Part shown: positions 1 to 64,000 of the stretch, one piece after another | Position numbering within the stretch: position 1 is the first letter of the stretch | Layout: each line of letters begins with the position of its first letter | Assembly: GCA_024276605.1 (NCBI GenBank) | Contig: JAJRWX010000009.1 | Location: 124,001 to 188,000 of the forward strand | DNA: 64,000 nucleotides | Direction: 5' to 3' | DNA from: Planctomycetota bacterium | Lineage (GTDB): Bacteria > Planctomycetota > Phycisphaerae > UBA1845 | The notes under the pieces: generated by a model | Seen by the model: only the letters and a program-made list of their open reading frames with translations | Database searches by the model: none | What the model was told of the DNA's origin: nothing | Made by a program: the position numbers and the translations under genes

Positions 1-175
1 GTACACGCTGACCAATCTCTATCGCCTCTGCTAATTCCTCATACACACAGAAGTTGTGCGTTTTTTCCGTCGAAAGAATCGGCGCAACTTCAGCCACCAG
101 CCCCTCACGCTGCTGACCCTGCTCAACCCAGAGGAATTCACTCGATTGGGATATAATTGAAGAATCACCAGCCAT
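1..175 (-). CDS. Probable PriA (primosomal helicase) N-terminus, cut by window edge
   Basis: An open frame of 58 codons begins with ATG at 175 and runs off the left edge, so only the N-terminus is visible. From about residue 26 the pattern LVAEVAPIL, then YEELAEAIEIGQRV, resembles the start of the primosomal helicase PriA, where a beta-rich segment leads into a G-x-RV-x-VPFG motif; the last visible residues would be the beginning of that motif. PriA restarts collapsed replication forks. It lies 39 bases downstream of the sigma factor/membrane protein pair and on the same strand. The match is short and no helicase motif is present in the window, so the name is tentative; any other protein with a similar beta-rich start is possible. 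Confidence 0.45.
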   Translation of the reverse strand, partial: MAGDSSIISQSSEFLWVEQGQQREGLVAEVAPILSTEKTHNFCVYEELAEAIEIGQRV

Positions 176-214
176 CGCTAACGCCTTGAACACACGAAAA
201 CACTAGCGTAAGCG

Positions 215-592
215 CTAGTCTTTGATACGACCAGCGAGCCGGGCGATTTGCAATTCAAGACGTTTAATTTCGCGCATTAACGCGTTTTTATTGAGTTCCA
301 TCCAGAACCACACCTTCATCATCGTCACAGCCGAAAAACATACTAGGCACGCTCCCGCCCACATCAGCAGGTCGCGGGGGTCTTCAACTCGGAAGAATCG
401 TATGGCCGACAGAATACCCAGCACCATGAAAACGATCGTCCAAAAAATGGTCAAATAAACCAGCCAACGATGCTTGCCTCGAAAAGTCTCCATGACCATC
501 TCAAACATGGATAGCTCACCACCAAAATCTTCGAAAATCTCGGCATCCTCTTTTCGCAAAGCTTCACGTATTTTGTCATCGAGTTCGTTCAT
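215..592 (-). CDS. Small membrane protein, DUF6768-like, partner of the ECF sigma factor
   Basis: This 125-residue protein has a charged N-terminus (MNELDDKIREALRKEDAEIF), two membrane segments at about residues 46-66 and 77-97, and a basic amphipathic C-terminal helix (KRLELQIARLAGRIKD). The layout fits the DUF6768 family of small membrane proteins found beside sigma factor genes. Its ATG overlaps the end of the upstream sigma factor gene by four bases (ATGA type), which implies translational coupling. By position it could tether or modulate the sigma factor, but it lacks a zinc-binding anti-sigma motif, so that role is inference. Confidence 0.7.
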   Translation of the reverse strand: MNELDDKIREALRKEDAEIFEDFGGELSMFEMVMETFRGKHRWLVYLTIFWTIVFMVLGILSAIRFFRVEDPRDLLMWAGACLVCFSAVTMMKVWFWMELNKNALMREIKRLELQIARLAGRIKD

Positions 593-1149
593 GATTCCAT
601 CCTTTCCAACGTCTGCTTGAGTTGATGTCTTGCGTGAAACAAGCGCGACTTCACGGTTCCTACCGGCACATCCAACACACGAGCGATCTCAGCTAATCCC
701 ATCTCATCAAGATAATGAAGTGAAAGGATCACCCGTTGATCACTCGGCAACTTAGCCATCGCATCGCGTAACAATGTCACTTCGTTCGCCGAGTTATTTT
801 CACTCGACGTTTCATCAGCCTCTAACCTAGCCGCTTCACGTAACTCTTTCGCCACCTTCCGCTGCAAAACGCGTCGCCTGGTCCAGTCGGCGCATTTATA
901 TCGCACAATACGGTAAGCCCACGATCGAAAGCGCGCCGGGTCATCGAGTCGTCTAAGACCTCGAACAATAGCTAGCCACGCTTCCTGCGTAACATCTCGC
1001 ATAGCCTCTCGATCCGCCGTCCATCGCCACGCCAGTCGACCAAATCGCGGCTGCCATCGCGCAATCAACATCTTCAGCGACTCACCATCACCCTCCTGGC
1101 ACTGCAACACCAGCAACTCATCCTGGATGTCTTCCGGTGTCCTACTCAT
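589..1149 (-). CDS. ECF RNA polymerase sigma factor
   Basis: A 186-residue sigma-70 family protein of the extracytoplasmic function group. Region 2 is visible at about residues 25-90 (DREAMRDVTQEAWLAIVRGL, then FRSWAYRIVRYKCADWTRRR) and region 4 at about 130-180, with the helix-turn-helix LAEIARVLDVPVGTVKSRL. The linker between them is acidic and short, and there is no C-terminal extension. It would direct RNA polymerase to a small regulon. It is the first gene of a two-gene unit with the DUF6768-like membrane protein, whose start codon overlaps its stop. No conserved promoter motif could be assigned upstream (1150-1400). Confidence 0.93.
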   Translation of the reverse strand: MSRTPEDIQDELLVLQCQEGDGESLKMLIARWQPRFGRLAWRWTADREAMRDVTQEAWLAIVRGLRRLDDPARFRSWAYRIVRYKCADWTRRRVLQRKVAKELREAARLEADETSSENNSANEVTLLRDAMAKLPSDQRVILSLHYLDEMGLAEIARVLDVPVGTVKSRLFHARHQLKQTLERMES

Positions 1150-1436
1150 TCACACTCACCACTAAAGTCGCGCTGTCCGCTGTTCAGGTTCAATATTTAA
1201 CAAAAATAACGCAGTAAGATATGCAGCATCCATATCGCATAATCACCGCTCAAACCAGTTTGGTTATAGGTACTGAGGCCGAGGACTCGAAGTTCATTAA
1301 CCTCGACAAGAACCGGTCTAAAATACGCTCTATGGAAATTAACCTCTCACACGCTTGAACAAACGGCAACACGCAAATACCTTACGCCCTTAAAGAGACT
1401 TTGTGGAGCAGTAGCCGACTTTCGAGGGAACCATCA

Positions 1437-2945
1437 ATGCCGTCATCACCAGAACCCATCCGCGTACGCTTCGCACCATCGCCCACAGGTTATCTGCACA
1501 TTGGCGGGGCTAGAACCATACTCTTCAACTGGCTCGTCGCTCGGAAAGCGGGTGGCCAAATGGTATTACGCATCGAGGACACCGATCAAACCCGTCACGT
1601 GGAAGATTCCGTACAAAAAATTCTCGACGATTTACGTTGGCTCGGACTCGATTGGGACGAAGGCCCCCAGGCCGGCGGCGATCTAGGCCCTTATTTTCAG
1701 AGTCAGCGACTGGACATCTACAACCAATACTTGCAGCAACTACTCGAAAACGGTCACGCCTACTACGCCCTGGAAACACCGCAAGAACTCGAACGTATGC
1801 GCGAAAAAGCCAAAAAAGAAAGCGGCGGCTTTCGTTATCCGCGTCCCAACCCACTACCCACCGTAGCACAGGGGCTACTTGCCAAACGCGAGGGTAAGCC
1901 CGTCGTTGTGCGATGCAAAATGCCCAACGACGACATCACGGTTCACGATAGCATTCTAGGCGACATCACACTATCCGCCGATCAGTTCGAAGACTTCATC
2001 ATCCAAAAAAGCGATGGATTTCCAACTTACCATTTCGCCTGCGTGATCGACGACGCGCTGATGAAAATCACCCACGTACTTCGAGGCCAGGAACACTTGA
2101 TGAACTCGCACAAGCACGTCGCACTGCAACGCGCTCTCGGCTTCCCCACGCCTCACTATGGTCACATGCCTGTCATATTCAATCTCGATGGGTCCAAGAT
2201 GAGCAAGCGAGATAAGGAAAAAGCCGTCAAAGCCGGCCTGCCGCCGCCCGAAATTGAAGTACACGACTTTCGTCGCGCAGGTTTTTTGCCCGAGGCCATC
2301 CTAAATTTCATCGCCCTACTCGGCTGGAGTACCGGCGACGACCGGGAAACATACACCTTAGACGAACTAATGCAGGCTTTTTCAATCAAGCGTATCGGTA
2401 AAACCAACGCCAAATTTGATCGGGCTAAACTGCTTTCATTTAATACCGACTGGGCTACGCGTTTGCCATTACCGAAACTGTTGGAACACCTTAAAGATTA
2501 CGCAACGATTAACGATCTCCCCATGCGCAGCGCTACCGACGACCTGTTCATACGTCTTCTTCAAGCCTGCGCCGGCTTTCGCACCTTTACAGACCTGCAA
2601 AAAAAGATCGGCTTTCTATTCGTAGATGATGAGGCCATCGAATATGACCCCAAAGCCGTCAAGAAAGTTCTCGCCAAAAACGACGGCGCAGGCTATTCGA
2701 TGCTGGAACAAATACGTGCTAAGCTGGAAACATTAACTGACTGGTCAGGCGCATCAATCGATGCCTTGGTCAAAGCGCTTTGCGAATCGTTAGACACAAA
2801 AATGGGTAACGTCGCCCAACCGATTCGCGTAGCTGTGTCAGGCTCAACAGTTAGCCCATCCATCGGCGAGACGCTGGAGTTACTGGGAAAGAATAGGACA
2901 CTACAACGCATCGACCGATGTCTAGCCATCCGATCAACGTCGTGA
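1437..2945 (+). CDS. gltX: Glutamyl-tRNA synthetase
   Basis: Class I aminoacyl-tRNA synthetase that charges tRNA-Glu (possibly also tRNA-Gln in organisms using the amidotransferase route). The HIGH-type signature appears as HIGG at residues 21-24 after the family sequence RVRFAPSPTGYL, and the KMSKR loop lies near residue 255. The C-terminal anticodon-binding domain ends near LELLGKNRTLQRIDRCL. Length, about 502 residues, is normal. The frame is open from a TTG at 1401, but ATG 1437 is preferred: it has GAGGGA about seven bases upstream and places the catalytic core at the usual distance from the N-terminus. It converges on purC. Confidence 0.97.
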   Translation: MPSSPEPIRVRFAPSPTGYLHIGGARTILFNWLVARKAGGQMVLRIEDTDQTRHVEDSVQKILDDLRWLGLDWDEGPQAGGDLGPYFQSQRLDIYNQYLQQLLENGHAYYALETPQELERMREKAKKESGGFRYPRPNPLPTVAQGLLAKREGKPVVVRCKMPNDDITVHDSILGDITLSADQFEDFIIQKSDGFPTYHFACVIDDALMKITHVLRGQEHLMNSHKHVALQRALGFPTPHYGHMPVIFNLDGSKMSKRDKEKAVKAGLPPPEIEVHDFRRAGFLPEAILNFIALLGWSTGDDRETYTLDELMQAFSIKRIGKTNAKFDRAKLLSFNTDWATRLPLPKLLEHLKDYATINDLPMRSATDDLFIRLLQACAGFRTFTDLQKKIGFLFVDDEAIEYDPKAVKKVLAKNDGAGYSMLEQIRAKLETLTDWSGASIDALVKALCESLDTKMGNVAQPIRVAVSGSTVSPSIGETLELLGKNRTLQRIDRCLAIRSTS

Positions 2946-2962
2946 TGAAGACCACGATCCGC

Positions 2963-3865
2963 CTATCGCATTAAACGAGCCACAACATCCGCATATTTGG
3001 CAGAGGTATTTGTAACAATTTCGTCGGGAAGCTGAGGACCGGGAGGTGTTTTGTCCCACGTTCCGGCTTCGACGAGCGTCGTGAGATAATTGCGTACGTA
3101 TTGTTTATCGAAACTGTCCTGGTCGCGTCCAGGCTCATAATCATCTGCCGGCCAAAAACGAGATGAATCGGGAGTGAGCACTTCGTCAATCAGGTAATAC
3201 TCACCATTCAGCTTTCCCCATTCAAATTTGGTATCCGCGATGATAATGCCCCTCTGTCGCGCATAGTCCGCAGCCTTGTTATATAACGCCATGCTACGGT
3301 CTCGCAGCTCCTGCATACAAGACTTGCCTACAAGTTCGCAAGCACGCTCAAAGGAAACATTCTCGTCGTGACCCACATCCTCCTTGGTGGCAGGGGTGAA
3401 AATCGGTTCAGGTAGCTGTTGACACTGCTGCAGGCCCGGTGGTAACGCTATACCACACACCTCGCCGGTGTTGAGATAGTCCTTCCAGCCCGACCCTGTG
3501 ATATATCCACGCACGACAAACTCAATAGGCACCACCTCGGTCTTGATGCACCGCATGGTGCGGCCCTGCAACTGAGGCAAATATGATTCCATACCCGCAG
3601 GCGCAGTATCCTGGAGCACTTCTATGAGATGATGAAGTACGTCTCCCTGAAAAAAATCAAACCAAAAGTTGGAAACGCTTGTGAGCATCATCCCTTTTTG
3701 GGGAATAGGCGTAGGGAGAACCACATCATAGGCACTAATACGATCCGTAGCTACGAGCAATATCTCGTCCCCAAGATCGTAAATATCTCTGACTTTACCT
3801 CGACGGACGGGTACATCCGCGATATGGGTCTCTGTGACGACGGGAGTCGTATTCAAACTAGTCAT
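2963..3865 (-). CDS. purC: SAICAR synthetase (purine biosynthesis)
   Basis: Phosphoribosylaminoimidazole-succinocarboxamide synthase, which joins aspartate to CAIR using ATP in purine biosynthesis. The N-terminal nucleotide-binding segment is clear (VRRGKVRDIYDLGDEILLVA, then DRISAYDVVLP), followed by the conserved region around IEFVVRGYITGSGWKDY and the C-terminal DEVLTPDSSRFW and DSFDKQYVRNYL. At 300 residues it matches the longer eukaryote/planctomycete-type single-domain form. It is convergent with gltX (17 bases between stops) and stands alone; no other pur gene is in the window. Confidence 0.97.
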   Translation of the reverse strand: MTSLNTTPVVTETHIADVPVRRGKVRDIYDLGDEILLVATDRISAYDVVLPTPIPQKGMMLTSVSNFWFDFFQGDVLHHLIEVLQDTAPAGMESYLPQLQGRTMRCIKTEVVPIEFVVRGYITGSGWKDYLNTGEVCGIALPPGLQQCQQLPEPIFTPATKEDVGHDENVSFERACELVGKSCMQELRDRSMALYNKAADYARQRGIIIADTKFEWGKLNGEYYLIDEVLTPDSSRFWPADDYEPGRDQDSFDKQYVRNYLTTLVEAGTWDKTPPGPQLPDEIVTNTSAKYADVVARLMR

Positions 3866-3934
3866 TGGTTGGCTCCGACGCTATATAACACATAATCCGC
3901 TTGGTTTTTGCTAAATCCGTATGCTAAAACCCAC

Positions 3935-4219
3935 CTATAAATCAACATACTGCTCGCACGAAGAGCAGTCTGGAAAGCGACGATGCACCGGATTTCGTCC
4001 CTCTTCGGCGGTCATGATAACGTATAATGACACGGAATGGGAGTGCAGTATGGCCATATCGATGAAATCATCCGGGAAACTGTCTAAACATGCTCGACGA
4101 TAGCATACCAATTCGCCATAATGAACACAGATAAGGGCGAGATACGGATGTCTTCGCTCGGACCGATAGTCGATACCTTGAAAGTAAACAGCTATCAGTC
4201 GCACAATGGGTTTCATCAT
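3935..4219 (-). CDS. Uncharacterised 94-residue protein
   Basis: An open frame of 94 codons lies in the gap between purC and the GH10-like gene, divergent from the latter with about 48 bases between starts. The product is hydrophilic, rich in Arg, Tyr and Cys (HYGELVCYRRACLDSFPDDF), and ends in PDCSSCEQYVDL, so a metal site is conceivable. I do not recognise a family. Its reading frame has plausible codon use and no competing frame on either strand is convincing, but the ribosome binding site is weak. It may be a real small gene or chance. Confidence 0.4.
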   Translation of the reverse strand: MMKPIVRLIAVYFQGIDYRSERRHPYLALICVHYGELVCYRRACLDSFPDDFIDMAILHSHSVSLYVIMTAEEGRNPVHRRFPDCSSCEQYVDL

Positions 4220-4267
4220 GTCGGTAGATCCGACTTGTCGTAGTTATCGTGTTCTTGTGGGCCTACC

Positions 4268-5767
4268 ATGCTTTCATTTGTTGTCTATGCTGCCGGCGAA
4301 CTAGCTGACACAGTAAACCTAGCCGGTGCCTATGTCGTCGGTAGTGATGATGTTCCCCTCCGGGCTGAGATCACTTTCCGCAACGGCATCATCAAATGCG
4401 CCAAACAAGCTGCCGGACCAGCGGGTCTAGCCATACTCTGGCACATAGATGGCGTAGGCACGATTGTGACCGAAACCGTTCGATTGTTAGAACGACAAGC
4501 ACCCTATATTTTGCAGGTAGAATTAGCCCGTGGACGACTGCTGAGACTCAATCAGAAAATCGAGGACTGGGGCCTCCTGGATCATCGAGAACCCGAAGAA
4601 GCCCACGAGCAAATTGACGAGGCCCGCGAATTACTCATCCAGGCCTTACAAGCTGATACACCCGCCCAGGCTGCTAAATTGGGGGATAAATCACTAGCCG
4701 TTGCAACGAAAGGCTCTGAAAGCCTGTGTGCGTATCATGCGAAGGTTTTTTTCGAGCGGCGACTGCAAACAGGGTCGCTACCACGACGCGTGCTGGGGTG
4801 TGTGGTAGCAGACGAAGCCCCTCCCGAACAGGTCATATCGCATATTGCACCCACCTGTGATTTCGTCACTGTTCCAATGAACTGGCGTCAAATCGAACCG
4901 TCGGAACAGACCTATGACTGGAAGGCGATCGACAGCTGGATTGAGCTACTCGCCAAGCAAAAACTGCCCATCAAAGGTTCTCCCCTGTTGTGCTTCCACG
5001 AGGATACTGTTCCAAAATGGCTCTACGCCTGGGTAAATGATTTTGACACCCTGCGCGATCTTGCCTTTGAGCATATTCGCCGCGTCGTCCATCGTTATGG
5101 ACAATATATCCATGCATGGGATGTGGTTAGTGCGGTACACGCCCCTAATTGCATGCCGTTCAATTTTGAGCAAATCATGGAACTGACGCGAATGGCCGCT
5201 GCCCTGACCAAACAAACAGCCCCTAAATCAAGCATCATCATCGACATTGTCATGCCCTGGGGGGAATACTACAGCCGAAATCAGCGGACTATTCCCCCGC
5301 TACTCTACGCCGATATGATCGTCCAAAGCGGTGTCTGTTTTGATTCCTTTGGCCTGCAATTTCATTTTGGTCCTAAACGAGACGGCATGTTTGTTAGAGA
5401 CATGTTTCAAATTTCATCCATGCTGGACGTCTTCGGAAAACTCGGTAAACCGATTCAGATCACCGGCATCCAGGTACCATCCGGCACCGGCCCTGACGGT
5501 ACGACCACGACAAGCGATGATCGACCGGACTTATCTGGTGGAACATGGCGCGAGGAATGGAATGAACAAATTCAGGCTCAGTGGATGAATCAATTTTCTA
5601 TCTTAGCCTTGAGTAAACCTTTTGTAGAATCGATTTCGTGGGGTAGCTTGTACGACCACGGACGACAACCTGTCCCACACGGCGGACTGCTCCGATCAGA
5701 TGCGGCTCCCAAACAGGCTTACCACGATCTTGTCGCTTTCCACAAAGAAATCAAACAGGCTACTTGA
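4268..5767 (+). CDS. GH10-like protein without catalytic glutamates
   Basis: This 499-residue protein has an N-terminal beta/helical domain (about 1-170) and a C-terminal TIM-barrel domain (about 175-499) that follows glycoside hydrolase family 10 (endo-xylanases): FVTVPMNWRQIEPSEQTYDW, then IKGSPLLCFHEDTVPKWLY, then IHAWDVVSAVHAPN near residue 285. Active GH10 enzymes have WDVVNE at this last site, with Glu as the acid/base; here the pair is Ser-Ala. The nucleophile motif (IT-E-L-D) reads ITGIQV near residue 398, so the second Glu is also gone. The fold is therefore probably kept for binding or another reaction. There is no obvious signal peptide. It is followed 31 bases later by a helix-hairpin-helix gene. 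Confidence 0.8.
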   Translation: MLSFVVYAAGELADTVNLAGAYVVGSDDVPLRAEITFRNGIIKCAKQAAGPAGLAILWHIDGVGTIVTETVRLLERQAPYILQVELARGRLLRLNQKIEDWGLLDHREPEEAHEQIDEARELLIQALQADTPAQAAKLGDKSLAVATKGSESLCAYHAKVFFERRLQTGSLPRRVLGCVVADEAPPEQVISHIAPTCDFVTVPMNWRQIEPSEQTYDWKAIDSWIELLAKQKLPIKGSPLLCFHEDTVPKWLYAWVNDFDTLRDLAFEHIRRVVHRYGQYIHAWDVVSAVHAPNCMPFNFEQIMELTRMAAALTKQTAPKSSIIIDIVMPWGEYYSRNQRTIPPLLYADMIVQSGVCFDSFGLQFHFGPKRDGMFVRDMFQISSMLDVFGKLGKPIQITGIQVPSGTGPDGTTTTSDDRPDLSGGTWREEWNEQIQAQWMNQFSILALSKPFVESISWGSLYDHGRQPVPHGGLLRSDAAPKQAYHDLVAFHKEIKQAT

Positions 5768-5798
5768 TCTCAAATACTATCACGCATCTTGAATCCTC

Positions 5799-6206
5799 AT
5801 GAATTCACAAGCGTCGCCCACCAATCACGCAACCGACTACCATGATAAAAAGCGTGTGATTACCTTACGATTAACCGTCACCTTTTGCATACTTTGGCTA
5901 ATTGTCATAATAGGACTTGTGCGTTCGCCAAAGACATATTCAACTCGACCACCCTTATCACTTACGAGCTTACGTATCAATCCCAACCTAGCTGAGCCAT
6001 GGGAATTATCCACGTTACCAAGCATTGGTGATACCAAAGCCTCCGCCATCATAGACTATCGATACATGCGCACGTTGGATACTGACCTCGAAAATCCTGC
6101 ACCGGCTTTCGCCCATGCTGACGAACTACTGCACGTACGTGGCATTGGCCCAAAGACTGTCTCTAAGATAAAACCGTATTTACGTTTTGACAACGTAAAG
6201 CACTGA
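5799..6206 (+). CDS. ComEA-like helix-hairpin-helix membrane protein
   Basis: A 135-residue protein with one membrane segment near residues 21-42 and a C-terminal pair of helix-hairpin-helix motifs (WELSTLPSIGDTKASAIIDY and ELLHVRGIGPKTVSKIKPYL). This arrangement is that of ComEA-like DNA-binding proteins, which hold double-stranded DNA outside the membrane during uptake, although many homologues are only known by fold. The RINPNLAEPWEL sequence matches the usual INxNxA-xxxEL entry to the motif. It lies just downstream of the GH10-like gene and converges on the B12-domain gene with three bases between stops. Confidence 0.82.
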   Translation: MNSQASPTNHATDYHDKKRVITLRLTVTFCILWLIVIIGLVRSPKTYSTRPPLSLTSLRINPNLAEPWELSTLPSIGDTKASAIIDYRYMRTLDTDLENPAPAFAHADELLHVRGIGPKTVSKIKPYLRFDNVKH

Positions 6207-6209
6207 TAC

Positions 6210-6941
6210 CTATCCCTGTCCTGGAGATGTTAACAACGGTGGGCGGCGGCGGCGACGACGTTTTTTGGGTGCACCGAGTGGTCTAGGCTCTGCCTTTCGA
6301 GGTTCAGCCGCCTCAGCTATGGGAATCGCTTCGTAGGCCGTGTTGGCAAACAGGTCTGCATGAACCTCTTTCCACAATCCATCAGCCCGATTAAACACGC
6401 CACCGGATACCATAACGTTCATAGTGGGTGTTGCATCTACGGCACGAATCGTATCAATAAGATTTCGGACCATGGGCACACCACTAGGGTTCGTGCCATA
6501 AATCATCAGAATCTCGGGACGCATCTGCCCGACGAGTGTCAGTATTTCGTCAGCGGGAACGCCGCCACCTAGAAAATATACTTCCCAACCTCTACTCTCG
6601 AATATATCAGCCGTTATTTGTGCGCCCAATTCTTCACACTCACCTTCAGCGCAGCAAATGATTATCTTCTTTCCACTGGACTCAGCCATGTCCAGCTGCG
6701 CCTGCATTTGATCGGCAATGGCGCGGTTGATTCGGGTGGCCATATGCTCCGATGCAGCGTTGATTTTGTCTTCACGATACATCGTCTCGATCTGCTCCAT
6801 CGCAGGCCAAAGCAGGTCGCGATACAATCGCATCGTATCACCCCACCGTTTCATGCGGTCTTGTACAAACTGCCGGCAAACCATGCGATTGCCAGCTAAC
6901 AGAGGGGTCATATAATCGTTGAGCAGAGAAAGGGTCGCCAT
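6210..6941 (-). CDS. Cobalamin-binding-domain protein with altered ligand motif
   Basis: The N-terminal half is a helical B12 cap domain (LLWPAMEQIETMYREDKINA, then SEHMATRI, the counterpart of the AEEHFAS stretch in CarH/MetH-type proteins). The second half is the Rossmann-like cobalamin-binding domain. The loop that should read E-x-H-x-x-G has EGECEELG, so Glu stands where the cobalt-ligating His is expected. The C-terminus carries a basic run (PKKRRRRRRPP). The frame is open to a GTG at 6950, but ATG 6941 has AGGAG eight bases upstream. CarH-like light sensors and corrinoid methyltransferase subunits share the fold; there is no DNA-binding domain here, and its role is unknown. Confidence 0.82.
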   Translation of the reverse strand: MATLSLLNDYMTPLLAGNRMVCRQFVQDRMKRWGDTMRLYRDLLWPAMEQIETMYREDKINAASEHMATRINRAIADQMQAQLDMAESSGKKIIICCAEGECEELGAQITADIFESRGWEVYFLGGGVPADEILTLVGQMRPEILMIYGTNPSGVPMVRNLIDTIRAVDATPTMNVMVSGGVFNRADGLWKEVHADLFANTAYEAIPIAEAAEPRKAEPRPLGAPKKRRRRRRPPLLTSPGQG

Positions 6942-7477
6942 CGAATTCACTCCTTACGCTCGGACCAGACACTAAGGCCTCTGGATAGGCCTCCTGCCTG
7001 ATCCTTCGAGAGTGATCCGTAGCTTGTTTGTCTCAAAATCGGACAAGCCTCCGCTTGCCATTCCATTCACCAACCTAGCCATCCGACAAATGTCACTATG
7101 GGTAGCCTGGGTTGTTTAGCTAGAATTTTATCGGCCAGGGCGCAAAAAAAACTTGAACGCGGGCAATCATTACTTGCATGAGTCATATTTCAGCCAAATC
7201 TTGCGTTTCCTACCTTACAGAAGCGCAATCCTTGCACATCAGCAGCTATGGAACACGAAAGCCGAATGGGTGGCGGGCAATCTGTAGCTGTGTTGTCAGG
7301 GTCGATCATGACCAGCATATGGCTGAAAACTAATCTGTTTATTGTTTGCTCAAGCGCACCGGCACTTAACAAACTGAGAAACATACATAAAGTTGATCAT
7401 TACCATGCTGCAAAATTGTTTTGCCGTAGTACATCACTCGCGGAAGTACTGATTGTTATGTGGAGGTTAAAAGAACT
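6942..7477. other. 536-base intergenic region
   Basis: Divergent upstream region between the B12-domain gene and rnr. No convincing open frame, tRNA or riboswitch was seen. A short hairpin (CAAGC, loop CTCC, GCTTG, near 7043-7060) is the only structured element noticed. It presumably holds the promoters of both genes, but no clean -35/-10 pair was found. Confidence 0.5.
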
Positions 7478-9754
7478 ATGTCTTCGAAAAAGTTCGCCGA
7501 CCGAATTTTGAAATACATCAGCCAGGGTGGGTATCAGCCTCAAGCCGCGGCTGAGCTTGCCTTGGCTATGGACATTGGCGAGGAAGAACTTGGCGATTTT
7601 CATAGTGCCTGCAAAGCGCTGATGAGAACCGGTCGGGCTGCGCTGGGCAGTAGTGATGTGATGATGTTGGCTGAGCCTCCAGCCGTTGTCGTCGGTAGCT
7701 TTCGGGCCAATCCACGTGGCTTTGGCTTTATCATTCCTGATACGCCTAACGCGCACGGCGATATTTATATCGCGCGGGAAAAGACAGGGGGCGCCTTAAC
7801 CGGCGACCGTGTGCGTGCTCGCGTTTCAAGAAGAGGGAAACGTCAGGGGCGTATGTTATTCGATGGTCGTATCGTAGCTATTGTCGAACGCGGTCAGAGT
7901 CAATTCGTCGGAGAACTCAAACACCAAGGTAAGCGATGGTTAGTAATGCCCGATGGTAACGTGCTGCACATCCCCATCACCGTCGGCGACCCCTCTGCGA
8001 AAGGGGCTAAAGCGGGTGACCAGGTCGCCGTAGAAATGACCGAATATCCGACACCGCAACGTGCCGCCCGTGGGGTCATTGTCAAAGTGCTTGGGCCACG
8101 GGGTAATCCGGAAGTCGACATTCTTTCAGTTATTGAACAATACCAGTTGCCGAAAGACTTCCCGGCTCAGGTTCTTCGTGAGGCGCGACAAGCCGTCAGA
8201 CATGACCATGTTGACTCGGCCATAGAAGATCGCGAAGACCTCCGCAAACTCACCGTGATTACGATTGATCCACCGGACGCACGCGATTTCGACGATGCCA
8301 TATCTGTGACACGAAATAAAAATGGAACCATCGAACTTGGCGTACACATAGCTGACGTGAGCCACTTCGTACCCTCCGGATCCGCCATTGACGTGGAGGC
8401 TCATAAACGAGGCAACAGCACGTATCTACCAAACTATGTCATCCCCATGCTCCCCGAAGTATTATCCAACGGCGTATGCTCCTTACAACCGCGCGAGGTG
8501 CGTTTGGCAAAAAGTGCGTTCATCACTTACTCGCCACGTGGGATCGTCAAAAAAACACGTGTAGCCAATACAGTCATTCGCTCAACCAAACGGCTCACCT
8601 ATGTGCAGGCACAAAAAATTCTCGATGGCCAATTAGGAAAAACGAGCGATAAAGTGGTCACCTTACTCAAAGACATGGAGTCACTAGCGCGGACCATTCG
8701 CCATCGAAGGCTCCAACATGGTATGCTCGTGCTCGACCTACCGGATTCAGAACTTGTTCATGACGACGACGGGCATGTCATTGATGTTGTCCCGGCTGAC
8801 ACTAGCTATACCCATACGATGATCGAAATGTTTATGGTCGAAGCCAACGAAGCTGTCGCCCGTTTGCTCCACGACACAAGTGTTGCCTATTTACGCCGCG
8901 TTCACGAGGAGCCGCGAGATTTGAGCGAAGGAGGCTTGCAACGATTGCTGCGCGTGCTTGGACATGAGCTATCTGATGACGCCGATCGTAGCGAGGTGCA
9001 AGCACTGTTGGATAAAGTGCGTGGCCAATCGGAATCTTTCCCAGTAAATCTTGCGGTCTTGCGCTCCATGCAGGCCGCGGAATACGCCCCACGGGCCGTC
9101 GGGCATTATGCGCTGGCCAGCGAAAATTATTGTCATTTCACCTCACCCATTCGCCGTTACCCGGATTTAACCATACATCGCTTAATTGATGCGCTGCTCG
9201 AAGGAAAACTCAAAACGAAGAAGGGGCGAGAGTCCACACCTTCCATGCAAGACCTCATCACGCTCGGTAGTCATTGCGGCGATAGAGAACGCAAGGCTGA
9301 AGCTGCGGAACGCGATGTTCGCCTTGTGCGAGTGTTGCGATTGATTGAAACTACATACCTTGGCGATGAGTTTGACGGTGTCGTTACCGGCGTAGCTAAC
9401 GTCGGGGTGTTCGTTCAGTTGGATAAATTCCTCGTCGATGGACTCATCTTATTCGATAACCTGCCCGACGATTGGTGGCATGTTGATGCGCGTCGTGGGG
9501 TGGTCATCGGTGAACGCAGCGGGCGGGAGATACGCATCGGCGATAAGCTTCTCGTGCGTATCGCTAGTGTACATCTTCCCACACGGCGCATGGATATAAC
9601 CTTAGTGGATGTGCCCCAGTTGCGCAACAAAAAACGTAAGCGAAAACCAGCCAGCTCAAGCAGTGGCAAGACCACGCAAAATCGCAAGGGAAAGGGAAAG
9701 AAAAAACGCGTTAAAGCACAGCGTCATGTGATCAACAAGAAGAAAGGCCGTTAG
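7478..9754 (+). CDS. rnr: Ribonuclease R
   Basis: A 3'-5' exoribonuclease of the RNase II/R family that degrades structured RNA. Domains in order: N-terminal winged helix (about 1-65), two cold-shock OB domains (about 70-215), the RNB catalytic domain (about 240-570) with the metal-binding signature IDPPDARDFDDAIS near residue 263, an S1 domain (about 620-700) starting at EFDGVVTGVANVGVFVQL, and a lysine-rich tail. The tail and helix-turn-helix favour RNase R over RNase II. The frame reaches a GTG at 7460, but ATG 7478 with GGAGG eleven bases upstream is chosen. Its TAG overlaps the stop of the convergent acetyltransferase gene. Confidence 0.96.
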   Translation: MSSKKFADRILKYISQGGYQPQAAAELALAMDIGEEELGDFHSACKALMRTGRAALGSSDVMMLAEPPAVVVGSFRANPRGFGFIIPDTPNAHGDIYIAREKTGGALTGDRVRARVSRRGKRQGRMLFDGRIVAIVERGQSQFVGELKHQGKRWLVMPDGNVLHIPITVGDPSAKGAKAGDQVAVEMTEYPTPQRAARGVIVKVLGPRGNPEVDILSVIEQYQLPKDFPAQVLREARQAVRHDHVDSAIEDREDLRKLTVITIDPPDARDFDDAISVTRNKNGTIELGVHIADVSHFVPSGSAIDVEAHKRGNSTYLPNYVIPMLPEVLSNGVCSLQPREVRLAKSAFITYSPRGIVKKTRVANTVIRSTKRLTYVQAQKILDGQLGKTSDKVVTLLKDMESLARTIRHRRLQHGMLVLDLPDSELVHDDDGHVIDVVPADTSYTHTMIEMFMVEANEAVARLLHDTSVAYLRRVHEEPRDLSEGGLQRLLRVLGHELSDDADRSEVQALLDKVRGQSESFPVNLAVLRSMQAAEYAPRAVGHYALASENYCHFTSPIRRYPDLTIHRLIDALLEGKLKTKKGRESTPSMQDLITLGSHCGDRERKAEAAERDVRLVRVLRLIETTYLGDEFDGVVTGVANVGVFVQLDKFLVDGLILFDNLPDDWWHVDARRGVVIGERSGREIRIGDKLLVRIASVHLPTRRMDITLVDVPQLRNKKRKRKPASSSSGKTTQNRKGKGKKKRVKAQRHVINKKKGR

Positions 9755-10503
9755 ACACGAGTAGGGTTGGTCGGAGTAAGCGTAGCGGCTGACATTTCGC
9801 CGGCGAGTAGCCAATCATTTCTTGGTGCGGATACTGCAGACAGAAGTGTTGGTTGAGCAGGTACGCCAACCACGGTCGTCATGGGGGCGACATCACGTAT
9901 GACTACCGCCCCTGCGCCTATGACCGCTTCATATCCTACGCGCAAACTTTGAATCACCGTGGCACCAATACCAACGAACGCGCCGGACTCAACAGTAACA
10001 CGACCAGCTAATCTTGCCCCGGGGCATATGTGGGTGGCTGTACCGATCAACGATTCATGATCGACGATACACCCCGTATTAAGAATGACAGAGTCACCTA
10101 TCTGACAATGAGCGCAGACCAAAGCACCGGCAGCGACAACGACATTTTTCCCCATCGTGGCATTACCTGCTATGTTGGCTGAGGGATGGACGGCGTTGAT
10201 GAGTTTAAGACCTAGGTTCGACAGCGTGTGTGAGAATGCACGCCTCACACCATTGTTGCCAATCGCAACGATCGCACTATCCATCTCGTGTTTTGATCGA
10301 AGGGTTTCGAGATCATCGGGTGCTCCCAACACTTCAACACCGTCAACATGTCGTCCCATCATGTGAGCATCGGAGTCGACAAAACCTATGACATCAACCT
10401 GGCCGGCGTTTCGGAGAATATCCAACACAACGCGACCGTGACCTCCACATCCGAGGATGATGCATCGGCTACACGTTGATGGCGAAGATGTAGTAGCGGG
10501 CAC
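9751..10503 (-). CDS. NeuD/PglD-type sugar O- or N-acetyltransferase
   Basis: A 250-residue protein with an N-terminal Rossmann-like nucleotide-sugar part (CIILGCGGHGRVVLDIL, GFVDSDAHMMGR) and a C-terminal left-handed beta-helix of hexapeptide repeats (VVAAGALVCAHCQIGDSVI, VESGAFVGIGATVIQ, VIGAGAVVIRDV). Members acetylate sialic acids, bacillosamine or other sugars with acetyl-CoA for surface polysaccharides or glycans. The conserved catalytic His of the family is present in CIVDHESLIG. Translation starts at GTG 10503, supported by AGGAG eight to nine bases upstream. It is divergent from the EpsI-like/TPR operon, and both would fit a cell-surface polymer pathway. Substrate unknown. Confidence 0.88.
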   Translation of the reverse strand: MPATTSSPSTCSRCIILGCGGHGRVVLDILRNAGQVDVIGFVDSDAHMMGRHVDGVEVLGAPDDLETLRSKHEMDSAIVAIGNNGVRRAFSHTLSNLGLKLINAVHPSANIAGNATMGKNVVVAAGALVCAHCQIGDSVILNTGCIVDHESLIGTATHICPGARLAGRVTVESGAFVGIGATVIQSLRVGYEAVIGAGAVVIRDVAPMTTVVGVPAQPTLLSAVSAPRNDWLLAGEMSAATLTPTNPTRV

Positions 10504-10691
10504 GTTCGTCTGCTCCTATTCGATCGGTTATGCGACATTCGCCGAGGATAGCCGCAGACTGTAATATCGGTCGTTCGTCCGTGCGTCTGAATCACACTTA
10601 CCCCACGTATCAACATCGGCAAGCTGCAACAGGTGTTGATTTTACGTATACGCCACTTAGAAATTGAATATACCCGGCTTTGTGAGCCGAT

Positions 10692-10720
10692 TTGACGTTA
10701 TGGACCGTGCTATCTATACT
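10692..10720 (+). promoter_or_regulatory. Sigma-70-type promoter of the EpsI-like/TPR operon
   Basis: TTGACG (10692-10697) and TATACT (10715-10720) are separated by exactly 17 bases, which is close to the consensus housekeeping promoter. A CGGCT/AGCCG hairpin lies immediately upstream (about 10674-10689). Transcription would begin near 10727, giving a leader of about 60 bases before the ATG at 10786. Confidence 0.7.
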
Positions 10721-10785
10721 TCCGCGCCGCGGGTCGCCGAAGCCGGGTGTTTTGGCGCAACTCGTTTATTCATAAGAGTTTATCA

Positions 10786-11556
10786 ATGAACCCTAGCTCT
10801 GAGGTCGTGGTTAAGCCTATCCTAACTCGGCCATTTCTCACTGTCGTGGGTTTGATGGTGTGTGCCCTGATCCTTTCAGGCCCGGTTGCCAATCGATTGG
10901 GAATCAACGCGGCGAAGAAGTCGTTGCCGCTAAAAGCTCGACTTAGCACGTTGGATGAGACTTCGCTGCTTCCCTATCGTGTGGTTGAACGTGTCATCCT
11001 TGATGCCACGATGGTCGAGTCGCTGGACACCAGTGAGTATATCAACTGGATTCTCGAAGATACAAGCCTTCCGAAGAATCATCCGCTTCGACTGGTGACA
11101 CTCCTGGTCACCTACTACACGGGCGCTAACAATATCGTTTTGCACAAACCCGACGTTTGTTACTATGGCGCAGGATATCAGCCGGCTCAACCGCATGAAG
11201 AAACAACCATTCGGGTCACTGGGATCGGTGAGACCATCCAAGATATACCGATCCGTGTTTTAAGTTTTTCCAAGACGCAAATACACGACCAACGCAAAGT
11301 ATCTGTCGTATACAATTTTTATTGTAACGGTCGCTTCGTCGCCAATAGTCTACGTGTACGCCTTTTGCTCAACAGCTTGACAAGTACGTATGCTTATTTC
11401 AGCAAAGTTGAGGTTAGTTTTCCCAGAGCGACACGTGAACAAAATGTCGAAGGTGTAGTCAAACTGTTCAACCGCGTACTCCCCGTCTTGTTACGTGATC
11501 ATTGGCCTGATTTCGAAGCGGCTGAGCGTGCAGCAAAACAGGGTAAGTCTGAGTAA
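10786..11556 (+). CDS. Exosortase-associated EpsI-family protein
   Basis: A 256-residue protein with one N-terminal membrane segment (about residues 15-35) and an extracytoplasmic domain. The core LLVTYYTGANNIVLHKPDVC followed by YYGAGY is the pattern of EpsI/XrtA-associated proteins, where a conserved Cys sits in a P-x-x-C-x-x-GAG context (here near residue 123). Such proteins accompany exosortases, membrane proteases that process and attach PEP-CTERM-type proteins. The frame is open to GTG 10747; ATG 10786 is chosen because it starts just before the membrane segment. The next gene follows after 14 bases. No exosortase gene lies in this window. Confidence 0.78.
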   Translation: MNPSSEVVVKPILTRPFLTVVGLMVCALILSGPVANRLGINAAKKSLPLKARLSTLDETSLLPYRVVERVILDATMVESLDTSEYINWILEDTSLPKNHPLRLVTLLVTYYTGANNIVLHKPDVCYYGAGYQPAQPHEETTIRVTGIGETIQDIPIRVLSFSKTQIHDQRKVSVVYNFYCNGRFVANSLRVRLLLNSLTSTYAYFSKVEVSFPRATREQNVEGVVKLFNRVLPVLLRDHWPDFEAAERAAKQGKSE

Positions 11557-11570
11557 AGGAATCAACCGAT

Positions 11571-14500
11571 ATGGCTCGCAAGCGTTTGAATAAAAATATC
11601 ATCATCGGCCTAACCCTATTTTCAATGGTGGTCATGGTGTTATTAGCCGTGCTTATGTTGCAACAATTGCAACGTCGCGACCCCAAGCATTTCATCACAT
11701 TAGCCAATGAATATGAAGCGCATGAAGAGTGGCGACAAGCCGCCGGATTTTATATGCAAGCATTCAGTCGTAGCCAAGACCCGATACATCTGGTCTCGGT
11801 GGGACGTGCGCTACTTGAGGCTGGTGAAGTAGCACGCGCTTTAGCCCAATGGGAACAAGCGCTGGTTGATAATCCTTCGCTGGTGGCTGCACACCGCATC
11901 CGACTCGAAACTCTGCTGAAACTATCGGAGCTTTACCCCTCGCCTCGTATCTGGTCAAAGATTGCCGACGCTGCGGAAGCCATGTTGGATAATGCCGTTC
12001 AAAAGGATGATATGACCCTGGCATTTGCCAAACATGCCAAAGGATTATCGCTAATCCATCGCGAAGCCGTTGTCGGGGCCCAAGCGAAAGAGGAAGGTCT
12101 TGCGGCCTTGAAAGAGGCCGTTTCGCTGCAACCGGATCACATTGACTATGCCATCGACCTTGCTAATGCACACATACTGGCAGGTGAGATTGCAACCGGA
12201 GAAACTCAATTCACGAACCTACTCGCCAGCTACCCGGACGATAGTATCGAAGCCTCTACCATTCATATAGCCTACGCCAAGTATCTGAATAGACCGCGTG
12301 AACCGGACGAAACCAATGACGCATATTTTGCCCGCATAGCGCGAGCCGGTATACACCTCATCAGTGGTGTCGCTTCCGCCGGGGTTGACTCGAAGGCGAT
12401 TCATGAAGCGAATAAGCAACAAGGAATTTTCTTTGCCCAAGCCTGGGCACGAGCCGTACAACAGAAAGCGACTGATGAAGAAAACAACGCACGCAAAGCC
12501 AAAGCGGTGGCTGCATATGAGCTGAGTATCGAAGCTGATGGCGATGATTTTGAGACCTATGTTCTGCTGGCTACACTTCATCGTGCTTCGCAACATTATG
12601 ATGATGCGATCAATACGTGCGAACGCCGCTTGGATGCCGGGTTCTCTCGTAAAGGTATTCGTGCTGCCCGGGACAAACAACTTGCTTTTCAATTGATGAT
12701 TCTTGCCTCACAAGCCGCCCTGGCGAAAGCGCAGGCTATTGATGTTGCGATCGATCCACAACAAAAGGAACAACTTATTACCCGTGCCAAGCAATATGTG
12801 GACGACGCTAACGGAGAGTTTCCGGGGCACCCACGTGTCTTGACACAATCAGCACGCATTAAGTTCGTTACCGGGCATGACAGAGCAGCCCTAGATGATT
12901 TACGCCAGGCCGATGCCGGATTCATGGCTATGGATACCGTTGACTGGGAAAGTAAATTGCTATTGGCACGTCTGCACCTCAAACTCAACGAACCAGGCGC
13001 AGCGAAGGAAACTCTATTAGACGGTCGCACCAGGGCCGGGGCCACTGCACCACTGAGTATGTGGATCACGTATGCGCAGGCGTTGATGCTTAACGACGAA
13101 ATTGATAACACCGAGCTTGACCGCGCTTTGGAAATCGTACGTCGTAACGATCCAGGCAACAGCGAGGCCCGGCAGATTCAGGCTGCCCTGCAGGAACGCC
13201 GAGGCCAGTATCAGCGCGCCGGTCAGCTCGTTCAGTCAGAAGCACTCCGTATACTGTTGCAAGTGCGTGAATATGTTAGCCAAGACGACATCACGCAAGC
13301 TACGCAGGTGCTCCTCGAAGCGCTGCAAACCGATCCGGCAGAGCCTAGACTCGTCGCGACGGCTATTCAACTTCTTCTTGCGCAAGACAAGGTTGATCGC
13401 GCTCGATCGGTCGTTGACGCAGCGCTACAAACCAAACCGGATGACGGATATCTAAAAAGATTGGCGCTGGTTGTACAGCCGGACCTATCGCCGACGCAGC
13501 GCAAAGAAGGCATGCTCTCACTGATTAGCGAACAGGAGGATGCCTATGAGCGGGCCGCTTCGCTAGCGGATTTCTATATCCGCAATAAAGAACCTGAAAA
13601 AGCATTGGCACAACTTGACGATGCTGAAAAACATCTCCTCGCTAAGGATACGCCCGCTGCCCAACAGACAACCAGTGAACAACACCGGGCCATATTGCTG
13701 AGTAAACTCCGCGTCGCTGCCCAATCCCATAATGATCTTGCCATGGAACAAGCACGAGACGCAGCGGCTAAGTATAATGTAGACGGTGCGCGCGGGCAGT
13801 TTATCCTTGGCTTGTACTATATGTATCGCGATGAATGGTCTCTAGCAAAACTGGCGCTACGGGCGGCGGTCGATGCCCAACCTACACATGCGCGATCTCT
13901 AGCGAGCCTGGCTCATTGCTTACATCGTTTAGGAGACACGGACGAAGCCTCATCTTTGTATCAACGTGCACTTCGCGTCAATCCCAACGAAGCACTCGCC
14001 CGTAAAGGACTGGCCATGCTGGCTAAAGACGTCGGTGATGAGTCAGCCTTTGAAATGCACTTAGCCGCTTGCCGACGTTTAATCCCATCGGATCAATGGG
14101 TACGCAATGAATTGGAATTACAGCAAGAGCGTGCAGACCCCGACAGCGCCATTGCCCGATACGAAGCAAAACTAGCGGATGATGAAAATAACTTGAAAAC
14201 GCTATCTCGTTTAGCGGAACTATATGAAGCTAAAAATAATCTTGAAAAAGCAGATGATATGTACCGTCGCCTGATGGCATTGAAGCCTAACGAACGCGTA
14301 CTCATCGTCGCGGTTGGTAAATACTATCGACGCACGCATCGAAACGAACTTGCAGAGAAAGCGCTGCAACACTTCGCCCAATCTCAACCGACGCCCCAAG
14401 AAAAAGCTGAAGCGCTCGTACTACTGGCCGCACATCAACTTAGTCTAGGCCGTCACGACGATGTTGAAACAACGTTACTTCAAGCAGCCGAGATCGCACC

Positions 14501-16157
14501 CACCTTCGAAGTGTGTCATAGTCTGGGTGAGTTCTACCAGCGCACCGCGCTCAATCCGGCTGAAGCTTTAGTTTGGTATGATCGTGCGATCGCCTCGAAA
14601 GAAGATAGTACCGATGTACAATTAGCCTCCGTCAAGCTCGCCAGGATTGCTTGTTTATTATCGCGTGAACTTGATGATCTCGACAAGGCCGATGAAGGGT
14701 TAACAGCCTTTAGAAAACAATACCCAACTGATGTGCGTGCCGAACTGTGGCATAGTGAAATACTATCTCACCGAGGACAAATCGCTCCGGCCATCGAACA
14801 TCTTTCTATCTTTTTGCAGGCTAACCCAAATCATACTTATGCCTTGTACAGACGTGCACAACATAACTTATCACTTGGTCGATTACCGGCTTCCCTCAAC
14901 GACCTTGAGCAAATCAAACAAATTGATCCTCGCGCACTATCGCTGGCCCCGCGTTTACTTTTAGCAAAATTGCACCGCCAAGCAGGTCGACGGAATGCAC
15001 AGATTCGTGAACTGGAATCTATCTTGCGAGACGCGCCGCAGTCTGATATAGCTTTAGAGGCTTTGACCCGGGGCTACATAGCACAAGACCGATTTGCGGA
15101 TGCGGATCGCGTAGTGACCTCACGGATCAACCAATCTGCAGATGCACCTGACCCTCGTTGGTTTGCACTACGGGCCGACATCTCAGCCGGTCTTAACGAT
15201 CCCGGCAAGGTGTTGGCTGATCTAAAACATGCCGCTGAGTTGTCTAAGTATTCACCCACAAGCGTCATCGCAGTACTGGATGCCTTCGCAGTATATGACC
15301 GGTCTGTCGATGGTGTGGCCTATTATGAACAGTTTTCCAATTCCGAGAACACGTCAGCTTTGCTTCTAGGGAGATATGCAGAACTGCTCGCCTTGGCCGG
15401 ACAAACAAACAAGGCGGTGAAGGTATTTAGACAAGCGGTTGATCGGAGCCTAACGACGTCCAGTCAGCACATACGCACTCTGGTGAGTCTCGCACAACGC
15501 GGGTTCGGCTCGTTGGAAGTGGCTCAAAAACAATTTACACAGGTGACGATTGACACCTCGATGGCCCGTGCTAACGATCGTATTCTCGTCCGATTGCACT
15601 TACTGGCCGGGCAAGTACAGAAGGCTGACATTCTAATCGACAAGCTGCTTGCCTCTGCAGACACCGATCTCCAGCGTGCTGATCTGTATACGGAGCGTGG
15701 CGAGCTATATCTGGGATCAGGCCAAATGGATAAAGCACGTCAGGCTTATGAACAATCTTTAGCGTATGACGATACCAACTGGATCGTGCTGAATAATCTC
15801 GCCTATCTGCTCTCAGACGCCCTTGGAAAGCACACCGAAGCACTGACTTACGCAAAATCCGCAGTACGGTATAGAGATGTAGCTGAAACGCTAGATACTT
15901 TGGGTTGGATTTATGTGCAACTAGATCGATACGATGAAGCAGCCGCTGAACTCACGCGTGCTTTACGGTTGAACCCGGATAGTTATACGGCGTATTACCA
16001 CCTAGGTGAAGCATACCGTCGCGATCGACGCTTTATTGAAGCCGCAGACATCTTTCGCGTCGGCCTTAGCTTAGCCGAAAGCCAGGGCGACACTGATACG
16101 CAGGAGAAGATAACCAAATCGCAAGCCCGAGCCGCAGCCGGCGATTACCAACCATAA
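11571..16157 (+). CDS. Giant membrane-anchored TPR protein
   Basis: A 1528-residue protein with a single N-terminal membrane anchor (about residues 8-30) followed almost entirely by tetratricopeptide repeats, clearest at the C-terminus (VLNNLAYLLSDALGKHTEAL, then DTLGWIYVQLDRYDEAAAEL, then SYTAYYHLGEAYRRDRRFIE). Its size and place directly after the EpsI-like gene resemble the PrsT-type TPR proteins of exosortase/exopolysaccharide clusters, which act as assembly scaffolds outside the membrane. It starts at ATG 11571 with AAAGGA upstream and shares the promoter at 10692. No lipobox is visible. The specific partner is unknown. Confidence 0.85.
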   Translation: MARKRLNKNIIIGLTLFSMVVMVLLAVLMLQQLQRRDPKHFITLANEYEAHEEWRQAAGFYMQAFSRSQDPIHLVSVGRALLEAGEVARALAQWEQALVDNPSLVAAHRIRLETLLKLSELYPSPRIWSKIADAAEAMLDNAVQKDDMTLAFAKHAKGLSLIHREAVVGAQAKEEGLAALKEAVSLQPDHIDYAIDLANAHILAGEIATGETQFTNLLASYPDDSIEASTIHIAYAKYLNRPREPDETNDAYFARIARAGIHLISGVASAGVDSKAIHEANKQQGIFFAQAWARAVQQKATDEENNARKAKAVAAYELSIEADGDDFETYVLLATLHRASQHYDDAINTCERRLDAGFSRKGIRAARDKQLAFQLMILASQAALAKAQAIDVAIDPQQKEQLITRAKQYVDDANGEFPGHPRVLTQSARIKFVTGHDRAALDDLRQADAGFMAMDTVDWESKLLLARLHLKLNEPGAAKETLLDGRTRAGATAPLSMWITYAQALMLNDEIDNTELDRALEIVRRNDPGNSEARQIQAALQERRGQYQRAGQLVQSEALRILLQVREYVSQDDITQATQVLLEALQTDPAEPRLVATAIQLLLAQDKVDRARSVVDAALQTKPDDGYLKRLALVVQPDLSPTQRKEGMLSLISEQEDAYERAASLADFYIRNKEPEKALAQLDDAEKHLLAKDTPAAQQTTSEQHRAILLSKLRVAAQSHNDLAMEQARDAAAKYNVDGARGQFILGLYYMYRDEWSLAKLALRAAVDAQPTHARSLASLAHCLHRLGDTDEASSLYQRALRVNPNEALARKGLAMLAKDVGDESAFEMHLAACRRLIPSDQWVRNELELQQERADPDSAIARYEAKLADDENNLKTLSRLAELYEAKNNLEKADDMYRRLMALKPNERVLIVAVGKYYRRTHRNELAEKALQHFAQSQPTPQEKAEALVLLAAHQLSLGRHDDVETTLLQAAEIAPTFEVCHSLGEFYQRTALNPAEALVWYDRAIASKEDSTDVQLASVKLARIACLLSRELDDLDKADEGLTAFRKQYPTDVRAELWHSEILSHRGQIAPAIEHLSIFLQANPNHTYALYRRAQHNLSLGRLPASLNDLEQIKQIDPRALSLAPRLLLAKLHRQAGRRNAQIRELESILRDAPQSDIALEALTRGYIAQDRFADADRVVTSRINQSADAPDPRWFALRADISAGLNDPGKVLADLKHAAELSKYSPTSVIAVLDAFAVYDRSVDGVAYYEQFSNSENTSALLLGRYAELLALAGQTNKAVKVFRQAVDRSLTTSSQHIRTLVSLAQRGFGSLEVAQKQFTQVTIDTSMARANDRILVRLHLLAGQVQKADILIDKLLASADTDLQRADLYTERGELYLGSGQMDKARQAYEQSLAYDDTNWIVLNNLAYLLSDALGKHTEALTYAKSAVRYRDVAETLDTLGWIYVQLDRYDEAAAELTRALRLNPDSYTAYYHLGEAYRRDRRFIEAADIFRVGLSLAESQGDTDTQEKITKSQARAAAGDYQP

Positions 16158-16256
16158 ACAATGCCCCATGTTAATCCCGTGTCATGACAGTAGATTTTTA
16201 TCAGCGACTTACTACATAGAGAGTATGATTGTGCTACCGCTCGGAATTGATCTTCG

Positions 16257-17516
16257 ATGATTTGGCTTTGGCTTGTATTATTGTTGATCGCCTCGGGCAT
16301 CGTCTCCGGTTCAGAAACCGCACTTTTTTCCCTTAGCGATCGAGCACTACATGACTGCGGACGATCCAACGTCAGTCTACGGCGTTTGGTTCACAAGCTC
16401 ATGCGTACACCCAACCGTGTGCTAATGACTGTGCTCATAGCCAATACCGCCATCAACATTGCTATCTTTTCAACGTCGTACATTCTAGGCAAGCATCTTG
16501 GTCAAACCAAACCATGGGCGGCTGCGGTATGCGGGGTCGGCATACTCCTCGCCGTGATTGCCTTTGGCGAAATTATTCCCAAAGCTATCGCCCTGACCCA
16601 TGCCCAGTCATTGGCTCCTTTTTCGGGCACGGTTATCGCTGTGCTACAGACGGCTCTTTCACCACTTCGTTGGCTGCTAAGATGCTGCCTGGTCCAACCG
16701 TTAATACGCCTGCTCGAACCTTCGTCCAAAACATCCGGTCCGGTCACAACTGATGAACTTCGATTGCTCGTGGAACAATCCGCTAAAGATGGCGTCATCA
16801 ACACGAAGGAGCAGGCTATGCTACAAGCGGTTGTCGCCGCTAATGAGGTGCGTGTGCGAGAAATCATGACGCCCCGTGTTGATCTTGTATCCGTATCTAT
16901 CGATGCAACGCCGGAAACAATCGCCCAAGTACTTCGCAATAGCCATCGACGCCGCTTCCCCGTATCGGGCAAAGATTTGGATGACATCCGAGGTGTTATA
17001 TATGCCCGTGATTATTTTCTACATCCGGACCATGCTATATCGAGAACCATGCGCCCTATGCATTACGTTCCGGAACAGGCCAATTTAATTCAGGTATTGC
17101 AACATTTTCGCCAACAACACATTCAATTTGCCGTGGTTGTGGATGAGTACGGGGGAACGGCAGGGGTGGTCGCCGTAGAGGACGTCGTCGCCTGGTTGGT
17201 GGGTGACGTGCCGGAAACAGATGAAGGTGATAATCAACCTGCCACTGAAATGATAGATCCGGACACCTATCGCATAGCCGGAGACCTCAGTGCCCGCGTA
17301 CTCGCTGATCGCTTTGACATAGGAGACATGCAGCGTCATATCGACACCGTGGGTGGCATCATGCTTGCTAAGCTTGGTCGACTTCCACACTTGTATGACT
17401 CCATTACGATTGGCAACCTGAAACTTACCGTAGAAGACATGCGAAATCGTCGTATTACCCGCATCTTGTTACATCGCGTGAATACAGCACCCGACCAAGG
17501 AGTTGAATCGCCATGA
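16257..17516 (+). CDS. CNNM/CorC-type hemolysin-family membrane protein, full length
   Basis: A 419-residue protein with a DUF21/CNNM transmembrane domain (residues 1-180, with the family signature SGSETALFSLSDRALH and FGEIIPKAIAL), a pair of CBS domains (about 190-325, IMTPRVDLVSVSIDATPETI and VVVDEYGGTAGVVAVEDVV) and a C-terminal CorC_HlyC domain (about 335-410). The family is linked to magnesium or other cation transport; the name hemolysin is historical. The last bases overlap the start of the next gene (ATGA), so the two paralogues are translationally coupled and may form a heteromer. Confidence 0.92.
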   Translation: MIWLWLVLLLIASGIVSGSETALFSLSDRALHDCGRSNVSLRRLVHKLMRTPNRVLMTVLIANTAINIAIFSTSYILGKHLGQTKPWAAAVCGVGILLAVIAFGEIIPKAIALTHAQSLAPFSGTVIAVLQTALSPLRWLLRCCLVQPLIRLLEPSSKTSGPVTTDELRLLVEQSAKDGVINTKEQAMLQAVVAANEVRVREIMTPRVDLVSVSIDATPETIAQVLRNSHRRRFPVSGKDLDDIRGVIYARDYFLHPDHAISRTMRPMHYVPEQANLIQVLQHFRQQHIQFAVVVDEYGGTAGVVAVEDVVAWLVGDVPETDEGDNQPATEMIDPDTYRIAGDLSARVLADRFDIGDMQRHIDTVGGIMLAKLGRLPHLYDSITIGNLKLTVEDMRNRRITRILLHRVNTAPDQGVESP

Positions 17517-18514
17517 TCTGGTGCATGTTATTGGTGGTGGCGTTATTGGGGCTGGCCTTTTCCGCGTTTTTCTCAGGTTCGGAAACAGGCATGTATTGCC
17601 TCAGTCGCGTCCGCCTTCACCTGGCTGCCAGCCGAGACGACGTGCGTGCCAAACGCCTGGTTGATTTGCTGGAGGATGAACCTCGTACATTATGCGTTAC
17701 GCTTATCGGTACGAATATCATGAATTATATCACGTCACTGACCGTCGCCTATACACTGGCTAAGGGGCTGACACTTTCCGATGTAGATACCGAGATATAT
17801 ACTGTCATTATCTTGACACCCATCGTGTTCGTTTTTGGGGAAGTCGTCCCCAAAAGCATCTTTCGACTCCACGCCGACCGGCTCATGCTCTCGGGGAGCT
17901 GGATGCTCAAGCAGGCTGACCGGGTCTTTCACGCCATCGGCGTGGTGTCATTGTTCACCAAACTAGCAGGCCTGGCGGAGCGCACTTTTCAAAGTCAGCA
18001 AGCTAGTTCACGTGTGCTTGCGTTAGCCCCCAAACGTCACATCGTCAATATGCTTCAAGATGCCCTAGCCGGAGAGCGACATGGCGATGCGCGATCATCC
18101 TTGATCCGAAAAGTGATACAACTGCCTGAGATACGAATTCATACCGTCATGCTCCCGCGGAATCGGGTCATCAGCCTCTCAGCGGACACCGGTCGTCGTG
18201 CATTTATTCGTATAGTCCGCCGATATGGCTACACCCGACTCGCGGTATACGACACACGGCCAAGACATGTGATTGGATTTGTTTCAGTGGATGAATTGCT
18301 TCGCCGCACAGATTGGGTGCGCATTGACGAGTGCATTCAGCCAGCGTTGAAAGTCTATGCCCACGACACTGTCGCTAAAGTCATGGCCGATATGCAGCAA
18401 AACAAGCGACACATCGCCGTGGTCACCGATCGAGGCGGACAAATGCTGGGTATTGTCACACGCCGCGATGCCCTTGAGGCGGTTGTAGGTGCCATCGAAG
18501 GGTCAAAGACGTAA
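17513..18514 (+). CDS. CNNM/CBS membrane protein, shorter paralogue
   Basis: A 333-residue paralogue of the preceding gene: a CNNM domain (AFFSGSETGMYCLSRVRLHL and FGEVVPKSIFRLHADRL) and CBS domains (HTVMLPRNRVISLSADTGRR, HIAVVTDRGGQMLGIVTRRD), ending after CBS without the CorC_HlyC domain that its neighbour has. It begins at ATG 17513 within the stop of the upstream gene. The tandem arrangement of a long and a short form suggests a two-subunit transporter or regulator of divalent cations; this is inference from gene order. Confidence 0.9.
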   Translation: MIWCMLLVVALLGLAFSAFFSGSETGMYCLSRVRLHLAASRDDVRAKRLVDLLEDEPRTLCVTLIGTNIMNYITSLTVAYTLAKGLTLSDVDTEIYTVIILTPIVFVFGEVVPKSIFRLHADRLMLSGSWMLKQADRVFHAIGVVSLFTKLAGLAERTFQSQQASSRVLALAPKRHIVNMLQDALAGERHGDARSSLIRKVIQLPEIRIHTVMLPRNRVISLSADTGRRAFIRIVRRYGYTRLAVYDTRPRHVIGFVSVDELLRRTDWVRIDECIQPALKVYAHDTVAKVMADMQQNKRHIAVVTDRGGQMLGIVTRRDALEAVVGAIEGSKT

Positions 18515-18575
18515 GTGGTCATGTTGGACTTGATATCCTCTTGACCTCGATAGGTTTCACCGCGATCCTGCACAC

Positions 18576-19289
18576 GTGCCACAAGCAAGCATTCTTATTT
18601 TAGCCAAATACCCCCAAGCCGGGCAAGTCAAAACCAGACTTGTGCCACCCCTATCGCCGGAGCAAGCAGCACAATGGCACAAAGCATCATTGCGCGCGGT
18701 GTGTGAACGCACTACCTCCTGTATGCTGAATTCTACACAGTCACAACCATATACGACCAACGTCATACTGGTAGGTGCGCCGGATTCACAATTACATTCA
18801 TTTCGTAAACTACAATTGACAGGCATCGACGACTATTGGCCTCAGGGAAACGGAGACCTGGGACAGCGTCTTGCGCGTGTAGTAGATCGAACATTCTCCG
18901 GTGGGACGGACGCCGTCGTGCTGCTGGGTGCAGACTCGCCAACCCTGCCGTTGGATTATCTCTCTCGATCTCTATCGCTACTGGAAACACTTGACGCAGT
19001 TATGGCCCCCACCCACGATGGTGGGTATTGTCTGTTGTCCCTGCGTAGACCCTGTCCAACACTGTTTGATATGATAGACTGGAGTACATCTGCGGTAGCG
19101 GAGCAAACGCGAAGGCAAGCAAGATTAACCAAGATCACTTTGGCTGATTTACCCCCGTGGTATGATATTGACTCCTTCGATGATCTTCAAAAAATGTTGG
19201 ACGACTATGGCAAAGACGCATTAGTCAAACTGGCGTCGGCTATCGCGTTACAACAATTGACCTCTAAACTTGTAGAACAGGTACAATAA
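18576..19289 (+). CDS. DUF2064 / TIGR04282-type glycosyltransferase-like protein
   Basis: A 237-residue protein with the GT-A-like fold of the DUF2064 family (SILILAKYPQAGQVKTRLVP at the N-terminus, then AVVLLGADSPTLPLDYL and APTHDGGYCLLSL). Family members occur in arsenosugar and other glycan pathways and often sit beside sugar-related enzymes. The start is GTG at 18576, since no ATG lies between it and the in-frame stop at 18531. It is two bases from the cyclodeaminase-like gene, so both are one transcription unit. Its substrate cannot be told from sequence. Confidence 0.88.
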   Translation: MPQASILILAKYPQAGQVKTRLVPPLSPEQAAQWHKASLRAVCERTTSCMLNSTQSQPYTTNVILVGAPDSQLHSFRKLQLTGIDDYWPQGNGDLGQRLARVVDRTFSGGTDAVVLLGADSPTLPLDYLSRSLSLLETLDAVMAPTHDGGYCLLSLRRPCPTLFDMIDWSTSAVAEQTRRQARLTKITLADLPPWYDIDSFDDLQKMLDDYGKDALVKLASAIALQQLTSKLVEQVQ

Positions 19290-19291
19290 TC

Positions 19292-19915
19292 ATGGATGAA
19301 CTTGTCGGTATGAAACTGGATGACTTTCTTGATGCGACAGCTAATCGTTCCCCAACACCCGGTGGTGGTGCAGTCGCCGCCGCTGCCGGCGCGTTATCAT
19401 GTGCCATGGCACGAATGGTCGTAGCCTATTCCGTCAATAAAAAAACATCGACCGAGGCTCGCGACAAGATTGAACCCATTGCCCAACAACTGCAGCGCGC
19501 GGATCAACTATGCCGTAGCCTCATGGATCAAGATGCCGCAGCTTATACCAAGATGACTACTGCGGCCAAAGCAACCAAAGATAATGAAGACAAACGTGGG
19601 GAGTACCAGCAAGCCGTGCTGGAAGCTGTCGGCGTGCCGCTGCAATTGGCTGCTCTTTCCTCAACCGTGCTCGCTACGCTTGACACATTTAAGGAGTACA
19701 CCAATCGTTACTTGGTCAGTGACCTTGGTGTCGCCGGCGTACTCGCCTTGGCAACGTGCCAAGCGGCTGCTTTCAGCGTTCGAATCAATATCCCCGAATT
19801 GACCAACACGGAACAGAGAGAACGAATTAAGGCTGACCTCCAAGCCGTCCTTTCGCGAGCGAAATTGAGCGCAGACTCTGTAAATGCCTATGCTCAGGAG
19901 CAAATTGATGACTGA
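19292..19915 (+). CDS. Cyclodeaminase/cyclohydrolase family protein (FchA-like)
   Basis: A 207-residue all-helical protein of the FTCD C-terminal family. The glycine-rich start SPTPGGGAVAAAAGALSCAM is the family signature. Stand-alone members act as methenyltetrahydrofolate cyclohydrolase or formimidoyl-tetrahydrofolate cyclodeaminase in one-carbon metabolism. There is no fused formiminotransferase domain. It follows the DUF2064 gene after two bases. Which of the two reactions it performs is not evident. Confidence 0.9.
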   Translation: MDELVGMKLDDFLDATANRSPTPGGGAVAAAAGALSCAMARMVVAYSVNKKTSTEARDKIEPIAQQLQRADQLCRSLMDQDAAAYTKMTTAAKATKDNEDKRGEYQQAVLEAVGVPLQLAALSSTVLATLDTFKEYTNRYLVSDLGVAGVLALATCQAAAFSVRINIPELTNTEQRERIKADLQAVLSRAKLSADSVNAYAQEQIDD

Positions 19916-19974
19916 TTCACAGCCAGCCGATAGATAACAGATACGTTTTTCTATGATGATGGGATGATCTATCT

Positions 19975-20202
19975 GTGCGACCAGAAAACGAACACGACTC
20001 GGAACAAGTTTCTCCCACGTCGTCCCAAGCAACGGGGCGCCCCTGGATTGGTATGCATTTTGAGTGCTGCAACGTCTATACGCGTATTTATCGCAATGCG
20101 GCGGGTGATGCTTATGCAGGTTACTGCCCACGGTGCGCAAGACCCGTTCGCTTGCAGGTTGGCCCCGATGGAACGGACGCTCGATTCTTCCAGGCTCAAT
20201 AG
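19975..20202 (+). CDS. Small zinc-ribbon protein of unknown role
   Basis: A 75-residue protein starting at GTG 19975. The core RPWIGMHFECCNVYTRIYRN followed by AYAGYCPRCARPVRLQVG shows two cysteine pairs (CC and CPRC), typical of a zinc ribbon, and the final GPDGTDARFF is well defined. I recall similar small proteins in planctomycetes, so it is likely a real conserved gene rather than chance, but no function is known. It follows the cyclodeaminase gene by 59 bases on the same strand. Confidence 0.7.
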   Translation: MRPENEHDSEQVSPTSSQATGRPWIGMHFECCNVYTRIYRNAAGDAYAGYCPRCARPVRLQVGPDGTDARFFQAQ

Positions 20203-20378
20203 GGTTGATTCCACCAATCAGCGAATCACAAGCCCCCTAGAAATAATACCGTATTTTCGCATGGCCGACCGTCCGAACTTCGCAGACAATACTATCGATC
20301 GTGTCGCGGTATAACCTATCATGTGCCGATTGAACTGATAGCTGGCATGCCTGCGCCAATAGAAAGGACCGCACTAAC

Positions 20379-21452
20379 TTGCTATCGAAGATGATTTTTT
20401 CTGACACGCTGCCTACCTGGTCACTGTTTCTGGAGTTGTTCGTCGTCGGCCTGGTCGTGATCCTGGCTGGCGCTAAATTCGCAAAGTTAGCTGATCGATT
20501 AGCTCTCCTCCTAAACATAGGAGGTGGATGGATTGGGTTAATTCTGTTGGCGACCGTTACCAGTCTTCCCGAATTGGTTTCCGGATCAACGGCAACCACC
20601 ATCGGCAATGTCGATCTAGCGCTGGGTGGCATTTTCGGCAGTTGCGCATTCAATATTACCATCATTGTATTAATGAATGCCGTCATCGGTGGTGGTTCGG
20701 TATTACGAAAAGTCAGTCCGTCACACACCTTAACCAGTTCATTCGGCTTGGCGCTGATCGGTTTGGCACTGTTTGGTCTCGTTGTACGTAGTCTAATCAA
20801 CTCATCGGGACAAGTTGCCCAGTTATTCGAGATAGCCTGGGCACTGCTCATTCTCGTAGCTTACCTTGGATGTATGAGACTGGTGTACCGTTTTGAGAAG
20901 TCGCAAACCGCTGCGCTTGAAACGGCGGAGGACAAAGCTGTTCAGCGCGTGCCGGGCGCCATGTATCTTACATTAGCTTTACTTGCTTGCGTCATTGTAT
21001 TGGCTTCTTGGTGGTTGGCGTGTTTGGGTGATGTACTTAGTACTCACGAGATCGGGATCATTGGCCGTCCGCTCGGCGCCACCTTCGTGGGGGCATGTTT
21101 TTTAGCACTGGCTACCTCACTACCGGAAATCGCCACCAGTATCGCGGCTATTAAACTCGGCAATATCGATCTTGCCCTAGGCAACATTTTCGGCTCGAAC
21201 ATGTTTAATATATTCGTGATACCCGTGCTAAAAGTTGTCTCCTTAGTCAATGGTCAACCGGTTCTCTTGGCGCAAGAAAGTGTGTCAACCAATGATCATA
21301 TGATTACCGGACTAACAGCTATACTACTCACCGTCATCGCCGTAGGTGGGTTAACCTACAAAAGCCGCCGTACCGTCTTGCGTCGCTTCGGTTTCGACTC
21401 CGTACTTATCAGTCTCACTTACATCTGTGGCATGCTTCTTTTGCTGCTATAA
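20379..21452 (+). CDS. Sodium/calcium exchanger family protein
   Basis: A 357-residue integral membrane protein of the cation/Ca2+ antiporter family. It has the two inverted alpha-repeats: TSLPELVSGSTATTIGNVDL with GGIFGSCAFNI in the first half, and TSLPEIATSIAAIKLGNIDL with GNIFGSNMFNI in the second. The acidic residue in each TSLPE motif binds the ion. About ten membrane segments are visible. A TTG at 20379 has AAAGGA at a good distance upstream, whereas ATG 20391 does not, so TTG is the likely start. It would export Ca2+ in exchange for Na+ or H+. Confidence 0.93.
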   Translation: MLSKMIFSDTLPTWSLFLELFVVGLVVILAGAKFAKLADRLALLLNIGGGWIGLILLATVTSLPELVSGSTATTIGNVDLALGGIFGSCAFNITIIVLMNAVIGGGSVLRKVSPSHTLTSSFGLALIGLALFGLVVRSLINSSGQVAQLFEIAWALLILVAYLGCMRLVYRFEKSQTAALETAEDKAVQRVPGAMYLTLALLACVIVLASWWLACLGDVLSTHEIGIIGRPLGATFVGACFLALATSLPEIATSIAAIKLGNIDLALGNIFGSNMFNIFVIPVLKVVSLVNGQPVLLAQESVSTNDHMITGLTAILLTVIAVGGLTYKSRRTVLRRFGFDSVLISLTYICGMLLLLL

Positions 21453-21614
21453 TACCGTATGATTGGCGGTCTAAATAAGCGATTAATCGAGTTGCGTGGT
21501 CAATTGTTGCGAGCAGTTGCGATATTGGCACACATCGTGCTCGTCAAAACACACCACCATCATTGTTGAAGTTGGTGAACAAAAATGCCTGTATTGGCTA
21601 GTTTAGGATAGTAA

Positions 21615-23414
21615 ATGATGATCGCTCGACGACCGTTTCTTATCGCACTCGTGATAATAGGTACTGTTTTTGTCTCCTGCTTTGATGCGGCAGGTCAGTT
21701 TGTTCCTACATCGAAGAATTCTAATCTCTCGCGTAACAATGCGCCCGGACCAGAACTGAAAATTCACCAATCACTAAACGCATTATTTCGACAACGAGCC
21801 AGTGGCGCTCGAATGAAGGCGTGGGTCTTTTTTGAATCGACCAAGAGCCTGCCATCGCCGCTTGCCCGAAATGTCGCCATACGAAATGCACAGGGTTTAT
21901 TCACCAACCGTGCGATTCAAAGGCGTACGCTCCGTCGCACAAAACCGGATTTGTTCGACACGCATGATGTACCCGTTCCACCAAATTATATCGATGCGGT
22001 ACGTTCGACAGGCGCTGAAGTGCGTGTCGTGAGCCGTTGGCTAAATGGCGTAAGCGTATTGGCGACACAACAACAGATTCGCACGATCGCAGCATTGCCG
22101 TCAGTCACCCATATCCAACCGGTTCGTCGAGGCCGGCGCATTCTTCCACCTAATCCTGCAAACCCGAATAAGCTCGCCGATACCCATTTGAAATTGCAGG
22201 CAGCGCTAGGATTCTACGGCGAAGCCGAGGCGCAACTTGCGCAGATCAAATTGACTGACCTACATACCGCGGGTTTCACCGGAGCCGGTGTTCGTGTCGC
22301 TATTTTGGATACGGGATTTCAACGATCGCACGAAGCCTTCAACGAGCCTGGCCATGTGCTCAATGTGATAGCCGAATACGACTTCATTAATAAAGACGCC
22401 GATACAAGCATCGAGGTGGGTGATGCAAGTAGTCAACATAATCATGGCACCTGGATTTTAGGAACGCTTGGTGCCTATAAACCCAACCTGCTAGTCGGCG
22501 GTGCGTATGATGCAGAGTTTATTCTTTGCAAGACCGAAGATACGACAGCCGAATATCCTGCGGAAGAAGACAATTACGTAGCCGGCCTGGAATTTGCAGA
22601 ATTAAATGGTGCCGACCTTGTGTCAGCGTCACTAGGCTATATCGACTGGTATACGCAGAGCGATCTTGACGGTTTAACGGCAGTCACCACCATAGCCGTG
22701 AATATCGCGACGGTAAACGGTATGCATTGTCTTAATGCCGCAGGTAACGGTGGACATGATACGGACCCGGCGACATCGCGTTTGATTGCACCGGCGGATG
22801 CCATGCAAGTGATTACCGTCGGTGCGGTGGACGATACGGGAACCATCGCAAGCTTTAGTTCCGACGGGCCTACTGCAGATGGTCGAACCAAGCCGGAGGT
22901 CTTAGCCTGGGGCGTTAACACCCGAACGGTTTCTGCGAGTAGCGATACGACATACTCCGGCCTAAACGGCACTTCGTTATCAACACCGCTAGCCGCCGGC
23001 GTCGTGGCATGTTTGGTGCAGGCGCATCCCAACTGGACGGTTGAACAAATGCGGTGGTATCTGATGCACACCGCTAGCGATTACGTAGCGACGGGATCAT
23101 TCGACCCGGAGTTTGTGCGTGGTTACGGCATTTTGGACGCCCTAGCTGCCACAGCCGGTGATTGTGATGGTAATGGCATAGAAGACGTCACCGACATTGC
23201 CAATGCGACGCTGGCTGACTGTAACACGAATTTGATCCCCGATGTATGCGAGATTACCGCCGACGCAACACTCGATCAAAATCTTAACGGCATGATCGAT
23301 ACCTGCGAGGTCGCCATTCCGACTACGTCAACATGGGGATTGATCGTACTCACTTTACTGGTTGCTAGCGTGGGATCGACGGTATTTCGTCGACAGCTAT
23401 CTGCTATAAGCTAA
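21615..23414 (+). CDS. Exported subtilisin-like protease (S8) with IPTL-CTERM-like tail
   Basis: A 599-residue exported serine protease. Signal peptide at about 1-28, then an inhibitor-like prodomain (to about 190). The S8 triad is present: Asp in VAILDTGF near residue 230, His in HNHGTW near 275 and Ser in NGTSLSTPLAAG near 454. After the catalytic domain come two acidic calcium-binding-like repeats (DCDGNGIEDV, DCNTNLIPDV), typical of planctomycete surface proteins. The C-terminus has IPTTSTWGLIVLTLL followed by VFRR: a motif, a hydrophobic segment and basic residues, the IPTL-CTERM sorting pattern recognised by exosortase-type systems. This agrees with the EpsI-like gene at 10786. Confidence 0.9.
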   Translation: MMIARRPFLIALVIIGTVFVSCFDAAGQFVPTSKNSNLSRNNAPGPELKIHQSLNALFRQRASGARMKAWVFFESTKSLPSPLARNVAIRNAQGLFTNRAIQRRTLRRTKPDLFDTHDVPVPPNYIDAVRSTGAEVRVVSRWLNGVSVLATQQQIRTIAALPSVTHIQPVRRGRRILPPNPANPNKLADTHLKLQAALGFYGEAEAQLAQIKLTDLHTAGFTGAGVRVAILDTGFQRSHEAFNEPGHVLNVIAEYDFINKDADTSIEVGDASSQHNHGTWILGTLGAYKPNLLVGGAYDAEFILCKTEDTTAEYPAEEDNYVAGLEFAELNGADLVSASLGYIDWYTQSDLDGLTAVTTIAVNIATVNGMHCLNAAGNGGHDTDPATSRLIAPADAMQVITVGAVDDTGTIASFSSDGPTADGRTKPEVLAWGVNTRTVSASSDTTYSGLNGTSLSTPLAAGVVACLVQAHPNWTVEQMRWYLMHTASDYVATGSFDPEFVRGYGILDALAATAGDCDGNGIEDVTDIANATLADCNTNLIPDVCEITADATLDQNLNGMIDTCEVAIPTTSTWGLIVLTLLVASVGSTVFRRQLSAIS

Positions 23415-23595
23415 TGGGGAAAGTACATCGAGTAAACAACAGTGGCGTTACGCATTGTTCCGCCGGAAGTCATGAGCCAATGATCACCGCGCTGGACGTC
23501 TTCTTCAGCTTTTTCAATCGCGGACACGCAATTGCCCTCATCGCAAGCAACAGTACGCTAATGTAGAACGACCGATCTAATCTTGCGGCATGATC

Positions 23596-24813
23596 CTACT
23601 TACTCGTCTCCATGGATTCGTTTTCTCTTTTAACCCAGGTGTAATGATAATCTTCCTGTTCAATTGTAGCCGCGAAGTTGGTCAGGATTAACGGTTTGAA
23701 GGTATCACACATAACCGCTAGTTCGTTTGTGCGATCGGCACCTACGCTTTTTTCATACGTTCCCGGATGCGGACCGTGCGGCACGCCCATTGGGTGCAGG
23801 CTGATCGATTGGCCCTCAATACCCTTTCGAGAAGTAAAGTTTCCTTCGACGTAATAAAGAATCTCATCGCAATCCACACTAGCATGGCCATAGGGACACG
23901 GAATCGCCTGATGTCCGTTCGCCTCGTAATAATCCACCTTGCGCGGCACAAAACTGCATATGATGAAACCTCGACCGGCGAAAGTGATGTGGATGGTTGG
24001 TGGCAGGTGAATGGCACCCGTGCGCGGTTGATAGTCGTGAATGTTAAAAGCTACTGGATAGGAATATCCATCCCACCCGGCTAAATCCCAGGGGAAATGC
24101 TTGTATTCATGGACGGCTACCTGATTGGCAAATTTAACGATCAACGGAAACGGACCCTGGCCGTGTTTGCTTTCGTCGTATTGCAATAGTTCCTGCGGCA
24201 TTCTGAAATCACGATGGCAATAGGGTCCGTCCATCGTGATTTGACCGGCTTCATTGCGAAACTGTTTGGGGACGTCAATATAACTGGAAGATTCAAACAC
24301 CAGAAAAGTGCCCGCGTCATTTTCGGCATGAAGTCGATAGGGCGTGCCTTTAGGAATAATCACGTAATCGTGCTTCTTGAATGGCAATGGCCCGTACACC
24401 GTTTCGAGCAAGCCGCCTTTGTCATAGGCGAACCAGCATTCATCAGCCTGTCCGTTGCTGAACCAATGATGACCGGCAGGTTGATTGATCTTGGCTACGC
24501 CTACATGTACATCTTCGTTCATTAGCAAGGTCCGGCGCGAGGTGAGAAAGTCACCATCCGGCTTGATGTCCTGCGTGCGAATGTGGCGGCGATGCAACGC
24601 CTGGTGCTCAACAGGCTTGACCGGACAAAAACCCGGCAACTCCATCGAACGCACGGCGCATTCATCCGTCGGCGGCACACGGAAATATAAAATGCTGTAA
24701 GTGCTGTCAAAACCCACACGGGTCATGCACTGCTCCATAAGCAGCTTGTCGTTTTCTCTATGCGTAACATGATGCTTCGGCGGAATATGGCCGAGTCGGT
24801 GATAATGGATCAT
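23596..24813 (-). CDS. hmgA: Homogentisate 1,2-dioxygenase
   Basis: A 405-residue non-haem iron dioxygenase that opens the ring of homogentisate in tyrosine/phenylalanine catabolism. The N-terminus (MIHYHRLGHIPPKHH) and the C-terminal cupin region with iron-binding histidines and glutamate (HPMGVPHGPHPGTYEK) fit the bacterial short form. It lies downstream of hppD on the same strand with about 110 bases between, and would act on the product of that enzyme. Maleylacetoacetate isomerase and fumarylacetoacetase genes are not in the window. Confidence 0.93.
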   Translation of the reverse strand: MIHYHRLGHIPPKHHVTHRENDKLLMEQCMTRVGFDSTYSILYFRVPPTDECAVRSMELPGFCPVKPVEHQALHRRHIRTQDIKPDGDFLTSRRTLLMNEDVHVGVAKINQPAGHHWFSNGQADECWFAYDKGGLLETVYGPLPFKKHDYVIIPKGTPYRLHAENDAGTFLVFESSSYIDVPKQFRNEAGQITMDGPYCHRDFRMPQELLQYDESKHGQGPFPLIVKFANQVAVHEYKHFPWDLAGWDGYSYPVAFNIHDYQPRTGAIHLPPTIHITFAGRGFIICSFVPRKVDYYEANGHQAIPCPYGHASVDCDEILYYVEGNFTSRKGIEGQSISLHPMGVPHGPHPGTYEKSVGADRTNELAVMCDTFKPLILTNFAATIEQEDYHYTWVKRENESMETSK

Positions 24814-24923
24814 TTATATTATACTCCCATCTGACATGGGTTTTGCGAACCAAGAGGCTCGCCCCCAATTTGTTGAGTTTATAGTACGCGTTCGGATAGA
24901 CGCATCCCATCGCACATGATGCG

Positions 24924-26015
24924 CTACAAGTTGCCGCGTAGTGCCTGTTCTTCCTCGATGCTGACAAATAGTGCTTTGAAATTACCTATGCCAAATCCTT
25001 TACTACCATGTCGCTGGATGACTTCAAAAAATAGCGTAGGCCTATCTTGAACCGGTGCCGTAAATATCTGCAAGAGATAGCCGTCATCGTCCTTGTCCAG
25101 CAGGATGCCTAGTTCTTGCAGCTTGTCCCAATCTTCTCCAACGTCGCCGACGCGATTTTTCATATATTCGTAATAGGTGTCTGGAATACGTAGAAAATCG
25201 ATATCACGATGGCGTAGCTCGACAACCGTATCGTATATATTCGCCGTATTGAGCGCGATATGTTGCACACCCTGGCCATAATAGTAGTCGAGATACTCCT
25301 CGATCTGACTTTTCTTTTTACCCTCAGCCGGTTCGTTGATCGGGAACTTACACTTACCTTTGCCGCTTTCCATCACTTTACTCATCAAGGCAGAGTATTC
25401 AGTGCTAATATCCTTATCCGTGAAGTGCGCAAGATTGGTAAAACCAAGCACCTGTTCATACCAGTTAGCCCAATAGTTCATCTCGCCGAGGTAGACATTG
25501 GTCACCACATGATCTATCGCGGCAAAGCCAACGGGTTCGCTGCCGTGTGCGTCGATCGGTTGATATCCAGGCGCAAACGGTCCTCGATAATTCTTACGCT
25601 CCACAAATCGAAAAACCGTATCACCGGCATATTTGATATCACCGCTGACCATAGTGCCATACTCGTCTTCTAGCGGCGTCGCCGGTACGAGCACCGTCGC
25701 ACCGCGATTTTTGGCTTCGCGGAGTGCGCTCTCGACGTCGTTGACTTCCAGCGCAATCGCTTTGACGCCGTCGCCGTGTAACGTACAGTGTCGCGCGATT
25801 TCGTGGTCCGGTCCATAAGCGGAACTCAGCACGAATTGCACATTTCCCTGCTGCATCACATAGCTAGCCTTTTGGCGATTGCCCGTTTCCAATCCCATTT
25901 TAGCCACCGGCTTAAAGCCAAATGTTTTGTCGTAAAAATGGGCAGCCTGTTTGGCATTGCCAACATAAAATTCAATGTGGTCGTACCCCTTAACGGGAAG
26001 AAAGTCATTACCCAC
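24924..26015 (-). CDS. hpd: 4-hydroxyphenylpyruvate dioxygenase
   Basis: A 363-residue Fe(II) enzyme that converts 4-hydroxyphenylpyruvate to homogentisate. Two vicinal-oxygen-chelate domains are visible; the iron ligands lie in HVVTNVYLGEMN, GVQHIALNT and the C-terminal FFEVIQRHGSKGFGIGNFKA. The frame extends to GTG 26051, but GTG 26015 has AGGAGA six bases upstream and gives the usual N-terminus (GNDFLPVKGYDHIEFYVGNA). It precedes hmgA on the same strand, forming the first two steps of homogentisate-route tyrosine degradation. Confidence 0.95.
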   Translation of the reverse strand: MGNDFLPVKGYDHIEFYVGNAKQAAHFYDKTFGFKPVAKMGLETGNRQKASYVMQQGNVQFVLSSAYGPDHEIARHCTLHGDGVKAIALEVNDVESALREAKNRGATVLVPATPLEDEYGTMVSGDIKYAGDTVFRFVERKNYRGPFAPGYQPIDAHGSEPVGFAAIDHVVTNVYLGEMNYWANWYEQVLGFTNLAHFTDKDISTEYSALMSKVMESGKGKCKFPINEPAEGKKKSQIEEYLDYYYGQGVQHIALNTANIYDTVVELRHRDIDFLRIPDTYYEYMKNRVGDVGEDWDKLQELGILLDKDDDGYLLQIFTAPVQDRPTLFFEVIQRHGSKGFGIGNFKALFVSIEEEQALRGNL

Positions 26016-26381
26016 GGGATATCTCCTGTACTTCACCAGTTCTAATAACACACCGCCTAACCCGGGTGAGGCGGGCTGCTCGACGGGCGATGTGCGTATT
26101 CAAAGCTTTATGGTGGTATTATATACAGTCCGGCTACCCCACGCCAGAAATTGCGGGTCAGTGGCTACATAGCAGGAGTGGCTGGGAATTTTGGCATCGA
26201 ATTGACAAGGCCGACGTTGCTTGCATCTTCGCCGTTGCTGCGTAAGCCGTCGTTCTCCACGCAGGTGGGAACCCAGTTACATGCTGTACGCACACCGGGC
26301 TCCCGATGTACATCGGAATTGGATTACCCCTGCACAGAAATGACGAAACACCTGCGCGCGAATGATAGATGTGTTCCAGTA
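26016..26381. other. Intergenic region upstream of hpd, with 14-base palindrome
   Basis: 366 bases between hpd and the convergently placed end of the PilZ gene; no open frame is convincing. At 26303-26316 the sequence CCGATGTACATCGG is a perfect 14-base palindrome, which could be a dimeric regulator site. It lies about 290 bases before the hpd start, far for a simple operator. No terminator with a T-run was found for the PilZ gene. Confidence 0.4.
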
Positions 26382-26777
26382 TCAGTCAAAGTAATCGGGA
26401 ATTAATTCGGCCCCGATCTCGACAATAGACGCAGATATCTCTCGGGTGCGCATGATAATAATATCACGTTCAACGGCACCGGATGTTACATAACGAGGGA
26501 GTTGAATCGTTAATCTTTGACCGTGGTTCAGATGATTAACATGCAGAAAACAAATACCCGTAGGGGAGATATTGCAGATAGGTACATCGAAAAACTCGGG
26601 TGTATCGGTTTCGTCATACACGGTGATAACACCCCAATCGCGCATCAAGGATCGCTCCATTCGACGTTTGGAGGGTTTGGCCGTTTCACGCTCTTGGTCC
26701 ATTCGACCAAGCAATGCTTGGACCTGCATATCCGTCAACGGAAAATTATGAGTATGAGAAGTAGATTCCATGTCCAT
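26382..26777 (-). CDS. PilZ-domain protein (putative c-di-GMP effector)
   Basis: A 131-residue protein. The PilZ signature is present: a basic N-terminal segment KRRMERS preceding the barrel (RxxxR-type) and NISPTGICF (the N/DxSxxG motif) about 45 residues later. These bind cyclic di-GMP in family members. There is no additional domain. The closest diguanylate cyclase in the window is at 46461. The target process (motility, surface polymer or secretion) cannot be inferred. Confidence 0.8.
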   Translation of the reverse strand: MDMESTSHTHNFPLTDMQVQALLGRMDQERETAKPSKRRMERSLMRDWGVITVYDETDTPEFFDVPICNISPTGICFLHVNHLNHGQRLTIQLPRYVTSGAVERDIIIMRTREISASIVEIGAELIPDYFD

Positions 26778-27123
26778 TCACCATATGCAGCCATGCGACT
26801 GCGTTTAATCAAACTTCAATGGATGGCTAGAAGTTTTCTTAGAATCCATCCAATATGAAGTATACGATTTGTAGTATTCGGAACCAACTACCGGTCAAAA
26901 GTATTTACACGCGGCGTCTCAACTCTGATATGGCCTTGATTTTAGGACGTATAAGCTTTTTGATTATTCATGTTGCTCACCGCACAAATCATATCGTACG
27001 GTATCAGATGCAGCGGTGTTTGCATGTAAGATGCAACCAGTAGCTATCTGCTGTCGTGCGTGTCGACGAGTTAGCCGCGCTGCACTGGCCAACATCAATT
27101 CCCTGGCCGGCGAGGGGATAATC
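26778..27123. other. Divergent intergenic region between PilZ and TadG-like genes
   Basis: 346 bases that must carry the promoters for both divergent genes. A seven-base inverted repeat (TGGATGG at 26820-26826, CCATCCA at 26846-26852) is the only structure noticed. No strong -35/-10 pair was seen. Confidence 0.4.
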
Positions 27124-28992
27124 ATGTTTCGTTCCAACCGCGAGGTTCCATCGAGAAAAAAAGGTGTCATCGCAATTCAAGTGATGGTGTTACTTCCTGT
27201 CATTATCGGATTTGCTGCACTGACTGTAGACGTCGGTGTCATGTACAATGCCAGGTCGGATCTTCAAACAGTCGCAGACGTCACAGCCCTGGCCACAGCA
27301 GCTGCCTTGGCTGACTATTCCGGAAATGACATGATTACTACGGCGCGCAGTGCAGCCGACACTTACGTCACAAAAAACAAAGTTCTCGGTCGTACCATGC
27401 AACTAGACGCTTCGGATGTGGAGTTTGGCCGGGCGACCTACAACCCAGCCACAGGAAAATATGATTTCACTGTCAATAACACGATCCCGGATTCCGTTCG
27501 TATTACCGTAAGAATGACCGATGGTTCGTCCAACGGTCCACTAGGTTTGTATTTTGCCAGTGCGCTCGGTTTTACAAATGCACAGATATCCGCCAGCGCG
27601 ATTGCAAGAATGGTGCCGCGTGATATCGCCATAGTGGCTGACCTCTCAGGCTCGCAGAACGATGACAGTGAATTGCGACACATCGGCATAACCGACATCA
27701 ACATCTTTGACGTATGGGCGAGTATGTCAGTCACCAATGGGGTTAATGGCATAGGCGATGGCAAGAGTGCGCCGCCTATTGGCGATCCCGCAAATCCTAT
27801 CGCACCACCAGCAATCGGTCCGAGCAGTGCGGGCAATGTATTCACCGATGGCCAAGCCGCAGCAGGTAACGGTCAGGCCGGGCCAACGTGGGGATGGATG
27901 TATTACTGGGGCAACGACGTCAATGCACCGAGTTACGATCCTGTATCTGACCCGGGATTAATAGACCTACCCCGAAACGCAACCTGGAATGATGCAAATT
28001 TGGATACATGGTTAGCGAATATCGGCTACTCACCGGAGGAAATCGCGGCATTGAACAGCCCCGCGTACGACGGGAATAGGGATTCGCAGGGCCAATATGC
28101 ATGGACTAACCGCGTAGCTGTCGCGTTGGGACTTGCCAGATGGGATAGCGGCATCCCTGGGGGACTCTGGGAGTCCATACCACCAGCCGAGCGTAATGCG
28201 GGCAATGGCAATAATTGGCCTGGCAGTGGCGAGATTACCTATCTCGTACAATATCCTTTTGAATCCGGCTCATGGAATGATTACATTTATAATTACGTTC
28301 GTAAAAATAACACACGGATGGCTGTCGCCAATGGTGATTTCCAATACAAGTTCGGCCCCAAGACCCTGGTCAACTATCTGCTGGAAAGAAAGCCCGGCAA
28401 CAACCAAACTTCAGCGCTGGCTGGCACACCGGCACAACCACTCCAGGCGGTAAAGGATGCGGCGGGGCACATGGTTTGGTTGCTTGATTCTCTTCAAACC
28501 AACGATCAATTGTCCCTGGAAATTTACGCGACGACATCCAACCATGAGGTCGACCTTACCAATAATTTTCCAGTTGTAGGTGACCGTATCAATGCCATGC
28601 AAGCCGGTTACTACAACACCCTGACTAATATGGGGGCCGGCATCAACGAAGCGATTGCGGAATTAACGAGTAATCGCGCACGAACCATCTCAAAGAAAGT
28701 CATGATTCTATTGACCGACGGAAAGGCGAACGTTGACGCTTCTGGAAACTACTCCCAATCCGGAGGCGCAGCTCATGCGATAGCCCAAGCCCAGCTTGCC
28801 GCCTCTATGGGTATCCAGGTCTTTGCCGTCAGCGTTGGTGCGAATTCTGATCAAGCGCTCATGGCCAACATCGCTGCCATCGGGAACGGTGAGCATTTCC
28901 ATGCCCAAGGCACGATAGACCAGTATAGCGTTCAATTGGAACAAATTTTTCAGGCACTTGGCGGGAAACGACCCGTTGAACTCATCCAATGA
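27124..28992 (+). CDS. TadG-like protein with von Willebrand factor A domain
   Basis: A 622-residue protein starting at ATG 27124 with GAGGGG just upstream (the frame extends to 27016 but without such a site). The N-terminus RKKGVIAIQVMVLLPVIIGF and VDVGVMYNARSDLQTVADVT is the TadE/TadG pilus-assembly pattern: one membrane helix and an alpha-helical stretch with Ala-rich repeats. The rest holds a VWA domain with MIDAS-type DLSGS at the front, ILLTDGKANVDASG near residue 530, and a long low-similarity insertion in between. Such proteins are surface-associated and bind metal ions. No other tad gene is near. A strong terminator follows. Confidence 0.85.
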   Translation: MFRSNREVPSRKKGVIAIQVMVLLPVIIGFAALTVDVGVMYNARSDLQTVADVTALATAAALADYSGNDMITTARSAADTYVTKNKVLGRTMQLDASDVEFGRATYNPATGKYDFTVNNTIPDSVRITVRMTDGSSNGPLGLYFASALGFTNAQISASAIARMVPRDIAIVADLSGSQNDDSELRHIGITDINIFDVWASMSVTNGVNGIGDGKSAPPIGDPANPIAPPAIGPSSAGNVFTDGQAAAGNGQAGPTWGWMYYWGNDVNAPSYDPVSDPGLIDLPRNATWNDANLDTWLANIGYSPEEIAALNSPAYDGNRDSQGQYAWTNRVAVALGLARWDSGIPGGLWESIPPAERNAGNGNNWPGSGEITYLVQYPFESGSWNDYIYNYVRKNNTRMAVANGDFQYKFGPKTLVNYLLERKPGNNQTSALAGTPAQPLQAVKDAAGHMVWLLDSLQTNDQLSLEIYATTSNHEVDLTNNFPVVGDRINAMQAGYYNTLTNMGAGINEAIAELTSNRARTISKKVMILLTDGKANVDASGNYSQSGGAAHAIAQAQLAASMGIQVFAVSVGANSDQALMANIAAIGNGEHFHAQGTIDQYSVQLEQIFQALGGKRPVELIQ

Positions 28993-29051
28993 TATAGGCC
29001 ATGAGTTCAACCATGCAGACTAGGTTAATCGGTTCATTCTGACATATATGC

Positions 29052-29090
29052 AAAACGATCGCATCCTCGTCGGAAGGATGCGATCGTTTT
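29052..29090. terminator. Bidirectional intrinsic terminator
   Basis: A perfect 15-base stem (29052-29066 with 29076-29090) closes a nine-base loop; the arms begin with AAAA and end with TTTT, and T residues continue after the stem on the plus strand. It ends the TadG-like gene on the plus strand and pntB on the minus strand. Confidence 0.9.
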
Positions 29091-29114
29091 TTCTACTTTA
29101 TATTTAATCTACAA

Positions 29115-30614
29115 CTACGACTCTTTCACCGCAGCGGTGATTTCCACGAATGCTTTCTTGCCATCCGAAAAGAACATCAACGTGTTATCTTGCGCAAACA
29201 AAGGGTTCGGAATGCCCGCAAAACCCGGGCTTAAACTTCGTTTGATCACCACAACCGTTCGACACTTATCTATATCAATGATGGGCATACCAGCAATAGC
29301 TGATGTTGGATCGGTTCGGGCTACGGGATTGACCACATCGTTGGCACCAATCACCAAAGCCACATCCACCGTATCCAACGTGGGGTTAATGACGTCCATC
29401 TCCAACAACTTATCATAGTCGATGTCAGCTTCAGCTAATAACACATTCATATGACCCGGCATTCGACCGGCTACCGGGTGAATGCCAAATTCTACGGTCG
29501 CACCTCGTGACTCAAGCAGATTCGCTAAATCGCGCACCGCATGTTGCGCCTGAGAAACAGCCATGCCATAACCGGGAACAATGACGACACGTTGGGCACC
29601 ATCAAGCATCATAGCAATTTCATCCGCCGAGGTGGACTTGATCTTGCCGGCATAAACATCATCTGCAGATGGCCCATCCGCCGTCGGTCCCATCGTGGCA
29701 AAAATGACATTGGCCAGCGATCGATTCATCGCCTTGCACATAATGGCTGTGAGAATCAGACCCGATGCACCCACCAAAGAGCCGGCAATAATCAGCACGG
29801 TGTTGTTAATCACAAAACCGGTCGCACAAGCGGCCAAACCGGAATAGGAGTTAAGCAGCGCAATAACCACCGGCATATCCGCGCCGCCAATAGGTATGGT
29901 AATCAATATGCCCAACACCGCAGCGGCCACAACGAGTAACCAATACCATAGGGACGTGGTAGGGTCTGCTACTACCGCTACACATAGACCAATGGTCGCC
30001 AGGGTTACTAATATGCTAATGACATGTCGTCCAGGCAGCAGCAGTGAGTTGCTCAACCAGATTTTTTTGCCACCCCATGTGATCTTGTATTCAGCAAGTT
30101 TGACAAATGCAATCAGACTTCCTGTCAGCGTGACGGCCCCGATCAAGCCTGATAGCGAAATAGCCACAGTGAACTGGGCATGGATAGCCTCATGCCCGAT
30201 CGATGCCGCACCGGCATCCGCCGCGGAAACCTTGGCTAGCGTAATAAACAATTCACCACCAGCGACGAGAAAAGATGCCGCGCCGCCAAAACCGTTAAAA
30301 ATAGCCACCATCTGCGGCATACCGGTCATGGGTACTTTAACGGCGAGGACGGTACCGACGATTGACCCGACAACCAAGCCCGCAATAAGCCAAGGCCATG
30401 AGACGATACCTCCCGCCCAAAGCGTAGCCACGACAGCCAGCAACATACCGCATGCACCCATGAGGTTGCCACGAACTGCGGTACGCGGATGCGTCAAACC
30501 TTTAAGCCCACGAATAAACAGAATCGAGGCAACCAGATAGGCAACGTTGCGAATCATCGTAACCGTTGCAGGATCTAAGGCACCCTCTATAGTTTTAACC
30601 GTTGATGGTTCCAC
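29115..30614 (-). CDS. pntB: NAD(P) transhydrogenase subunit beta
   Basis: A 499-residue subunit of the proton-translocating transhydrogenase that transfers hydride between NADH and NADP+. The N-terminal two-thirds hold about nine membrane segments, and the C-terminal domain III (about 320-499) binds NADP(H), with VVIVPGYGMAVSQAQHAVRD, GIHPVAGRMPGHMNVLLAEA and IGANDVVNPVAR. It is the last gene of a three-gene operon with the two alpha parts, with three bases to the upstream gene. Confidence 0.97.
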   Translation of the reverse strand: MEPSTVKTIEGALDPATVTMIRNVAYLVASILFIRGLKGLTHPRTAVRGNLMGACGMLLAVVATLWAGGIVSWPWLIAGLVVGSIVGTVLAVKVPMTGMPQMVAIFNGFGGAASFLVAGGELFITLAKVSAADAGAASIGHEAIHAQFTVAISLSGLIGAVTLTGSLIAFVKLAEYKITWGGKKIWLSNSLLLPGRHVISILVTLATIGLCVAVVADPTTSLWYWLLVVAAAVLGILITIPIGGADMPVVIALLNSYSGLAACATGFVINNTVLIIAGSLVGASGLILTAIMCKAMNRSLANVIFATMGPTADGPSADDVYAGKIKSTSADEIAMMLDGAQRVVIVPGYGMAVSQAQHAVRDLANLLESRGATVEFGIHPVAGRMPGHMNVLLAEADIDYDKLLEMDVINPTLDTVDVALVIGANDVVNPVARTDPTSAIAGMPIIDIDKCRTVVVIKRSLSPGFAGIPNPLFAQDNTLMFFSDGKKAFVEITAAVKES

Positions 30615-30617
30615 GGA

Positions 30618-30902
30618 TTAGCCCTTCTTACGAAACATGGCCAACATACGATGCGACACGAGAAACCCGCCTACAGCGTTAACTGTGGCAAGTACGACTG
30701 CGAAAAAACCCAACATAGTGGGCAACGTACCTTCACCGGCACCGGACACCACTAACGCACCGACAATGGCAATACCGGAGATCGCATTCGACCCGGACAT
30801 CAACGGCGTGTGCAAGGTAGGTGGCACCTTGGTAATAATTTCAAAGCCCACGAAAATAGCGAGCATCAAAATCGTAATGAGAGGCATCAATTCCATGAGC
30901 AT
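30618..30902 (-). CDS. pntAB: NAD(P) transhydrogenase subunit alpha, membrane part
   Basis: A 94-residue protein with three membrane segments (IFVGFEIITKVPPTLHTPLM, then the GSNAISGIAIVGAL segment). It is the separate membrane portion of the alpha subunit in three-gene transhydrogenases, as in alphaproteobacteria. The TPLMSGSNAISG motif is characteristic. It sits between pntAA and pntB. Confidence 0.95.
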   Translation of the reverse strand: MLMELMPLITILMLAIFVGFEIITKVPPTLHTPLMSGSNAISGIAIVGALVVSGAGEGTLPTMLGFFAVVLATVNAVGGFLVSHRMLAMFRKKG

Positions 30903-30923
30903 TCCCTTTAATAAGTGATTAAT

Positions 30924-32114
30924 TTACGAGGTAGAAGTAGACTCTGCGACAGGTTCCATTGGCGCCATACCCAACAAATCACGAATACGCGGATGTACTA
31001 CTTCTCCGTCGTGTGCCACAAGCGTTTCTCGTAGCACTTCGTTTTCCATATCCAACGCCAACGCGCTATCTTTAGTTAGCTCAGCCAGAAAAGTGGTTAG
31101 ATTTTTCGAGAACATCTGACTAGCGTGAAACGGAATGGTGCTAGCCAGATTTAACGGCCCCATGATCGTGACACCATGCTCGACGACCGTCTCCCCGGGC
31201 TTGGTTAGTTCGCAGTTGCCACCCCGTTCGGATGCGAGGTCGACAATAATGGCCCCGGGCATCATATGGGTGACCATATCCGCCGTCACAAGAATCGGAG
31301 ATTTTTTACCAGGTATAGCGGCCGTCGTAATGACTACGTGGCTTTCCGCCAACGTTTCAGTCATCAACTCCCGTTGTTTACGAAGGAACTCGTCGCTCAT
31401 CTCCTTGGCATAACCGCCTTTGGTTTCCGCGTCGCCGGCGTCCAAGTCCATCTCGACGAATTTCGCCCCAAGACTTTCCACCTGCTCTTTCACCGCAGGC
31501 CTCACATCGTAGGCTTTGACTATCGCACCCAGTCGCCGCCCCATCGAAATCGCCTGCAACCCGGCCACCCCCACACCCATAATAAACACACGGGCCGGGG
31601 TAATGGTTCCCGCAGCCGTCATAAACATAGGGAACATGCGATTGGCAGCATCCGCGGCCATCAACACCGCCTTGTATCCGGCGATCGTGGCCATGGAGGA
31701 TAGAATGTCCATGCTCTGGGCACGGGTAATACGCGGCATCAACTCCATCGCAAACACCGTTACCTTTGCAGCAGCCAGTTTTTCCACCGCCTTAGGCTCA
31801 GACAACGGATCTAAACCGGCAATGACCACTTGCCCAGGTTTCATCAAATCAATATCAGCCTGACCGGCCTCGAGATTCGACCCCAGGCCTCTGACTTGAA
31901 ATACAGCGTCAGACCATGAGAAAAGCGCCGCCCGGTCCACGGCCAATGTGACGCCTTTCTCCTCGTAGGCACTATCAGAATACCCGGCTCTAACACCCGC
32001 GCCACGCTCTATTTGCACCTCATGACCGGCTTTTTTCAACAAAGCTGCGGTATCAGGAACCAGCGCAACGCGTCTTTCGCCGGGAAACGTTTCGGTAGGT
32101 ATACCAACCTTCAT
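30924..32114 (-). CDS. pntAA: NAD(P) transhydrogenase subunit alpha, NAD-binding part
   Basis: A 396-residue soluble subunit (domain I) that binds NAD(H). It starts MKVGIPTETFPGERRVALVP and contains the alanine-dehydrogenase-like Rossmann domain (ARVFIMGVGVAGLQAISMGR, with YDVRPAVKEQVESLGAKF) and the mobile-loop region near GGYAKEMSDEFL. First gene of the transhydrogenase operon. No terminator was seen just upstream. Confidence 0.96.
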   Translation of the reverse strand: MKVGIPTETFPGERRVALVPDTAALLKKAGHEVQIERGAGVRAGYSDSAYEEKGVTLAVDRAALFSWSDAVFQVRGLGSNLEAGQADIDLMKPGQVVIAGLDPLSEPKAVEKLAAAKVTVFAMELMPRITRAQSMDILSSMATIAGYKAVLMAADAANRMFPMFMTAAGTITPARVFIMGVGVAGLQAISMGRRLGAIVKAYDVRPAVKEQVESLGAKFVEMDLDAGDAETKGGYAKEMSDEFLRKQRELMTETLAESHVVITTAAIPGKKSPILVTADMVTHMMPGAIIVDLASERGGNCELTKPGETVVEHGVTIMGPLNLASTIPFHASQMFSKNLTTFLAELTKDSALALDMENEVLRETLVAHDGEVVHPRIRDLLGMAPMEPVAESTSTS

Positions 32115-32302
32115 ATGTGTTTTTCCGTCTGTACAGTGAATCCGTGGCCATCATGCCCACATAAAATGCAGGCACGCTGCGTGCCAGAAGCTTACTCCCT
32201 TCCACCAACACTGCCAAGATAAGGCCATGCTGTTCACCTCAAGCCTACTTCTAAAGCTAACTGCACACAAGCTAAGCCCGCAGCTCTATGGAAATAAATC
32301 AA

Positions 32303-32332
32303 AAGCCCGTAGGCCATAAGACCAACGGGCTT
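32303..32332 (-). terminator. Intrinsic terminator after the DUF4097-like gene
   Basis: An eight-base stem (AAGCCCGT with ACGGGCTT) closes a 14-base loop containing GGCC. On the minus strand it is followed by TTTTG ATTT, a short U-tract. It lies about 50 bases past the stop of the minus-strand gene at 32382. Confidence 0.7.
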
Positions 32333-32381
32333 CTTGTAAGGAAGTGGGGAATCTTATTTAGTAACGACGCTAGCTATCGCC

Positions 32382-33233
32382 TCATTGGATGTTGATCCCG
32401 CCGTTGTGGGTAGTCAGATTGAGTCTGCCGCCGCCATTACCCAGGGTACCGGATAGATGTCGCCGCGAACGATTTTTCACGTCGATAGGTAAATCACAGG
32501 AGATTCGTCCATTGTAGGTTTGAGCATCAACAAACGTAGACGCTCGGTCACCCAAAGTCACTTTCACGCTACCGTTGTGCGTCACCATCTTCCCTTGTAT
32601 CTCTTGACATTTATTCAACCGGGCGCTGATCGATCCGTTGTGCGTCACCAACGTCACATCCTCACCATCATAATCAGCCTCAATTCGACCGTTGTGCGTT
32701 TTGGCGTAAAGCTTACCTTGTGCAGCTGATACAATGATCCGCCCGTTGTGGGTCACCGTGGTGACCGATCCCTGTACGCCGGAAACTTCTATGCGACCAT
32801 TGTGCGTCTCGACCTCAAGATTCAACTCCGCGGGACCGGTCATTTCAAAACTAACCTGACCTCGCCATGAATGTCTCTTTTTAGGATTCCATCGCCAACC
32901 CAAAAGCTGTCGACCTTGCTTACCCGGCTCGACAAAAACCTCGATCGCATCGAGTGCGTTCTGCGCTTCTTCCATAGACCTGGCCCCACCCTTCAAGTGG
33001 ACCTGTGCGGTCACTTGTGTAGAGTTATTCGCACCGGCATACGTGACCCTACCATTGTGGGTCTGTACGTCCAAGGTCTGCAGCCCGTCTATGCCAACAG
33101 TAACGTTTTGTTCAGCCTCTACCCATACGGTAGACCGACACCCGCCCCATCCGCCACTCACGATCACGCAACCGGAAGAACCCACACATACCAACAACAA
33201 TAAGGTGCTACATACAGTTCGTCTCATGTTCAT
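32382..33233 (-). CDS. DUF4097-like surface protein with THNG repeats
   Basis: A 283-residue exported protein with a hydrophobic N-terminus followed by VGSSGCVIV, a possible lipoprotein cleavage site although the residues before Cys are not ideal. The mature part repeats a THNGRI-type unit about nine times at spacings of 16-30 residues (THNGRVTY, THNGRIEV, THNGRIIV, THNGSISA, THNGSVKV, TYNGRISC, THNGGINI), which suggests a right-handed beta-helix, the fold assigned to the DUF4097/putative adhesin family. Function unknown; the family is often found beside envelope-stress regulators. Confidence 0.75.
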   Translation of the reverse strand: MNMRRTVCSTLLLLVCVGSSGCVIVSGGWGGCRSTVWVEAEQNVTVGIDGLQTLDVQTHNGRVTYAGANNSTQVTAQVHLKGGARSMEEAQNALDAIEVFVEPGKQGRQLLGWRWNPKKRHSWRGQVSFEMTGPAELNLEVETHNGRIEVSGVQGSVTTVTHNGRIIVSAAQGKLYAKTHNGRIEADYDGEDVTLVTHNGSISARLNKCQEIQGKMVTHNGSVKVTLGDRASTFVDAQTYNGRISCDLPIDVKNRSRRHLSGTLGNGGGRLNLTTHNGGINIQ

Positions 33234-33397
33234 TATTTGTGCTCCACATTCTGCTCATCAAGACAAGAATAGTCGAATAATCCGAACGCTACCCTCCCAG
33301 ACCATGATATTCGACATAGGTTAGCCATTATTTACTACCAATACTATAAGCTCGACGAAAATCGACAATCCAATTCCGTATCAAAGGTAACAACCCC

Positions 33398-34540
33398 TCA
33401 TGCACGCAATCGGCCTAGTTTGGTACGCAGCAGTATGAGGAAAAGGGGAACACCGACAATAGCTGTAATAACGCCAATAGGCAGCGTCGCACTGCCAACA
33501 TCCCGGTCCGTGATCCAGCCGGCAAGTCGCATGGTCAACTGTGCACCCCAATCGCAAACAATAAGAAATCCACCGCCCAGCAGACCGGCTACCGGCAACA
33601 AGATGCGACAATCGCTGCCCACCAATAGCACAGCCATATGAGGAACAACCAATCCCACGAAGCCAATCGGCCCGCAATAACCCACAACACCCGCCGTGGC
33701 CAACGTACAAAGCACCACACTCACCCCCTGTAACACCACCACGTTGACACCACGGGTCTGAGCTAACTCTTCACCTAACCGATACTGGTTCATGGCGCGC
33801 GACATGACCATCAAACCTATCCATGCGGGCACCAACATCGGAAGCAGCGATAATTGTTCCAATGCAGATATAGGGTCTAAGGAACCCATCATCCATCGAA
33901 CGGTCGCAAACGTAACGCGCTCATCCGACACGGAAGTAATAAACATCATCATCGCAGAACAAAATAATCCCATAGTCACACCGGCCAGGAGTAACTCATT
34001 GGACGTCAGGCGGCGCGAACCACGCACGAATACAAATACTGCAACGACAATCAGCAATGCGCCGCCAAAAGCCGATATCGCAATCGAAGAAACCCCACAC
34101 ACCATAACCGTCCAGCCCAACCGTATAGCTAGCAATGCCCCCAGCGATCCGCCGTTCGCAATACCCAACGTATAAGGCGTGGCTAATGAATTGCGAAAGA
34201 GTATTTGAAAGGTCGCCCCGCACATCGCTAGGGTGATTCCAACTTGCAATGCTAGCAAAGTGCGCGGAAACCTAAGCCCAAAACCGATGTGCTTAGCCAG
34301 TGCGACAAAGCCGGCTAGCTCGTCCTCGGAAACCCGGCCATCACCATCCGTATCAACAAAAGGTCGATCTACCAGCGTCGTAGCATCGATCGGCAGACCC
34401 AACTGCGCCCGCCACGCATCCGACCAGCCAAACGAAGCAGACTCCGTTCCGATGCCCGGACTCACGATCACCAGCACAACAAGAAAAACAACACACAATG
34501 TGAGTCGAATGACAAATTTTCCACGGCTAAGTGATGTCAT
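33398..34540 (-). CDS. FecCD/BtuC-type ABC importer permease with EF-hand loop
   Basis: A 380-residue permease of the vitamin B12/iron-chelate importer family, with about ten membrane segments (LRFPRTLLALQVGITLAMCG, LFRNSLATPYTLGIANGGSL, GYCGPIGFVGLVVPHMAVLL, all family motifs). Between the first and second membrane segments, residues 63-74 form a perfect EF-hand calcium loop (DTDGDGRVSEDE; ligand positions D, D, D, S and E). The start is ATG 34540, which overlaps the stop of the ATPase gene in an ATGA arrangement. It is the last gene of the three-gene importer unit. Confidence 0.92.
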   Translation of the reverse strand: MTSLSRGKFVIRLTLCVVFLVVLVIVSPGIGTESASFGWSDAWRAQLGLPIDATTLVDRPFVDTDGDGRVSEDELAGFVALAKHIGFGLRFPRTLLALQVGITLAMCGATFQILFRNSLATPYTLGIANGGSLGALLAIRLGWTVMVCGVSSIAISAFGGALLIVVAVFVFVRGSRRLTSNELLLAGVTMGLFCSAMMMFITSVSDERVTFATVRWMMGSLDPISALEQLSLLPMLVPAWIGLMVMSRAMNQYRLGEELAQTRGVNVVVLQGVSVVLCTLATAGVVGYCGPIGFVGLVVPHMAVLLVGSDCRILLPVAGLLGGGFLIVCDWGAQLTMRLAGWITDRDVGSATLPIGVITAIVGVPLFLILLRTKLGRLRA

Positions 34541-35349
34541 GACGTCGTTCCAGCATGTCGAATCGTTGGCACCACCCAAGCGGCACTTCCATCTCCCGTC
34601 GAAGCCACAGCCAGCTCAACACCATACACTTGCGAAAGCACGTCAGGCGTCACCACGCGAAGGGGCGTATCACATGCCGCTACTTTCCCGTCATGAAGAA
34701 GGAGGATACGGTCGCAGTATCGTGCCGCAAGGTTGACGTCATGCGTAACCACGACGGCGGATAGCTGACCATCATCTACTTTTTGTCGTATCATATCGAA
34801 GATAGCTATCTGATGATTCAAATCCAAACCCGTCGTCGGTTCATCAAGCAGCAATACTGCCGGTGCCTGCGCAAACGCCGCAGCCAGATGCACGCGCTGA
34901 GCTTCTCCACCGGAAAGCGTGGAAAGTCGTCGCTGAGAAAACGAGGTGATTTTCGTAGATTGCATCGCAGAGGTTGCCACCAAGCGATCCTGTTTTGACT
35001 CGAACAGCCCCAGCGTTCGATGTGGGAATCGCCCCAACAACACCACATCTTCAACCAACATATCCACATCAACCGGTGGGTGTTGCGGCAAAAATGCAAT
35101 TAACTTGGCAAGCTGCAACCTGGGCACCTGAGATAACGGTACCTCTTGCCAAAGAACATCGCCGATACGTGGTTGAAGCAGGCCGGCTAATAAGCGCAGC
35201 ATCGTACTTTTGCCTGCACCGTTAGGCCCCACCAAGCCCCAGCACTGCCCCGCACAAACGTCCAGACTCACCGGCCCCAAAAACGTCGATTGAGAGGGAA
35301 AGCCAAACGAAACGTCGCGTGCCGATAATAAAGGCTGGTCACTTTTCAT
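34537..35349 (-). CDS. ABC importer ATPase (FecE/BtuD type)
   Basis: A 270-residue ATPase that powers the neighbouring permease. Walker A GPNGAGKST, signature LSGGEAQRV, Walker B AVLLLDEPT and the switch His in VVVTHDVN are present. It starts at ATG 35349, overlapping the end of the substrate-binding-protein gene by 11 bases, and its stop overlaps the permease start. The three genes are therefore one translationally coupled unit. Confidence 0.94.
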   Translation of the reverse strand: MKSDQPLLSARDVSFGFPSQSTFLGPVSLDVCAGQCWGLVGPNGAGKSTMLRLLAGLLQPRIGDVLWQEVPLSQVPRLQLAKLIAFLPQHPPVDVDMLVEDVVLLGRFPHRTLGLFESKQDRLVATSAMQSTKITSFSQRRLSTLSGGEAQRVHLAAAFAQAPAVLLLDEPTTGLDLNHQIAIFDMIRQKVDDGQLSAVVVTHDVNLAARYCDRILLLHDGKVAACDTPLRVVTPDVLSQVYGVELAVASTGDGSAAWVVPTIRHAGTTS

Positions 35350-36316
35350 CTGAAAATAGCCCTGGATGAAGCATACGTGCTAGTTTGTCTGCTATGAGTA
35401 CACACCTCGTCGAAGGGATTAGCGCATAATCGTCATCGACAAAATAAATCCGCTGCCCGCCAACAGCCGGCAACGTCTCAAACTTATGCCACTGCGACAA
35501 TAAGGCCCGACGGCGAGGCTCGTCCACATCGATCTCCGGTAACAGTTCAATAATCACCTCCGGACGACGCGACAGAATAGTCTCCATACTTACCTGTGGA
35601 TATGGCGCATCCACGTCACCGAAAATATTCTCACCACCGGCTAATTCGAGTAGTTGATTCAAAAAAGTCCCCCGACCAACCGTGAGAATATCTCGCAGTC
35701 GATCGGGCTGGCGCATCACGGTCAGTAAGACCCGAGGCCTAGCAACACCCGCCATGCGCTCGCGCACGAGGTTGAGGTCTTTTTGAAATTTTTCAATAAG
35801 CTGCGTCGCTTTCTCTTCTACATTAAGCTTCGCACCCAAATCACGCATACACTTTTCGATACCTTCCAGTGAATCAGTTTCATCGTAATACGTATCAATA
35901 TGCAACGTACGACACAATCTCTCCAGCGATTCATTCCGGCCACGCAACACAAGCAGGTCGGGACGTAACATGACGATACGTTCGAGGTCCGGATCCATCA
36001 GGCCGCCGACTTGTGGGCGTGAAGATAGCTCCGGCGGAAAAATACAAAACTTCCCTACGCCGACAATCCGATCACACGCACCCAGCAAACAAACAATCTC
36101 CGCAGCATTAGGTGCAATAGTCACAATGCGCCGTGGCCATGTGTGATGATCTCCATCTGCACTATGACGAACCTTAGGCGAGACTACATCCTGACTAGCC
36201 AGCGTGGGTGATTGAGCTTGAGCAGACGCTATCAAGAGAACTACGACTGATCGCAGTAGTACATACTGACATAACACGCGCAACTCGTTAAGAAGTGACA
36301 AAAATTTATAGAACAT
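35339..36316 (-). CDS. BtuF/FecB-type substrate-binding protein
   Basis: A 325-residue exported binding protein with an N-terminal hydrophobic segment ending near AQAQS. The helical-backbone metal receptor fold is recognisable: RIVTIAPNAAEIVCLLGACD and IVGVGKF in lobe one, the long linking helix around NVEEKATQLIEKFQKDLNLV, and RDILTVGRGTFLNQLLELAG in lobe two. It captures cobalamin, haem or a siderophore for the downstream permease/ATPase. No B12 riboswitch was seen upstream, so cobalamin cannot be preferred over iron chelates. Confidence 0.88.
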   Translation of the reverse strand: MFYKFLSLLNELRVLCQYVLLRSVVVLLIASAQAQSPTLASQDVVSPKVRHSADGDHHTWPRRIVTIAPNAAEIVCLLGACDRIVGVGKFCIFPPELSSRPQVGGLMDPDLERIVMLRPDLLVLRGRNESLERLCRTLHIDTYYDETDSLEGIEKCMRDLGAKLNVEEKATQLIEKFQKDLNLVRERMAGVARPRVLLTVMRQPDRLRDILTVGRGTFLNQLLELAGGENIFGDVDAPYPQVSMETILSRRPEVIIELLPEIDVDEPRRRALLSQWHKFETLPAVGGQRIYFVDDDYALIPSTRCVLIADKLARMLHPGLFSDEK

Positions 36317-36479
36317 GCTTGCATGATAAGGGAGTTGCGATCACACGTGAAGCGGACAGTCCAATAGGATACGTGACGAAAATAGCGTCGATCATGGTCA
36401 TAGTTCACGGTGGAAGCCGCATGGATACTTTCGTACGGAGTCCACCAGCTCACGCCGTGCAGTTTTGGTATTGCGAATC

Positions 36480-36510
36480 AATCAGAGCACCTGGCGCAAG
36501 CCTGGTGACT
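36480..36510 (+). repeat. REP1-like hairpin, CACC-stem type
   Basis: The element begins AATCAGAG, then forms a hairpin: outer stem CACC (36488-36491) with GGTG (36504-36507), a T/T mismatch, inner stem GGC/GCC and a GCAA loop. Its flank and loop match the copies at 57299, 57334 and 57929, but the outer stem is different and still pairs. It faces the CCGCA-type copy at 36589. Confidence 0.8.
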
Positions 36511-36588
36511 AGTCGTACTACGTGACAAAACTCACGATACGCTTGTTTTCGTGATGTAATAACCGCGACGTTAGCAATTATACGCCGG

Positions 36589-36620
36589 TGTCCGCAGGCT
36601 TGCGCCGTGCGGCTCTGATT
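36589..36620 (-). repeat. REP1-like hairpin, CCGCA-stem type
   Basis: On the minus strand this begins AATCAGAG, has outer stem CCGCA/TGCGG, inner stem GGC/GCC and a GCAA loop, and ends ACA. All 32 bases are identical to the copy at 57299-57330, more than 20 kb away. It forms an inverted pair with the CACC-type element at 36480, separated by 78 bases. Confidence 0.85.
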
Positions 36621-36681
36621 GGATGCACCTATCTCGACGAAAGTGTCATGGACCTGGTCCAAGTCGATTTGAGAAGGATCA

Positions 36682-38469
36682 CTACACCGAAACCGGCGGA
36701 CACTCAGGCACTAAACAAACGTCCTGAATACTTCGGCTACAAAGGGCACCAACCGCTATGGTCGCCTTTGGTCGAGATGGGTCTGAGGGAGACCAGCATA
36801 TCAAACGATCACGCAACTCCGTTGTCGCCACAATTACATCACCAGCTACATCCACACGCCGAAGCGTCTGACCACCTGCTTCATAGCGGCAGACAAAACT
36901 ATCACCCACCACCAGCGCATAGACAGCTAATGACGTATCAGTAAACACCAATCGATCGACACTATGCGCAGAAGTAAGCCAAAGCGACTCCGCCGGTCGC
37001 TGCATACCACGGTGGATCGTCTGCGGTTTATCAGTCACACCGACCGGCCAATGCAATATATCGCCCTCAGCATTTCCGGCGTACAACCCTCGGCCACTCG
37101 GACAAATCGCAGTGATCGTAGATGTACTACCGGTAAAAATCTCGCCCGGCTTGCCATCCACGGATCGGTTGGACCAGCTTACAATTTGTGCATCAACAGC
37201 GCAGTACATCATAGATGCCATACGAACGACACTACGCACGGCTTTAGCTTGGCTGGTTAAGGATGAAAAAAGTTCAACGGCATCCGCCGCATCTTGCCGC
37301 GACCATGACCAAATCCCCAGTTCCGAATGACTAGCGATGATACGATCGTCCGTACCGACAACAGCGTTGAAACCGCCACGTACCGCTGGAGCTTCAGGCA
37401 CCAGCCACGTCGCATCCGGCTCGATGGCATCCACCGGCAAACGATATACCCCCGTTGCGGCACCAAGCAGAAGTGAAACACCGGAGTTATTATCCATCAC
37501 TTGGATAGATCGGACCGCGCCGGCTTCACCGGCGATCGAAACGCGTCTTGGTGCAGTATCCGTCGCATGAGGATCAAAAAACAATATCTCCTGCCCGGCA
37601 GCTACCGCAATCCATCGCGTACGCGCTTCATGCGTTTGGGTGGCGAAAACCGCTTCATAAATATCACCACGCTGTTGTTGAGAAAATGCGCGAAGCAGTT
37701 CGGGCAACGCCGTATCCGGCGACTTCGCCGCGATGTGATGGATGCGAGACAACGTTTCTGCTAACTGTTCGATCCTTGCCTCTTGTGCATCACGTCGCGC
37801 TTCACCTAGCTTTCGGTTGATTTCCTGCTGCGCCTGCACCAGTGCACCGTGCTGACGCACCTGTTGCAGTTGACGATGCGACTGGGATTCCCACTTCACC
37901 TGCGGCTCACCCATCAATTGCAATCCCGCCAGAAAGCACGGTTGCTTAAGCGCATCTTGTATACCTTGTAACACCAACGCTGTACTACGCCCCTCCACTA
38001 GCGCAGCCGCTTCTTGACCGGCTGCCACATCAATCAGTGACTGCTTCATCGCCATCTGTACATGTCGAACGATGTTGTCTACCTTGATGACCCGATGACT
38101 GCCTAGCAGCGTCTTCTGAAAAGATTCCAACTCACTACGCTCGGGGATCACACCCACCTTGATGCTGACGGAAGCACGGCATTGGAAACCATCTTTTGAG
38201 GTTACTTCTTCGATAACACTCACGTCGAGCGGCGTCACGCGCACGAACATCAGGCTATCTATATCCGTAGCCTCGATCTGACCACCAGGCCCAACCAACA
38301 CAAGGTCTCCGGTTTCTCGCGTCAATAGCGCCGCCCAGGACGGTGGAAGATCAAACGAACGGCGTAAAAAACCAAAAACTTCTTCAGCGGCTACGCTAAG
38401 CGCAACATGATCTACCTGTTGCAGGAATTGTTGTGGGTCGAACTTGCCGGAGATCATCATAACTTCCAT
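36682..38469 (-). CDS. SPFH-like domain plus beta-propeller protein
   Basis: A roughly 595-residue protein of the ESCRT-like cluster. The N-terminal part (about 30-140) has the beta-strand pattern of an SPFH/band-7 domain (CRASVSIKVGVIPERSELES, then VIKVDNIVRHVQMAM), followed by a charged coiled coil (about 205-250, QEINRKLGEARRDAQEARIE). The C-terminal half (about 275-595) consists of WD40-like blades (STITAICPSGRGLYAGNAEG). There is no membrane helix or catalytic motif. SPFH proteins organise membrane patches and often neighbour PspA/flotillin systems. The frame reaches a TTG at 38505; ATG 38469 or 38460 are likelier starts. It lies 63 bases downstream of the Vps4-like ATPase gene and was probably transcribed with it. 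Assignment is by pattern and needs a fold search. Confidence 0.6.
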   Translation of the reverse strand: MEVMMISGKFDPQQFLQQVDHVALSVAAEEVFGFLRRSFDLPPSWAALLTRETGDLVLVGPGGQIEATDIDSLMFVRVTPLDVSVIEEVTSKDGFQCRASVSIKVGVIPERSELESFQKTLLGSHRVIKVDNIVRHVQMAMKQSLIDVAAGQEAAALVEGRSTALVLQGIQDALKQPCFLAGLQLMGEPQVKWESQSHRQLQQVRQHGALVQAQQEINRKLGEARRDAQEARIEQLAETLSRIHHIAAKSPDTALPELLRAFSQQQRGDIYEAVFATQTHEARTRWIAVAAGQEILFFDPHATDTAPRRVSIAGEAGAVRSIQVMDNNSGVSLLLGAATGVYRLPVDAIEPDATWLVPEAPAVRGGFNAVVGTDDRIIASHSELGIWSWSRQDAADAVELFSSLTSQAKAVRSVVRMASMMYCAVDAQIVSWSNRSVDGKPGEIFTGSTSTITAICPSGRGLYAGNAEGDILHWPVGVTDKPQTIHRGMQRPAESLWLTSAHSVDRLVFTDTSLAVYALVVGDSFVCRYEAGGQTLRRVDVAGDVIVATTELRDRLICWSPSDPSRPKATIAVGALCSRSIQDVCLVPECPPVSV

Positions 38470-38532
38470 CGAGACGTTACCATTGAGTACGCTTATCCTA
38501 TACAATGATAGTTGAGCAGACCGAAGAAATCC

Positions 38533-39651
38533 TTACTTTCCTTCCTGAGCAAACGTATCATAGCGCACGAGGTCCGACGAATGCACGGAAGGCTTCGTCT
38601 GATCGATCACCGCGCTTAGGTCCGCGAGGTTAATAGGACGCGGCTCTTTACCGCCGACAGCCTCCATGAACGGTCGTTGTGCCGCCTGTAGGGCGATGTT
38701 TTTAATGTCTGCACCACTATACCCCTCAAGCCGATCGCAAAGATCACCAAACTCAACATCGTCTGCCAACGGCCTATCACCGAGATAAATCTCAAGCAAC
38801 CGAAATCGCGCCGGCGCGTCAGGCAAGCCCACGTAAATTTTCGCATCCAAACGCCCAGGACGTAGCACCGCTTCATCCAGCATCCAGGGTTTATTGGTCG
38901 CACCAACAAAAAGTAGCGCGTGATCACCGCTACGATCGAATCCTTCCAACTCCTGCAGAATCTGCGGAACAACCCGCTGCATCACGGAAGACGAATCACT
39001 CTTTCGCTTAGGCACCAGCGCTTCAGCTTCATCCAAAAAAATGATCGATCTTGTCTGTGCTTTAGCGGCCTCAAATAGTTTACGAATATTCTGTTCCGCT
39101 TCACCAACCCATTTACTCAGCATCTGCGCCGCACTGACCACGTAAAACGAAGCGTCGATTTCATGGGCTATCGCCCTGGCAATCATTGTTTTTCCCGTAC
39201 CCGGCGGGCCGTAAAGCAACACACCGCCACCCGTGGCAATGCCATAACGTTTAGCTAATTCAGGATGACCAAAGGGGTAGATCATTTTCACACGGATTTC
39301 GTCTTTGACATCCTCCAACCCGGCTATGTCATCGAAACTGATGTCAGGCTTTTCACTCACCAACCAATCCGAAGCATCAGCGCCGGAGTCCTCCTCATTC
39401 TCCGATTGCTTTACCCGCCCCCTGCGCACCGCCCCCTGTTTCGCATCACAATCTTTAGCCAAGTCAATCAGCTCTGCCGCTAGCTCTTCATGTTGACGCT
39501 GCGTTTCAGGCGTCTTAGCCGACTCCGCCAGTTCAATCATACATTCGGCGGCATCAACCAAATATGTCTTAGCCGCTAGAAAATCACCACTTTTATACGA
39601 GGTAATTCCCTTGCGTTTGAGTCGATCAAATGTTGCAAATGAAACAGCCAT
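38533..39651 (-). CDS. Vps4-like AAA ATPase with N-terminal MIT-like domain
   Basis: A 372-residue ATPase. Residues 5-70 are a three-helix segment (FATFDRLKRKGITSYKSGDF, AAKTYLVDAAECMIELAE, HEELAAELIDLAKDC) with the spacing of a MIT domain. A linker (71-100) leads to one AAA module beginning KPDISFDDIAGLEDVKDEI: Walker A GPPGTGKT (148-155), pore loop SKWVGEAEQ (179-187, the aromatic W plus G/E pattern of the Vps4/katanin group), Walker B IIFLDE (203-208) and arginine-finger region GATNKPWMLDEAVLRPGRLD. Vps4 disassembles ESCRT-III polymers. Start ATG 39651 is used; the longer frame begins with TTG. It lies upstream of the SPFH gene and close to three ESCRT-III-like genes. Confidence 0.78.
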   Translation of the reverse strand: MAVSFATFDRLKRKGITSYKSGDFLAAKTYLVDAAECMIELAESAKTPETQRQHEELAAELIDLAKDCDAKQGAVRRGRVKQSENEEDSGADASDWLVSEKPDISFDDIAGLEDVKDEIRVKMIYPFGHPELAKRYGIATGGGVLLYGPPGTGKTMIARAIAHEIDASFYVVSAAQMLSKWVGEAEQNIRKLFEAAKAQTRSIIFLDEAEALVPKRKSDSSSVMQRVVPQILQELEGFDRSGDHALLFVGATNKPWMLDEAVLRPGRLDAKIYVGLPDAPARFRLLEIYLGDRPLADDVEFGDLCDRLEGYSGADIKNIALQAAQRPFMEAVGGKEPRPINLADLSAVIDQTKPSVHSSDLVRYDTFAQEGK

Positions 39652-39688
39652 AACCAATTTTTTCAATATTAACTAACAACCTAATGCT

Positions 39689-39709
39689 CCGTCACTACTG
39701 AGGTGACGG
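39689..39709. other. Hairpin upstream of the Vps4-like gene
   Basis: CCGTCAC and GTGACGG pair perfectly over a seven-base loop. There is no T-run on either side, so it may be a regulatory hairpin rather than an intrinsic terminator. Confidence 0.4.
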
Positions 39710-39829
39710 ATTAGACCAAACCGAGCCGCGCCCGTCAGAAAGCGGCTTACTCGCTACAAGGTAAATTCGATGGCAAGCTCCCGCTCGATCGCAGCGCTGA
39801 CCATGCATCAACTGATGCGTGATCGAAAT

Positions 39830-41341
39830 TTAGCGAGGCCTTCTTTGTCCTACTTTCGCCGGAGGAACCATAAAGACACAATCAGAAGCCGCGAAGCTAT
39901 CTCCGGAAAAAGTACTACCTGTAAGCACTAATTCAATGGTTCGCCTCGGCTGCAAGGCATCAATCATAAACGCTGCACGGGCCTCAACCAATGAAAAAGG
40001 AATCACTAAGTCCAACATGCCGTCCGTCATCGCGCGGTGACAAACACATGGTTGAAAACCCGAAAAACTAATCACATCATCCTCTATAAACCGCGGCCCG
40101 CGTGATCCAACAAACGGCGCCAGCGACTGACCCACACCATCCGCTCTGGTCAGCAACAGTGAAGACCTATCCACGTCTGCTGGTGAAAGATCAAATGTAC
40201 CCGTTAATGCCACACGAAAGAAACCGCGCTTAAAACGATGGAGGCGATTCGGACAACGACCCGGAAGAATATCGATTTCCACGGGCAGACCGACCGTAGG
40301 TAGGCAACCATTCACCTCATCACAAATATCGCCTGGAAAACAGGGATTAGGTCCATCCTGACAATCATTTACGACATCGCAAAATTCTTCCCCGTCGCAG
40401 AATAGACCGTTATCGCATATCGCATCGTCCGCTAGGTTCTGGCAATCATTGATGGGGTCGCAACTATCCAACGTACAGCCAACCGCATCATCGCACGCGG
40501 CGTCATCAGGTACATTCAGACAATCACTATCAACATCACAGGTATCCACAGTACATCCAACGCCATCATCACACACCGTATCATCGGGAACATACGTGCA
40601 ATCGTTTATCGCATCGCACACATCCGTCGTACAGTCAATCAGGTCATCACATCGCGCATCGTTGGCCACCGACTGACATCCATTGGTCACATCACAAACA
40701 TCATCCGTACACCCCACGCCGTCATCACACACCGTGTCATCCGGTGTCACGCTACATTCACCACTCGTCAAATCGCAAACGTCCACCGTGCAACTAATGC
40801 CGTCGTCGCAATCCGCATCTTGTGTGCATCCCGGCGGCGTTCCGATGGCATACACATGCACGTCGTAGTTGAATGTTTCGCTATGGCTTCCATTGAAACC
40901 GGCATCACTGCCACCGGTAATACCAATGCCAAAGATCGCACCAGTAGGCGTGGTCCCTAGACGTACCACAGAATCGGTTGTTAGGCCGCCCCCGCCGCAA
41001 TTAAGATCAATGGCGGAGTTGCCATCGTCGTTATTAGAACCGCTCGACCCACTGGAAGAAGATGCTAATAGACGACTGCTCCCGCTACCCGACGTAATAT
41101 CCACATCCACGATCACCTCATCGGTGTCGAAGGGGATCAATAGTTGGATCCAGTCCACATCTCCCGCCACCACCTCCCCGCTGGCCAGCCAAAAACATCC
41201 CTGGCCGGAATGAGTAGCTGCGGGGTCCGGTGAACCATTTGGAAACGTGTCAGAAAAGTCCGGTGGTTCGATCAGTACGGGTTGGGCCATAGCCACACTA
41301 GCGCCTACGACAACCCACGTTAAGCAATGCAGTAGCTTCAT
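39830..41341 (-). CDS. Exported cysteine-rich repeat protein
   Basis: A 503-residue exported protein with a signal peptide (MKLLHCLTWVVVGASVAMAQ). A beta-rich N-terminal domain with a Ser/Gly linker (about 85-100) precedes roughly seven cysteine-rich repeats of about 25 residues, each of the form CDDGxGCTxDxCD (about 175-340). This recalls the CTDC-type repeats found in slime-mould and some bacterial surface proteins. A C-terminal beta domain follows. Many disulfides or bound metal ions are likely. It lies within the ESCRT-like row on the same strand (45 bases after the ESCRT-III-like gene, 178 bases before the ATPase) but has no obvious mechanistic link. Function unknown. Confidence 0.75.
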   Translation of the reverse strand: MKLLHCLTWVVVGASVAMAQPVLIEPPDFSDTFPNGSPDPAATHSGQGCFWLASGEVVAGDVDWIQLLIPFDTDEVIVDVDITSGSGSSRLLASSSSGSSGSNNDDGNSAIDLNCGGGGLTTDSVVRLGTTPTGAIFGIGITGGSDAGFNGSHSETFNYDVHVYAIGTPPGCTQDADCDDGISCTVDVCDLTSGECSVTPDDTVCDDGVGCTDDVCDVTNGCQSVANDARCDDLIDCTTDVCDAINDCTYVPDDTVCDDGVGCTVDTCDVDSDCLNVPDDAACDDAVGCTLDSCDPINDCQNLADDAICDNGLFCDGEEFCDVVNDCQDGPNPCFPGDICDEVNGCLPTVGLPVEIDILPGRCPNRLHRFKRGFFRVALTGTFDLSPADVDRSSLLLTRADGVGQSLAPFVGSRGPRFIEDDVISFSGFQPCVCHRAMTDGMLDLVIPFSLVEARAAFMIDALQPRRTIELVLTGSTFSGDSFAASDCVFMVPPAKVGQRRPR

Positions 41342-41386
41342 AACATTTCCCCCTATCCGGTAGTGAATAGATGCCTACCTTAGCCG

Positions 41387-41998
41387 CTATTTTTGCTTCT
41401 CGCTGGACTCGTCCTTGAGCGCGTTAAGCTCCGCCCGAAGCCCGGCTAACTTGTCCAACTCCTTTTGATGCGCCGCCTCAGCTTCGGCATCGATCAATCG
41501 ATCCACATCTTCATTGCTGATGACCTCATCCGACGCACTCATCTCTGCATCCTGAGAGGCGATATCCTCAACACTATCCAGGAACATATTCATACGCTCT
41601 TCCATGGACTGCGACTGCACCATCGCTTTTTCCCAGTCCGTCTGCGTTTTGACCAGGTCCGTCTCGCCAAACAATTTGCCAATCTCCGCAGCCATCATGC
41701 CCATCGCCTGGGAGAAATCAGCCGAAGCCTCAGCTTGGCGCTTGATCACGAGCGCATTTTTCACCGTGAGTAATTGACGCTCTAGCATTTTCCGAATCGT
41801 CGCCGTCTTCTTTAGCGAATTGCGAATGAAATTGTACTGCTGCGTATCGCCGATTTTCCGCGCTTGCTGGGCGTTCTTGATGAACTCATCCTGAAACTTG
41901 CCCTGTTCGCGAATGGATTTCTCAATCCGCCGAATCCCCTGGCGAATCTTGATGTCGCGTTCGATACGTCTCTCTTGAGCTGATTTGAATAATCCCAT
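41387..41998 (-). CDS. ESCRT-III-like (Snf7/Vps2-type) coiled-coil protein with MIM1-like tail
   Basis: A 203-residue all-helical protein that starts MGLFKSAQERRIERDIKIRQ, as many eukaryotic CHMP proteins begin MGLF. Helices 1 and 2 (about 8-95) are strongly basic and form a long hairpin; the middle (FSQAMGMMAAEIGKLFG, then DWEKAMVQSQSMEERMNMFL) resembles the helix alpha3-alpha4 region of Snf7-family proteins; the last third is acidic (140-180). Residues 187-195 read LRAELNALK, close to the MIM1 consensus LxxRLxxLK that binds MIT domains of Vps4. Together with the MIT-like ATPase at 38533 this argues for an ESCRT-III role in membrane remodelling. PspA/Vipp1, the known bacterial members of this superfamily, lack such a tail. 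Family membership is inferred from pattern. Confidence 0.68.
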   Translation of the reverse strand: MGLFKSAQERRIERDIKIRQGIRRIEKSIREQGKFQDEFIKNAQQARKIGDTQQYNFIRNSLKKTATIRKMLERQLLTVKNALVIKRQAEASADFSQAMGMMAAEIGKLFGETDLVKTQTDWEKAMVQSQSMEERMNMFLDSVEDIASQDAEMSASDEVISNEDVDRLIDAEAEAAHQKELDKLAGLRAELNALKDESSEKQK

Positions 41999-42074
41999 CG
42001 ATTCATTCCAGACTGTTGTAGATCGAAAAGCTTATCGCACAACGCCACAAATACAGGATACGCTTTAGTAAAAC

Positions 42075-42320
42075 CTAATAATATTCCCGTTCGGGAATCA
42101 GCACCCACAGAAGTATGTAAATCAAGGTTCCGGGAAAGCCTGCTGAGAGAACAGACAGTAGCACGTAAATAATGCGTACCACAGTCGGGTCCAAATCGAA
42201 ATACTCACCAATCCCGCCACAGATACCCGCCATCCAACGGTCGTGAACACTTCGTCGCAATCGCCTTGAATAGCCGCTCAAAATAATCGGTTCCTCTCTG
42301 GGCCTATCGAGCCAAACCAT
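42075..42320 (-). CDS. PspC-domain membrane protein
   Basis: An 81-residue protein with the PspC signature RSVHDRWMAGICGGIGEYFD followed by LDPTVVRIIYVLLSVLSAGF and a second hydrophobic segment ending WVLIPEREYY. PspC proteins sense or stabilise the membrane in phage-shock systems, where PspA (an ESCRT-III superfamily member) is the effector. Start ATG 42320 lies seven bases beyond the stop of the upstream ESCRT-III-like gene; a longer frame to 42380 overlaps that gene and is less likely. It stands between two ESCRT-III-like genes. Confidence 0.85.
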   Translation of the reverse strand: MVWLDRPREEPIILSGYSRRLRRSVHDRWMAGICGGIGEYFDLDPTVVRIIYVLLSVLSAGFPGTLIYILLWVLIPEREYY

Positions 42321-42327
42321 GCCATAC

Positions 42328-42981
42328 TCACGCTTCCGGTGCCGCTTGGCGATCACGTACACTGCGATCCGCTTCTTCAAATGCTTCCGCGGTATCGGTG
42401 ATCGCGCCGGTATCCATCTTGTCCCACACGTTCATCACCGTCTGCCCTGCATTATTCAAACCCGCAGCCCCTTCATCAACTTCTGCGCCCAACGACAGAA
42501 TATCATCGAGACGCTCCTGATAGACCTCCGACTTGATCGAATCGGCTTCGATAAGCTTACCCAACCGAAGCAGATCACCCGGTGTAATCAGCCCCAACTT
42601 TCCAGTTTGCCCCATACGATCCGCATTTTCTCGCAGCATACGAAGCCGGGAAACGGTCATCATCTCTTTACTGCGGATGTTGAGTTGTCGCGCGAGCATG
42701 AGTTGCTCAGAAGTCCTCAATTCAAATTCCTGGGCTAACATACGTCGCACTTCCGGCGTCTTTTCCTGCGCGCCTCTATCGAAAATCTCCTGCTTTTCCT
42801 TAGCTAACTTCGTCACTTTAGCTAGCAATCTGCCGCGATCCTTTTCCAACAGTAACTCCTGACGACGAAGTTCCGAACGTGTCATTTGCGACAACGTTTT
42901 CTTGCGCTTCGTTAGCCAATCAAACAACGATTGCGGTACGCTGTTTTTACCGGAAAAAAGTTTGGCGAAAATACCGCTCAT
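42328..42981 (-). CDS. ESCRT-III-like coiled-coil protein, second paralogue
   Basis: A 217-residue helical protein. It starts MSGIFAKLFSGKNSVPQSLF (ATG 42981, AGGGA six bases upstream; the longer frame to 43092 overlaps the upstream gene). A basic helix pair follows (SELRRQELLLEKDRGRLLAK, then RRMLAQEFELRTSEQLMLAR), then RSKEMMTVSRLRMLRENADR and the segment LLRLGKLIEADSIKSEVYQE, a hairpin plus short helices like ESCRT-III cores. The C-terminus is acidic with no MIM1-like motif. It follows the winged-helix/ESCRT-III gene by 25 bases and precedes PspC. Alternatives are PspA/Vipp1 relatives or an unrelated coiled coil. Confidence 0.6.
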   Translation of the reverse strand: MSGIFAKLFSGKNSVPQSLFDWLTKRKKTLSQMTRSELRRQELLLEKDRGRLLAKVTKLAKEKQEIFDRGAQEKTPEVRRMLAQEFELRTSEQLMLARQLNIRSKEMMTVSRLRMLRENADRMGQTGKLGLITPGDLLRLGKLIEADSIKSEVYQERLDDILSLGAEVDEGAAGLNNAGQTVMNVWDKMDTGAITDTAEAFEEADRSVRDRQAAPEA

Positions 42982-43006
42982 CGTTTCCCTATCAACTCTA
43001 ATCGTA

Positions 43007-44470
43007 TTACGAAGGTTCAGGATCAACTTTACGCGCATCGGGAGAGTCCGGCGCATCAGGCTCCGAATCGGTCGTGATCGGTGGCGAGTCACTCGCCACC
43101 CGTGTAGAAGACTGCGGTGGCGTAATCACTGAAGGCGGAATCGCAATCGTCTCTGATCCCGTATCATCTTTCTCGAATTCTTTGAGAATAGCCATCTCCT
43201 CTTCACTTATCAGCGTTTGCTCAATACCAGCCTCCAAGCCACCCACCATATCAGCATCCGCTTTGAGCGATTCCAACATCTCCTCAGCTTCGACCGCATG
43301 AGAGGTCAACTCCTCCGTATCAGGAAGCTGGGCTAACTCGCCTTGCTTAATCAACGTCAGATTATGGATGTCCGTGCTGATAATGTTGATCTGCTGGTTA
43401 AGCATGGCGCCCGTCGTGTTATGTCGAGCGATGTCTTTACGAAGCTGTGCCACCTGGGCAGCAATGCGGCGACGAGGCACCTCCGACTTGGCGTTCTTGC
43501 CCTCTTCGATAAGTTCGGCTTCCTTCTTTTCCAGCTTGGCAATGTCATCATAAAAACGATCACGCCGCTGGGAAAGTGTGGCCCGCCGCTCAGCCAGAAG
43601 ATTAATCTTCTCCGTTTCATCACCCTCGCCGGAAAAGAGCTGTTTAATTTTGTCCATCATATTCATTGATTTCTTCTCCGCACGCTCTCCAGAAGCCCCG
43701 CGATACATCAGGAGTTGACCGTCCCGATCAACCAGTCTCAACTCCGCATCACTGCTTGCCAGTTGGCGAAAGCTCTTTCGTACAAGATGTTCCGGCAAGT
43801 TGGCCTCTTTGGCAACGGCTGACGCGGCAAGGCTCCCCGTCAACAGGTCGGCACTGTAGGATGCAATCAAGGCACGTGCCCGATCGACCTTATCGCTTTC
43901 CTTTTCCGGATCGAATAGTTTCACAAGCCGCTCGTCCACGGCATCACCTGCGGCATGAACACGCCACCCCCCCTGTCCGTCAGGCTCGATCAATACCACC
44001 GAAACTTTCGGTATATTAAACTTAGCCTCGCGCGCCTGTGGGGTAAAACCTGTCGTACTGCAAACGCCGATCACATGGGACATGGTGACATCACCCATGA
44101 GCTTATTCACATGGTCGTGCAGTTCACCCAAACCAATCGCTGGGCCGGCTTCTTCCGGTGTACGTACCAGCGCAGCCAGTGGCGACATCACAGACGCAAT
44201 CGCCACACCCGTCCGGCGGCGTCCGAAGAAAAATCGCTTTTCGTAACCATGCAGCGCCAAGCGTCGATTCGCCGGTAGGGTCTTGAGGCGTTGACGATCA
44301 TAGGTTCGATTCTCTGCCAGTAGCGCCCGCAACCGATCTTCATCATCGAGCCGAGCCGTCTGCCAGATCGAGCCACGCAACAGCCCACCCTCCGCAGCGT
44401 GGAGATTATACTCCACACCCGCAAGAAAATCAGCCTCCAGTTGCATCGCTTGTTCAGCATTCGCGCTCAT
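43007..44470 (-). CDS. Winged-helix/ESCRT-III-like fusion protein
   Basis: A 487-residue protein in three parts. Residues 1-205 are a mixed alpha/beta domain I do not recognise (HDHVNKLMGDVTMSHVIGVC, then NIPKVSVVLIEPDGQGGW). Residues about 210-265 look like a winged helix (LAASAVAKEANLPEHLVRKS, then ELRLVDRDGQLLMYRG). From about 270 to 440 a basic coiled hairpin follows (INLLAERRATLSQRRDRFYD, then VPRRRIAAQVAQLRKDIARH) with an acidic alpha-helical tail (EEMLESLKADADMVGGLEAG), the plan of an ESCRT-III core. A Pro-rich tail ends the protein. The combination of winged helix and ESCRT-III core is known from eukaryotic CHMP7 and archaeal CdvB. AGGTGA lies upstream of ATG 44470. Confidence 0.55.
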   Translation of the reverse strand: MSANAEQAMQLEADFLAGVEYNLHAAEGGLLRGSIWQTARLDDEDRLRALLAENRTYDRQRLKTLPANRRLALHGYEKRFFFGRRRTGVAIASVMSPLAALVRTPEEAGPAIGLGELHDHVNKLMGDVTMSHVIGVCSTTGFTPQAREAKFNIPKVSVVLIEPDGQGGWRVHAAGDAVDERLVKLFDPEKESDKVDRARALIASYSADLLTGSLAASAVAKEANLPEHLVRKSFRQLASSDAELRLVDRDGQLLMYRGASGERAEKKSMNMMDKIKQLFSGEGDETEKINLLAERRATLSQRRDRFYDDIAKLEKKEAELIEEGKNAKSEVPRRRIAAQVAQLRKDIARHNTTGAMLNQQINIISTDIHNLTLIKQGELAQLPDTEELTSHAVEAEEMLESLKADADMVGGLEAGIEQTLISEEEMAILKEFEKDDTGSETIAIPPSVITPPQSSTRVASDSPPITTDSEPDAPDSPDARKVDPEPS

Positions 44471-44508
44471 CAGACGATTTCACCTAAAAACCTGGTCATA
44501 ACATCAAT

Positions 44509-44766
44509 CTACATTAACCGTGCGCCGCATTGGCTACAAAAACGTGCCGGGCGATTTTCAACTTTTCGACATCCTTCACGCGGACAGATAAGCCCGGCTG
44601 ATGCCCCATGGCCTATCGGCGTTCGCCGGCCCGATCCTCCCAACATGCGACCCAGGCCGCTGAAAACAAAGCCTACTACGCGAGCTAAGATATACAAAAT
44701 ACTAAAAAAGAACGCCGCCAATCCAAGGATAAGCACGACAATAAAAATAAAGGGCTCGCCGGGCAT
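44509..44766 (-). CDS. Membrane protein with C-terminal zinc ribbon
   Basis: An 85-residue protein: a hydrophobic segment (FIFIVVLILGLAAFFFSILY) is followed by a glycine-rich amphipathic stretch and then a zinc ribbon (CPREGCRKVENRPARFCSQC, with two CxxC-like pairs). Start ATG 44766 has GAGGA nine bases upstream; the frame extends to a TTG at 44781. It lies between the kinase gene and the winged-helix/ESCRT-III gene on the same strand. It could be a membrane adaptor for the kinase, which has related zinc ribbons. Confidence 0.7.
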   Translation of the reverse strand: MPGEPFIFIVVLILGLAAFFFSILYILARVVGFVFSGLGRMLGGSGRRTPIGHGASAGLICPREGCRKVENRPARFCSQCGARLM

Positions 44767-44781
44767 AATGCCAGTCCTCAA

Positions 44782-45852
44782 TCACTCTATCAGCACGCTC
44801 AGATCAACACCGCAGTGAATGCAGAATCGATCGTTTACCCGCACAATCTGCCGACACGCATGGCATTGCGGCACCGCTGCGGCTAACTGTTGCCCGCAAT
44901 GAATGCAAAATTGGTCATCAGTCTTGACGACTCGACTACAATGCGGACACCTCGGTTTCGCGCCGGATGATACACCGACCGGTAACGGAGGTGGCACTGG
45001 AGGGGGAGTAGGACGAGGGACAACCTCATCTACCACAGGCCGATCCGTAATCGCAGCCAGCATATCCGTCGCACTAACAAACCGGGCATCGCGCCGCGCA
45101 TAACAACGACTAAACACATCATCCAAATGCGCAGGGACTTCCGGACGCAGCGTACTGGGTTTCTCACCACCAACCGGTCGCACACCAGTAAGCATTTCAA
45201 ACAGGACAATACCACAACTGTAAAGATCGCTGCGGGCATCGACCTCGCGACCTTCCTTTTGTTCCGGCGACATATACGCCAGCGTCCCGGCTACGTTGGC
45301 CCCATCGCCGGCATGCAAACTACCGCTTTGCATCATGGATTGCGTCGTCACCCCACAGACCTGACCTAATCCAAAGTCCGTCACTTTGACGGATGACTCA
45401 CTTATAGCAGCCAGTGACTCAATGGCGACATTCAACAAAATATTCGCCGGTTTAATATCACGATGAACCAACCCGTCGCCATGAGCAGCGGTCAGCCCTT
45501 GCAAGACGCCTTGCATAATGGCCATTGCCGAGGAAATAGGAAAATCTTTTTTGTAGTGATCAATGACCTGACGCAGTGACGGGCCGTTAACATACTCCAT
45601 AATGAAATACGGAGGATCCCCGTAGGGATCCAGATCAATTGCCCTGACAATGTTTGGATGCTTCAATCCATGAATCGCGACGCCTTCACGTTGTAGATTG
45701 CGCACATACTGCGGATCAGTCGGCACCTTAATGGCCACTACATCACCGAACATATGATGACGTCCGCGCCACACTTCGCCGAAACTTCCCCTGCCTACGC
45801 ACGCCTCCAGCAGGTAGTTTTGAATGCGATCACCTTGATTTAACATGGACAT
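44782..45852 (-). CDS. Ser/Thr protein kinase with two C-terminal zinc ribbons
   Basis: A 356-residue Hanks-type kinase. Conserved elements: glycine loop GRGSFGEVWRG, the ATP-binding Lys in VVAIKVP, catalytic loop HRDIKPANILL, DFGLGQ, and the GTLAYMSPEQKEG activation segment. After the kinase domain a Pro-rich linker leads to two zinc ribbons (CPHCSRVVKTDDQFCIHCGQ and CHACRQIVRVNDRFCIHCGV). There is no membrane helix. The frame goes to ATG 45876, but ATG 45852 has AGAGAGG eight bases upstream. It is the second gene of the ESCRT-like row, and phosphorylation of its downstream proteins is a reasonable inference. Confidence 0.9.
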   Translation of the reverse strand: MSMLNQGDRIQNYLLEACVGRGSFGEVWRGRHHMFGDVVAIKVPTDPQYVRNLQREGVAIHGLKHPNIVRAIDLDPYGDPPYFIMEYVNGPSLRQVIDHYKKDFPISSAMAIMQGVLQGLTAAHGDGLVHRDIKPANILLNVAIESLAAISESSVKVTDFGLGQVCGVTTQSMMQSGSLHAGDGANVAGTLAYMSPEQKEGREVDARSDLYSCGIVLFEMLTGVRPVGGEKPSTLRPEVPAHLDDVFSRCYARRDARFVSATDMLAAITDRPVVDEVVPRPTPPPVPPPLPVGVSSGAKPRCPHCSRVVKTDDQFCIHCGQQLAAAVPQCHACRQIVRVNDRFCIHCGVDLSVLIE

Positions 45853-45882
45853 CAGCGCCGCCTCTCTCGCGCACATGCAATG

Positions 45883-46290
45883 TTACACACCATTTTCAGC
45901 CCGCTCCGCCAGATACTCGCAGACCTTTAGATTGTAGACTGCTGCCGATAGTATACCAAGCAACAATACCGCCCACGACAACGATCCTAAACCTGCCATA
46001 GACCCAATCAACCACCAGGCCACCAAGAAATCGGCCATCGAATAACCACCCAGCATTACCCCCACCGCAGCATTGGAGTCCTGCGCAACCGCCCATCGCG
46101 TCACAAAAAAGGTTGCCCAGGGAAGTGCCAGCACGCAACCCATCCACACCAGCACATACTTGATAGTTAACCAAATCGTCTCCAGATGTTCCGGATGTTT
46201 CCAAAACCAGATAACCGCCCCGGCGCCGGCCACGACGAATATCGCGGTCACCATTTTGCTACCTATAAATTGTCCAGCGGCAACAAGCAT
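45883..46290 (-). CDS. Multi-span membrane protein of unknown function
   Basis: A 135-residue hydrophobic protein with three to four membrane segments (MVTAIFVVAGAGAVIWFW, YVLVWMGCVLALPWATFFVT, FLVAWWLIGSMAGLGSLSWA). AGGAG lies eight bases before the ATG at 46290. I do not recognise a family. It is the first gene of the row that continues through the kinase and the ESCRT-III-like genes, with 30 bases to the kinase start, so it probably belongs to the same system. Confidence 0.65.
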   Translation of the reverse strand: MLVAAGQFIGSKMVTAIFVVAGAGAVIWFWKHPEHLETIWLTIKYVLVWMGCVLALPWATFFVTRWAVAQDSNAAVGVMLGGYSMADFLVAWWLIGSMAGLGSLSWAVLLLGILSAAVYNLKVCEYLAERAENGV

Positions 46291-46460
46291 TCACATCACT
46301 CCTGCAACATGGGTGTTGTTCTACCCAAAACCAACACCGCCACACCTAAACTGTACCCGTTGATCGAGTCGACGGCGATTACAAAGCGGTGTCCAACCTA
46401 TAATTCGGGAAAAAACGACAATTATCCACGGGGATTTGAAATCCAACGGGAGAGTGTAAT

Positions 46461-47864
46461 TCACGTCGAAAGGGGATCAGGCAGGTGATCCGGCGTACAA
46501 ACGCGTTGTTTACCATCAGCCTTAGCCTGGTACAACGCCCGGTCAGCTTCATCAATCAGTATTTCAGGTACCGCCGGTTTGAGCGTTTCGACGTCGGATA
46601 TGCCCGCACTCATACCGATGGACACCTCTGGAATCTCAGCTTCGACACGGGCACAGAAGGCACTAATTATCCGCCGCGCAAGTGTCGCAGCCCGGTAAGC
46701 GGAAGTCTGTGGAAGAAGAATCACAAACTCGTCTCCGCCCGGCCTGGCTGGTAAGTCGGACGATCGCAATTGACTCTTAATAGTCTCCGCAGCTAGCACA
46801 AGCACCTGATCACCCACACGATGCCCTTGAAGATCGTTTACATCCTTGAAATCATCCAGATCGATCATGATACACGCCAGGTTGCGATCATAACGCTGCG
46901 CTTCCTCAAATGCTTGTCGTAAGGCTTCACCCAGATGGCGACGGTTGTACAATCCGGTTAAGGGATCACGGGAGGCCAGATCGCGCAACTGCTCGGTCCT
47001 TTCTAGCACACGTTGTTCCAGTTCTGCATTCAATCGAAGCACACCTTCGTGCGCATGTTGATGCTGATCAGCCATACGATTAAAAGCCCGAGCTAATTGG
47101 CCAATCTCATCCCGACGCCCCTCCGGACTGCGCACATGAAGTTCGCCTTGCGAGAATTGCAGCATCGTGGTGGCCAGTGTCTGTAACGGCCAGGCTATCC
47201 GGCGAACCAATAAAAATCCTAGAGGAATTGAAAAAACCAAGGCGATAATCCCCACACCGGTCAGCACATCCATACTACTAGCCAACGTTAGACGATAGGT
47301 ATTGGGTGGAATAGCCGTACGCACATACCCAATCAATGTTTTCGTGCCAGTGCCAAATTCGTTAGAATCAAGGCTTGTATTGATTGGATAAACGACTTCA
47401 CGAAAGACAAGATGATCATTCTTTTGCTGCCATAATATGGGCCTGCCTAGCGCCATGTCCTCAATGTGCCGCGCCTTGATAACTGTAGCATGATCGGCAG
47501 CCATGCCATGGAAAGCCGAACCCAACACACGGCCTTGTGTATCATGAAAAACCACATACACAAGTGGCGATCCATCAGCAGCCCGCTGCGCCAACGCCTG
47601 CACGTCCTTGGTTGACGCTATCAATGGTGCAGCCGCATCCGCCAATAAAGAAGATAAACCAATCAGAGATTCATCCTGTTGTTGACGCAACGCTACAGCA
47701 CTAGCGCGTACCAAAAACGACGAAGAAGCACCGACAACCGTGATGCACAAAAACACCACCAGTGTTGTTGATTTCACCTGAAGACTTGTTACAACATCAC
47801 CCACGCGCCGAACCCAAGACACATGATTAATCGTGTCGTAGGATGTCTCTTGCTGATTAGACAT
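46461..47864 (-). CDS. Membrane diguanylate cyclase (GGDEF) with HAMP domain
   Basis: A 467-residue protein: cytoplasmic N-terminus, first membrane helix (about 35-55), a periplasmic sensor region (about 60-190), second membrane helix (about 200-220), a HAMP-like linker (QTLATTMLQFSQGELHVRSP, RRDEIGQLARAFNRMADQHQ), a short coiled coil, and a catalytic GGDEF domain (RDPLTGLYNRRHLGEALRQA, then PGGDEFVILLP). The allosteric inhibitory site RSSD is intact five residues before the GGDEF motif. It makes cyclic di-GMP, whose possible receptor in the window is the PilZ protein at 26382. It stands alone, with no co-transcribed neighbour clear. Confidence 0.94.
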   Translation of the reverse strand: MSNQQETSYDTINHVSWVRRVGDVVTSLQVKSTTLVVFLCITVVGASSSFLVRASAVALRQQQDESLIGLSSLLADAAAPLIASTKDVQALAQRAADGSPLVYVVFHDTQGRVLGSAFHGMAADHATVIKARHIEDMALGRPILWQQKNDHLVFREVVYPINTSLDSNEFGTGTKTLIGYVRTAIPPNTYRLTLASSMDVLTGVGIIALVFSIPLGFLLVRRIAWPLQTLATTMLQFSQGELHVRSPEGRRDEIGQLARAFNRMADQHQHAHEGVLRLNAELEQRVLERTEQLRDLASRDPLTGLYNRRHLGEALRQAFEEAQRYDRNLACIMIDLDDFKDVNDLQGHRVGDQVLVLAAETIKSQLRSSDLPARPGGDEFVILLPQTSAYRAATLARRIISAFCARVEAEIPEVSIGMSAGISDVETLKPAVPEILIDEADRALYQAKADGKQRVCTPDHLPDPLST

Positions 47865-48107
47865 AACTCTTCACGCGAAAGAAACATTACCCATTCAAGT
47901 AACGGCATCACCGGGTCGGAGAAATAGCCGGAAACCACTGGACTATCGGAACCTAATGACTCCTACTGAACAACGCCGACAGGCAATACGAGCGAAATAG
48001 CGTAGATAATGCCCTCCATAAACCACAATCTTTAACCGGCTAGGGCCAAGTGCGATTTACGTCCGATAATTGAAGTCGGTATTGATGATATAAAAAAAGA
48101 GCTTGAT

Positions 48108-49106
48108 CTAGGCTGGCTGGTGGTCGGCTTGCTGCCGGGCGCGGTCTCGAAGCGTATCGAGCGCTTCGCGGACCTCATTGGCCATGCGGGCATTGGGAAA
48201 ATCTTTTACGAGATTTAACCCGATGTTTAGCGCATCCTGCCAACGTTTTTCAGTAACCGCAAAACGGAATTGTACGCCAAGTTGTAGTAATTTTTCCTTG
48301 AATACATCTCGTGCCGAGGCCTGTAATTCCTGGGCCTCACTTGAAGATAGATAGGAATCCAGCTCGCGGAGAACTTCTATGGCGTGGTCCGTGTCACTGC
48401 GTCGCACCGCCTCATCCCATTCATGCCGAAGCTCATCTTTTCGCTTATCCTTCAAAGAAACGAGTCGATCCTGCAATACCTGAGTTTTGGTATTTCCAGG
48501 TAGCGCTGCAGCCATCCGGTCTATCTCAATAGTAGCTTGATCCCAATCGTGAGCATGAAATAGTTTTTCAATGCGCTCAACCATTTGATCCAGCTTCAAT
48601 TCGACGGCTGTTGCCCGGGCCTCATCCAACTCCTCACGAAGTGCTTCCGCCTCATGGCGATAACCGAAACGCTTCTCCATCTCATCTACCAGATTGAGCG
48701 CAGCTTCCCATTTGCGCGCCCGAATCTCAGCCCGAATCGCACCACTAAGGGCATCTAATTCCTGATCCCTATGCGCAAGCCCCTTAGCTGCGTCCGAAAT
48801 TCGTGTGTTCTCCGCGATGGAATCGAGGATCTTATTCTGTTTGCCAAGGCCTTCTTCAAGCGACTGAAGTTGGTGTAGGTGCCGTGTGAGAGTGGCTTCG
48901 ATCTTGAGCAACAGTGGCATAAGCGTAGCCAAAGTCAACACTACCAATAGCATGGCCACGCCAACCACGAATAGCCAAGTCGATGAGGACGTATCAAACC
49001 CAATGACCCCGGCCCCGATGGCGCAGGCTGAGCCAATCAAAGCCACAATGCACACCACATTATGAAGCCATCGTAGTTGAGAAAATCGTTCTGGGGGTAA
49101 TGACAT
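48108..49106 (-). CDS. Membrane-anchored coiled-coil/TPR-like protein
   Basis: A 332-residue protein with two N-terminal membrane segments (about 15-35 and 43-63), a coiled-coil region (EATLTRHLHQLQSLEEGLGK), and a helical repeat part rich in Trp/Ala/Glu (KWEAALNLVDEMEKRFG, DWDQATIEIDRMAA, RWQDALNIGLNLVKDFP) that resembles TPR-like repeats. No enzymatic motif is visible. I recall this architecture from planctomycetes, but no function is known. It ends before a low-complexity stretch at 48060-48107. Confidence 0.75.
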   Translation of the reverse strand: MSLPPERFSQLRWLHNVVCIVALIGSACAIGAGVIGFDTSSSTWLFVVGVAMLLVVLTLATLMPLLLKIEATLTRHLHQLQSLEEGLGKQNKILDSIAENTRISDAAKGLAHRDQELDALSGAIRAEIRARKWEAALNLVDEMEKRFGYRHEAEALREELDEARATAVELKLDQMVERIEKLFHAHDWDQATIEIDRMAAALPGNTKTQVLQDRLVSLKDKRKDELRHEWDEAVRRSDTDHAIEVLRELDSYLSSSEAQELQASARDVFKEKLLQLGVQFRFAVTEKRWQDALNIGLNLVKDFPNARMANEVREALDTLRDRARQQADHQPA

Positions 49107-49359
49107 CAGCTATCCTTCACACCGTTTGATGGTGGCACATCGCGTCCGCCTTAATCAGCCACAACGCACCACTATCCTCCTCATCGGCTCTACCCATCGC
49201 CTAGCCGCAGTCCTCCGACTGTACAAATCCTATGTCGAGACGGTGGCGCGTCAATAAACGAGCCTCCAAGCACGTGCTTCAAGACCTCAGCCGCACTTGA
49301 TTTACAGCGGTAAATTGATCTTAGATGCCGCCCCTCAATAGCCTCGTCCCAGTGCGCAG

Positions 49360-49494
49360 TCACACATCCAGCTTCTTTCGTATCCTGTCCAAACGTTGCG
49401 TGATACCCACTAGGCTATCTGCGACAAACTTGAAAAACAGCAAGGCTCCGGCTGTGCTTATCGCCATCCAAAAAATGAAAATACCCGCACTCAT
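49360..49494 (-). CDS. Predicted 44-residue single-span membrane protein
   Basis: A small open frame starting at ATG 49494 with GGGAG and AGGTG upstream. The product MSAGIFIFWMAISTAGALLF, then KFVADSLVGITQRLDRIRKK ending LDV, has one hydrophobic helix and a basic amphipathic tail, a common form of small membrane proteins. The intervening 645-base gap between 49107 and 49752 contains no better gene. Its reality rests only on composition and a plausible ribosome binding site. Confidence 0.5.
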   Translation of the reverse strand: MSAGIFIFWMAISTAGALLFFKFVADSLVGITQRLDRIRKKLDV

Positions 49495-49752
49495 CGCACC
49501 TGGTTCTCCCGATAACGCAGATTTATCGGCGAATCGGGCTGAGGGGTTGGGTTAAGGCAATGGCAACGTACAAAAAATGAAGATACTCGGCACACATGGC
49601 ATGATAAGTGGCAAGGCCTAGCACAACGCGGACATGTGCATCCAGAATCGAAAAGAACGCCGAATGCTCCACCCAGGCAGGATACCCTCAACCAGCATGG
49701 GATCCATCAATTGAGGCGTGTCGCACCACTAGGCAATAGTTACAGCTATCTA

Positions 49753-50676
49753 CTACGCGTTGCGATAATTGACAAAATCTTGAATCAACTGCTTGGTAAT
49801 CGTCCCAGGTTGTCCGTCACCAACGAGTCGATGATCGATTTCTACAATCGGAATGACCTCAGCAGCAGTCCCCGTTGCGAAACACTCGTCCGCCACGAAC
49901 AGGTCGTGACGAATCAGTGCCTTTTCTTGCACTTCCAAACCACGTTTGCGTGCTAATTCCATGACCAAGTTGCGCGTGATGCCTTCCAAAATGCCCTCGG
50001 AAGTAGGCGGTGTATATACTTTTCCGTCGCGCACTAGAAAGATGTTATCGCCGGTGCACTCAGACACATGACCTTGCGCAGTCAACATGATCGCTTCATC
50101 CGCGCCGCAGTCGTTAGCCTGTAACTTCGCCATGATGTTATTGAGATAGTTGAGCGACTTGACCCTCGGGCTGGTGCTATTGGGCGCATTGCGAGTAATA
50201 CTGGATATAATGCACCGCAAGCCGCGCTGATAAACTTCCGGTGGATACAGCGAAATCTTGTCCGCAATAATAAACACAGATGGTCGCGCAGTGTGCTTCA
50301 CGGAAATCCCCAAAGACCCCACGCCGCGCGTGACGACCAGTCGAATATAGCCATCCTGCGTGATACCGTTAGCCTGCATGGCCTCGTGCATCGCTTGGGA
50401 CACTTCATCGGACGTCATGGGTATCTCAAGGCGAATCGATTTAGCCGATTCAAAAATTCGTTTAATATGCGCCGCCTCTTTGAAAATCTTACCGTTATAA
50501 ATACGTATGCCCTCGAACACACCGTCACCATACAAGATCGCATGGTCGAAGACGCTAATGGTCGCCTCAGCAGGCGAAACCAATTGTCCGTCCAACCAAA
50601 TTTTCATATCAGCGCGTGGCGCAAATGGATTATCTTGCATCCCTTTTGTCTCTACATCAGAAATGGCCATGCTCAT
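49753..50676 (-). CDS. ilvE: Branched-chain amino acid aminotransferase
   Basis: A 307-residue fold-type IV PLP transaminase. The N-terminal KIWLDGQLVSPAEATISVFD and HAILYGDGVFEGIRIYNGKI and the Lys-bearing segment SPRVKSLNYLNNIMAKLQAN are the family pattern, as is VSECTGDNIFLVRDGKVYTP. It makes or degrades Leu, Ile and Val by transamination with glutamate. ATG 50676 with AGAGGTG upstream is used; a shorter product from Met-24 is possible. D-amino-acid aminotransferase and aminodeoxychorismate lyase share the fold but the LNYLNN motif favours IlvE. Confidence 0.93.
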   Translation of the reverse strand: MSMAISDVETKGMQDNPFAPRADMKIWLDGQLVSPAEATISVFDHAILYGDGVFEGIRIYNGKIFKEAAHIKRIFESAKSIRLEIPMTSDEVSQAMHEAMQANGITQDGYIRLVVTRGVGSLGISVKHTARPSVFIIADKISLYPPEVYQRGLRCIISSITRNAPNSTSPRVKSLNYLNNIMAKLQANDCGADEAIMLTAQGHVSECTGDNIFLVRDGKVYTPPTSEGILEGITRNLVMELARKRGLEVQEKALIRHDLFVADECFATGTAAEVIPIVEIDHRLVGDGQPGTITKQLIQDFVNYRNA

Positions 50677-50699
50677 AACAACACCTCTAGTTTAACGAA

Positions 50700-51413
50700 T
50701 CAAGCCAGTGCAGGCGAGGGCCTAGTAGGCACGACGGATTCAATCTTGCCACCTGTCAACCTGACCTGTCGATGGGCACATGCCGCGACTCTAACGTCGT
50801 GCGTGACCATGATAACTGTCTGCCCGGCGTCGTTGAATTCATTCAGTAAACTCAGAATCTCAGCGCCGATCTTCTCGTCTAAGTTACCGGTAGGTTCGTC
50901 CGCTAGCAAGAGCGTGGGCTTATTGATCAGTGCCCGAGCCATGGCTACGCGCTGCCTTTCCCCCCCGGAAAGCTCGTTCGGGCGGTGTTTAACGCGATGC
51001 GACAGGCCTACACGTTCCAACATCATCTGCGCCTCTTTTTTCGCTTCTCGCCTATGTGAAAGCCATTTCAAAGCAGGCGTACCAATAAGTCGTGGAATAA
51101 TCACGTTTTCCAGCACCGTCAATTCCGGCAACAAATGATAAAACTGAAACACAAAGCCGACTTCACGGTTCCGATAATCTTCACGAGATTGTCGAGAGCG
51201 ATGAAACACGCTCTGCCCTTGAAACGAAACATCACCGCGATCAGGAATATCCAATGCACCTAGCAGGTGCAGCAAGGTACTCTTGCCTGAACCACTCGAT
51301 CCCAAAATGACAAGAAACTCACCCTTCTCAGCAGAGATAGACGCCCCAGACAACACGTTTATGGTGGCCTTGCCCATCACATAAGTTTTATGCAGATCAT
51401 CCGCTCGCAACAT
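50700..51413 (-). CDS. LolD-like ABC ATPase
   Basis: A 237-residue ATPase of the lipoprotein-release/MacB type. Walker A GSSGSGKST, signature LSGGERQRV, Walker B LLADEPTGNLD and VTHD are present; GALDIPDRGDV after Walker A fits the LolD/FtsE group. It follows the permease gene by five bases (ATG 51413). It probably pairs with the FtsX-type permease upstream to move lipoproteins to the outer membrane or to act as a related efflux/cell-division system. Confidence 0.9.
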   Translation of the reverse strand: MLRADDLHKTYVMGKATINVLSGASISAEKGEFLVILGSSGSGKSTLLHLLGALDIPDRGDVSFQGQSVFHRSRQSREDYRNREVGFVFQFYHLLPELTVLENVIIPRLIGTPALKWLSHRREAKKEAQMMLERVGLSHRVKHRPNELSGGERQRVAMARALINKPTLLLADEPTGNLDEKIGAEILSLLNEFNDAGQTVIMVTHDVRVAACAHRQVRLTGGKIESVVPTRPSPALA

Positions 51414-51418
51414 AGGAT

Positions 51419-53020
51419 TTACTCGTAACGCAAGGCGTCCACCGGCCAAATACGACCAGCAATCGCAGCGGGGATAAACGAACCAACCACCGAGGCCAGC
51501 ACAGCTACCACAGCTATACCGACCGCATCCCAGGTCTTGACGATTTCCGGAATTTTATCAAAAGAATAAACCTCAGGACTCCAAACGCGCAACTGTGGAT
51601 TCAGCGACGCTAAAAAAGCTTGTATATCATTGATATTCCATACAAATACCGACCCCAGCAGTATGCCCAAGATCGCACCACACACACCAACGGCTGTGGC
51701 ATACACAACAAACAGCCCAGCCACACCCTGGGCAGAGGCACCAATAGCCTTAAGTATCCCAATATCTCGTGTTTTCTTTTCCACGATCATATAAAAAACA
51801 CATCCCACCAAGACGATGGCTACCAGACTAATCAATGAAAACAGCAGCGTCACAAGAACTTTTTCCTTCTCCACCGCGGCGATAAACGGACGTTGCAAAT
51901 CCTCCCAGGTCATCACATCGACAAACGACAGCGCCCGTTCGTCGGCCATGCTGAGCTGATCCCCCAACGACAACAAAAACTTCTCCCACGCCGCTGCCAC
52001 AACCGCCTTACTCACCTCCAGATCGTTACCCGCGCGTAACCCGACTAGTAATTGATTCACGCGCGCGCTGGTCATCCCACCATCAGCCAATGGTTGAGGG
52101 TCCATGGCTAACTTGTGTTGCAACATGTCCAAATCCACATATATACACAGGTCGTCAATCTCAAAGATACCCGTGCGCGAATCGTCCACGTAACGCAGCG
52201 GCAAGCGCACGGGCGGTTCCCCCGTCACATTGCCGGTCGGCGACATAGGCATAAGTGTCAAAGCAATGTCAGCACCACGTGCGAGATGGCGATTAAAATT
52301 ACCATCCGGTCGGCGCTCGTTGAGCAAATCACAGCCAATAATCACCCCGCTTTTTTCCGGCCCTACATATCCAGGCCCCTCATCACCGAAAGCATAAACG
52401 CGCTCACCTTGGATAGGTAACACGACGGAAGGCGGGTACATCACAATCTCATAAGGATGCGCCGCATAATCCGCTAATTGTTTAGCATCAGATTCCTCTG
52501 CCCGCCAACGGGCATTAGCCGCTTCCAGATCAGCAGGTAATACCAGCTTTTGCTGGGCATCGACGCCACCGAGCGGCATGCGCTGCATACCCAGATGGGT
52601 GGTTCCAGGAAAATAATGTTCGTAATGCAGACCATGCTTAAAGTCGTTTACCTGCGTATACTCCTTCAGACGCATCCCCACCACGCGGGCAGGCCTTGTG
52701 TATGTGGTCGCAGGTACACGAAAAATCCCGTAAGTATAAATGACCGGCGTGGTCACCGAGACTACGTCCTCGTGGTGAGTCTCCAGATACTTCTGAAATT
52801 CCTCGTAAAAAGGAAACCCCTGCAGCGTACCACTTTCCAACACGATTTCACTGTGCAGTCCACGTGAACGCTCTCGAATCGTATCGAGAAAGCCGCCCAT
52901 GACGCTCATCACCACAAGCACCATGGCCACGCACAGCATCACACTGGCAATACCGAAAAACGCGATGAGTTTGGTATGCAAATATCGCCAGGCGAGAAAC
53001 CACTTATACATATATATCAA
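51419..53020 (-). CDS. LolC/E-like FtsX-family permease
   Basis: A 533-residue membrane protein with one N-terminal membrane helix (about 15-40), a large periplasmic domain (about 45-380) and three C-terminal helices with KTRDIGILKAIGASAQGVAG, the FtsX-domain signature. The large extracytoplasmic domain and the neighbouring LolD-like ATPase fit a lipoprotein exporter, although it is longer than typical LolC. Its first four bases overlap the stop of lysS (ATGA), so translation is coupled. Confidence 0.88.
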   Translation of the reverse strand: MIYMYKWFLAWRYLHTKLIAFFGIASVMLCVAMVLVVMSVMGGFLDTIRERSRGLHSEIVLESGTLQGFPFYEEFQKYLETHHEDVVSVTTPVIYTYGIFRVPATTYTRPARVVGMRLKEYTQVNDFKHGLHYEHYFPGTTHLGMQRMPLGGVDAQQKLVLPADLEAANARWRAEESDAKQLADYAAHPYEIVMYPPSVVLPIQGERVYAFGDEGPGYVGPEKSGVIIGCDLLNERRPDGNFNRHLARGADIALTLMPMSPTGNVTGEPPVRLPLRYVDDSRTGIFEIDDLCIYVDLDMLQHKLAMDPQPLADGGMTSARVNQLLVGLRAGNDLEVSKAVVAAAWEKFLLSLGDQLSMADERALSFVDVMTWEDLQRPFIAAVEKEKVLVTLLFSLISLVAIVLVGCVFYMIVEKKTRDIGILKAIGASAQGVAGLFVVYATAVGVCGAILGILLGSVFVWNINDIQAFLASLNPQLRVWSPEVYSFDKIPEIVKTWDAVGIAVVAVLASVVGSFIPAAIAGRIWPVDALRYE

Positions 53021-54648
53021 CTACCCCCCGAAGCTTGAGGTCGTTGCAGGGGGAACAAAATGACATCGCGAATGCTCGGACTATCCGTGAGCAACATCAC
53101 CAATCGATCAATCCCCACGCCAAGCCCACCCGCAGGCGGCATACCATATTCCAACGCCATCACGAAATCCTCGTCCATGACAGCCATGGTCTCATCACCC
53201 TCGCCGGTTATCTTGTGCAACAAATTCTCACGCTGAATATCAGGATCATTCAGCTCGCTGTAGGCATTACCCAATTCCATGGTCGCGGCAAAAGCTTCGA
53301 AACGCAAAGCGATTAAAGCGTCATTGGGGTCACGTCGCGTGAGCGGGCAAATAGCCGCAGGATAATCATACACAAAGGTAGGCTGAATCAAGTGTCGCTC
53401 GACCGTAGCTTCAAATAGATCATTGATGATAACCGCATCCGCTTTGTTGGCAGGATCAATACCAAGTGCCTTTGCTTTGGCATGAACCGCAGCCCGATCA
53501 GTGATCGACACACCAGCGTGCGTTTGGAGCAAGTCCGCATACTTGAGGCGAGGCCAGGGTGGTGTAAAATCCAAAGCCACGCCGTTATATACACCCATCA
53601 GCCGACCCTGCTTAATCGCATCACGTGCTTCTCGATAAGCCTCTAGATGATGCTCCTCGGCGAACTCCTGAGCCGCAGCCTCTCCTTTTTCCTCTTGCAA
53701 CCGCCGCAACTCATCTTCTAGCCGGGCAACTTGCATCGGTAGCGCCGTTTTTGTCGACGCCGCAAAAGCCGCGGCAACCATGCCTTCCACACGCTCCATC
53801 ATGACATGATAATCAGCATAAGCTTCATATAGTTCGACCATGGTAAATTCGGGATTGTGCTTCGTGCTGATGCCCTCGTTACGAAAATTTCGACTGATTT
53901 CAAACACGCGATCCATACCGCCGACCAACAGTCTCTTGAGGTATAACTCCGGGCTGATGCGCAAAAATAAGTCCATATCAAGCGTGTTATGGTGCGTGGT
54001 AAAAGGTCTGGCCGCTGCCCCACCGTACATGGGCTGAAGTACGGGTGTTTCCACTTCTACATAGCATTCGCCGACTAGATATTGCCGCACCGCATGAATC
54101 ATCGAACTTCGTAGCCGAAAAACATCACGCACCTGTGGATTGGCAAACAAATCGACATAGCGTCTTCGATAGCGCAAGTCTACATCGCTAAGACCATGCC
54201 ATTTTTCGGGCGGCGCCCGCAATGCTTTGCTCAGCACGGTTACTTGCCTCGCCCAAACGGTCAGTTCGTCCGTCCTGGTCTTACCAATAATGCCCTCGAC
54301 CCCGATGATATCTCCCAGTAGCAGCTTCTTCACCAGCAACCATTGATCATCACCCAAATCCGCTCGACTAAGACCGATTTGTATGTGACCTTCACCGTCA
54401 TGCAATCTGAAAAACGCAAGTTTTCCCATCACACGGAGCAGCATGATTCTACCGGCGACACGAACACTGGCATCACTCTTATCACCCGGCGCCAGATCGA
54501 GAGACGCGCCGGTCGAGCGTACATCCTGCGTCGAAACCACATGCGCATAACGCCCGCCGTAAGGATCAAGGCCCATGTCCGCAACCGCATCACGTTTGAT
54601 GCGGCGCTGGTCCATGAGCAGTTGTTCTTCCGTCTTTTTCGGTTTCAT
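53017..54648 (-). CDS. lysS: Lysyl-tRNA synthetase (class II)
   Basis: A 543-residue class II enzyme. N-terminal OB-fold anticodon domain (about 60-165), then motif 1 (YRRRYVDLFANPQVRDVFRL), motif 2 (ISRNFRNEGISTKHNPEFTM) and motif 3 (GLGVGIDRLVMLLTDS). It attaches Lys to tRNA-Lys. Between residues about 300 and 350 it has an extra charged helical segment (LEDELRRLQEEKGEAAAQEF) absent from the Escherichia coli enzyme. It is the first gene of the unit with the LolC/LolD-like genes downstream. Starts at ATG 54648. Confidence 0.96.
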   Translation of the reverse strand: MKPKKTEEQLLMDQRRIKRDAVADMGLDPYGGRYAHVVSTQDVRSTGASLDLAPGDKSDASVRVAGRIMLLRVMGKLAFFRLHDGEGHIQIGLSRADLGDDQWLLVKKLLLGDIIGVEGIIGKTRTDELTVWARQVTVLSKALRAPPEKWHGLSDVDLRYRRRYVDLFANPQVRDVFRLRSSMIHAVRQYLVGECYVEVETPVLQPMYGGAAARPFTTHHNTLDMDLFLRISPELYLKRLLVGGMDRVFEISRNFRNEGISTKHNPEFTMVELYEAYADYHVMMERVEGMVAAAFAASTKTALPMQVARLEDELRRLQEEKGEAAAQEFAEEHHLEAYREARDAIKQGRLMGVYNGVALDFTPPWPRLKYADLLQTHAGVSITDRAAVHAKAKALGIDPANKADAVIINDLFEATVERHLIQPTFVYDYPAAICPLTRRDPNDALIALRFEAFAATMELGNAYSELNDPDIQRENLLHKITGEGDETMAVMDEDFVMALEYGMPPAGGLGVGIDRLVMLLTDSPSIRDVILFPLQRPQASGGS

Positions 54649-54728
54649 GCTTTTGATCAGATACCAATGAGGACGACCGATCCTAATACGACAGTCAGAT
54701 AAGGCCGGTTCTACCCGCAGACAGGTAG

Positions 54729-54745
54729 GGCGGGTTCCACCCGCC
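54729..54745. repeat. GGCGGGT hairpin in the lysS upstream region
   Basis: GGCGGGT and ACCCGCC pair perfectly over a three-base loop (TCC). The preceding bases CTACC ... GGTAG (54713-54728) can also pair. There is no T-run, so it may be a REP-like element or part of a leader; only one copy is in the window. Confidence 0.5.
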
Positions 54746-54824
54746 GATCTGCATGGCCAGCTTGTTTTTCATTATTCAGGAACGACTATTTACGAAACGC
54801 TTCGCTAGTCATCACCGTAAAGAT

Positions 54825-57098
54825 TTATCCGCCGTAATAGCTACGAAGAATCTCGCTGGCTTGGTTATTGCTCAGGTTCATCGCACCGAGCGCTTCACTA
54901 GCAGCCGTGCGAATCACGAGATCACCATCTTTAGCAGCCGTTTCCACCAAGGCATCAATCTGAGATGGCTCTAACATGTTTCCATGCCCCTTGGCTGACT
55001 CCGCTAGAGAGCGAAAAGCAGCTACACGCAATGAGGTGCTACGACCGTCATCCAAAGCTACCGCAGCAATACCATGTTGCGCGGATGAAAATGATAATAG
55101 CGCCAATACGGAAGCAGCTGATATTTGCAATGATTCATCGGTCGCTTCCAATGCGGCCAGCAATGCGGGCTGGGCTACCGAAACATCAAATACCGTTCGA
55201 CCATCCTCAGCTAAGCGGCGCAAGGTATCGACCGACTGCTTCGCCAGCGACAGCGCAAGCGCATCATCAATCGTAGCACGACCCGTTTTCGATTGAAGTC
55301 GCATCAGCGCATGCTCAATCGCTGTATCATCCGCATCGCTACTTACCATAGTTACATAGGGGAAACGATCGGCTAAATCCTCAGCCATCAAATCGTGCGT
55401 CGGTTTCGTAAGTAGCACGACCGGCGTCTTAGCATACTGAAATTCTGCACGGAACTGATCGATCACCCGGGCCACACCAGGCTCACCAACATCCGTCGAT
55501 ACCAGCATGGCTGCGATGGATTGCGTCTCGACCCGAGCGCGTTCCATAGCCGGATAATAACTCGAATCCGCAATCACCGCCCTTCCGCTGCTTCGTAGAA
55601 TTTCCGCCACGCGATTACGATTTTGCTGGTCTGTATCGAGCACTATCATTTGACTGCGACCACTTAGCGTAACCGCCTGCGCCAACATCGGCGTCACAAA
55701 CTCCGCATCTGCAAATGGCGCTGTCGGTAGCGCAGCCCCCAAAGCTAAAGCCGCCCGGATACGAACCAGCAAATCCGGAAAACGCAGTGCCTGCACCAGG
55801 GGTTGTTTAATATCCTCACTGCCCACCAGCGAACTCCGCCCCGCGGTAATACGCAGCGCTTCGATCGCCCCTAGAGCCACCGCTGTGTCACTTTCTTTAA
55901 TTGCACGAGCTAATACCATATGGGCATATCGAGGCCCCGCCGCCTGGGAAAAATACAGCGCACGAGGAAAAGCGCTTGGTCGCGTCGGATCGGGATCACC
56001 AACTTCGCCGGGGTCACCACTTTCCACATCCATACCCAACCGACCTTCTCGACGAATATTCGCCGCTAGCCATAACGCAATCGCCGGTGCATGATCGTTC
56101 TCCAAGTGAAGCACTTCCTCACAACATCGCATGGCCATCACCTGACCGAAAATCGGACGGGATACGACGACCGCATGGAGCATTTGCTCCGCATGATCCC
56201 AATACCAGATATTCGCTTCACGGAGTCTTGGATCAGCACGAACAGCCGGGTCTTCGTGATAAAACCACTCAGCCAACCCTAAGAACTGATCCTTCGCGCC
56301 GCCGGAAATCGTTCGACCTGAAATAGCTTCAATGCGAGAAATCGCCGCACCCGCAGCCTGCTTACTCTCGCCCGGCATATCCTTGTTGACGATGAGCCGA
56401 CTTAAATACGGCACAGCCTGGGGATAACCAATTTCGCCTAATGCCCGGATCACATGGATTCGGACATCGTTATTGCGCATACGTAAGGCCATCACCAACG
56501 GGCGCACGGCACCTTTACCTAACTTGGTCAACGACACAATAACACGAGGCCAAAGCGCTTGCTGCTCCTTATCGAGCAACGTTTCGATCATCAACGGTAC
56601 CGCATACTCGCCGGATTCGATCAGCCGTTGCTGGGCGAAGAATTCCTGCTGTGGGTTGCCACCTAGAAGCGCGATGTTCTCACGAATGCGATCGCTTTGT
56701 TTACGCCCGACATGCTCACCCTGTTGAATCAGATCCAGCACGCGTGTGGCACTCTCGCCGATCGACGAGTTGGCTATAATGATAAGTAGAGTGTTGAGAC
56801 TATCCTTATCGCGGTTAGCGATTTTCATCACCTTAACGGGATCAAGCTCTGGGTGGGCTAATAGCGCTTTGGCATAGGCATCCGCAGTACTGAACCTTCC
56901 CATGCGTGCGTAATGCAGAAAATCGGTAAAGAGCGACTCGACCGTAGCCCCAGCGGGCACAGCCACAGTTGTTTTGTCAGTATCCTGCGCGCGTGCCGGC
57001 ACGGTCCAAGCCAATCCGACGGATAGCATCGCACCAACGACCAACACCTGCCGACTAAGCCGACGACGGCTAGGTACCTGAAATGACGCCAATAGCAT
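54825..57098 (-). CDS. Exported HEAT-repeat protein with receiver-like insert
   Basis: A 757-residue exported protein with a signal peptide ending near TVPARAQ. HEAT repeats are visible (PRVIVSLTKLGKGAVRPLVM, VRIHVIRALGEIGYPQAVPY, then LRVAAFRSLAESAKGHGNML). Between residues about 480 and 600 lies a segment with the strand/helix order of a response-regulator receiver: MIVLDTDQQNRNRVAEIL, then IAAMLVSTD, then TPVVLLTKPTHD. The usual acidic triad and phosphoacceptor context are only partly conserved. ATG 57098 has GGGAGG five bases upstream, better than ATG 57131. No function is assigned; HEAT scaffolds bind protein partners. Confidence 0.72.
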   Translation of the reverse strand: MLLASFQVPSRRRLSRQVLVVGAMLSVGLAWTVPARAQDTDKTTVAVPAGATVESLFTDFLHYARMGRFSTADAYAKALLAHPELDPVKVMKIANRDKDSLNTLLIIIANSSIGESATRVLDLIQQGEHVGRKQSDRIRENIALLGGNPQQEFFAQQRLIESGEYAVPLMIETLLDKEQQALWPRVIVSLTKLGKGAVRPLVMALRMRNNDVRIHVIRALGEIGYPQAVPYLSRLIVNKDMPGESKQAAGAAISRIEAISGRTISGGAKDQFLGLAEWFYHEDPAVRADPRLREANIWYWDHAEQMLHAVVVSRPIFGQVMAMRCCEEVLHLENDHAPAIALWLAANIRREGRLGMDVESGDPGEVGDPDPTRPSAFPRALYFSQAAGPRYAHMVLARAIKESDTAVALGAIEALRITAGRSSLVGSEDIKQPLVQALRFPDLLVRIRAALALGAALPTAPFADAEFVTPMLAQAVTLSGRSQMIVLDTDQQNRNRVAEILRSSGRAVIADSSYYPAMERARVETQSIAAMLVSTDVGEPGVARVIDQFRAEFQYAKTPVVLLTKPTHDLMAEDLADRFPYVTMVSSDADDTAIEHALMRLQSKTGRATIDDALALSLAKQSVDTLRRLAEDGRTVFDVSVAQPALLAALEATDESLQISAASVLALLSFSSAQHGIAAVALDDGRSTSLRVAAFRSLAESAKGHGNMLEPSQIDALVETAAKDGDLVIRTAASEALGAMNLSNNQASEILRSYYGG

Positions 57099-57298
57099 TA
57101 AGACCTCCCACGATTTGGAAAGTAGTTTCATCCAACAGTCCCCACTAGGTAGGAGCCTTTAGCCGCAAACACAGACGCCCACTGCCCCACTCACTCGACA
57201 ATCAGTATAGGGACTGTGAATTCACGGTCAACGAAACGCCCGTATACCACCACCCAGCCAGGCCCCTCTTATTCGCAACTGCGAGCCTGCGAAACCAC

Positions 57299-57330
57299 AA
57301 TCAGAGCCGCACGGCGCAAGCCTGCGGACA
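57299..57330 (+). repeat. REP1-like hairpin, CCGCA-stem type
   Basis: Begins AATCAGAG, outer stem CCGCA/TGCGG, inner stem GGC/GCC, GCAA loop, end ACA. Identical over 32 bases to the minus-strand copy at 36589-36620. Confidence 0.85.
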
Positions 57331-57333
57331 CAC

Positions 57334-57365
57334 AATCAGAGCCACACGGCGCAAGCCTGCGGACA
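57334..57365 (+). repeat. REP1-like hairpin, tandem copy
   Basis: Follows the previous copy after three bases in the same orientation. It differs from that copy by one base (CCACA for CCGCA) in the left stem, a mismatch against TGCGG. Confidence 0.85.
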
Positions 57366-57405
57366 AATAGGGCCTATCGCCAACAGCATCCTAAGTGCCC
57401 GCCGC

Positions 57406-57567
57406 CTAGATATTCTGCAAAATAGCCACGCTACCAGCCGCGGTAATACCCAAAAAGATGGTGTTCACGACTTCAAAAAAACCAGATGTATCACATCCCG
57501 TAGCCTGAAACACAATCGCCCCGGATACGACCGCCTTACACAATCGCACTATCGAAGACTTTTTCAT
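57406..57567 (-). CDS. Small probable lipoprotein
   Basis: A 53-residue protein: MKKSSIVRLCKAVVSGAIVF, a lipobox-like ATGC, then DTSGFFEVVNTIFLGITAAG and SVAILQNI. The basic start, hydrophobic helix and Cys fit a type II signal peptide, which would leave a short lipid-anchored peptide with a second hydrophobic segment. GGAGG lies eight bases before ATG 57567, a strong ribosome binding site; the frame extends to 57636 but with a poor start. Similar tiny lipoproteins occur in planctomycetes, function unknown. Confidence 0.65.
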   Translation of the reverse strand: MKKSSIVRLCKAVVSGAIVFQATGCDTSGFFEVVNTIFLGITAAGSVAILQNI

Positions 57568-57765
57568 CGCAAAATCCTCCACCACACCTACACCAGCATA
57601 TTGCCGCCAACCACAACCCCGCCCGCCACAAGCCAACGGGGAGAGGGAAAGTCTAGTCAGTCGAGTTGTAACGTCAATTTATCCGCCTATCACGTTGCAC
57701 GGGCAGCAGACGGAACTGGAATTTAGCAAAATCCGATTCGGTAGCGCCAGCGCCCGACTGGGTGG

Positions 57766-57803
57766 CCCAGGTCCTTCTTTTTGGACCTGGGGGCGTCGAT
57801 GAT
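57766..57803 (+). repeat. REP2-like hairpin, copy A
   Basis: Nine-base stem CCCAGGTCC with GGACCTGGG around an eight-base T-rich loop, followed by GGCGTCGATGAT. Copy B (58923) has the same stem length, loop length and 3' tail, with one base pair changed. Confidence 0.85.
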
Positions 57804-57855
57804 TTGCGCTCGTATCTATGCCCGCTCACTTACGCAGCCGTGTAGAGCAGGTCGT

Positions 57856-57883
57856 ACTTTCGCCAATGCCAATTGGCGAAAGT
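57856..57883. repeat. Perfect 12-base inverted repeat
   Basis: ACTTTCGCCAAT and ATTGGCGAAAGT pair over 12 bases around the loop GCCA. Not part of the REP1 or REP2 families; single copy in the window. There is no T-run. Confidence 0.75.
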
Positions 57884-57928
57884 TTGACCAGCCTTTCCCA
57901 TCGGCACACGTGACTACCAGGAATGCCA

Positions 57929-57960
57929 AATCAGAGCCGCACGGCGCCAGCCTGCGGACC
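57929..57960 (+). repeat. REP1-like hairpin, CCGCA-stem type
   Basis: AATCAGAG flank, outer stem CCGCA/TGCGG, inner stem GGC/GCC; the loop is GCCA instead of GCAA and the last base is C instead of A. Faces the CACC-type element at 58003. Confidence 0.8.
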
Positions 57961-58002
57961 ACCGCATATCAACCAGCCCCACCTGTGCCAATCCGTCAGC
58001 GT

Positions 58003-58030
58003 GTCACCAGGCTGGCGTCAGGTGCTCTGA
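58003..58030 (-). repeat. REP1-like hairpin, CACC-stem type
   Basis: On the minus strand: TCAGAG flank, outer stem CACC/GGTG, a T/T mismatch, an imperfect inner stem and loop GCCA, related to the copy at 36480. It forms an inverted pair with the CCGCA-type copy at 57929, with 42 bases between them. Confidence 0.7.
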
Positions 58031-58207
58031 CCATACTCGTCGCACGACCAGACATCGCAACCCAAAGAAGGTCGTAGCGTGATAGTTAAAGACGGTGCAA
58101 CCAATTCGCCCGCGACCATCGTGTCCACCACCTCGAAACGAGAGGACCACTCGTCAGAGTCACAAACCCCGTTTCCACGACAATTAAGCTCCTTATTACG
58201 AACACAA

Positions 58208-58236
58208 TTGACGAATGTTATAACATATGTTATAAT
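58208..58236 (+). promoter_or_regulatory. Toxin-antitoxin promoter with overlapping palindromic operator
   Basis: TTGACG (58208-58213) and TATAAT (58231-58236) have 17 bases between them. The perfect 18-base palindrome TTATAACATATGTTATAA (58218-58235) lies across the spacer and the -10 box, so a dimer bound there would block RNA polymerase. Autorepression by the AbrB-type antitoxin is the usual scheme for such loci. Confidence 0.82.
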
Positions 58237-58260
58237 ATCAGAAGTATAGGAGGCTATTTG

Positions 58261-58485
58261 ATGACCACATTGAAGGTAACGACTGTCGGCAACTCAACAG
58301 GACTGGTGCTACCCAAGGAGATTCTTCAACATCTCCGCATCAGTAAGGGTGACATTTTGTACGTCATTGAGACGCCCAACGGCATCGAACTAACGCCTTA
58401 TGATCCCCAATTCGGTGCTCAAATGGATGCCGCGGAACAAATCATGCGCGACGATCGCGATGTACTAAAAAAATTGTCTGAGTAA
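58261..58485 (+). CDS. AbrB/MazE-type antitoxin
   Basis: A 74-residue swapped-hairpin DNA-binding protein (TLKVTTVGNSTGLVLPKEIL, then HLRISKGDILYVIETPNGIE), the N-terminal part being the DNA-binding domain and the C-terminal helix the toxin-binding part. AGGAGG is seven bases before ATG 58261. It is followed five bases later by the Doc-like toxin. AbrB-fold antitoxins with Doc toxins are one of the known pairings. Confidence 0.9.
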   Translation: MTTLKVTTVGNSTGLVLPKEILQHLRISKGDILYVIETPNGIELTPYDPQFGAQMDAAEQIMRDDRDVLKKLSE

Positions 58486-58490
58486 CTTCG

Positions 58491-58883
58491 ATGAGTGATC
58501 CAGTCTGGGTACGCATGGATGTGGTAATAGCCATCCATAAACGACAAATAGCCGAGCATGGCGGCGATGAAGGTATACGCGATCAAGGACTTCTTGAATC
58601 CGCACTGGCGAGACCCAAAAACCGTATAGCCTATGCTGAAGTTACTCCCGATTTGGCTGAATTAGCGGCAGCCTATGGATACGGTATTATAAAAAATCAT
58701 GCCTTCGTTGATGGAAACAAGCGAGTAGCTTATGTCGTTTGCATGACATTCTTGAAGCTTAACGGCATAGACTTGGATGTAGCCCTTGATGAAAAATACG
58801 CAACATTTATGAAGCTCGCTGAGGGAAGCATAGATGAGAAAGACCTAGCTGAATGGATACGGGCTAATGCTAAGACATGTTAA
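58491..58883 (+). CDS. doc: Doc-family toxin (Fic fold)
   Basis: A 130-residue Doc/death-on-curing protein. The catalytic Fic motif HAFVDGNKRVA (family form HxFxDGNKR) is intact, including the His, Asp, Asn, Lys and Arg. Such toxins phosphorylate EF-Tu, using ATP, and stop translation. The N-terminal region (HKRQIAEHGGDEGIRDQGLL) matches the family. It is co-transcribed with the AbrB-type antitoxin upstream. Confidence 0.93.
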   Translation: MSDPVWVRMDVVIAIHKRQIAEHGGDEGIRDQGLLESALARPKNRIAYAEVTPDLAELAAAYGYGIIKNHAFVDGNKRVAYVVCMTFLKLNGIDLDVALDEKYATFMKLAEGSIDEKDLAEWIRANAKTC

Positions 58884-58922
58884 AGGCTGTTTCAAATATA
58901 GTTTCCTAGCCCAGCGGCGTGT

Positions 58923-58960
58923 CCCATGTCCTGTTTTTTGGACATGGGGGAGTCGATGAT
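58923..58960 (+). repeat. REP2-like hairpin, copy B
   Basis: Nine-base stem CCCATGTCC with GGACATGGG around an eight-base T-rich loop, followed by GGAGTCGATGAT. Compared with copy A at 57766 one stem pair changes from G-C to T-A while the pairing is kept. Lies 40 bases after the Doc gene stop. Confidence 0.85.
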
Positions 58961-59058
58961 ACACACCAAGTGCCATGCCCATGCACCTATTACGAATCAT
59001 CGTCTTTCCCAACTCGAAAACGAGATAGGACACCCAACAATAGTCGCGAGCCTTTGGT

Positions 59059-60219
59059 TTATATCTTGTTCAGCGCCTGGTCCAAATCCGCGATGAGGTC
59101 TTCTGTTGCTTCTATGCCAATGGATAGACGGACGAGAGCTTCGGTAATGCCGGAGCGTTTTTTTTCTTCGTCGCTAAGACCCGCGTGGGAGCTTACAGCC
59201 GGGCGGACGATGAGTGAGTCTACCCCGCCTTGGCTGGGTGCGTGGATAAATAGCTTAACGCTGTCCGCTATTTTCGCTGCGGCTTCACCTTCCCCCTTGG
59301 GTTCAAAACTTAGCATACCACTGCATCCGGAAAATAATTCTCTGGCCCGTTGATAGTGTGGGTGGTTTTCCAGGCCCGGGTAATGCACGCGCTCCACCTG
59401 GCGATGGTTTTCCAGAAACTTAGCCACCTCAACTGCGCTCGTATTTTGCTGCCTGACGCGTAGCGCTAAAGTTTTCAGGCCACGATGCAACAGGAAGCAG
59501 GCGTGCGGATCGAGCGCACCGCCTAAGTGGTTTAACTTACGGCGGATTTTATCTATGCCGGTAGATTTTCCCACGACACAACCCGCCACAATATCGTGAT
59601 GGCCATTCATGTACTTGGTGCAACTGTGAAGCACATAATCGAAACCCATCTCCAACGGTCGAAAGTTGATCGGCGAGGTAAAAGTGTTGTCGATCATGCT
59701 TACAATCTTGTGCTGTTGAGCGAAAGCGACGACGGCTTTGAGGTCGGCCACCTGCATCATGGGATTGGTGATCGACTCAACGTAGATAGCTTTGGTTTTA
59801 GGTCGAAGGTGAGATATCCAAGTGTCGGGCGCTTGGACGTCAATGAAAGTGTATTCCATGCCACAGGCTGACAAGTCGTGGATGATGAAATCGTTGGTAC
59901 CGCCGTACACGCAATCCTGAACCAGTAGATGATCCCCAGCAGAAAGCGTGGTCAGCAGCGTAGCGGAGATTGCCGCCATCCCGCTAGAGGCGACCAGCGC
60001 TGCTTCACCATTTTCCAGTGCCGCGATTTTGGCATGAAGAACATCATGGGTGGGGGTATTGTTAAGTCGGATATACCGAAGGTCGTGATAATTGGTTTCG
60101 CCGCGATATTCATACGTAGAGGACTGATGGATGGGCATGACAACTGCCCCGTTGAGCCTGGGCTGAGGTTCGCCGGCGTGGATGAGTTTGGTTTCGATTT
60201 TCATATGCTCGTAAGACAT
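59059..60219 (-). CDS. PLP-dependent transsulfuration enzyme
   Basis: A 386-residue enzyme of the Cys/Met metabolism family (cystathionine beta- or gamma-lyase, or related). It has the family core SSGMAAISATLLTTLSAGDH, the Asp of IDNTFTSP, the PLP-binding Lys in HSCTKYMNGHHD and the C-terminal SSHAGLSDEEKKRSGI region. Likely involved in sulfur amino acid metabolism. It begins at ATG 60219 with GAGGGA eight bases upstream. Exact reaction cannot be told from sequence. Confidence 0.9.
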   Translation of the reverse strand: MSYEHMKIETKLIHAGEPQPRLNGAVVMPIHQSSTYEYRGETNYHDLRYIRLNNTPTHDVLHAKIAALENGEAALVASSGMAAISATLLTTLSAGDHLLVQDCVYGGTNDFIIHDLSACGMEYTFIDVQAPDTWISHLRPKTKAIYVESITNPMMQVADLKAVVAFAQQHKIVSMIDNTFTSPINFRPLEMGFDYVLHSCTKYMNGHHDIVAGCVVGKSTGIDKIRRKLNHLGGALDPHACFLLHRGLKTLALRVRQQNTSAVEVAKFLENHRQVERVHYPGLENHPHYQRARELFSGCSGMLSFEPKGEGEAAAKIADSVKLFIHAPSQGGVDSLIVRPAVSSHAGLSDEEKKRSGITEALVRLSIGIEATEDLIADLDQALNKI

Positions 60220-60346
60220 TTTGGATTCCCTCGCTTATATAGTGTTTTGTCACACCTTGATTTTCGGGACTTGCCCGTGTTGTTTCGGAGGCCACCACGG
60301 GCAAAAAAAACCTTGCCCATGCCACCCTTCTCTGCCACCCATCGTT

Positions 60347-60823
60347 TTATCTGCCTCGCGTAGCCCGGTCCATATCACGCTGGTGTTGCTTCTTGCGCGC
60401 GTCCTGGCGCTTGTCTGCGTGTTTTTTTCCGCTGGCTAGGGCAATGGTAATTTTAGCGATGCCGCGCTCGGTATAGTATATGCGCATGGGTACCAGCGTT
60501 TGGCCTCGCTGCTCGACTTTGGGTTTGAGTTTTCTCATCTGTTGTTTATGCAAAAGCAACTTACGTCGTCGCCTTGGTTCGTGGTTAGTGGTATGCCCAA
60601 ATTTATAGGCAGGTATGTGAGCATCCACGAGCCAGAGTTCGCCGCCGCGAATTTGGGCGTAGGACTCGTCGAGCGAAGCACCCTGATCACGTAAACTTTT
60701 TATTTCAGTCCCCAATAAAACCATGCCGCACTCGATTTTTTCAAGAATCTCATAGCGAAAGCCGGCCTTTTTGTTCCGGCACACCGTAGAATCGGGCTGT
60801 TTTATACTTGGTTTCTTAGCCAT
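60347..60823 (-). CDS. smpB: SsrA-binding protein SmpB
   Basis: A 158-residue partner of tmRNA in rescue of stalled ribosomes. The OB-fold signature FRYEILEKIECGMVLLGTEI and KSLRDQGASLDESYAQIRGG are clear, as is the basic C-terminal tail KHADKRQDARKKQHQRDMDR that enters the ribosome decoding site. The frame reaches 60871, but ATG 60823 gives the normal length. No tmRNA gene was recognised in the window. Confidence 0.95.
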   Translation of the reverse strand: MAKKPSIKQPDSTVCRNKKAGFRYEILEKIECGMVLLGTEIKSLRDQGASLDESYAQIRGGELWLVDAHIPAYKFGHTTNHEPRRRRKLLLHKQQMRKLKPKVEQRGQTLVPMRIYYTERGIAKITIALASGKKHADKRQDARKKQHQRDMDRATRGR

Positions 60824-60970
60824 ATTACATCGAGGCTGTAAAATATAAGTTCCGGCACTCGCAATGAACAACCTTCTGATGCTCAGGAGCTACCGAGCCG
60901 ATTTTATAGGTGCTAAACTATGGGGCAACTTATCCGCTCAATGGGATATATAATAGAGGGAGGAAGGTAT

Positions 60971-61591
60971 ATGGTGAAATCAGTCGCTCATGAACATATC
61001 CGGGAGTTGGAGCGTAAGCTGATTGCCCGCGCACGCGCAGGGGATAGACTGGCACTACGCGAATTAGTGGATCAGCACAGGGATCGTTTGTTCGCGTTTA
61101 TCTGGCGAATGATTCACAACCATCACGACGCTGAAGAAGTCTGCCAGGATGCCTTTCTGAAAGCCTTCGCCTCGCTCGATTCTTTTCGCGTTGAGTATCG
61201 CTTCAGTACGTGGCTGTTTACCATTGGTTATCGAATTTGCCTTAACCGATTGCGACGCAAGCAGACCATCCAGACTGATATGGATTTTGCTTCGATGCCA
61301 CTGCAAAGTCACGAATCACCATCCGACCATGTGGAATCTGCTGAAGCTGCACAATTACGCAGCGCCGTATGGCAGGCTGTGGATCAATTAACACCGCAGC
61401 AACGTGCTTGCGTGTTGTTGTTTTATCGGCAAAGTATGAGTTGTCAGGAGATCGCACGCATCCTGGAGCTACCTGTAGCCACGGTGAAAAGCCATCTCCA
61501 TCGGGCGCGTTTGCGGCTTCGGAATATACTGGAATCAACCAGCGAAAAAGATTTGCAACAATTTCGCAATCTTTTAAGCCTAGCCGGGTAA
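60971..61591 (+). CDS. ECF sigma factor (RpoE-like)
   Basis: A 206-residue sigma factor. Region 2 (LFAFIWRMIHNHHDAEEVCQ, DAFLKAFASLDSFRVEYRFS, TWLFTIGYRICLNRLRRK) and region 4 (LTPQQRACVLLFYRQSMSCQ, then EIARILELPVATVKSHLHRA) are clear. The frame extends to 60920, but ATG 60971 has GGAGGAAGG just upstream and begins at the normal place. It is followed 74 bases later by a zinc-finger anti-sigma factor, a classical pair. Confidence 0.95.
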   Translation: MVKSVAHEHIRELERKLIARARAGDRLALRELVDQHRDRLFAFIWRMIHNHHDAEEVCQDAFLKAFASLDSFRVEYRFSTWLFTIGYRICLNRLRRKQTIQTDMDFASMPLQSHESPSDHVESAEAAQLRSAVWQAVDQLTPQQRACVLLFYRQSMSCQEIARILELPVATVKSHLHRARLRLRNILESTSEKDLQQFRNLLSLAG

Positions 61592-61665
61592 AAGCTATTG
61601 AACACTGGGGCGTTGGTGCCTTAGGTAAGTCGAAAGATTGTCTATTTAAGCCATAGGAAATTGTC

Positions 61666-62313
61666 ATGCGTTGCGAAGCGGCGCAAAAATTGTTCGACGC
61701 CTACTTGGATGGTGAACTGTCACCGTCTCAACGGACGGAGCTTGGGGCGCACTGTGTGAAATGTGCCGAGTGTCGTCGGGCGTTAGCCCTGCTGGAGGTC
61801 AGCGGTCATATTGTCTCGTCTGACCAAGAGCCTGTGACATTGGATGCCGATTTCACGAATAGATTACTAGCTTGCATGGACAAGCGGGAATCTTCGTGGA
61901 TGTATCGGGGCCGTCGATGGTTTTATGTGCTGGGTCCGCTGGCGGCGGCGGCGGTCGTACTGTTGGGATTTTTTGGGGTATTTGATACGAATAAGGGACG
62001 GGTGGCCGGCAAGTCGGAGACGGGGCAGATTCAGTCCATGAGTGAGGATATTGAGATTCCCGAGCCATTTCTGGATGATGACGAAGACATATCCGAGGGT
62101 GAAACGCCGACAGGTGATCTTCAACATCTTTTTCAGCAATCGCAAAGCAATTTTGACACCAAAAGGCAGAATGTCGAATCACTGTGGGAAAAAGTTGACT
62201 TGACGATTTTGCAAAAGCTCGATGTACTCGAACAAATGAACGAGCATGAACCGGCTGATACGTCTGACGAACCTGAGCAAGACGAATCGGCGTCAGAACA
62301 GCCTGACAACTGA
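61666..62313 (+). CDS. Zinc-finger anti-sigma factor
   Basis: A 215-residue protein. The N-terminal zf-HC2 domain has the HxxxCxxC motif (HCVKCAEC near residue 28) after a helix, as in anti-sigma factors of ECF partners. One membrane helix follows (VLGPLAAAAVVLLGFFGVF, about 88-107). The C-terminus is acidic and helical. It would hold the sigma factor encoded upstream at the membrane until a signal releases it. Confidence 0.85.
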   Translation: MRCEAAQKLFDAYLDGELSPSQRTELGAHCVKCAECRRALALLEVSGHIVSSDQEPVTLDADFTNRLLACMDKRESSWMYRGRRWFYVLGPLAAAAVVLLGFFGVFDTNKGRVAGKSETGQIQSMSEDIEIPEPFLDDDEDISEGETPTGDLQHLFQQSQSNFDTKRQNVESLWEKVDLTILQKLDVLEQMNEHEPADTSDEPEQDESASEQPDN

Positions 62314-62421
62314 CGTTTTTTAAGGCACGCGGAATCTATTTTTCTCCTGCGGCACATTTCCGTCATATTATCCTCGTAGAACACGCACTGAGCCGATATT
62401 CTTACCAGAGTTGCGATTCGC

Positions 62422-64000
62422 ATGGTGGAAATACTACCCAGTTCAATGAGACTGAATCACATGAGAGTATGTCTATTCATGATGGCTGCCTGTTCGTTAG
62501 GGTTAGCCACACCTGTAACGGCGCAGACACGTCCCACGTCGGTTGTGCAGCGTCGCCTGATGGACATGGCCCGATTTGTCCCAGAATCCGCCGGTCTGTT
62601 TGTAAGTATTCATCAGCCAATTAAGTTGGACAAAGCGCTAGCCCGTACGCGTGCTGTTCGATTGTTACCGGCTATTACAGGGCAGATGACCTCCCCGGAT
62701 ACGACTTTAGACCTGCGTGACAGCCTACGAAAATATGTGCGTGTCAACAGTTCCATCGACGTGGACGAACTGATGAACACGGATGTAGCCCTCATTGCTC
62801 CTTCTTGGGATGACATAAGCCAAGCGCATTTTTTAATACGCTTGAAGGATCCATCCGTACTAGACCGCTGGTTTCCACCGGAGAAGCGCCGGCGCGATAG
62901 TACGCTTGGTGAAGCGACGTTTATCAACCTTAATGACGGGTTGTTTGTATGTATACACGGCCAGTATATTGTTTTAGCGCGACGAAGCGCTTCGCGATCA
63001 CTGCTTCGTGACACACAGCGTTTGATGATCCGTGCGAAACGGCAAAACTTGGCGGCACTACCAGCTTTTCGCGAGATGCTTGTTGATCTGAAAGATCACC
63101 CTCTAGCCACCGTATTTCTGTCATCAAAGCCCATATCCCAAGGTAAGCCAACGCTGTCTTCATCCATTTGGCCAAGCTCGGGTTATAGCATGTTGTCGCT
63201 TTATGAAGGTGACGATCAATTGGACGTGGTATTACACACCACGCCGATCGCTAAAACTAATACGCCATCGCTTTCTGCGCAGGCGTTAATGGCTTTTCGG
63301 CGATTGCCACATTCGACGCTTTTTGCCGCTGCGACGACGGTTGATTTCGACTCATTTTTTGACTCCATGCAGGAAAGTAAAGGTAATCAATGGGTGCAAC
63401 GCTATTTGTCACTGCTTTCCGGCGTGGCTGGCGAAGAAACACCGAGTCGTACACTGTTTGATAATCTTGGCGAGGATGTCATGGTCGTTTGGGGGCAGAC
63501 GTTAACGGTCGAAGGGACCATACCACAGATAGCGTTAATGATGCGGACTAAGAACGCGCGCAAAGCCCGTGCCGAAGTTACCCGCACCATTGCAAATGTC
63601 CTTAAACTGGCTGCCCTTTTAGACCCTGTTGACCAACGGCGTTCCCCTTTATTCAAATTGAAAACTCATTTGGGATCACCCATTGTGTATATCCCGCTGA
63701 GTGAATATGCCAGCCAATCTCGATTTTCATTTTTGTCACTATTGCGAAATGCGGATCCCGCATGGGCAACTTACGAAGATTGGCTCATTGTGGCGTTATC
63801 GTCGAATCATATCGAAAGTATTTTGGATGCCCAACTCGGTTTAGCGCCCCGTTTGTCATCGGTCCCCAGTATGGCTAATGCCCTTCCCGTCAAGCCCGGC
63901 CAACGTTCGCTAGCTGTAGCACAACTTGAGTTAGCCTCGTACGAGTTGGACTGTTGGCTAGATGCACTGGACGCCGGTGCACCATCGCTACTGAGTCCAA
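62422..64000 (+). CDS. Exported protein of unknown function, cut by window edge
   Basis: An open frame of at least 526 codons that continues past the right edge, so the C-terminus is missing. A signal peptide is present (MRVCLFMMAACSLGLATPVT, then AQ). The mature part has alternating strands and helices (FVPESAGLFVSIHQPIKLDK, GEATFINLNDGLFVCIHGQY) like DUF3352-type exported proteins, which are common in planctomycetes, but the match is only by pattern. Starts at ATG 62422, 62446 and 62461 are possible; none has a strong ribosome binding site. It follows the anti-sigma gene after about 108 bases. Confidence 0.6.
   Translation, partial: MVEILPSSMRLNHMRVCLFMMAACSLGLATPVTAQTRPTSVVQRRLMDMARFVPESAGLFVSIHQPIKLDKALARTRAVRLLPAITGQMTSPDTTLDLRDSLRKYVRVNSSIDVDELMNTDVALIAPSWDDISQAHFLIRLKDPSVLDRWFPPEKRRRDSTLGEATFINLNDGLFVCIHGQYIVLARRSASRSLLRDTQRLMIRAKRQNLAALPAFREMLVDLKDHPLATVFLSSKPISQGKPTLSSSIWPSSGYSMLSLYEGDDQLDVVLHTTPIAKTNTPSLSAQALMAFRRLPHSTLFAAATTVDFDSFFDSMQESKGNQWVQRYLSLLSGVAGEETPSRTLFDNLGEDVMVVWGQTLTVEGTIPQIALMMRTKNARKARAEVTRTIANVLKLAALLDPVDQRRSPLFKLKTHLGSPIVYIPLSEYASQSRFSFLSLLRNADPAWATYEDWLIVALSSNHIESILDAQLGLAPRLSSVPSMANALPVKPGQRSLAVAQLELASYELDCWLDALDAGAPSLLSP

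What the first reader, a model, noticed from the sequence alone, without database searches (positions are those of the whole stretch)
36682..46290. A bacterial ESCRT-III/Vps4-like gene cluster
On one strand lie genes for three helical proteins with ESCRT-III character (41387, 42328, 43007), a Vps4-like AAA ATPase with an N-terminal MIT-like helical bundle (38533), an SPFH-like/propeller protein (36682), PspC (42075), a Ser/Thr kinase (44782) and two membrane proteins (44509, 45883). The known bacterial ESCRT-III superfamily members PspA and Vipp1 do not normally travel with a Vps4-type ATPase carrying an MIT domain. Several ESCRT-III-like paralogues, a dedicated ATPase and membrane partners together suggest a complete remodelling machine. 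The genes, motifs and order are seen directly; family membership of the coiled-coil proteins is my inference.
Basis: partly seen in the sequence, partly recalled or inferred. Interest (0 to 1): 0.95.

Follow-up and report, generated by a model that had tools for sequence, protein, structure and literature searches.

The report
A bacterial ESCRT-III/Vps4-like gene cluster
A block of neighbouring genes kept together across many planctomycete bacteria encodes a relative of the ESCRT-III membrane-cutting filament proteins next to a Vps4-like motor ATPase, and together they would likely form an ATP-driven membrane-remodelling machine of a type that the reviews we read place only in archaea and eukaryotes.

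Summary
The cluster is real: ten genes on the minus strand, 36682-46290, in a Phycisphaerae-type planctomycete genome. Core order is kept: D-E-G collinear in 38 of 40 related loci read, D-E-G-ATPase in 29 of 40.

G (41387) is ESCRT-III-like by independent tests. A Snf7 search of 149 planctomycete genomes rang in 11; 10 of the 11 places are G orthologues. G's profile hits only Snf7 in the PDB (best E 0.004). Foldseek's first 13 hits for its model are ESCRT-III superfamily, none at E<=1e-3.

The ATPase has a Vps4_C tail, archaeal CdvC as best NCBIfam match (below cut-off) and a MIT-like N-terminus; its AAA tree position is unresolved. D is predicted to be a winged helix plus an ESCRT-III-like module (weaker); E is unproven. 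In other planctomycete families the cluster carries a second MIT-like ATPase.

[quoted passage not shown] one survey notes bacterial Vps4-like ATPases with Snf7 displaced. Our searches found no report of this cluster. Its function is untested.

The parts
45883..46290 (-). A: 135-aa hydrophobic protein (several TM stretches by eye)
   Evidence: in 34 of 40 loci; no Pfam
44782..45876 (-). B: Ser/Thr protein kinase with C-terminal double zinc ribbon
   Evidence: Pfam Pkinase E 1.5e-39, DZR E 1.8e-9; in 36 of 40 loci
44509..44781 (-). C: 90-aa protein, hydrophobic N-terminus plus Cys pairs at the C-terminus (zinc-ribbon-like by eye)
   Evidence: sequence; in 19 of 40 loci
43007..44470 (-). D: alpha/beta domain (1-185), winged helix (about 191-257), then ESCRT-III-like helical module: short helix 271-280, hairpin 285-326/330-375, helices 385-416 and 423-433 (all predicted)
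   Evidence: AlphaFold2 model, mean pLDDT 84.2; Foldseek CdvB2 prob 0.94-0.99 and winged helices up to prob 1.00 among other hits; encoded as two separate genes in other families
42328..42981 (-). E: 217-aa helical protein, candidate further ESCRT-III-like subunit (unproven)
   Evidence: in 39 of 40 loci; hhalign 76.7% (E 2.1e-5) to the gene at the same position in other families; no PDB hit
42075..42380 (-). F: PspC-domain membrane protein (likely start about 42320)
   Evidence: Pfam PspC E 1e-23; in 23 of 40 loci
41387..41998 (-). G: ESCRT-III (Snf7)-like subunit with a MIM1-like C-terminal segment
39830..41341 (-). H: Cys-rich repeat protein with a signal-like N-terminus (by eye); sporadic, probably not part of the machine
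   Evidence: Dicty_CTDC E 0.029, below cut-off; in 3 of 40 loci
38533..39651 (-). I: Vps4-like AAA ATPase: MIT-like N-terminus (about residues 1-75), one AAA domain, Vps4_C tail
   Evidence: Pfam AAA and Vps4_C (26.4 bits, cut-off 21.3); Vps4_C reported for 24 of 24 orthologues at E<=10, best 3.2e-7; best NCBIfam CdvC 234 bits, below its cut-off; collinear with archaeal CdvC
36682..38505 (-). J: N-terminal domain of unknown fold, then a C-terminal beta-propeller-like half (likely start about 38457)
   Evidence: profile hits to designed propellers E 6e-18 and natural WD proteins E 9e-6; in 29 of 40 loci

Best explanation
The cluster encodes an ESCRT-III-like protein (G) beside a Vps4-like AAA ATPase, and its products likely form a membrane-remodelling machine in which G, probably co-assembled with D and E, would polymerise on the inner membrane and the ATPase would pull subunits out of the polymer. 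Shown here: gene content, conserved order, the Snf7 relationship of the G family, the Vps4_C tail and CdvC resemblance of the ATPase. Predicted: D's winged helix plus ESCRT-III-like module; the MIT-like N-terminus of the ATPase. Inferred: E is a further subunit; the MIT-like domain docks on the MIM1-like C-terminus of G, the hexamer threads the subunit and so shortens or rearranges the filament, driving constriction or scission; the small hydrophobic proteins and PspC tether the polymer; the Ser/Thr kinase times it; the propeller protein J is a scaffold or cargo adaptor. FtsZ and PspA were not found in the host genome, so division, abscission and membrane repair are all open as the task served.
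Confidence: 0.7

Rival explanations
1. A membrane-associated quality-control system: the coiled-coil proteins act as scaffolds or substrates and the ATPase is a Cdc48/TPR-AAA-type unfoldase whose helical N-terminus only resembles MIT. No ESCRT-like filament is involved.
For: AAA domain groups with bacterial TPR-AAA ATPases; TPR-type hits to the pooled N-terminus; RPGR as in Cdc48-type proteins (Cdc48 signature recalled); D, E and E's counterpart lack sequence hits to ESCRT-III.
Against: Specific Snf7 hits of the G family; Vps4_C tail; CdvC as best NCBIfam model, narrowly (234 against 226 bits for CDC48); tight linkage of G with the ATPase.
Confidence: 0.2
2. A use of the machine, not exclusive with the best explanation: a lineage-specific phage-shock (PSP)-like response in which G is mainly a membrane-stabilising coat signalling through PspC, a Toastrack gene nearby and the kinase, and the ATPase only recycles it. 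Envelope stress, not scission, is the task.
For: PspC in the operon; Toastrack/DUF4097 gene at 32382-33233; no PspA in the window's genome at E<=1, and 52 of 60 relatives, window included, have none over the cut-off.
Against: PspC is in 23 of 40 loci only. G and PspA are not exclusive: in the phylum 12 of 29 G-bearing genomes have PspA against 29 of 120 without G (Fisher p 0.07); in relatives 5 of 50 against 3 of 10 (p 0.12). A dedicated ATPase, two in other families, goes beyond the PSP coats known to me.
Confidence: 0.3
3. A use of the machine, not exclusive with the best explanation: a division or abscission engine that stands in for FtsZ, as Cdv does in Sulfolobales.
For: FtsZ over cut-off in 0 of 60 relatives and 0 of 149 phylum genomes, controls 13 of 14; PMC6952346 (passages) says Phycisphaerae divide by a binary-fission-like mechanism without FtsZ and asks which protein drives it; G is in 50 of 60 relatives at 61-94% identity to the window's.
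Against: FtsZ is missing throughout the phylum sample, yet G is in only 29 of 149 genomes, and 8 of 8 sampled genomes of the same class outside the order lack G: most FtsZ-less planctomycetes do without it. Ten of 60 relatives lack a G hit, some of them near-complete (G039, G045, G049, G052). Weak FtsZ matches remain: 2 of 60 and 7 of 149.
Confidence: 0.25

Closest known systems
Archaeal Cdv / ESCRT-III-Vps4 system (CdvB paralogues + CdvC)
   Same: Helical ESCRT-III-like subunit(s) beside an ATPase with an N-terminal helical bundle, one AAA domain and a Vps4_C tail; a winged helix in the system; host without FtsZ.
   Different: Bacterial; no CdvA recognised (not searched for); extra kinase, propeller protein and PspC; the window ATPase has RPGR and does not fall with CdvC in the best tree.
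Archaeal ESCRT loci with Ser/Thr kinase, winged-helix or SPFH partners (PMC10936438, passages)
   Same: ESCRT-III + Vps4 + Ser/Thr kinase + winged helix in one locus.
   Different: That paper confines systems with vps4 and ESCRT-III to archaea and eukaryotes; an SPFH identity of J is not supported here.
Bacterial PspA/Vipp1 (PSP) systems
   Same: ESCRT-III superfamily helical scaffold; PspC as neighbour.
   Different: G is not found by the PspA model; further candidate subunits and a Vps4-like ATPase.
Bacterial Vps4-like AAA ATPases with a TPR/6TM partner, and TM-bearing Snf7 homologues with an AAA ATPase (PMC11237479, passages)
   Same: A Vps4-like ATPase in bacteria; the AAA domain of the window ATPase is sister to planctomycete TPR-AAA proteins. 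Snf7-AAA association in some bacteria was already noted there.
   Different: In the Vps4-like cases snf7 is said to be displaced by an unrelated gene; here an Snf7-like gene stands beside the ATPase, with a winged-helix protein, kinase and propeller protein. Planctomycetes are not named in the main text.

Membership tests
ESCRT-III (Snf7): protein G | Sequence match to the Snf7 model | tested here: met
   For the orthologue family: 10 of the 11 ringing places in 149 genomes, one over cut-off; 30 of 120 listed distant homologues annotated PF03357. Window protein alone: no hit.
ESCRT-III (Snf7): protein G | alpha1-alpha2 hairpin followed by alpha3/alpha4 and alpha5 | tested here: met
   In a prediction only: helices 7-49/52-109/115-153/162-201; Foldseek ranks 1-13; moderate confidence, no E<=1e-3.
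ESCRT-III (Snf7): protein G | C-terminal MIT-interacting motif | tested here: inconclusive
   26 of 40 near, 4 of 27 distant orthologues; motif definition recalled.
ESCRT-III (Snf7): protein G | Polymerisation on membranes | not testable with these tools
   Needs purified protein.
ESCRT-III superfamily: protein D, C-terminal module | ESCRT-III fold and sequence | tested here: inconclusive
   Layout fits, CdvB2 prob up to 0.99, but VIA and the profile search are not specific; Pfam Snf7 in 4 of 27 members, best E 0.1.
ESCRT-III superfamily: protein E | ESCRT-III fold or sequence | tested here: inconclusive
Vps4/CdvC ATPase: protein I | Single AAA domain with Vps4_C tail | tested here: met
   Above cut-off in the window protein; reported in 24 of 24 orthologues at E<=10; collinear with CdvC.
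Vps4/CdvC ATPase: protein I | N-terminal MIT domain | tested here: inconclusive
   Vps4B MIT hits in PDB profile searches; no Pfam MIT in the lists shown; hhalign to CdvC MIT 24.5%.
Vps4/CdvC ATPase: protein I | AAA domain in one clade with archaeal and eukaryotic Vps4 | tested here: inconclusive
   Best tree puts it with bacterial TPR-AAA (99/95); AU p 0.273 for a clade with Vps4.
PspA/Vipp1 (PF04012): protein G | Match to the PspA_IM30 model | tested here: not met
   No match anywhere in the window's genome at E<=1; controls ring in 12 of 14.
SPFH/Band-7: protein J | Band-7 domain | tested here: inconclusive
   No Band_7 among Pfam hits of J or four homologues; the 60 PDB rows shown of 80 are nearly all propellers.

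The most novel reading that the evidence does not exclude
Planctomycetes own a complete bacterial ESCRT machine: several ESCRT-III paralogues, one of CHMP7/CdvB-like winged-helix make-up, worked by one or two MIT-type Vps4 ATPases under kinase control. In the FtsZ-less, binary-fission Phycisphaerae-type lineages it is the constriction or abscission engine, so ESCRT-driven division exists in all three domains, and the ESCRT-III/Vps4 pairing is not an archaeal invention.
Probability: 0.25. Interest if true: 0.97.

Novelty: new variant of a known kind. Interest (0 to 1): 0.85.

Why it matters
[quoted passage not shown] A conserved Snf7-like/Vps4-like pair across planctomycete families would move that boundary, bear on where ESCRT came from (ancestral or transferred), and give a testable candidate for membrane scission, repair or division in bacteria without FtsZ.

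Tried and rejected
PspA identity of G: rejected. G as a replacement of PspA: no exclusion pattern. Common ancestry of G, D and E by hhalign: not detected; only E with its same-position counterpart is fairly clear. PDB profile searches with the D module, E's counterpart and E: no ESCRT-III among the hits. SPFH in J: no support. Sister-type ATPase in the window's order: none in 60 genomes at E<=1e-60 (that search had no positive control). A first quick ATPase tree lost 17 rows to a motif filter (15 of them not outgroup) and had one kind of outgroup; replaced. Guess that the G-bearing family without window-type ATPase is anammox: dropped, GC 61-64% (anammox GC recalled). The Cys-rich gene 39830-41341 as a component: rejected (3 of 40). 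Counts of the two ATPase types for the 27 distant loci are contaminated, because the iterated model merged both; one search is used instead. Prior art: searches, 118 of the open-access library (listings; passages of six papers read; no supplements); no bioRxiv and few subscription papers are held, so a report elsewhere is possible.
Full report
What is there. Ten genes lie head to tail on the minus strand between 36682 and 46290: A (hydrophobic), B (Ser/Thr kinase with zinc ribbons), C (hydrophobic, Cys pairs), D (487 aa), E (217 aa), F (PspC), G (203 aa), H (Cys-rich), I (AAA ATPase) and J (607 aa as listed). Gaps are small. The window sits in a genome of 4.5 Mb in 110 contigs, 96% complete.

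The cluster is conserved. G orthologues lie in 50 of 60 genomes, own included. I read 40 neighbourhoods of the 49 other positive genomes: D-E-G in order in 38, D-E-G-ATPase in 29 of 40, several of the rest being cut by contig ends. The sporadic gene is H (3 of 40). In a draw of 149 genomes of the phylum, G is in 29, own included. I read the locus in 27 of the 28 others (the one left out is a contig-edge fragment). There D is split into two genes, the winged-helix part and the helical part (each in 23 of 27), with an E counterpart (23 of 27), a second ATPase with a MIT-like N-terminus (readable from its start in 19 of 27), G, and in 10 of 27 the window-type ATPase on the same contig. In several longer contigs the propeller protein, A and a kinase follow.

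G is ESCRT-III-like. The window protein alone finds nothing, but the family does. The Snf7 model run over six frames of 149 whole genomes rings in 11, and 10 of those 11 places are G orthologues, which a mere coiled-coil bias would not be expected to give; one is over the curated cut-off. Snf7 is the commonest family among G members (13 of 30 at E<=10, best E 0.0011), and 30 of the 120 distant homologues listed carry a precomputed Snf7 domain, against 0 of the 120 nearest. The G profile against PDB sequences returns three hits at E<=10, all Snf7 (E 0.004 to 0.021), over the alpha1-alpha2 hairpin. The predicted model (pLDDT 71.7, pTM 0.50) has the ESCRT-III order of helices, and Foldseek's ranks 1 to 13 are CHMP, Loki ESCRT-III, CdvB and Vipp1 structures, though no E-value reaches 1e-3 and unrelated helical proteins score as high in VIA.

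D and E. D's model (pLDDT 84.2) shows an alpha/beta domain, a winged helix, then a short helix, a long hairpin and two further helices. Foldseek lists CdvB2, CdvB and Asgard ESCRT-IIIB at probabilities 0.94 to 0.99 and winged helices up to 1.00, but its first hit is MukBEF; VIA puts CT398 and bMERB first, and the sequence profile finds coiled coils and other unrelated chains. So D is a probable, not a proven, ESCRT-III-like subunit of a winged-helix-fused kind. E is only a candidate: it matches its positional counterpart and nothing solved.

The ATPase. It has AAA and Vps4_C above the curated cut-offs, Vps4_C reported in 24 of 24 orthologues at E<=10, and archaeal CdvC as best NCBIfam model, narrowly ahead of CDC48 and far below the equivalog cut-off (for a distant orthologue, L231, CDC48 comes first). 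It aligns end to end with CdvC. Its N-terminal 75 residues and those of the sister ATPase look homologous (94.9%). The sister-family profile hits Vps4B MIT first (E 0.0014), with ribosomal bS20 at E 0.006 as the nearest unrelated row. With both families pooled, designed TPRs score highest but over one hairpin, while Vps4B MIT is matched over most of the domain at E 6e-4. Pfam's MIT model is in none of the lists shown (several lists stop at 25 rows), and hhalign to archaeal CdvC MIT is weak (24.5% and 8.7%). In the AAA tree the sister ATPase joins archaeal and yeast Vps4 (92/91, below the tool's mark, long branches), while the window-type ATPase joins bacterial TPR-AAA proteins (99/95); a clade of window-type with Vps4 is not rejected (p 0.273), nor is one of both ATPase types with Vps4 (p 0.506). 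I therefore call it Vps4-like.

Mechanism, most likely. G, with D and probably E, polymerises on the cytoplasmic face of the inner membrane; the ATPase docks by its MIT-like domain on a MIM1-like tail (26 of 40 near, 4 of 27 distant) and pulls subunits through its pore, so that the polymer changes shape and bends or cuts the membrane. A, C and PspC would anchor it and the kinase would regulate it. All of this beyond gene content and family resemblance is inference.

Function in the cell. FtsZ is not found over cut-off in 60 relatives or 149 phylum genomes (weak matches in 2 and 7; controls 13 of 14), in line with PMC6952346 (passages), which asks what drives binary-fission-like division in Phycisphaerae. 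That makes division attractive, but most FtsZ-less planctomycetes sampled lack G (120 of 149), including 8 of 8 sampled genomes of the same class outside the order. PspA is not found in the window's genome, but G and PspA are not exclusive in the phylum.

Known or new. PMC10936438 (passages) confines systems with vps4 and ESCRT-III to archaea and eukaryotes and describes archaeal loci with Ser/Thr kinases, winged helices or SPFH proteins, a striking parallel. PMC7615534 (passages) says bacteria lack a clear Vps4 homologue. PMC11237479 (passages) reports Vps4-like ATPases in some bacteria with snf7 displaced, and TM-bearing Snf7 homologues with an AAA ATPase in some bacterial operons; planctomycetes are not named in its main text, and its supplements were not seen. 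I found no description of this cluster in the searches listed under Tried and rejected.

Noticed in passing
32382-33233 (-): Toastrack/DUF4097 gene (Pfam E 1.5e-10), a PSP partner domain, about 3.4 kb beyond J.
   Followed up: partly
33398-36316 (-): Three genes resembling a BtuC/BtuD/BtuF-type ABC importer (named by eye) follow the cluster and are kept after J in several loci of the window's family.
   Followed up: no
39830-41341 (-): Secreted-looking Cys-rich repeat protein inserted between G and the ATPase, found in 3 of 40 related loci.
   Followed up: partly
46461-47864 and 48108-49106 (-): A GGDEF-like protein (by eye) and a coiled-coil membrane protein upstream are often kept in the same order in loci of the window's family.
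   Followed up: no
L242:10302-11126: In one planctomycete family lacking the window-type ATPase, a kinase-like ORF (WaaP-like by eye) lies between the second ATPase and G.
   Followed up: no
L131-L139: Single-AAA proteins with a TPR-like N-terminus (by eye), fetched from nine planctomycete genomes, are the sister group of the window ATPase in the AAA tree; they may be the bacterial Vps4-like family of PMC11237479.
   Followed up: partly
L225:13427-14278: The homologue of A in another planctomycete family carries an extra domain weakly like the peptidoglycan-synthase activator LpoB (E 0.031, below cut-off).
   Followed up: no
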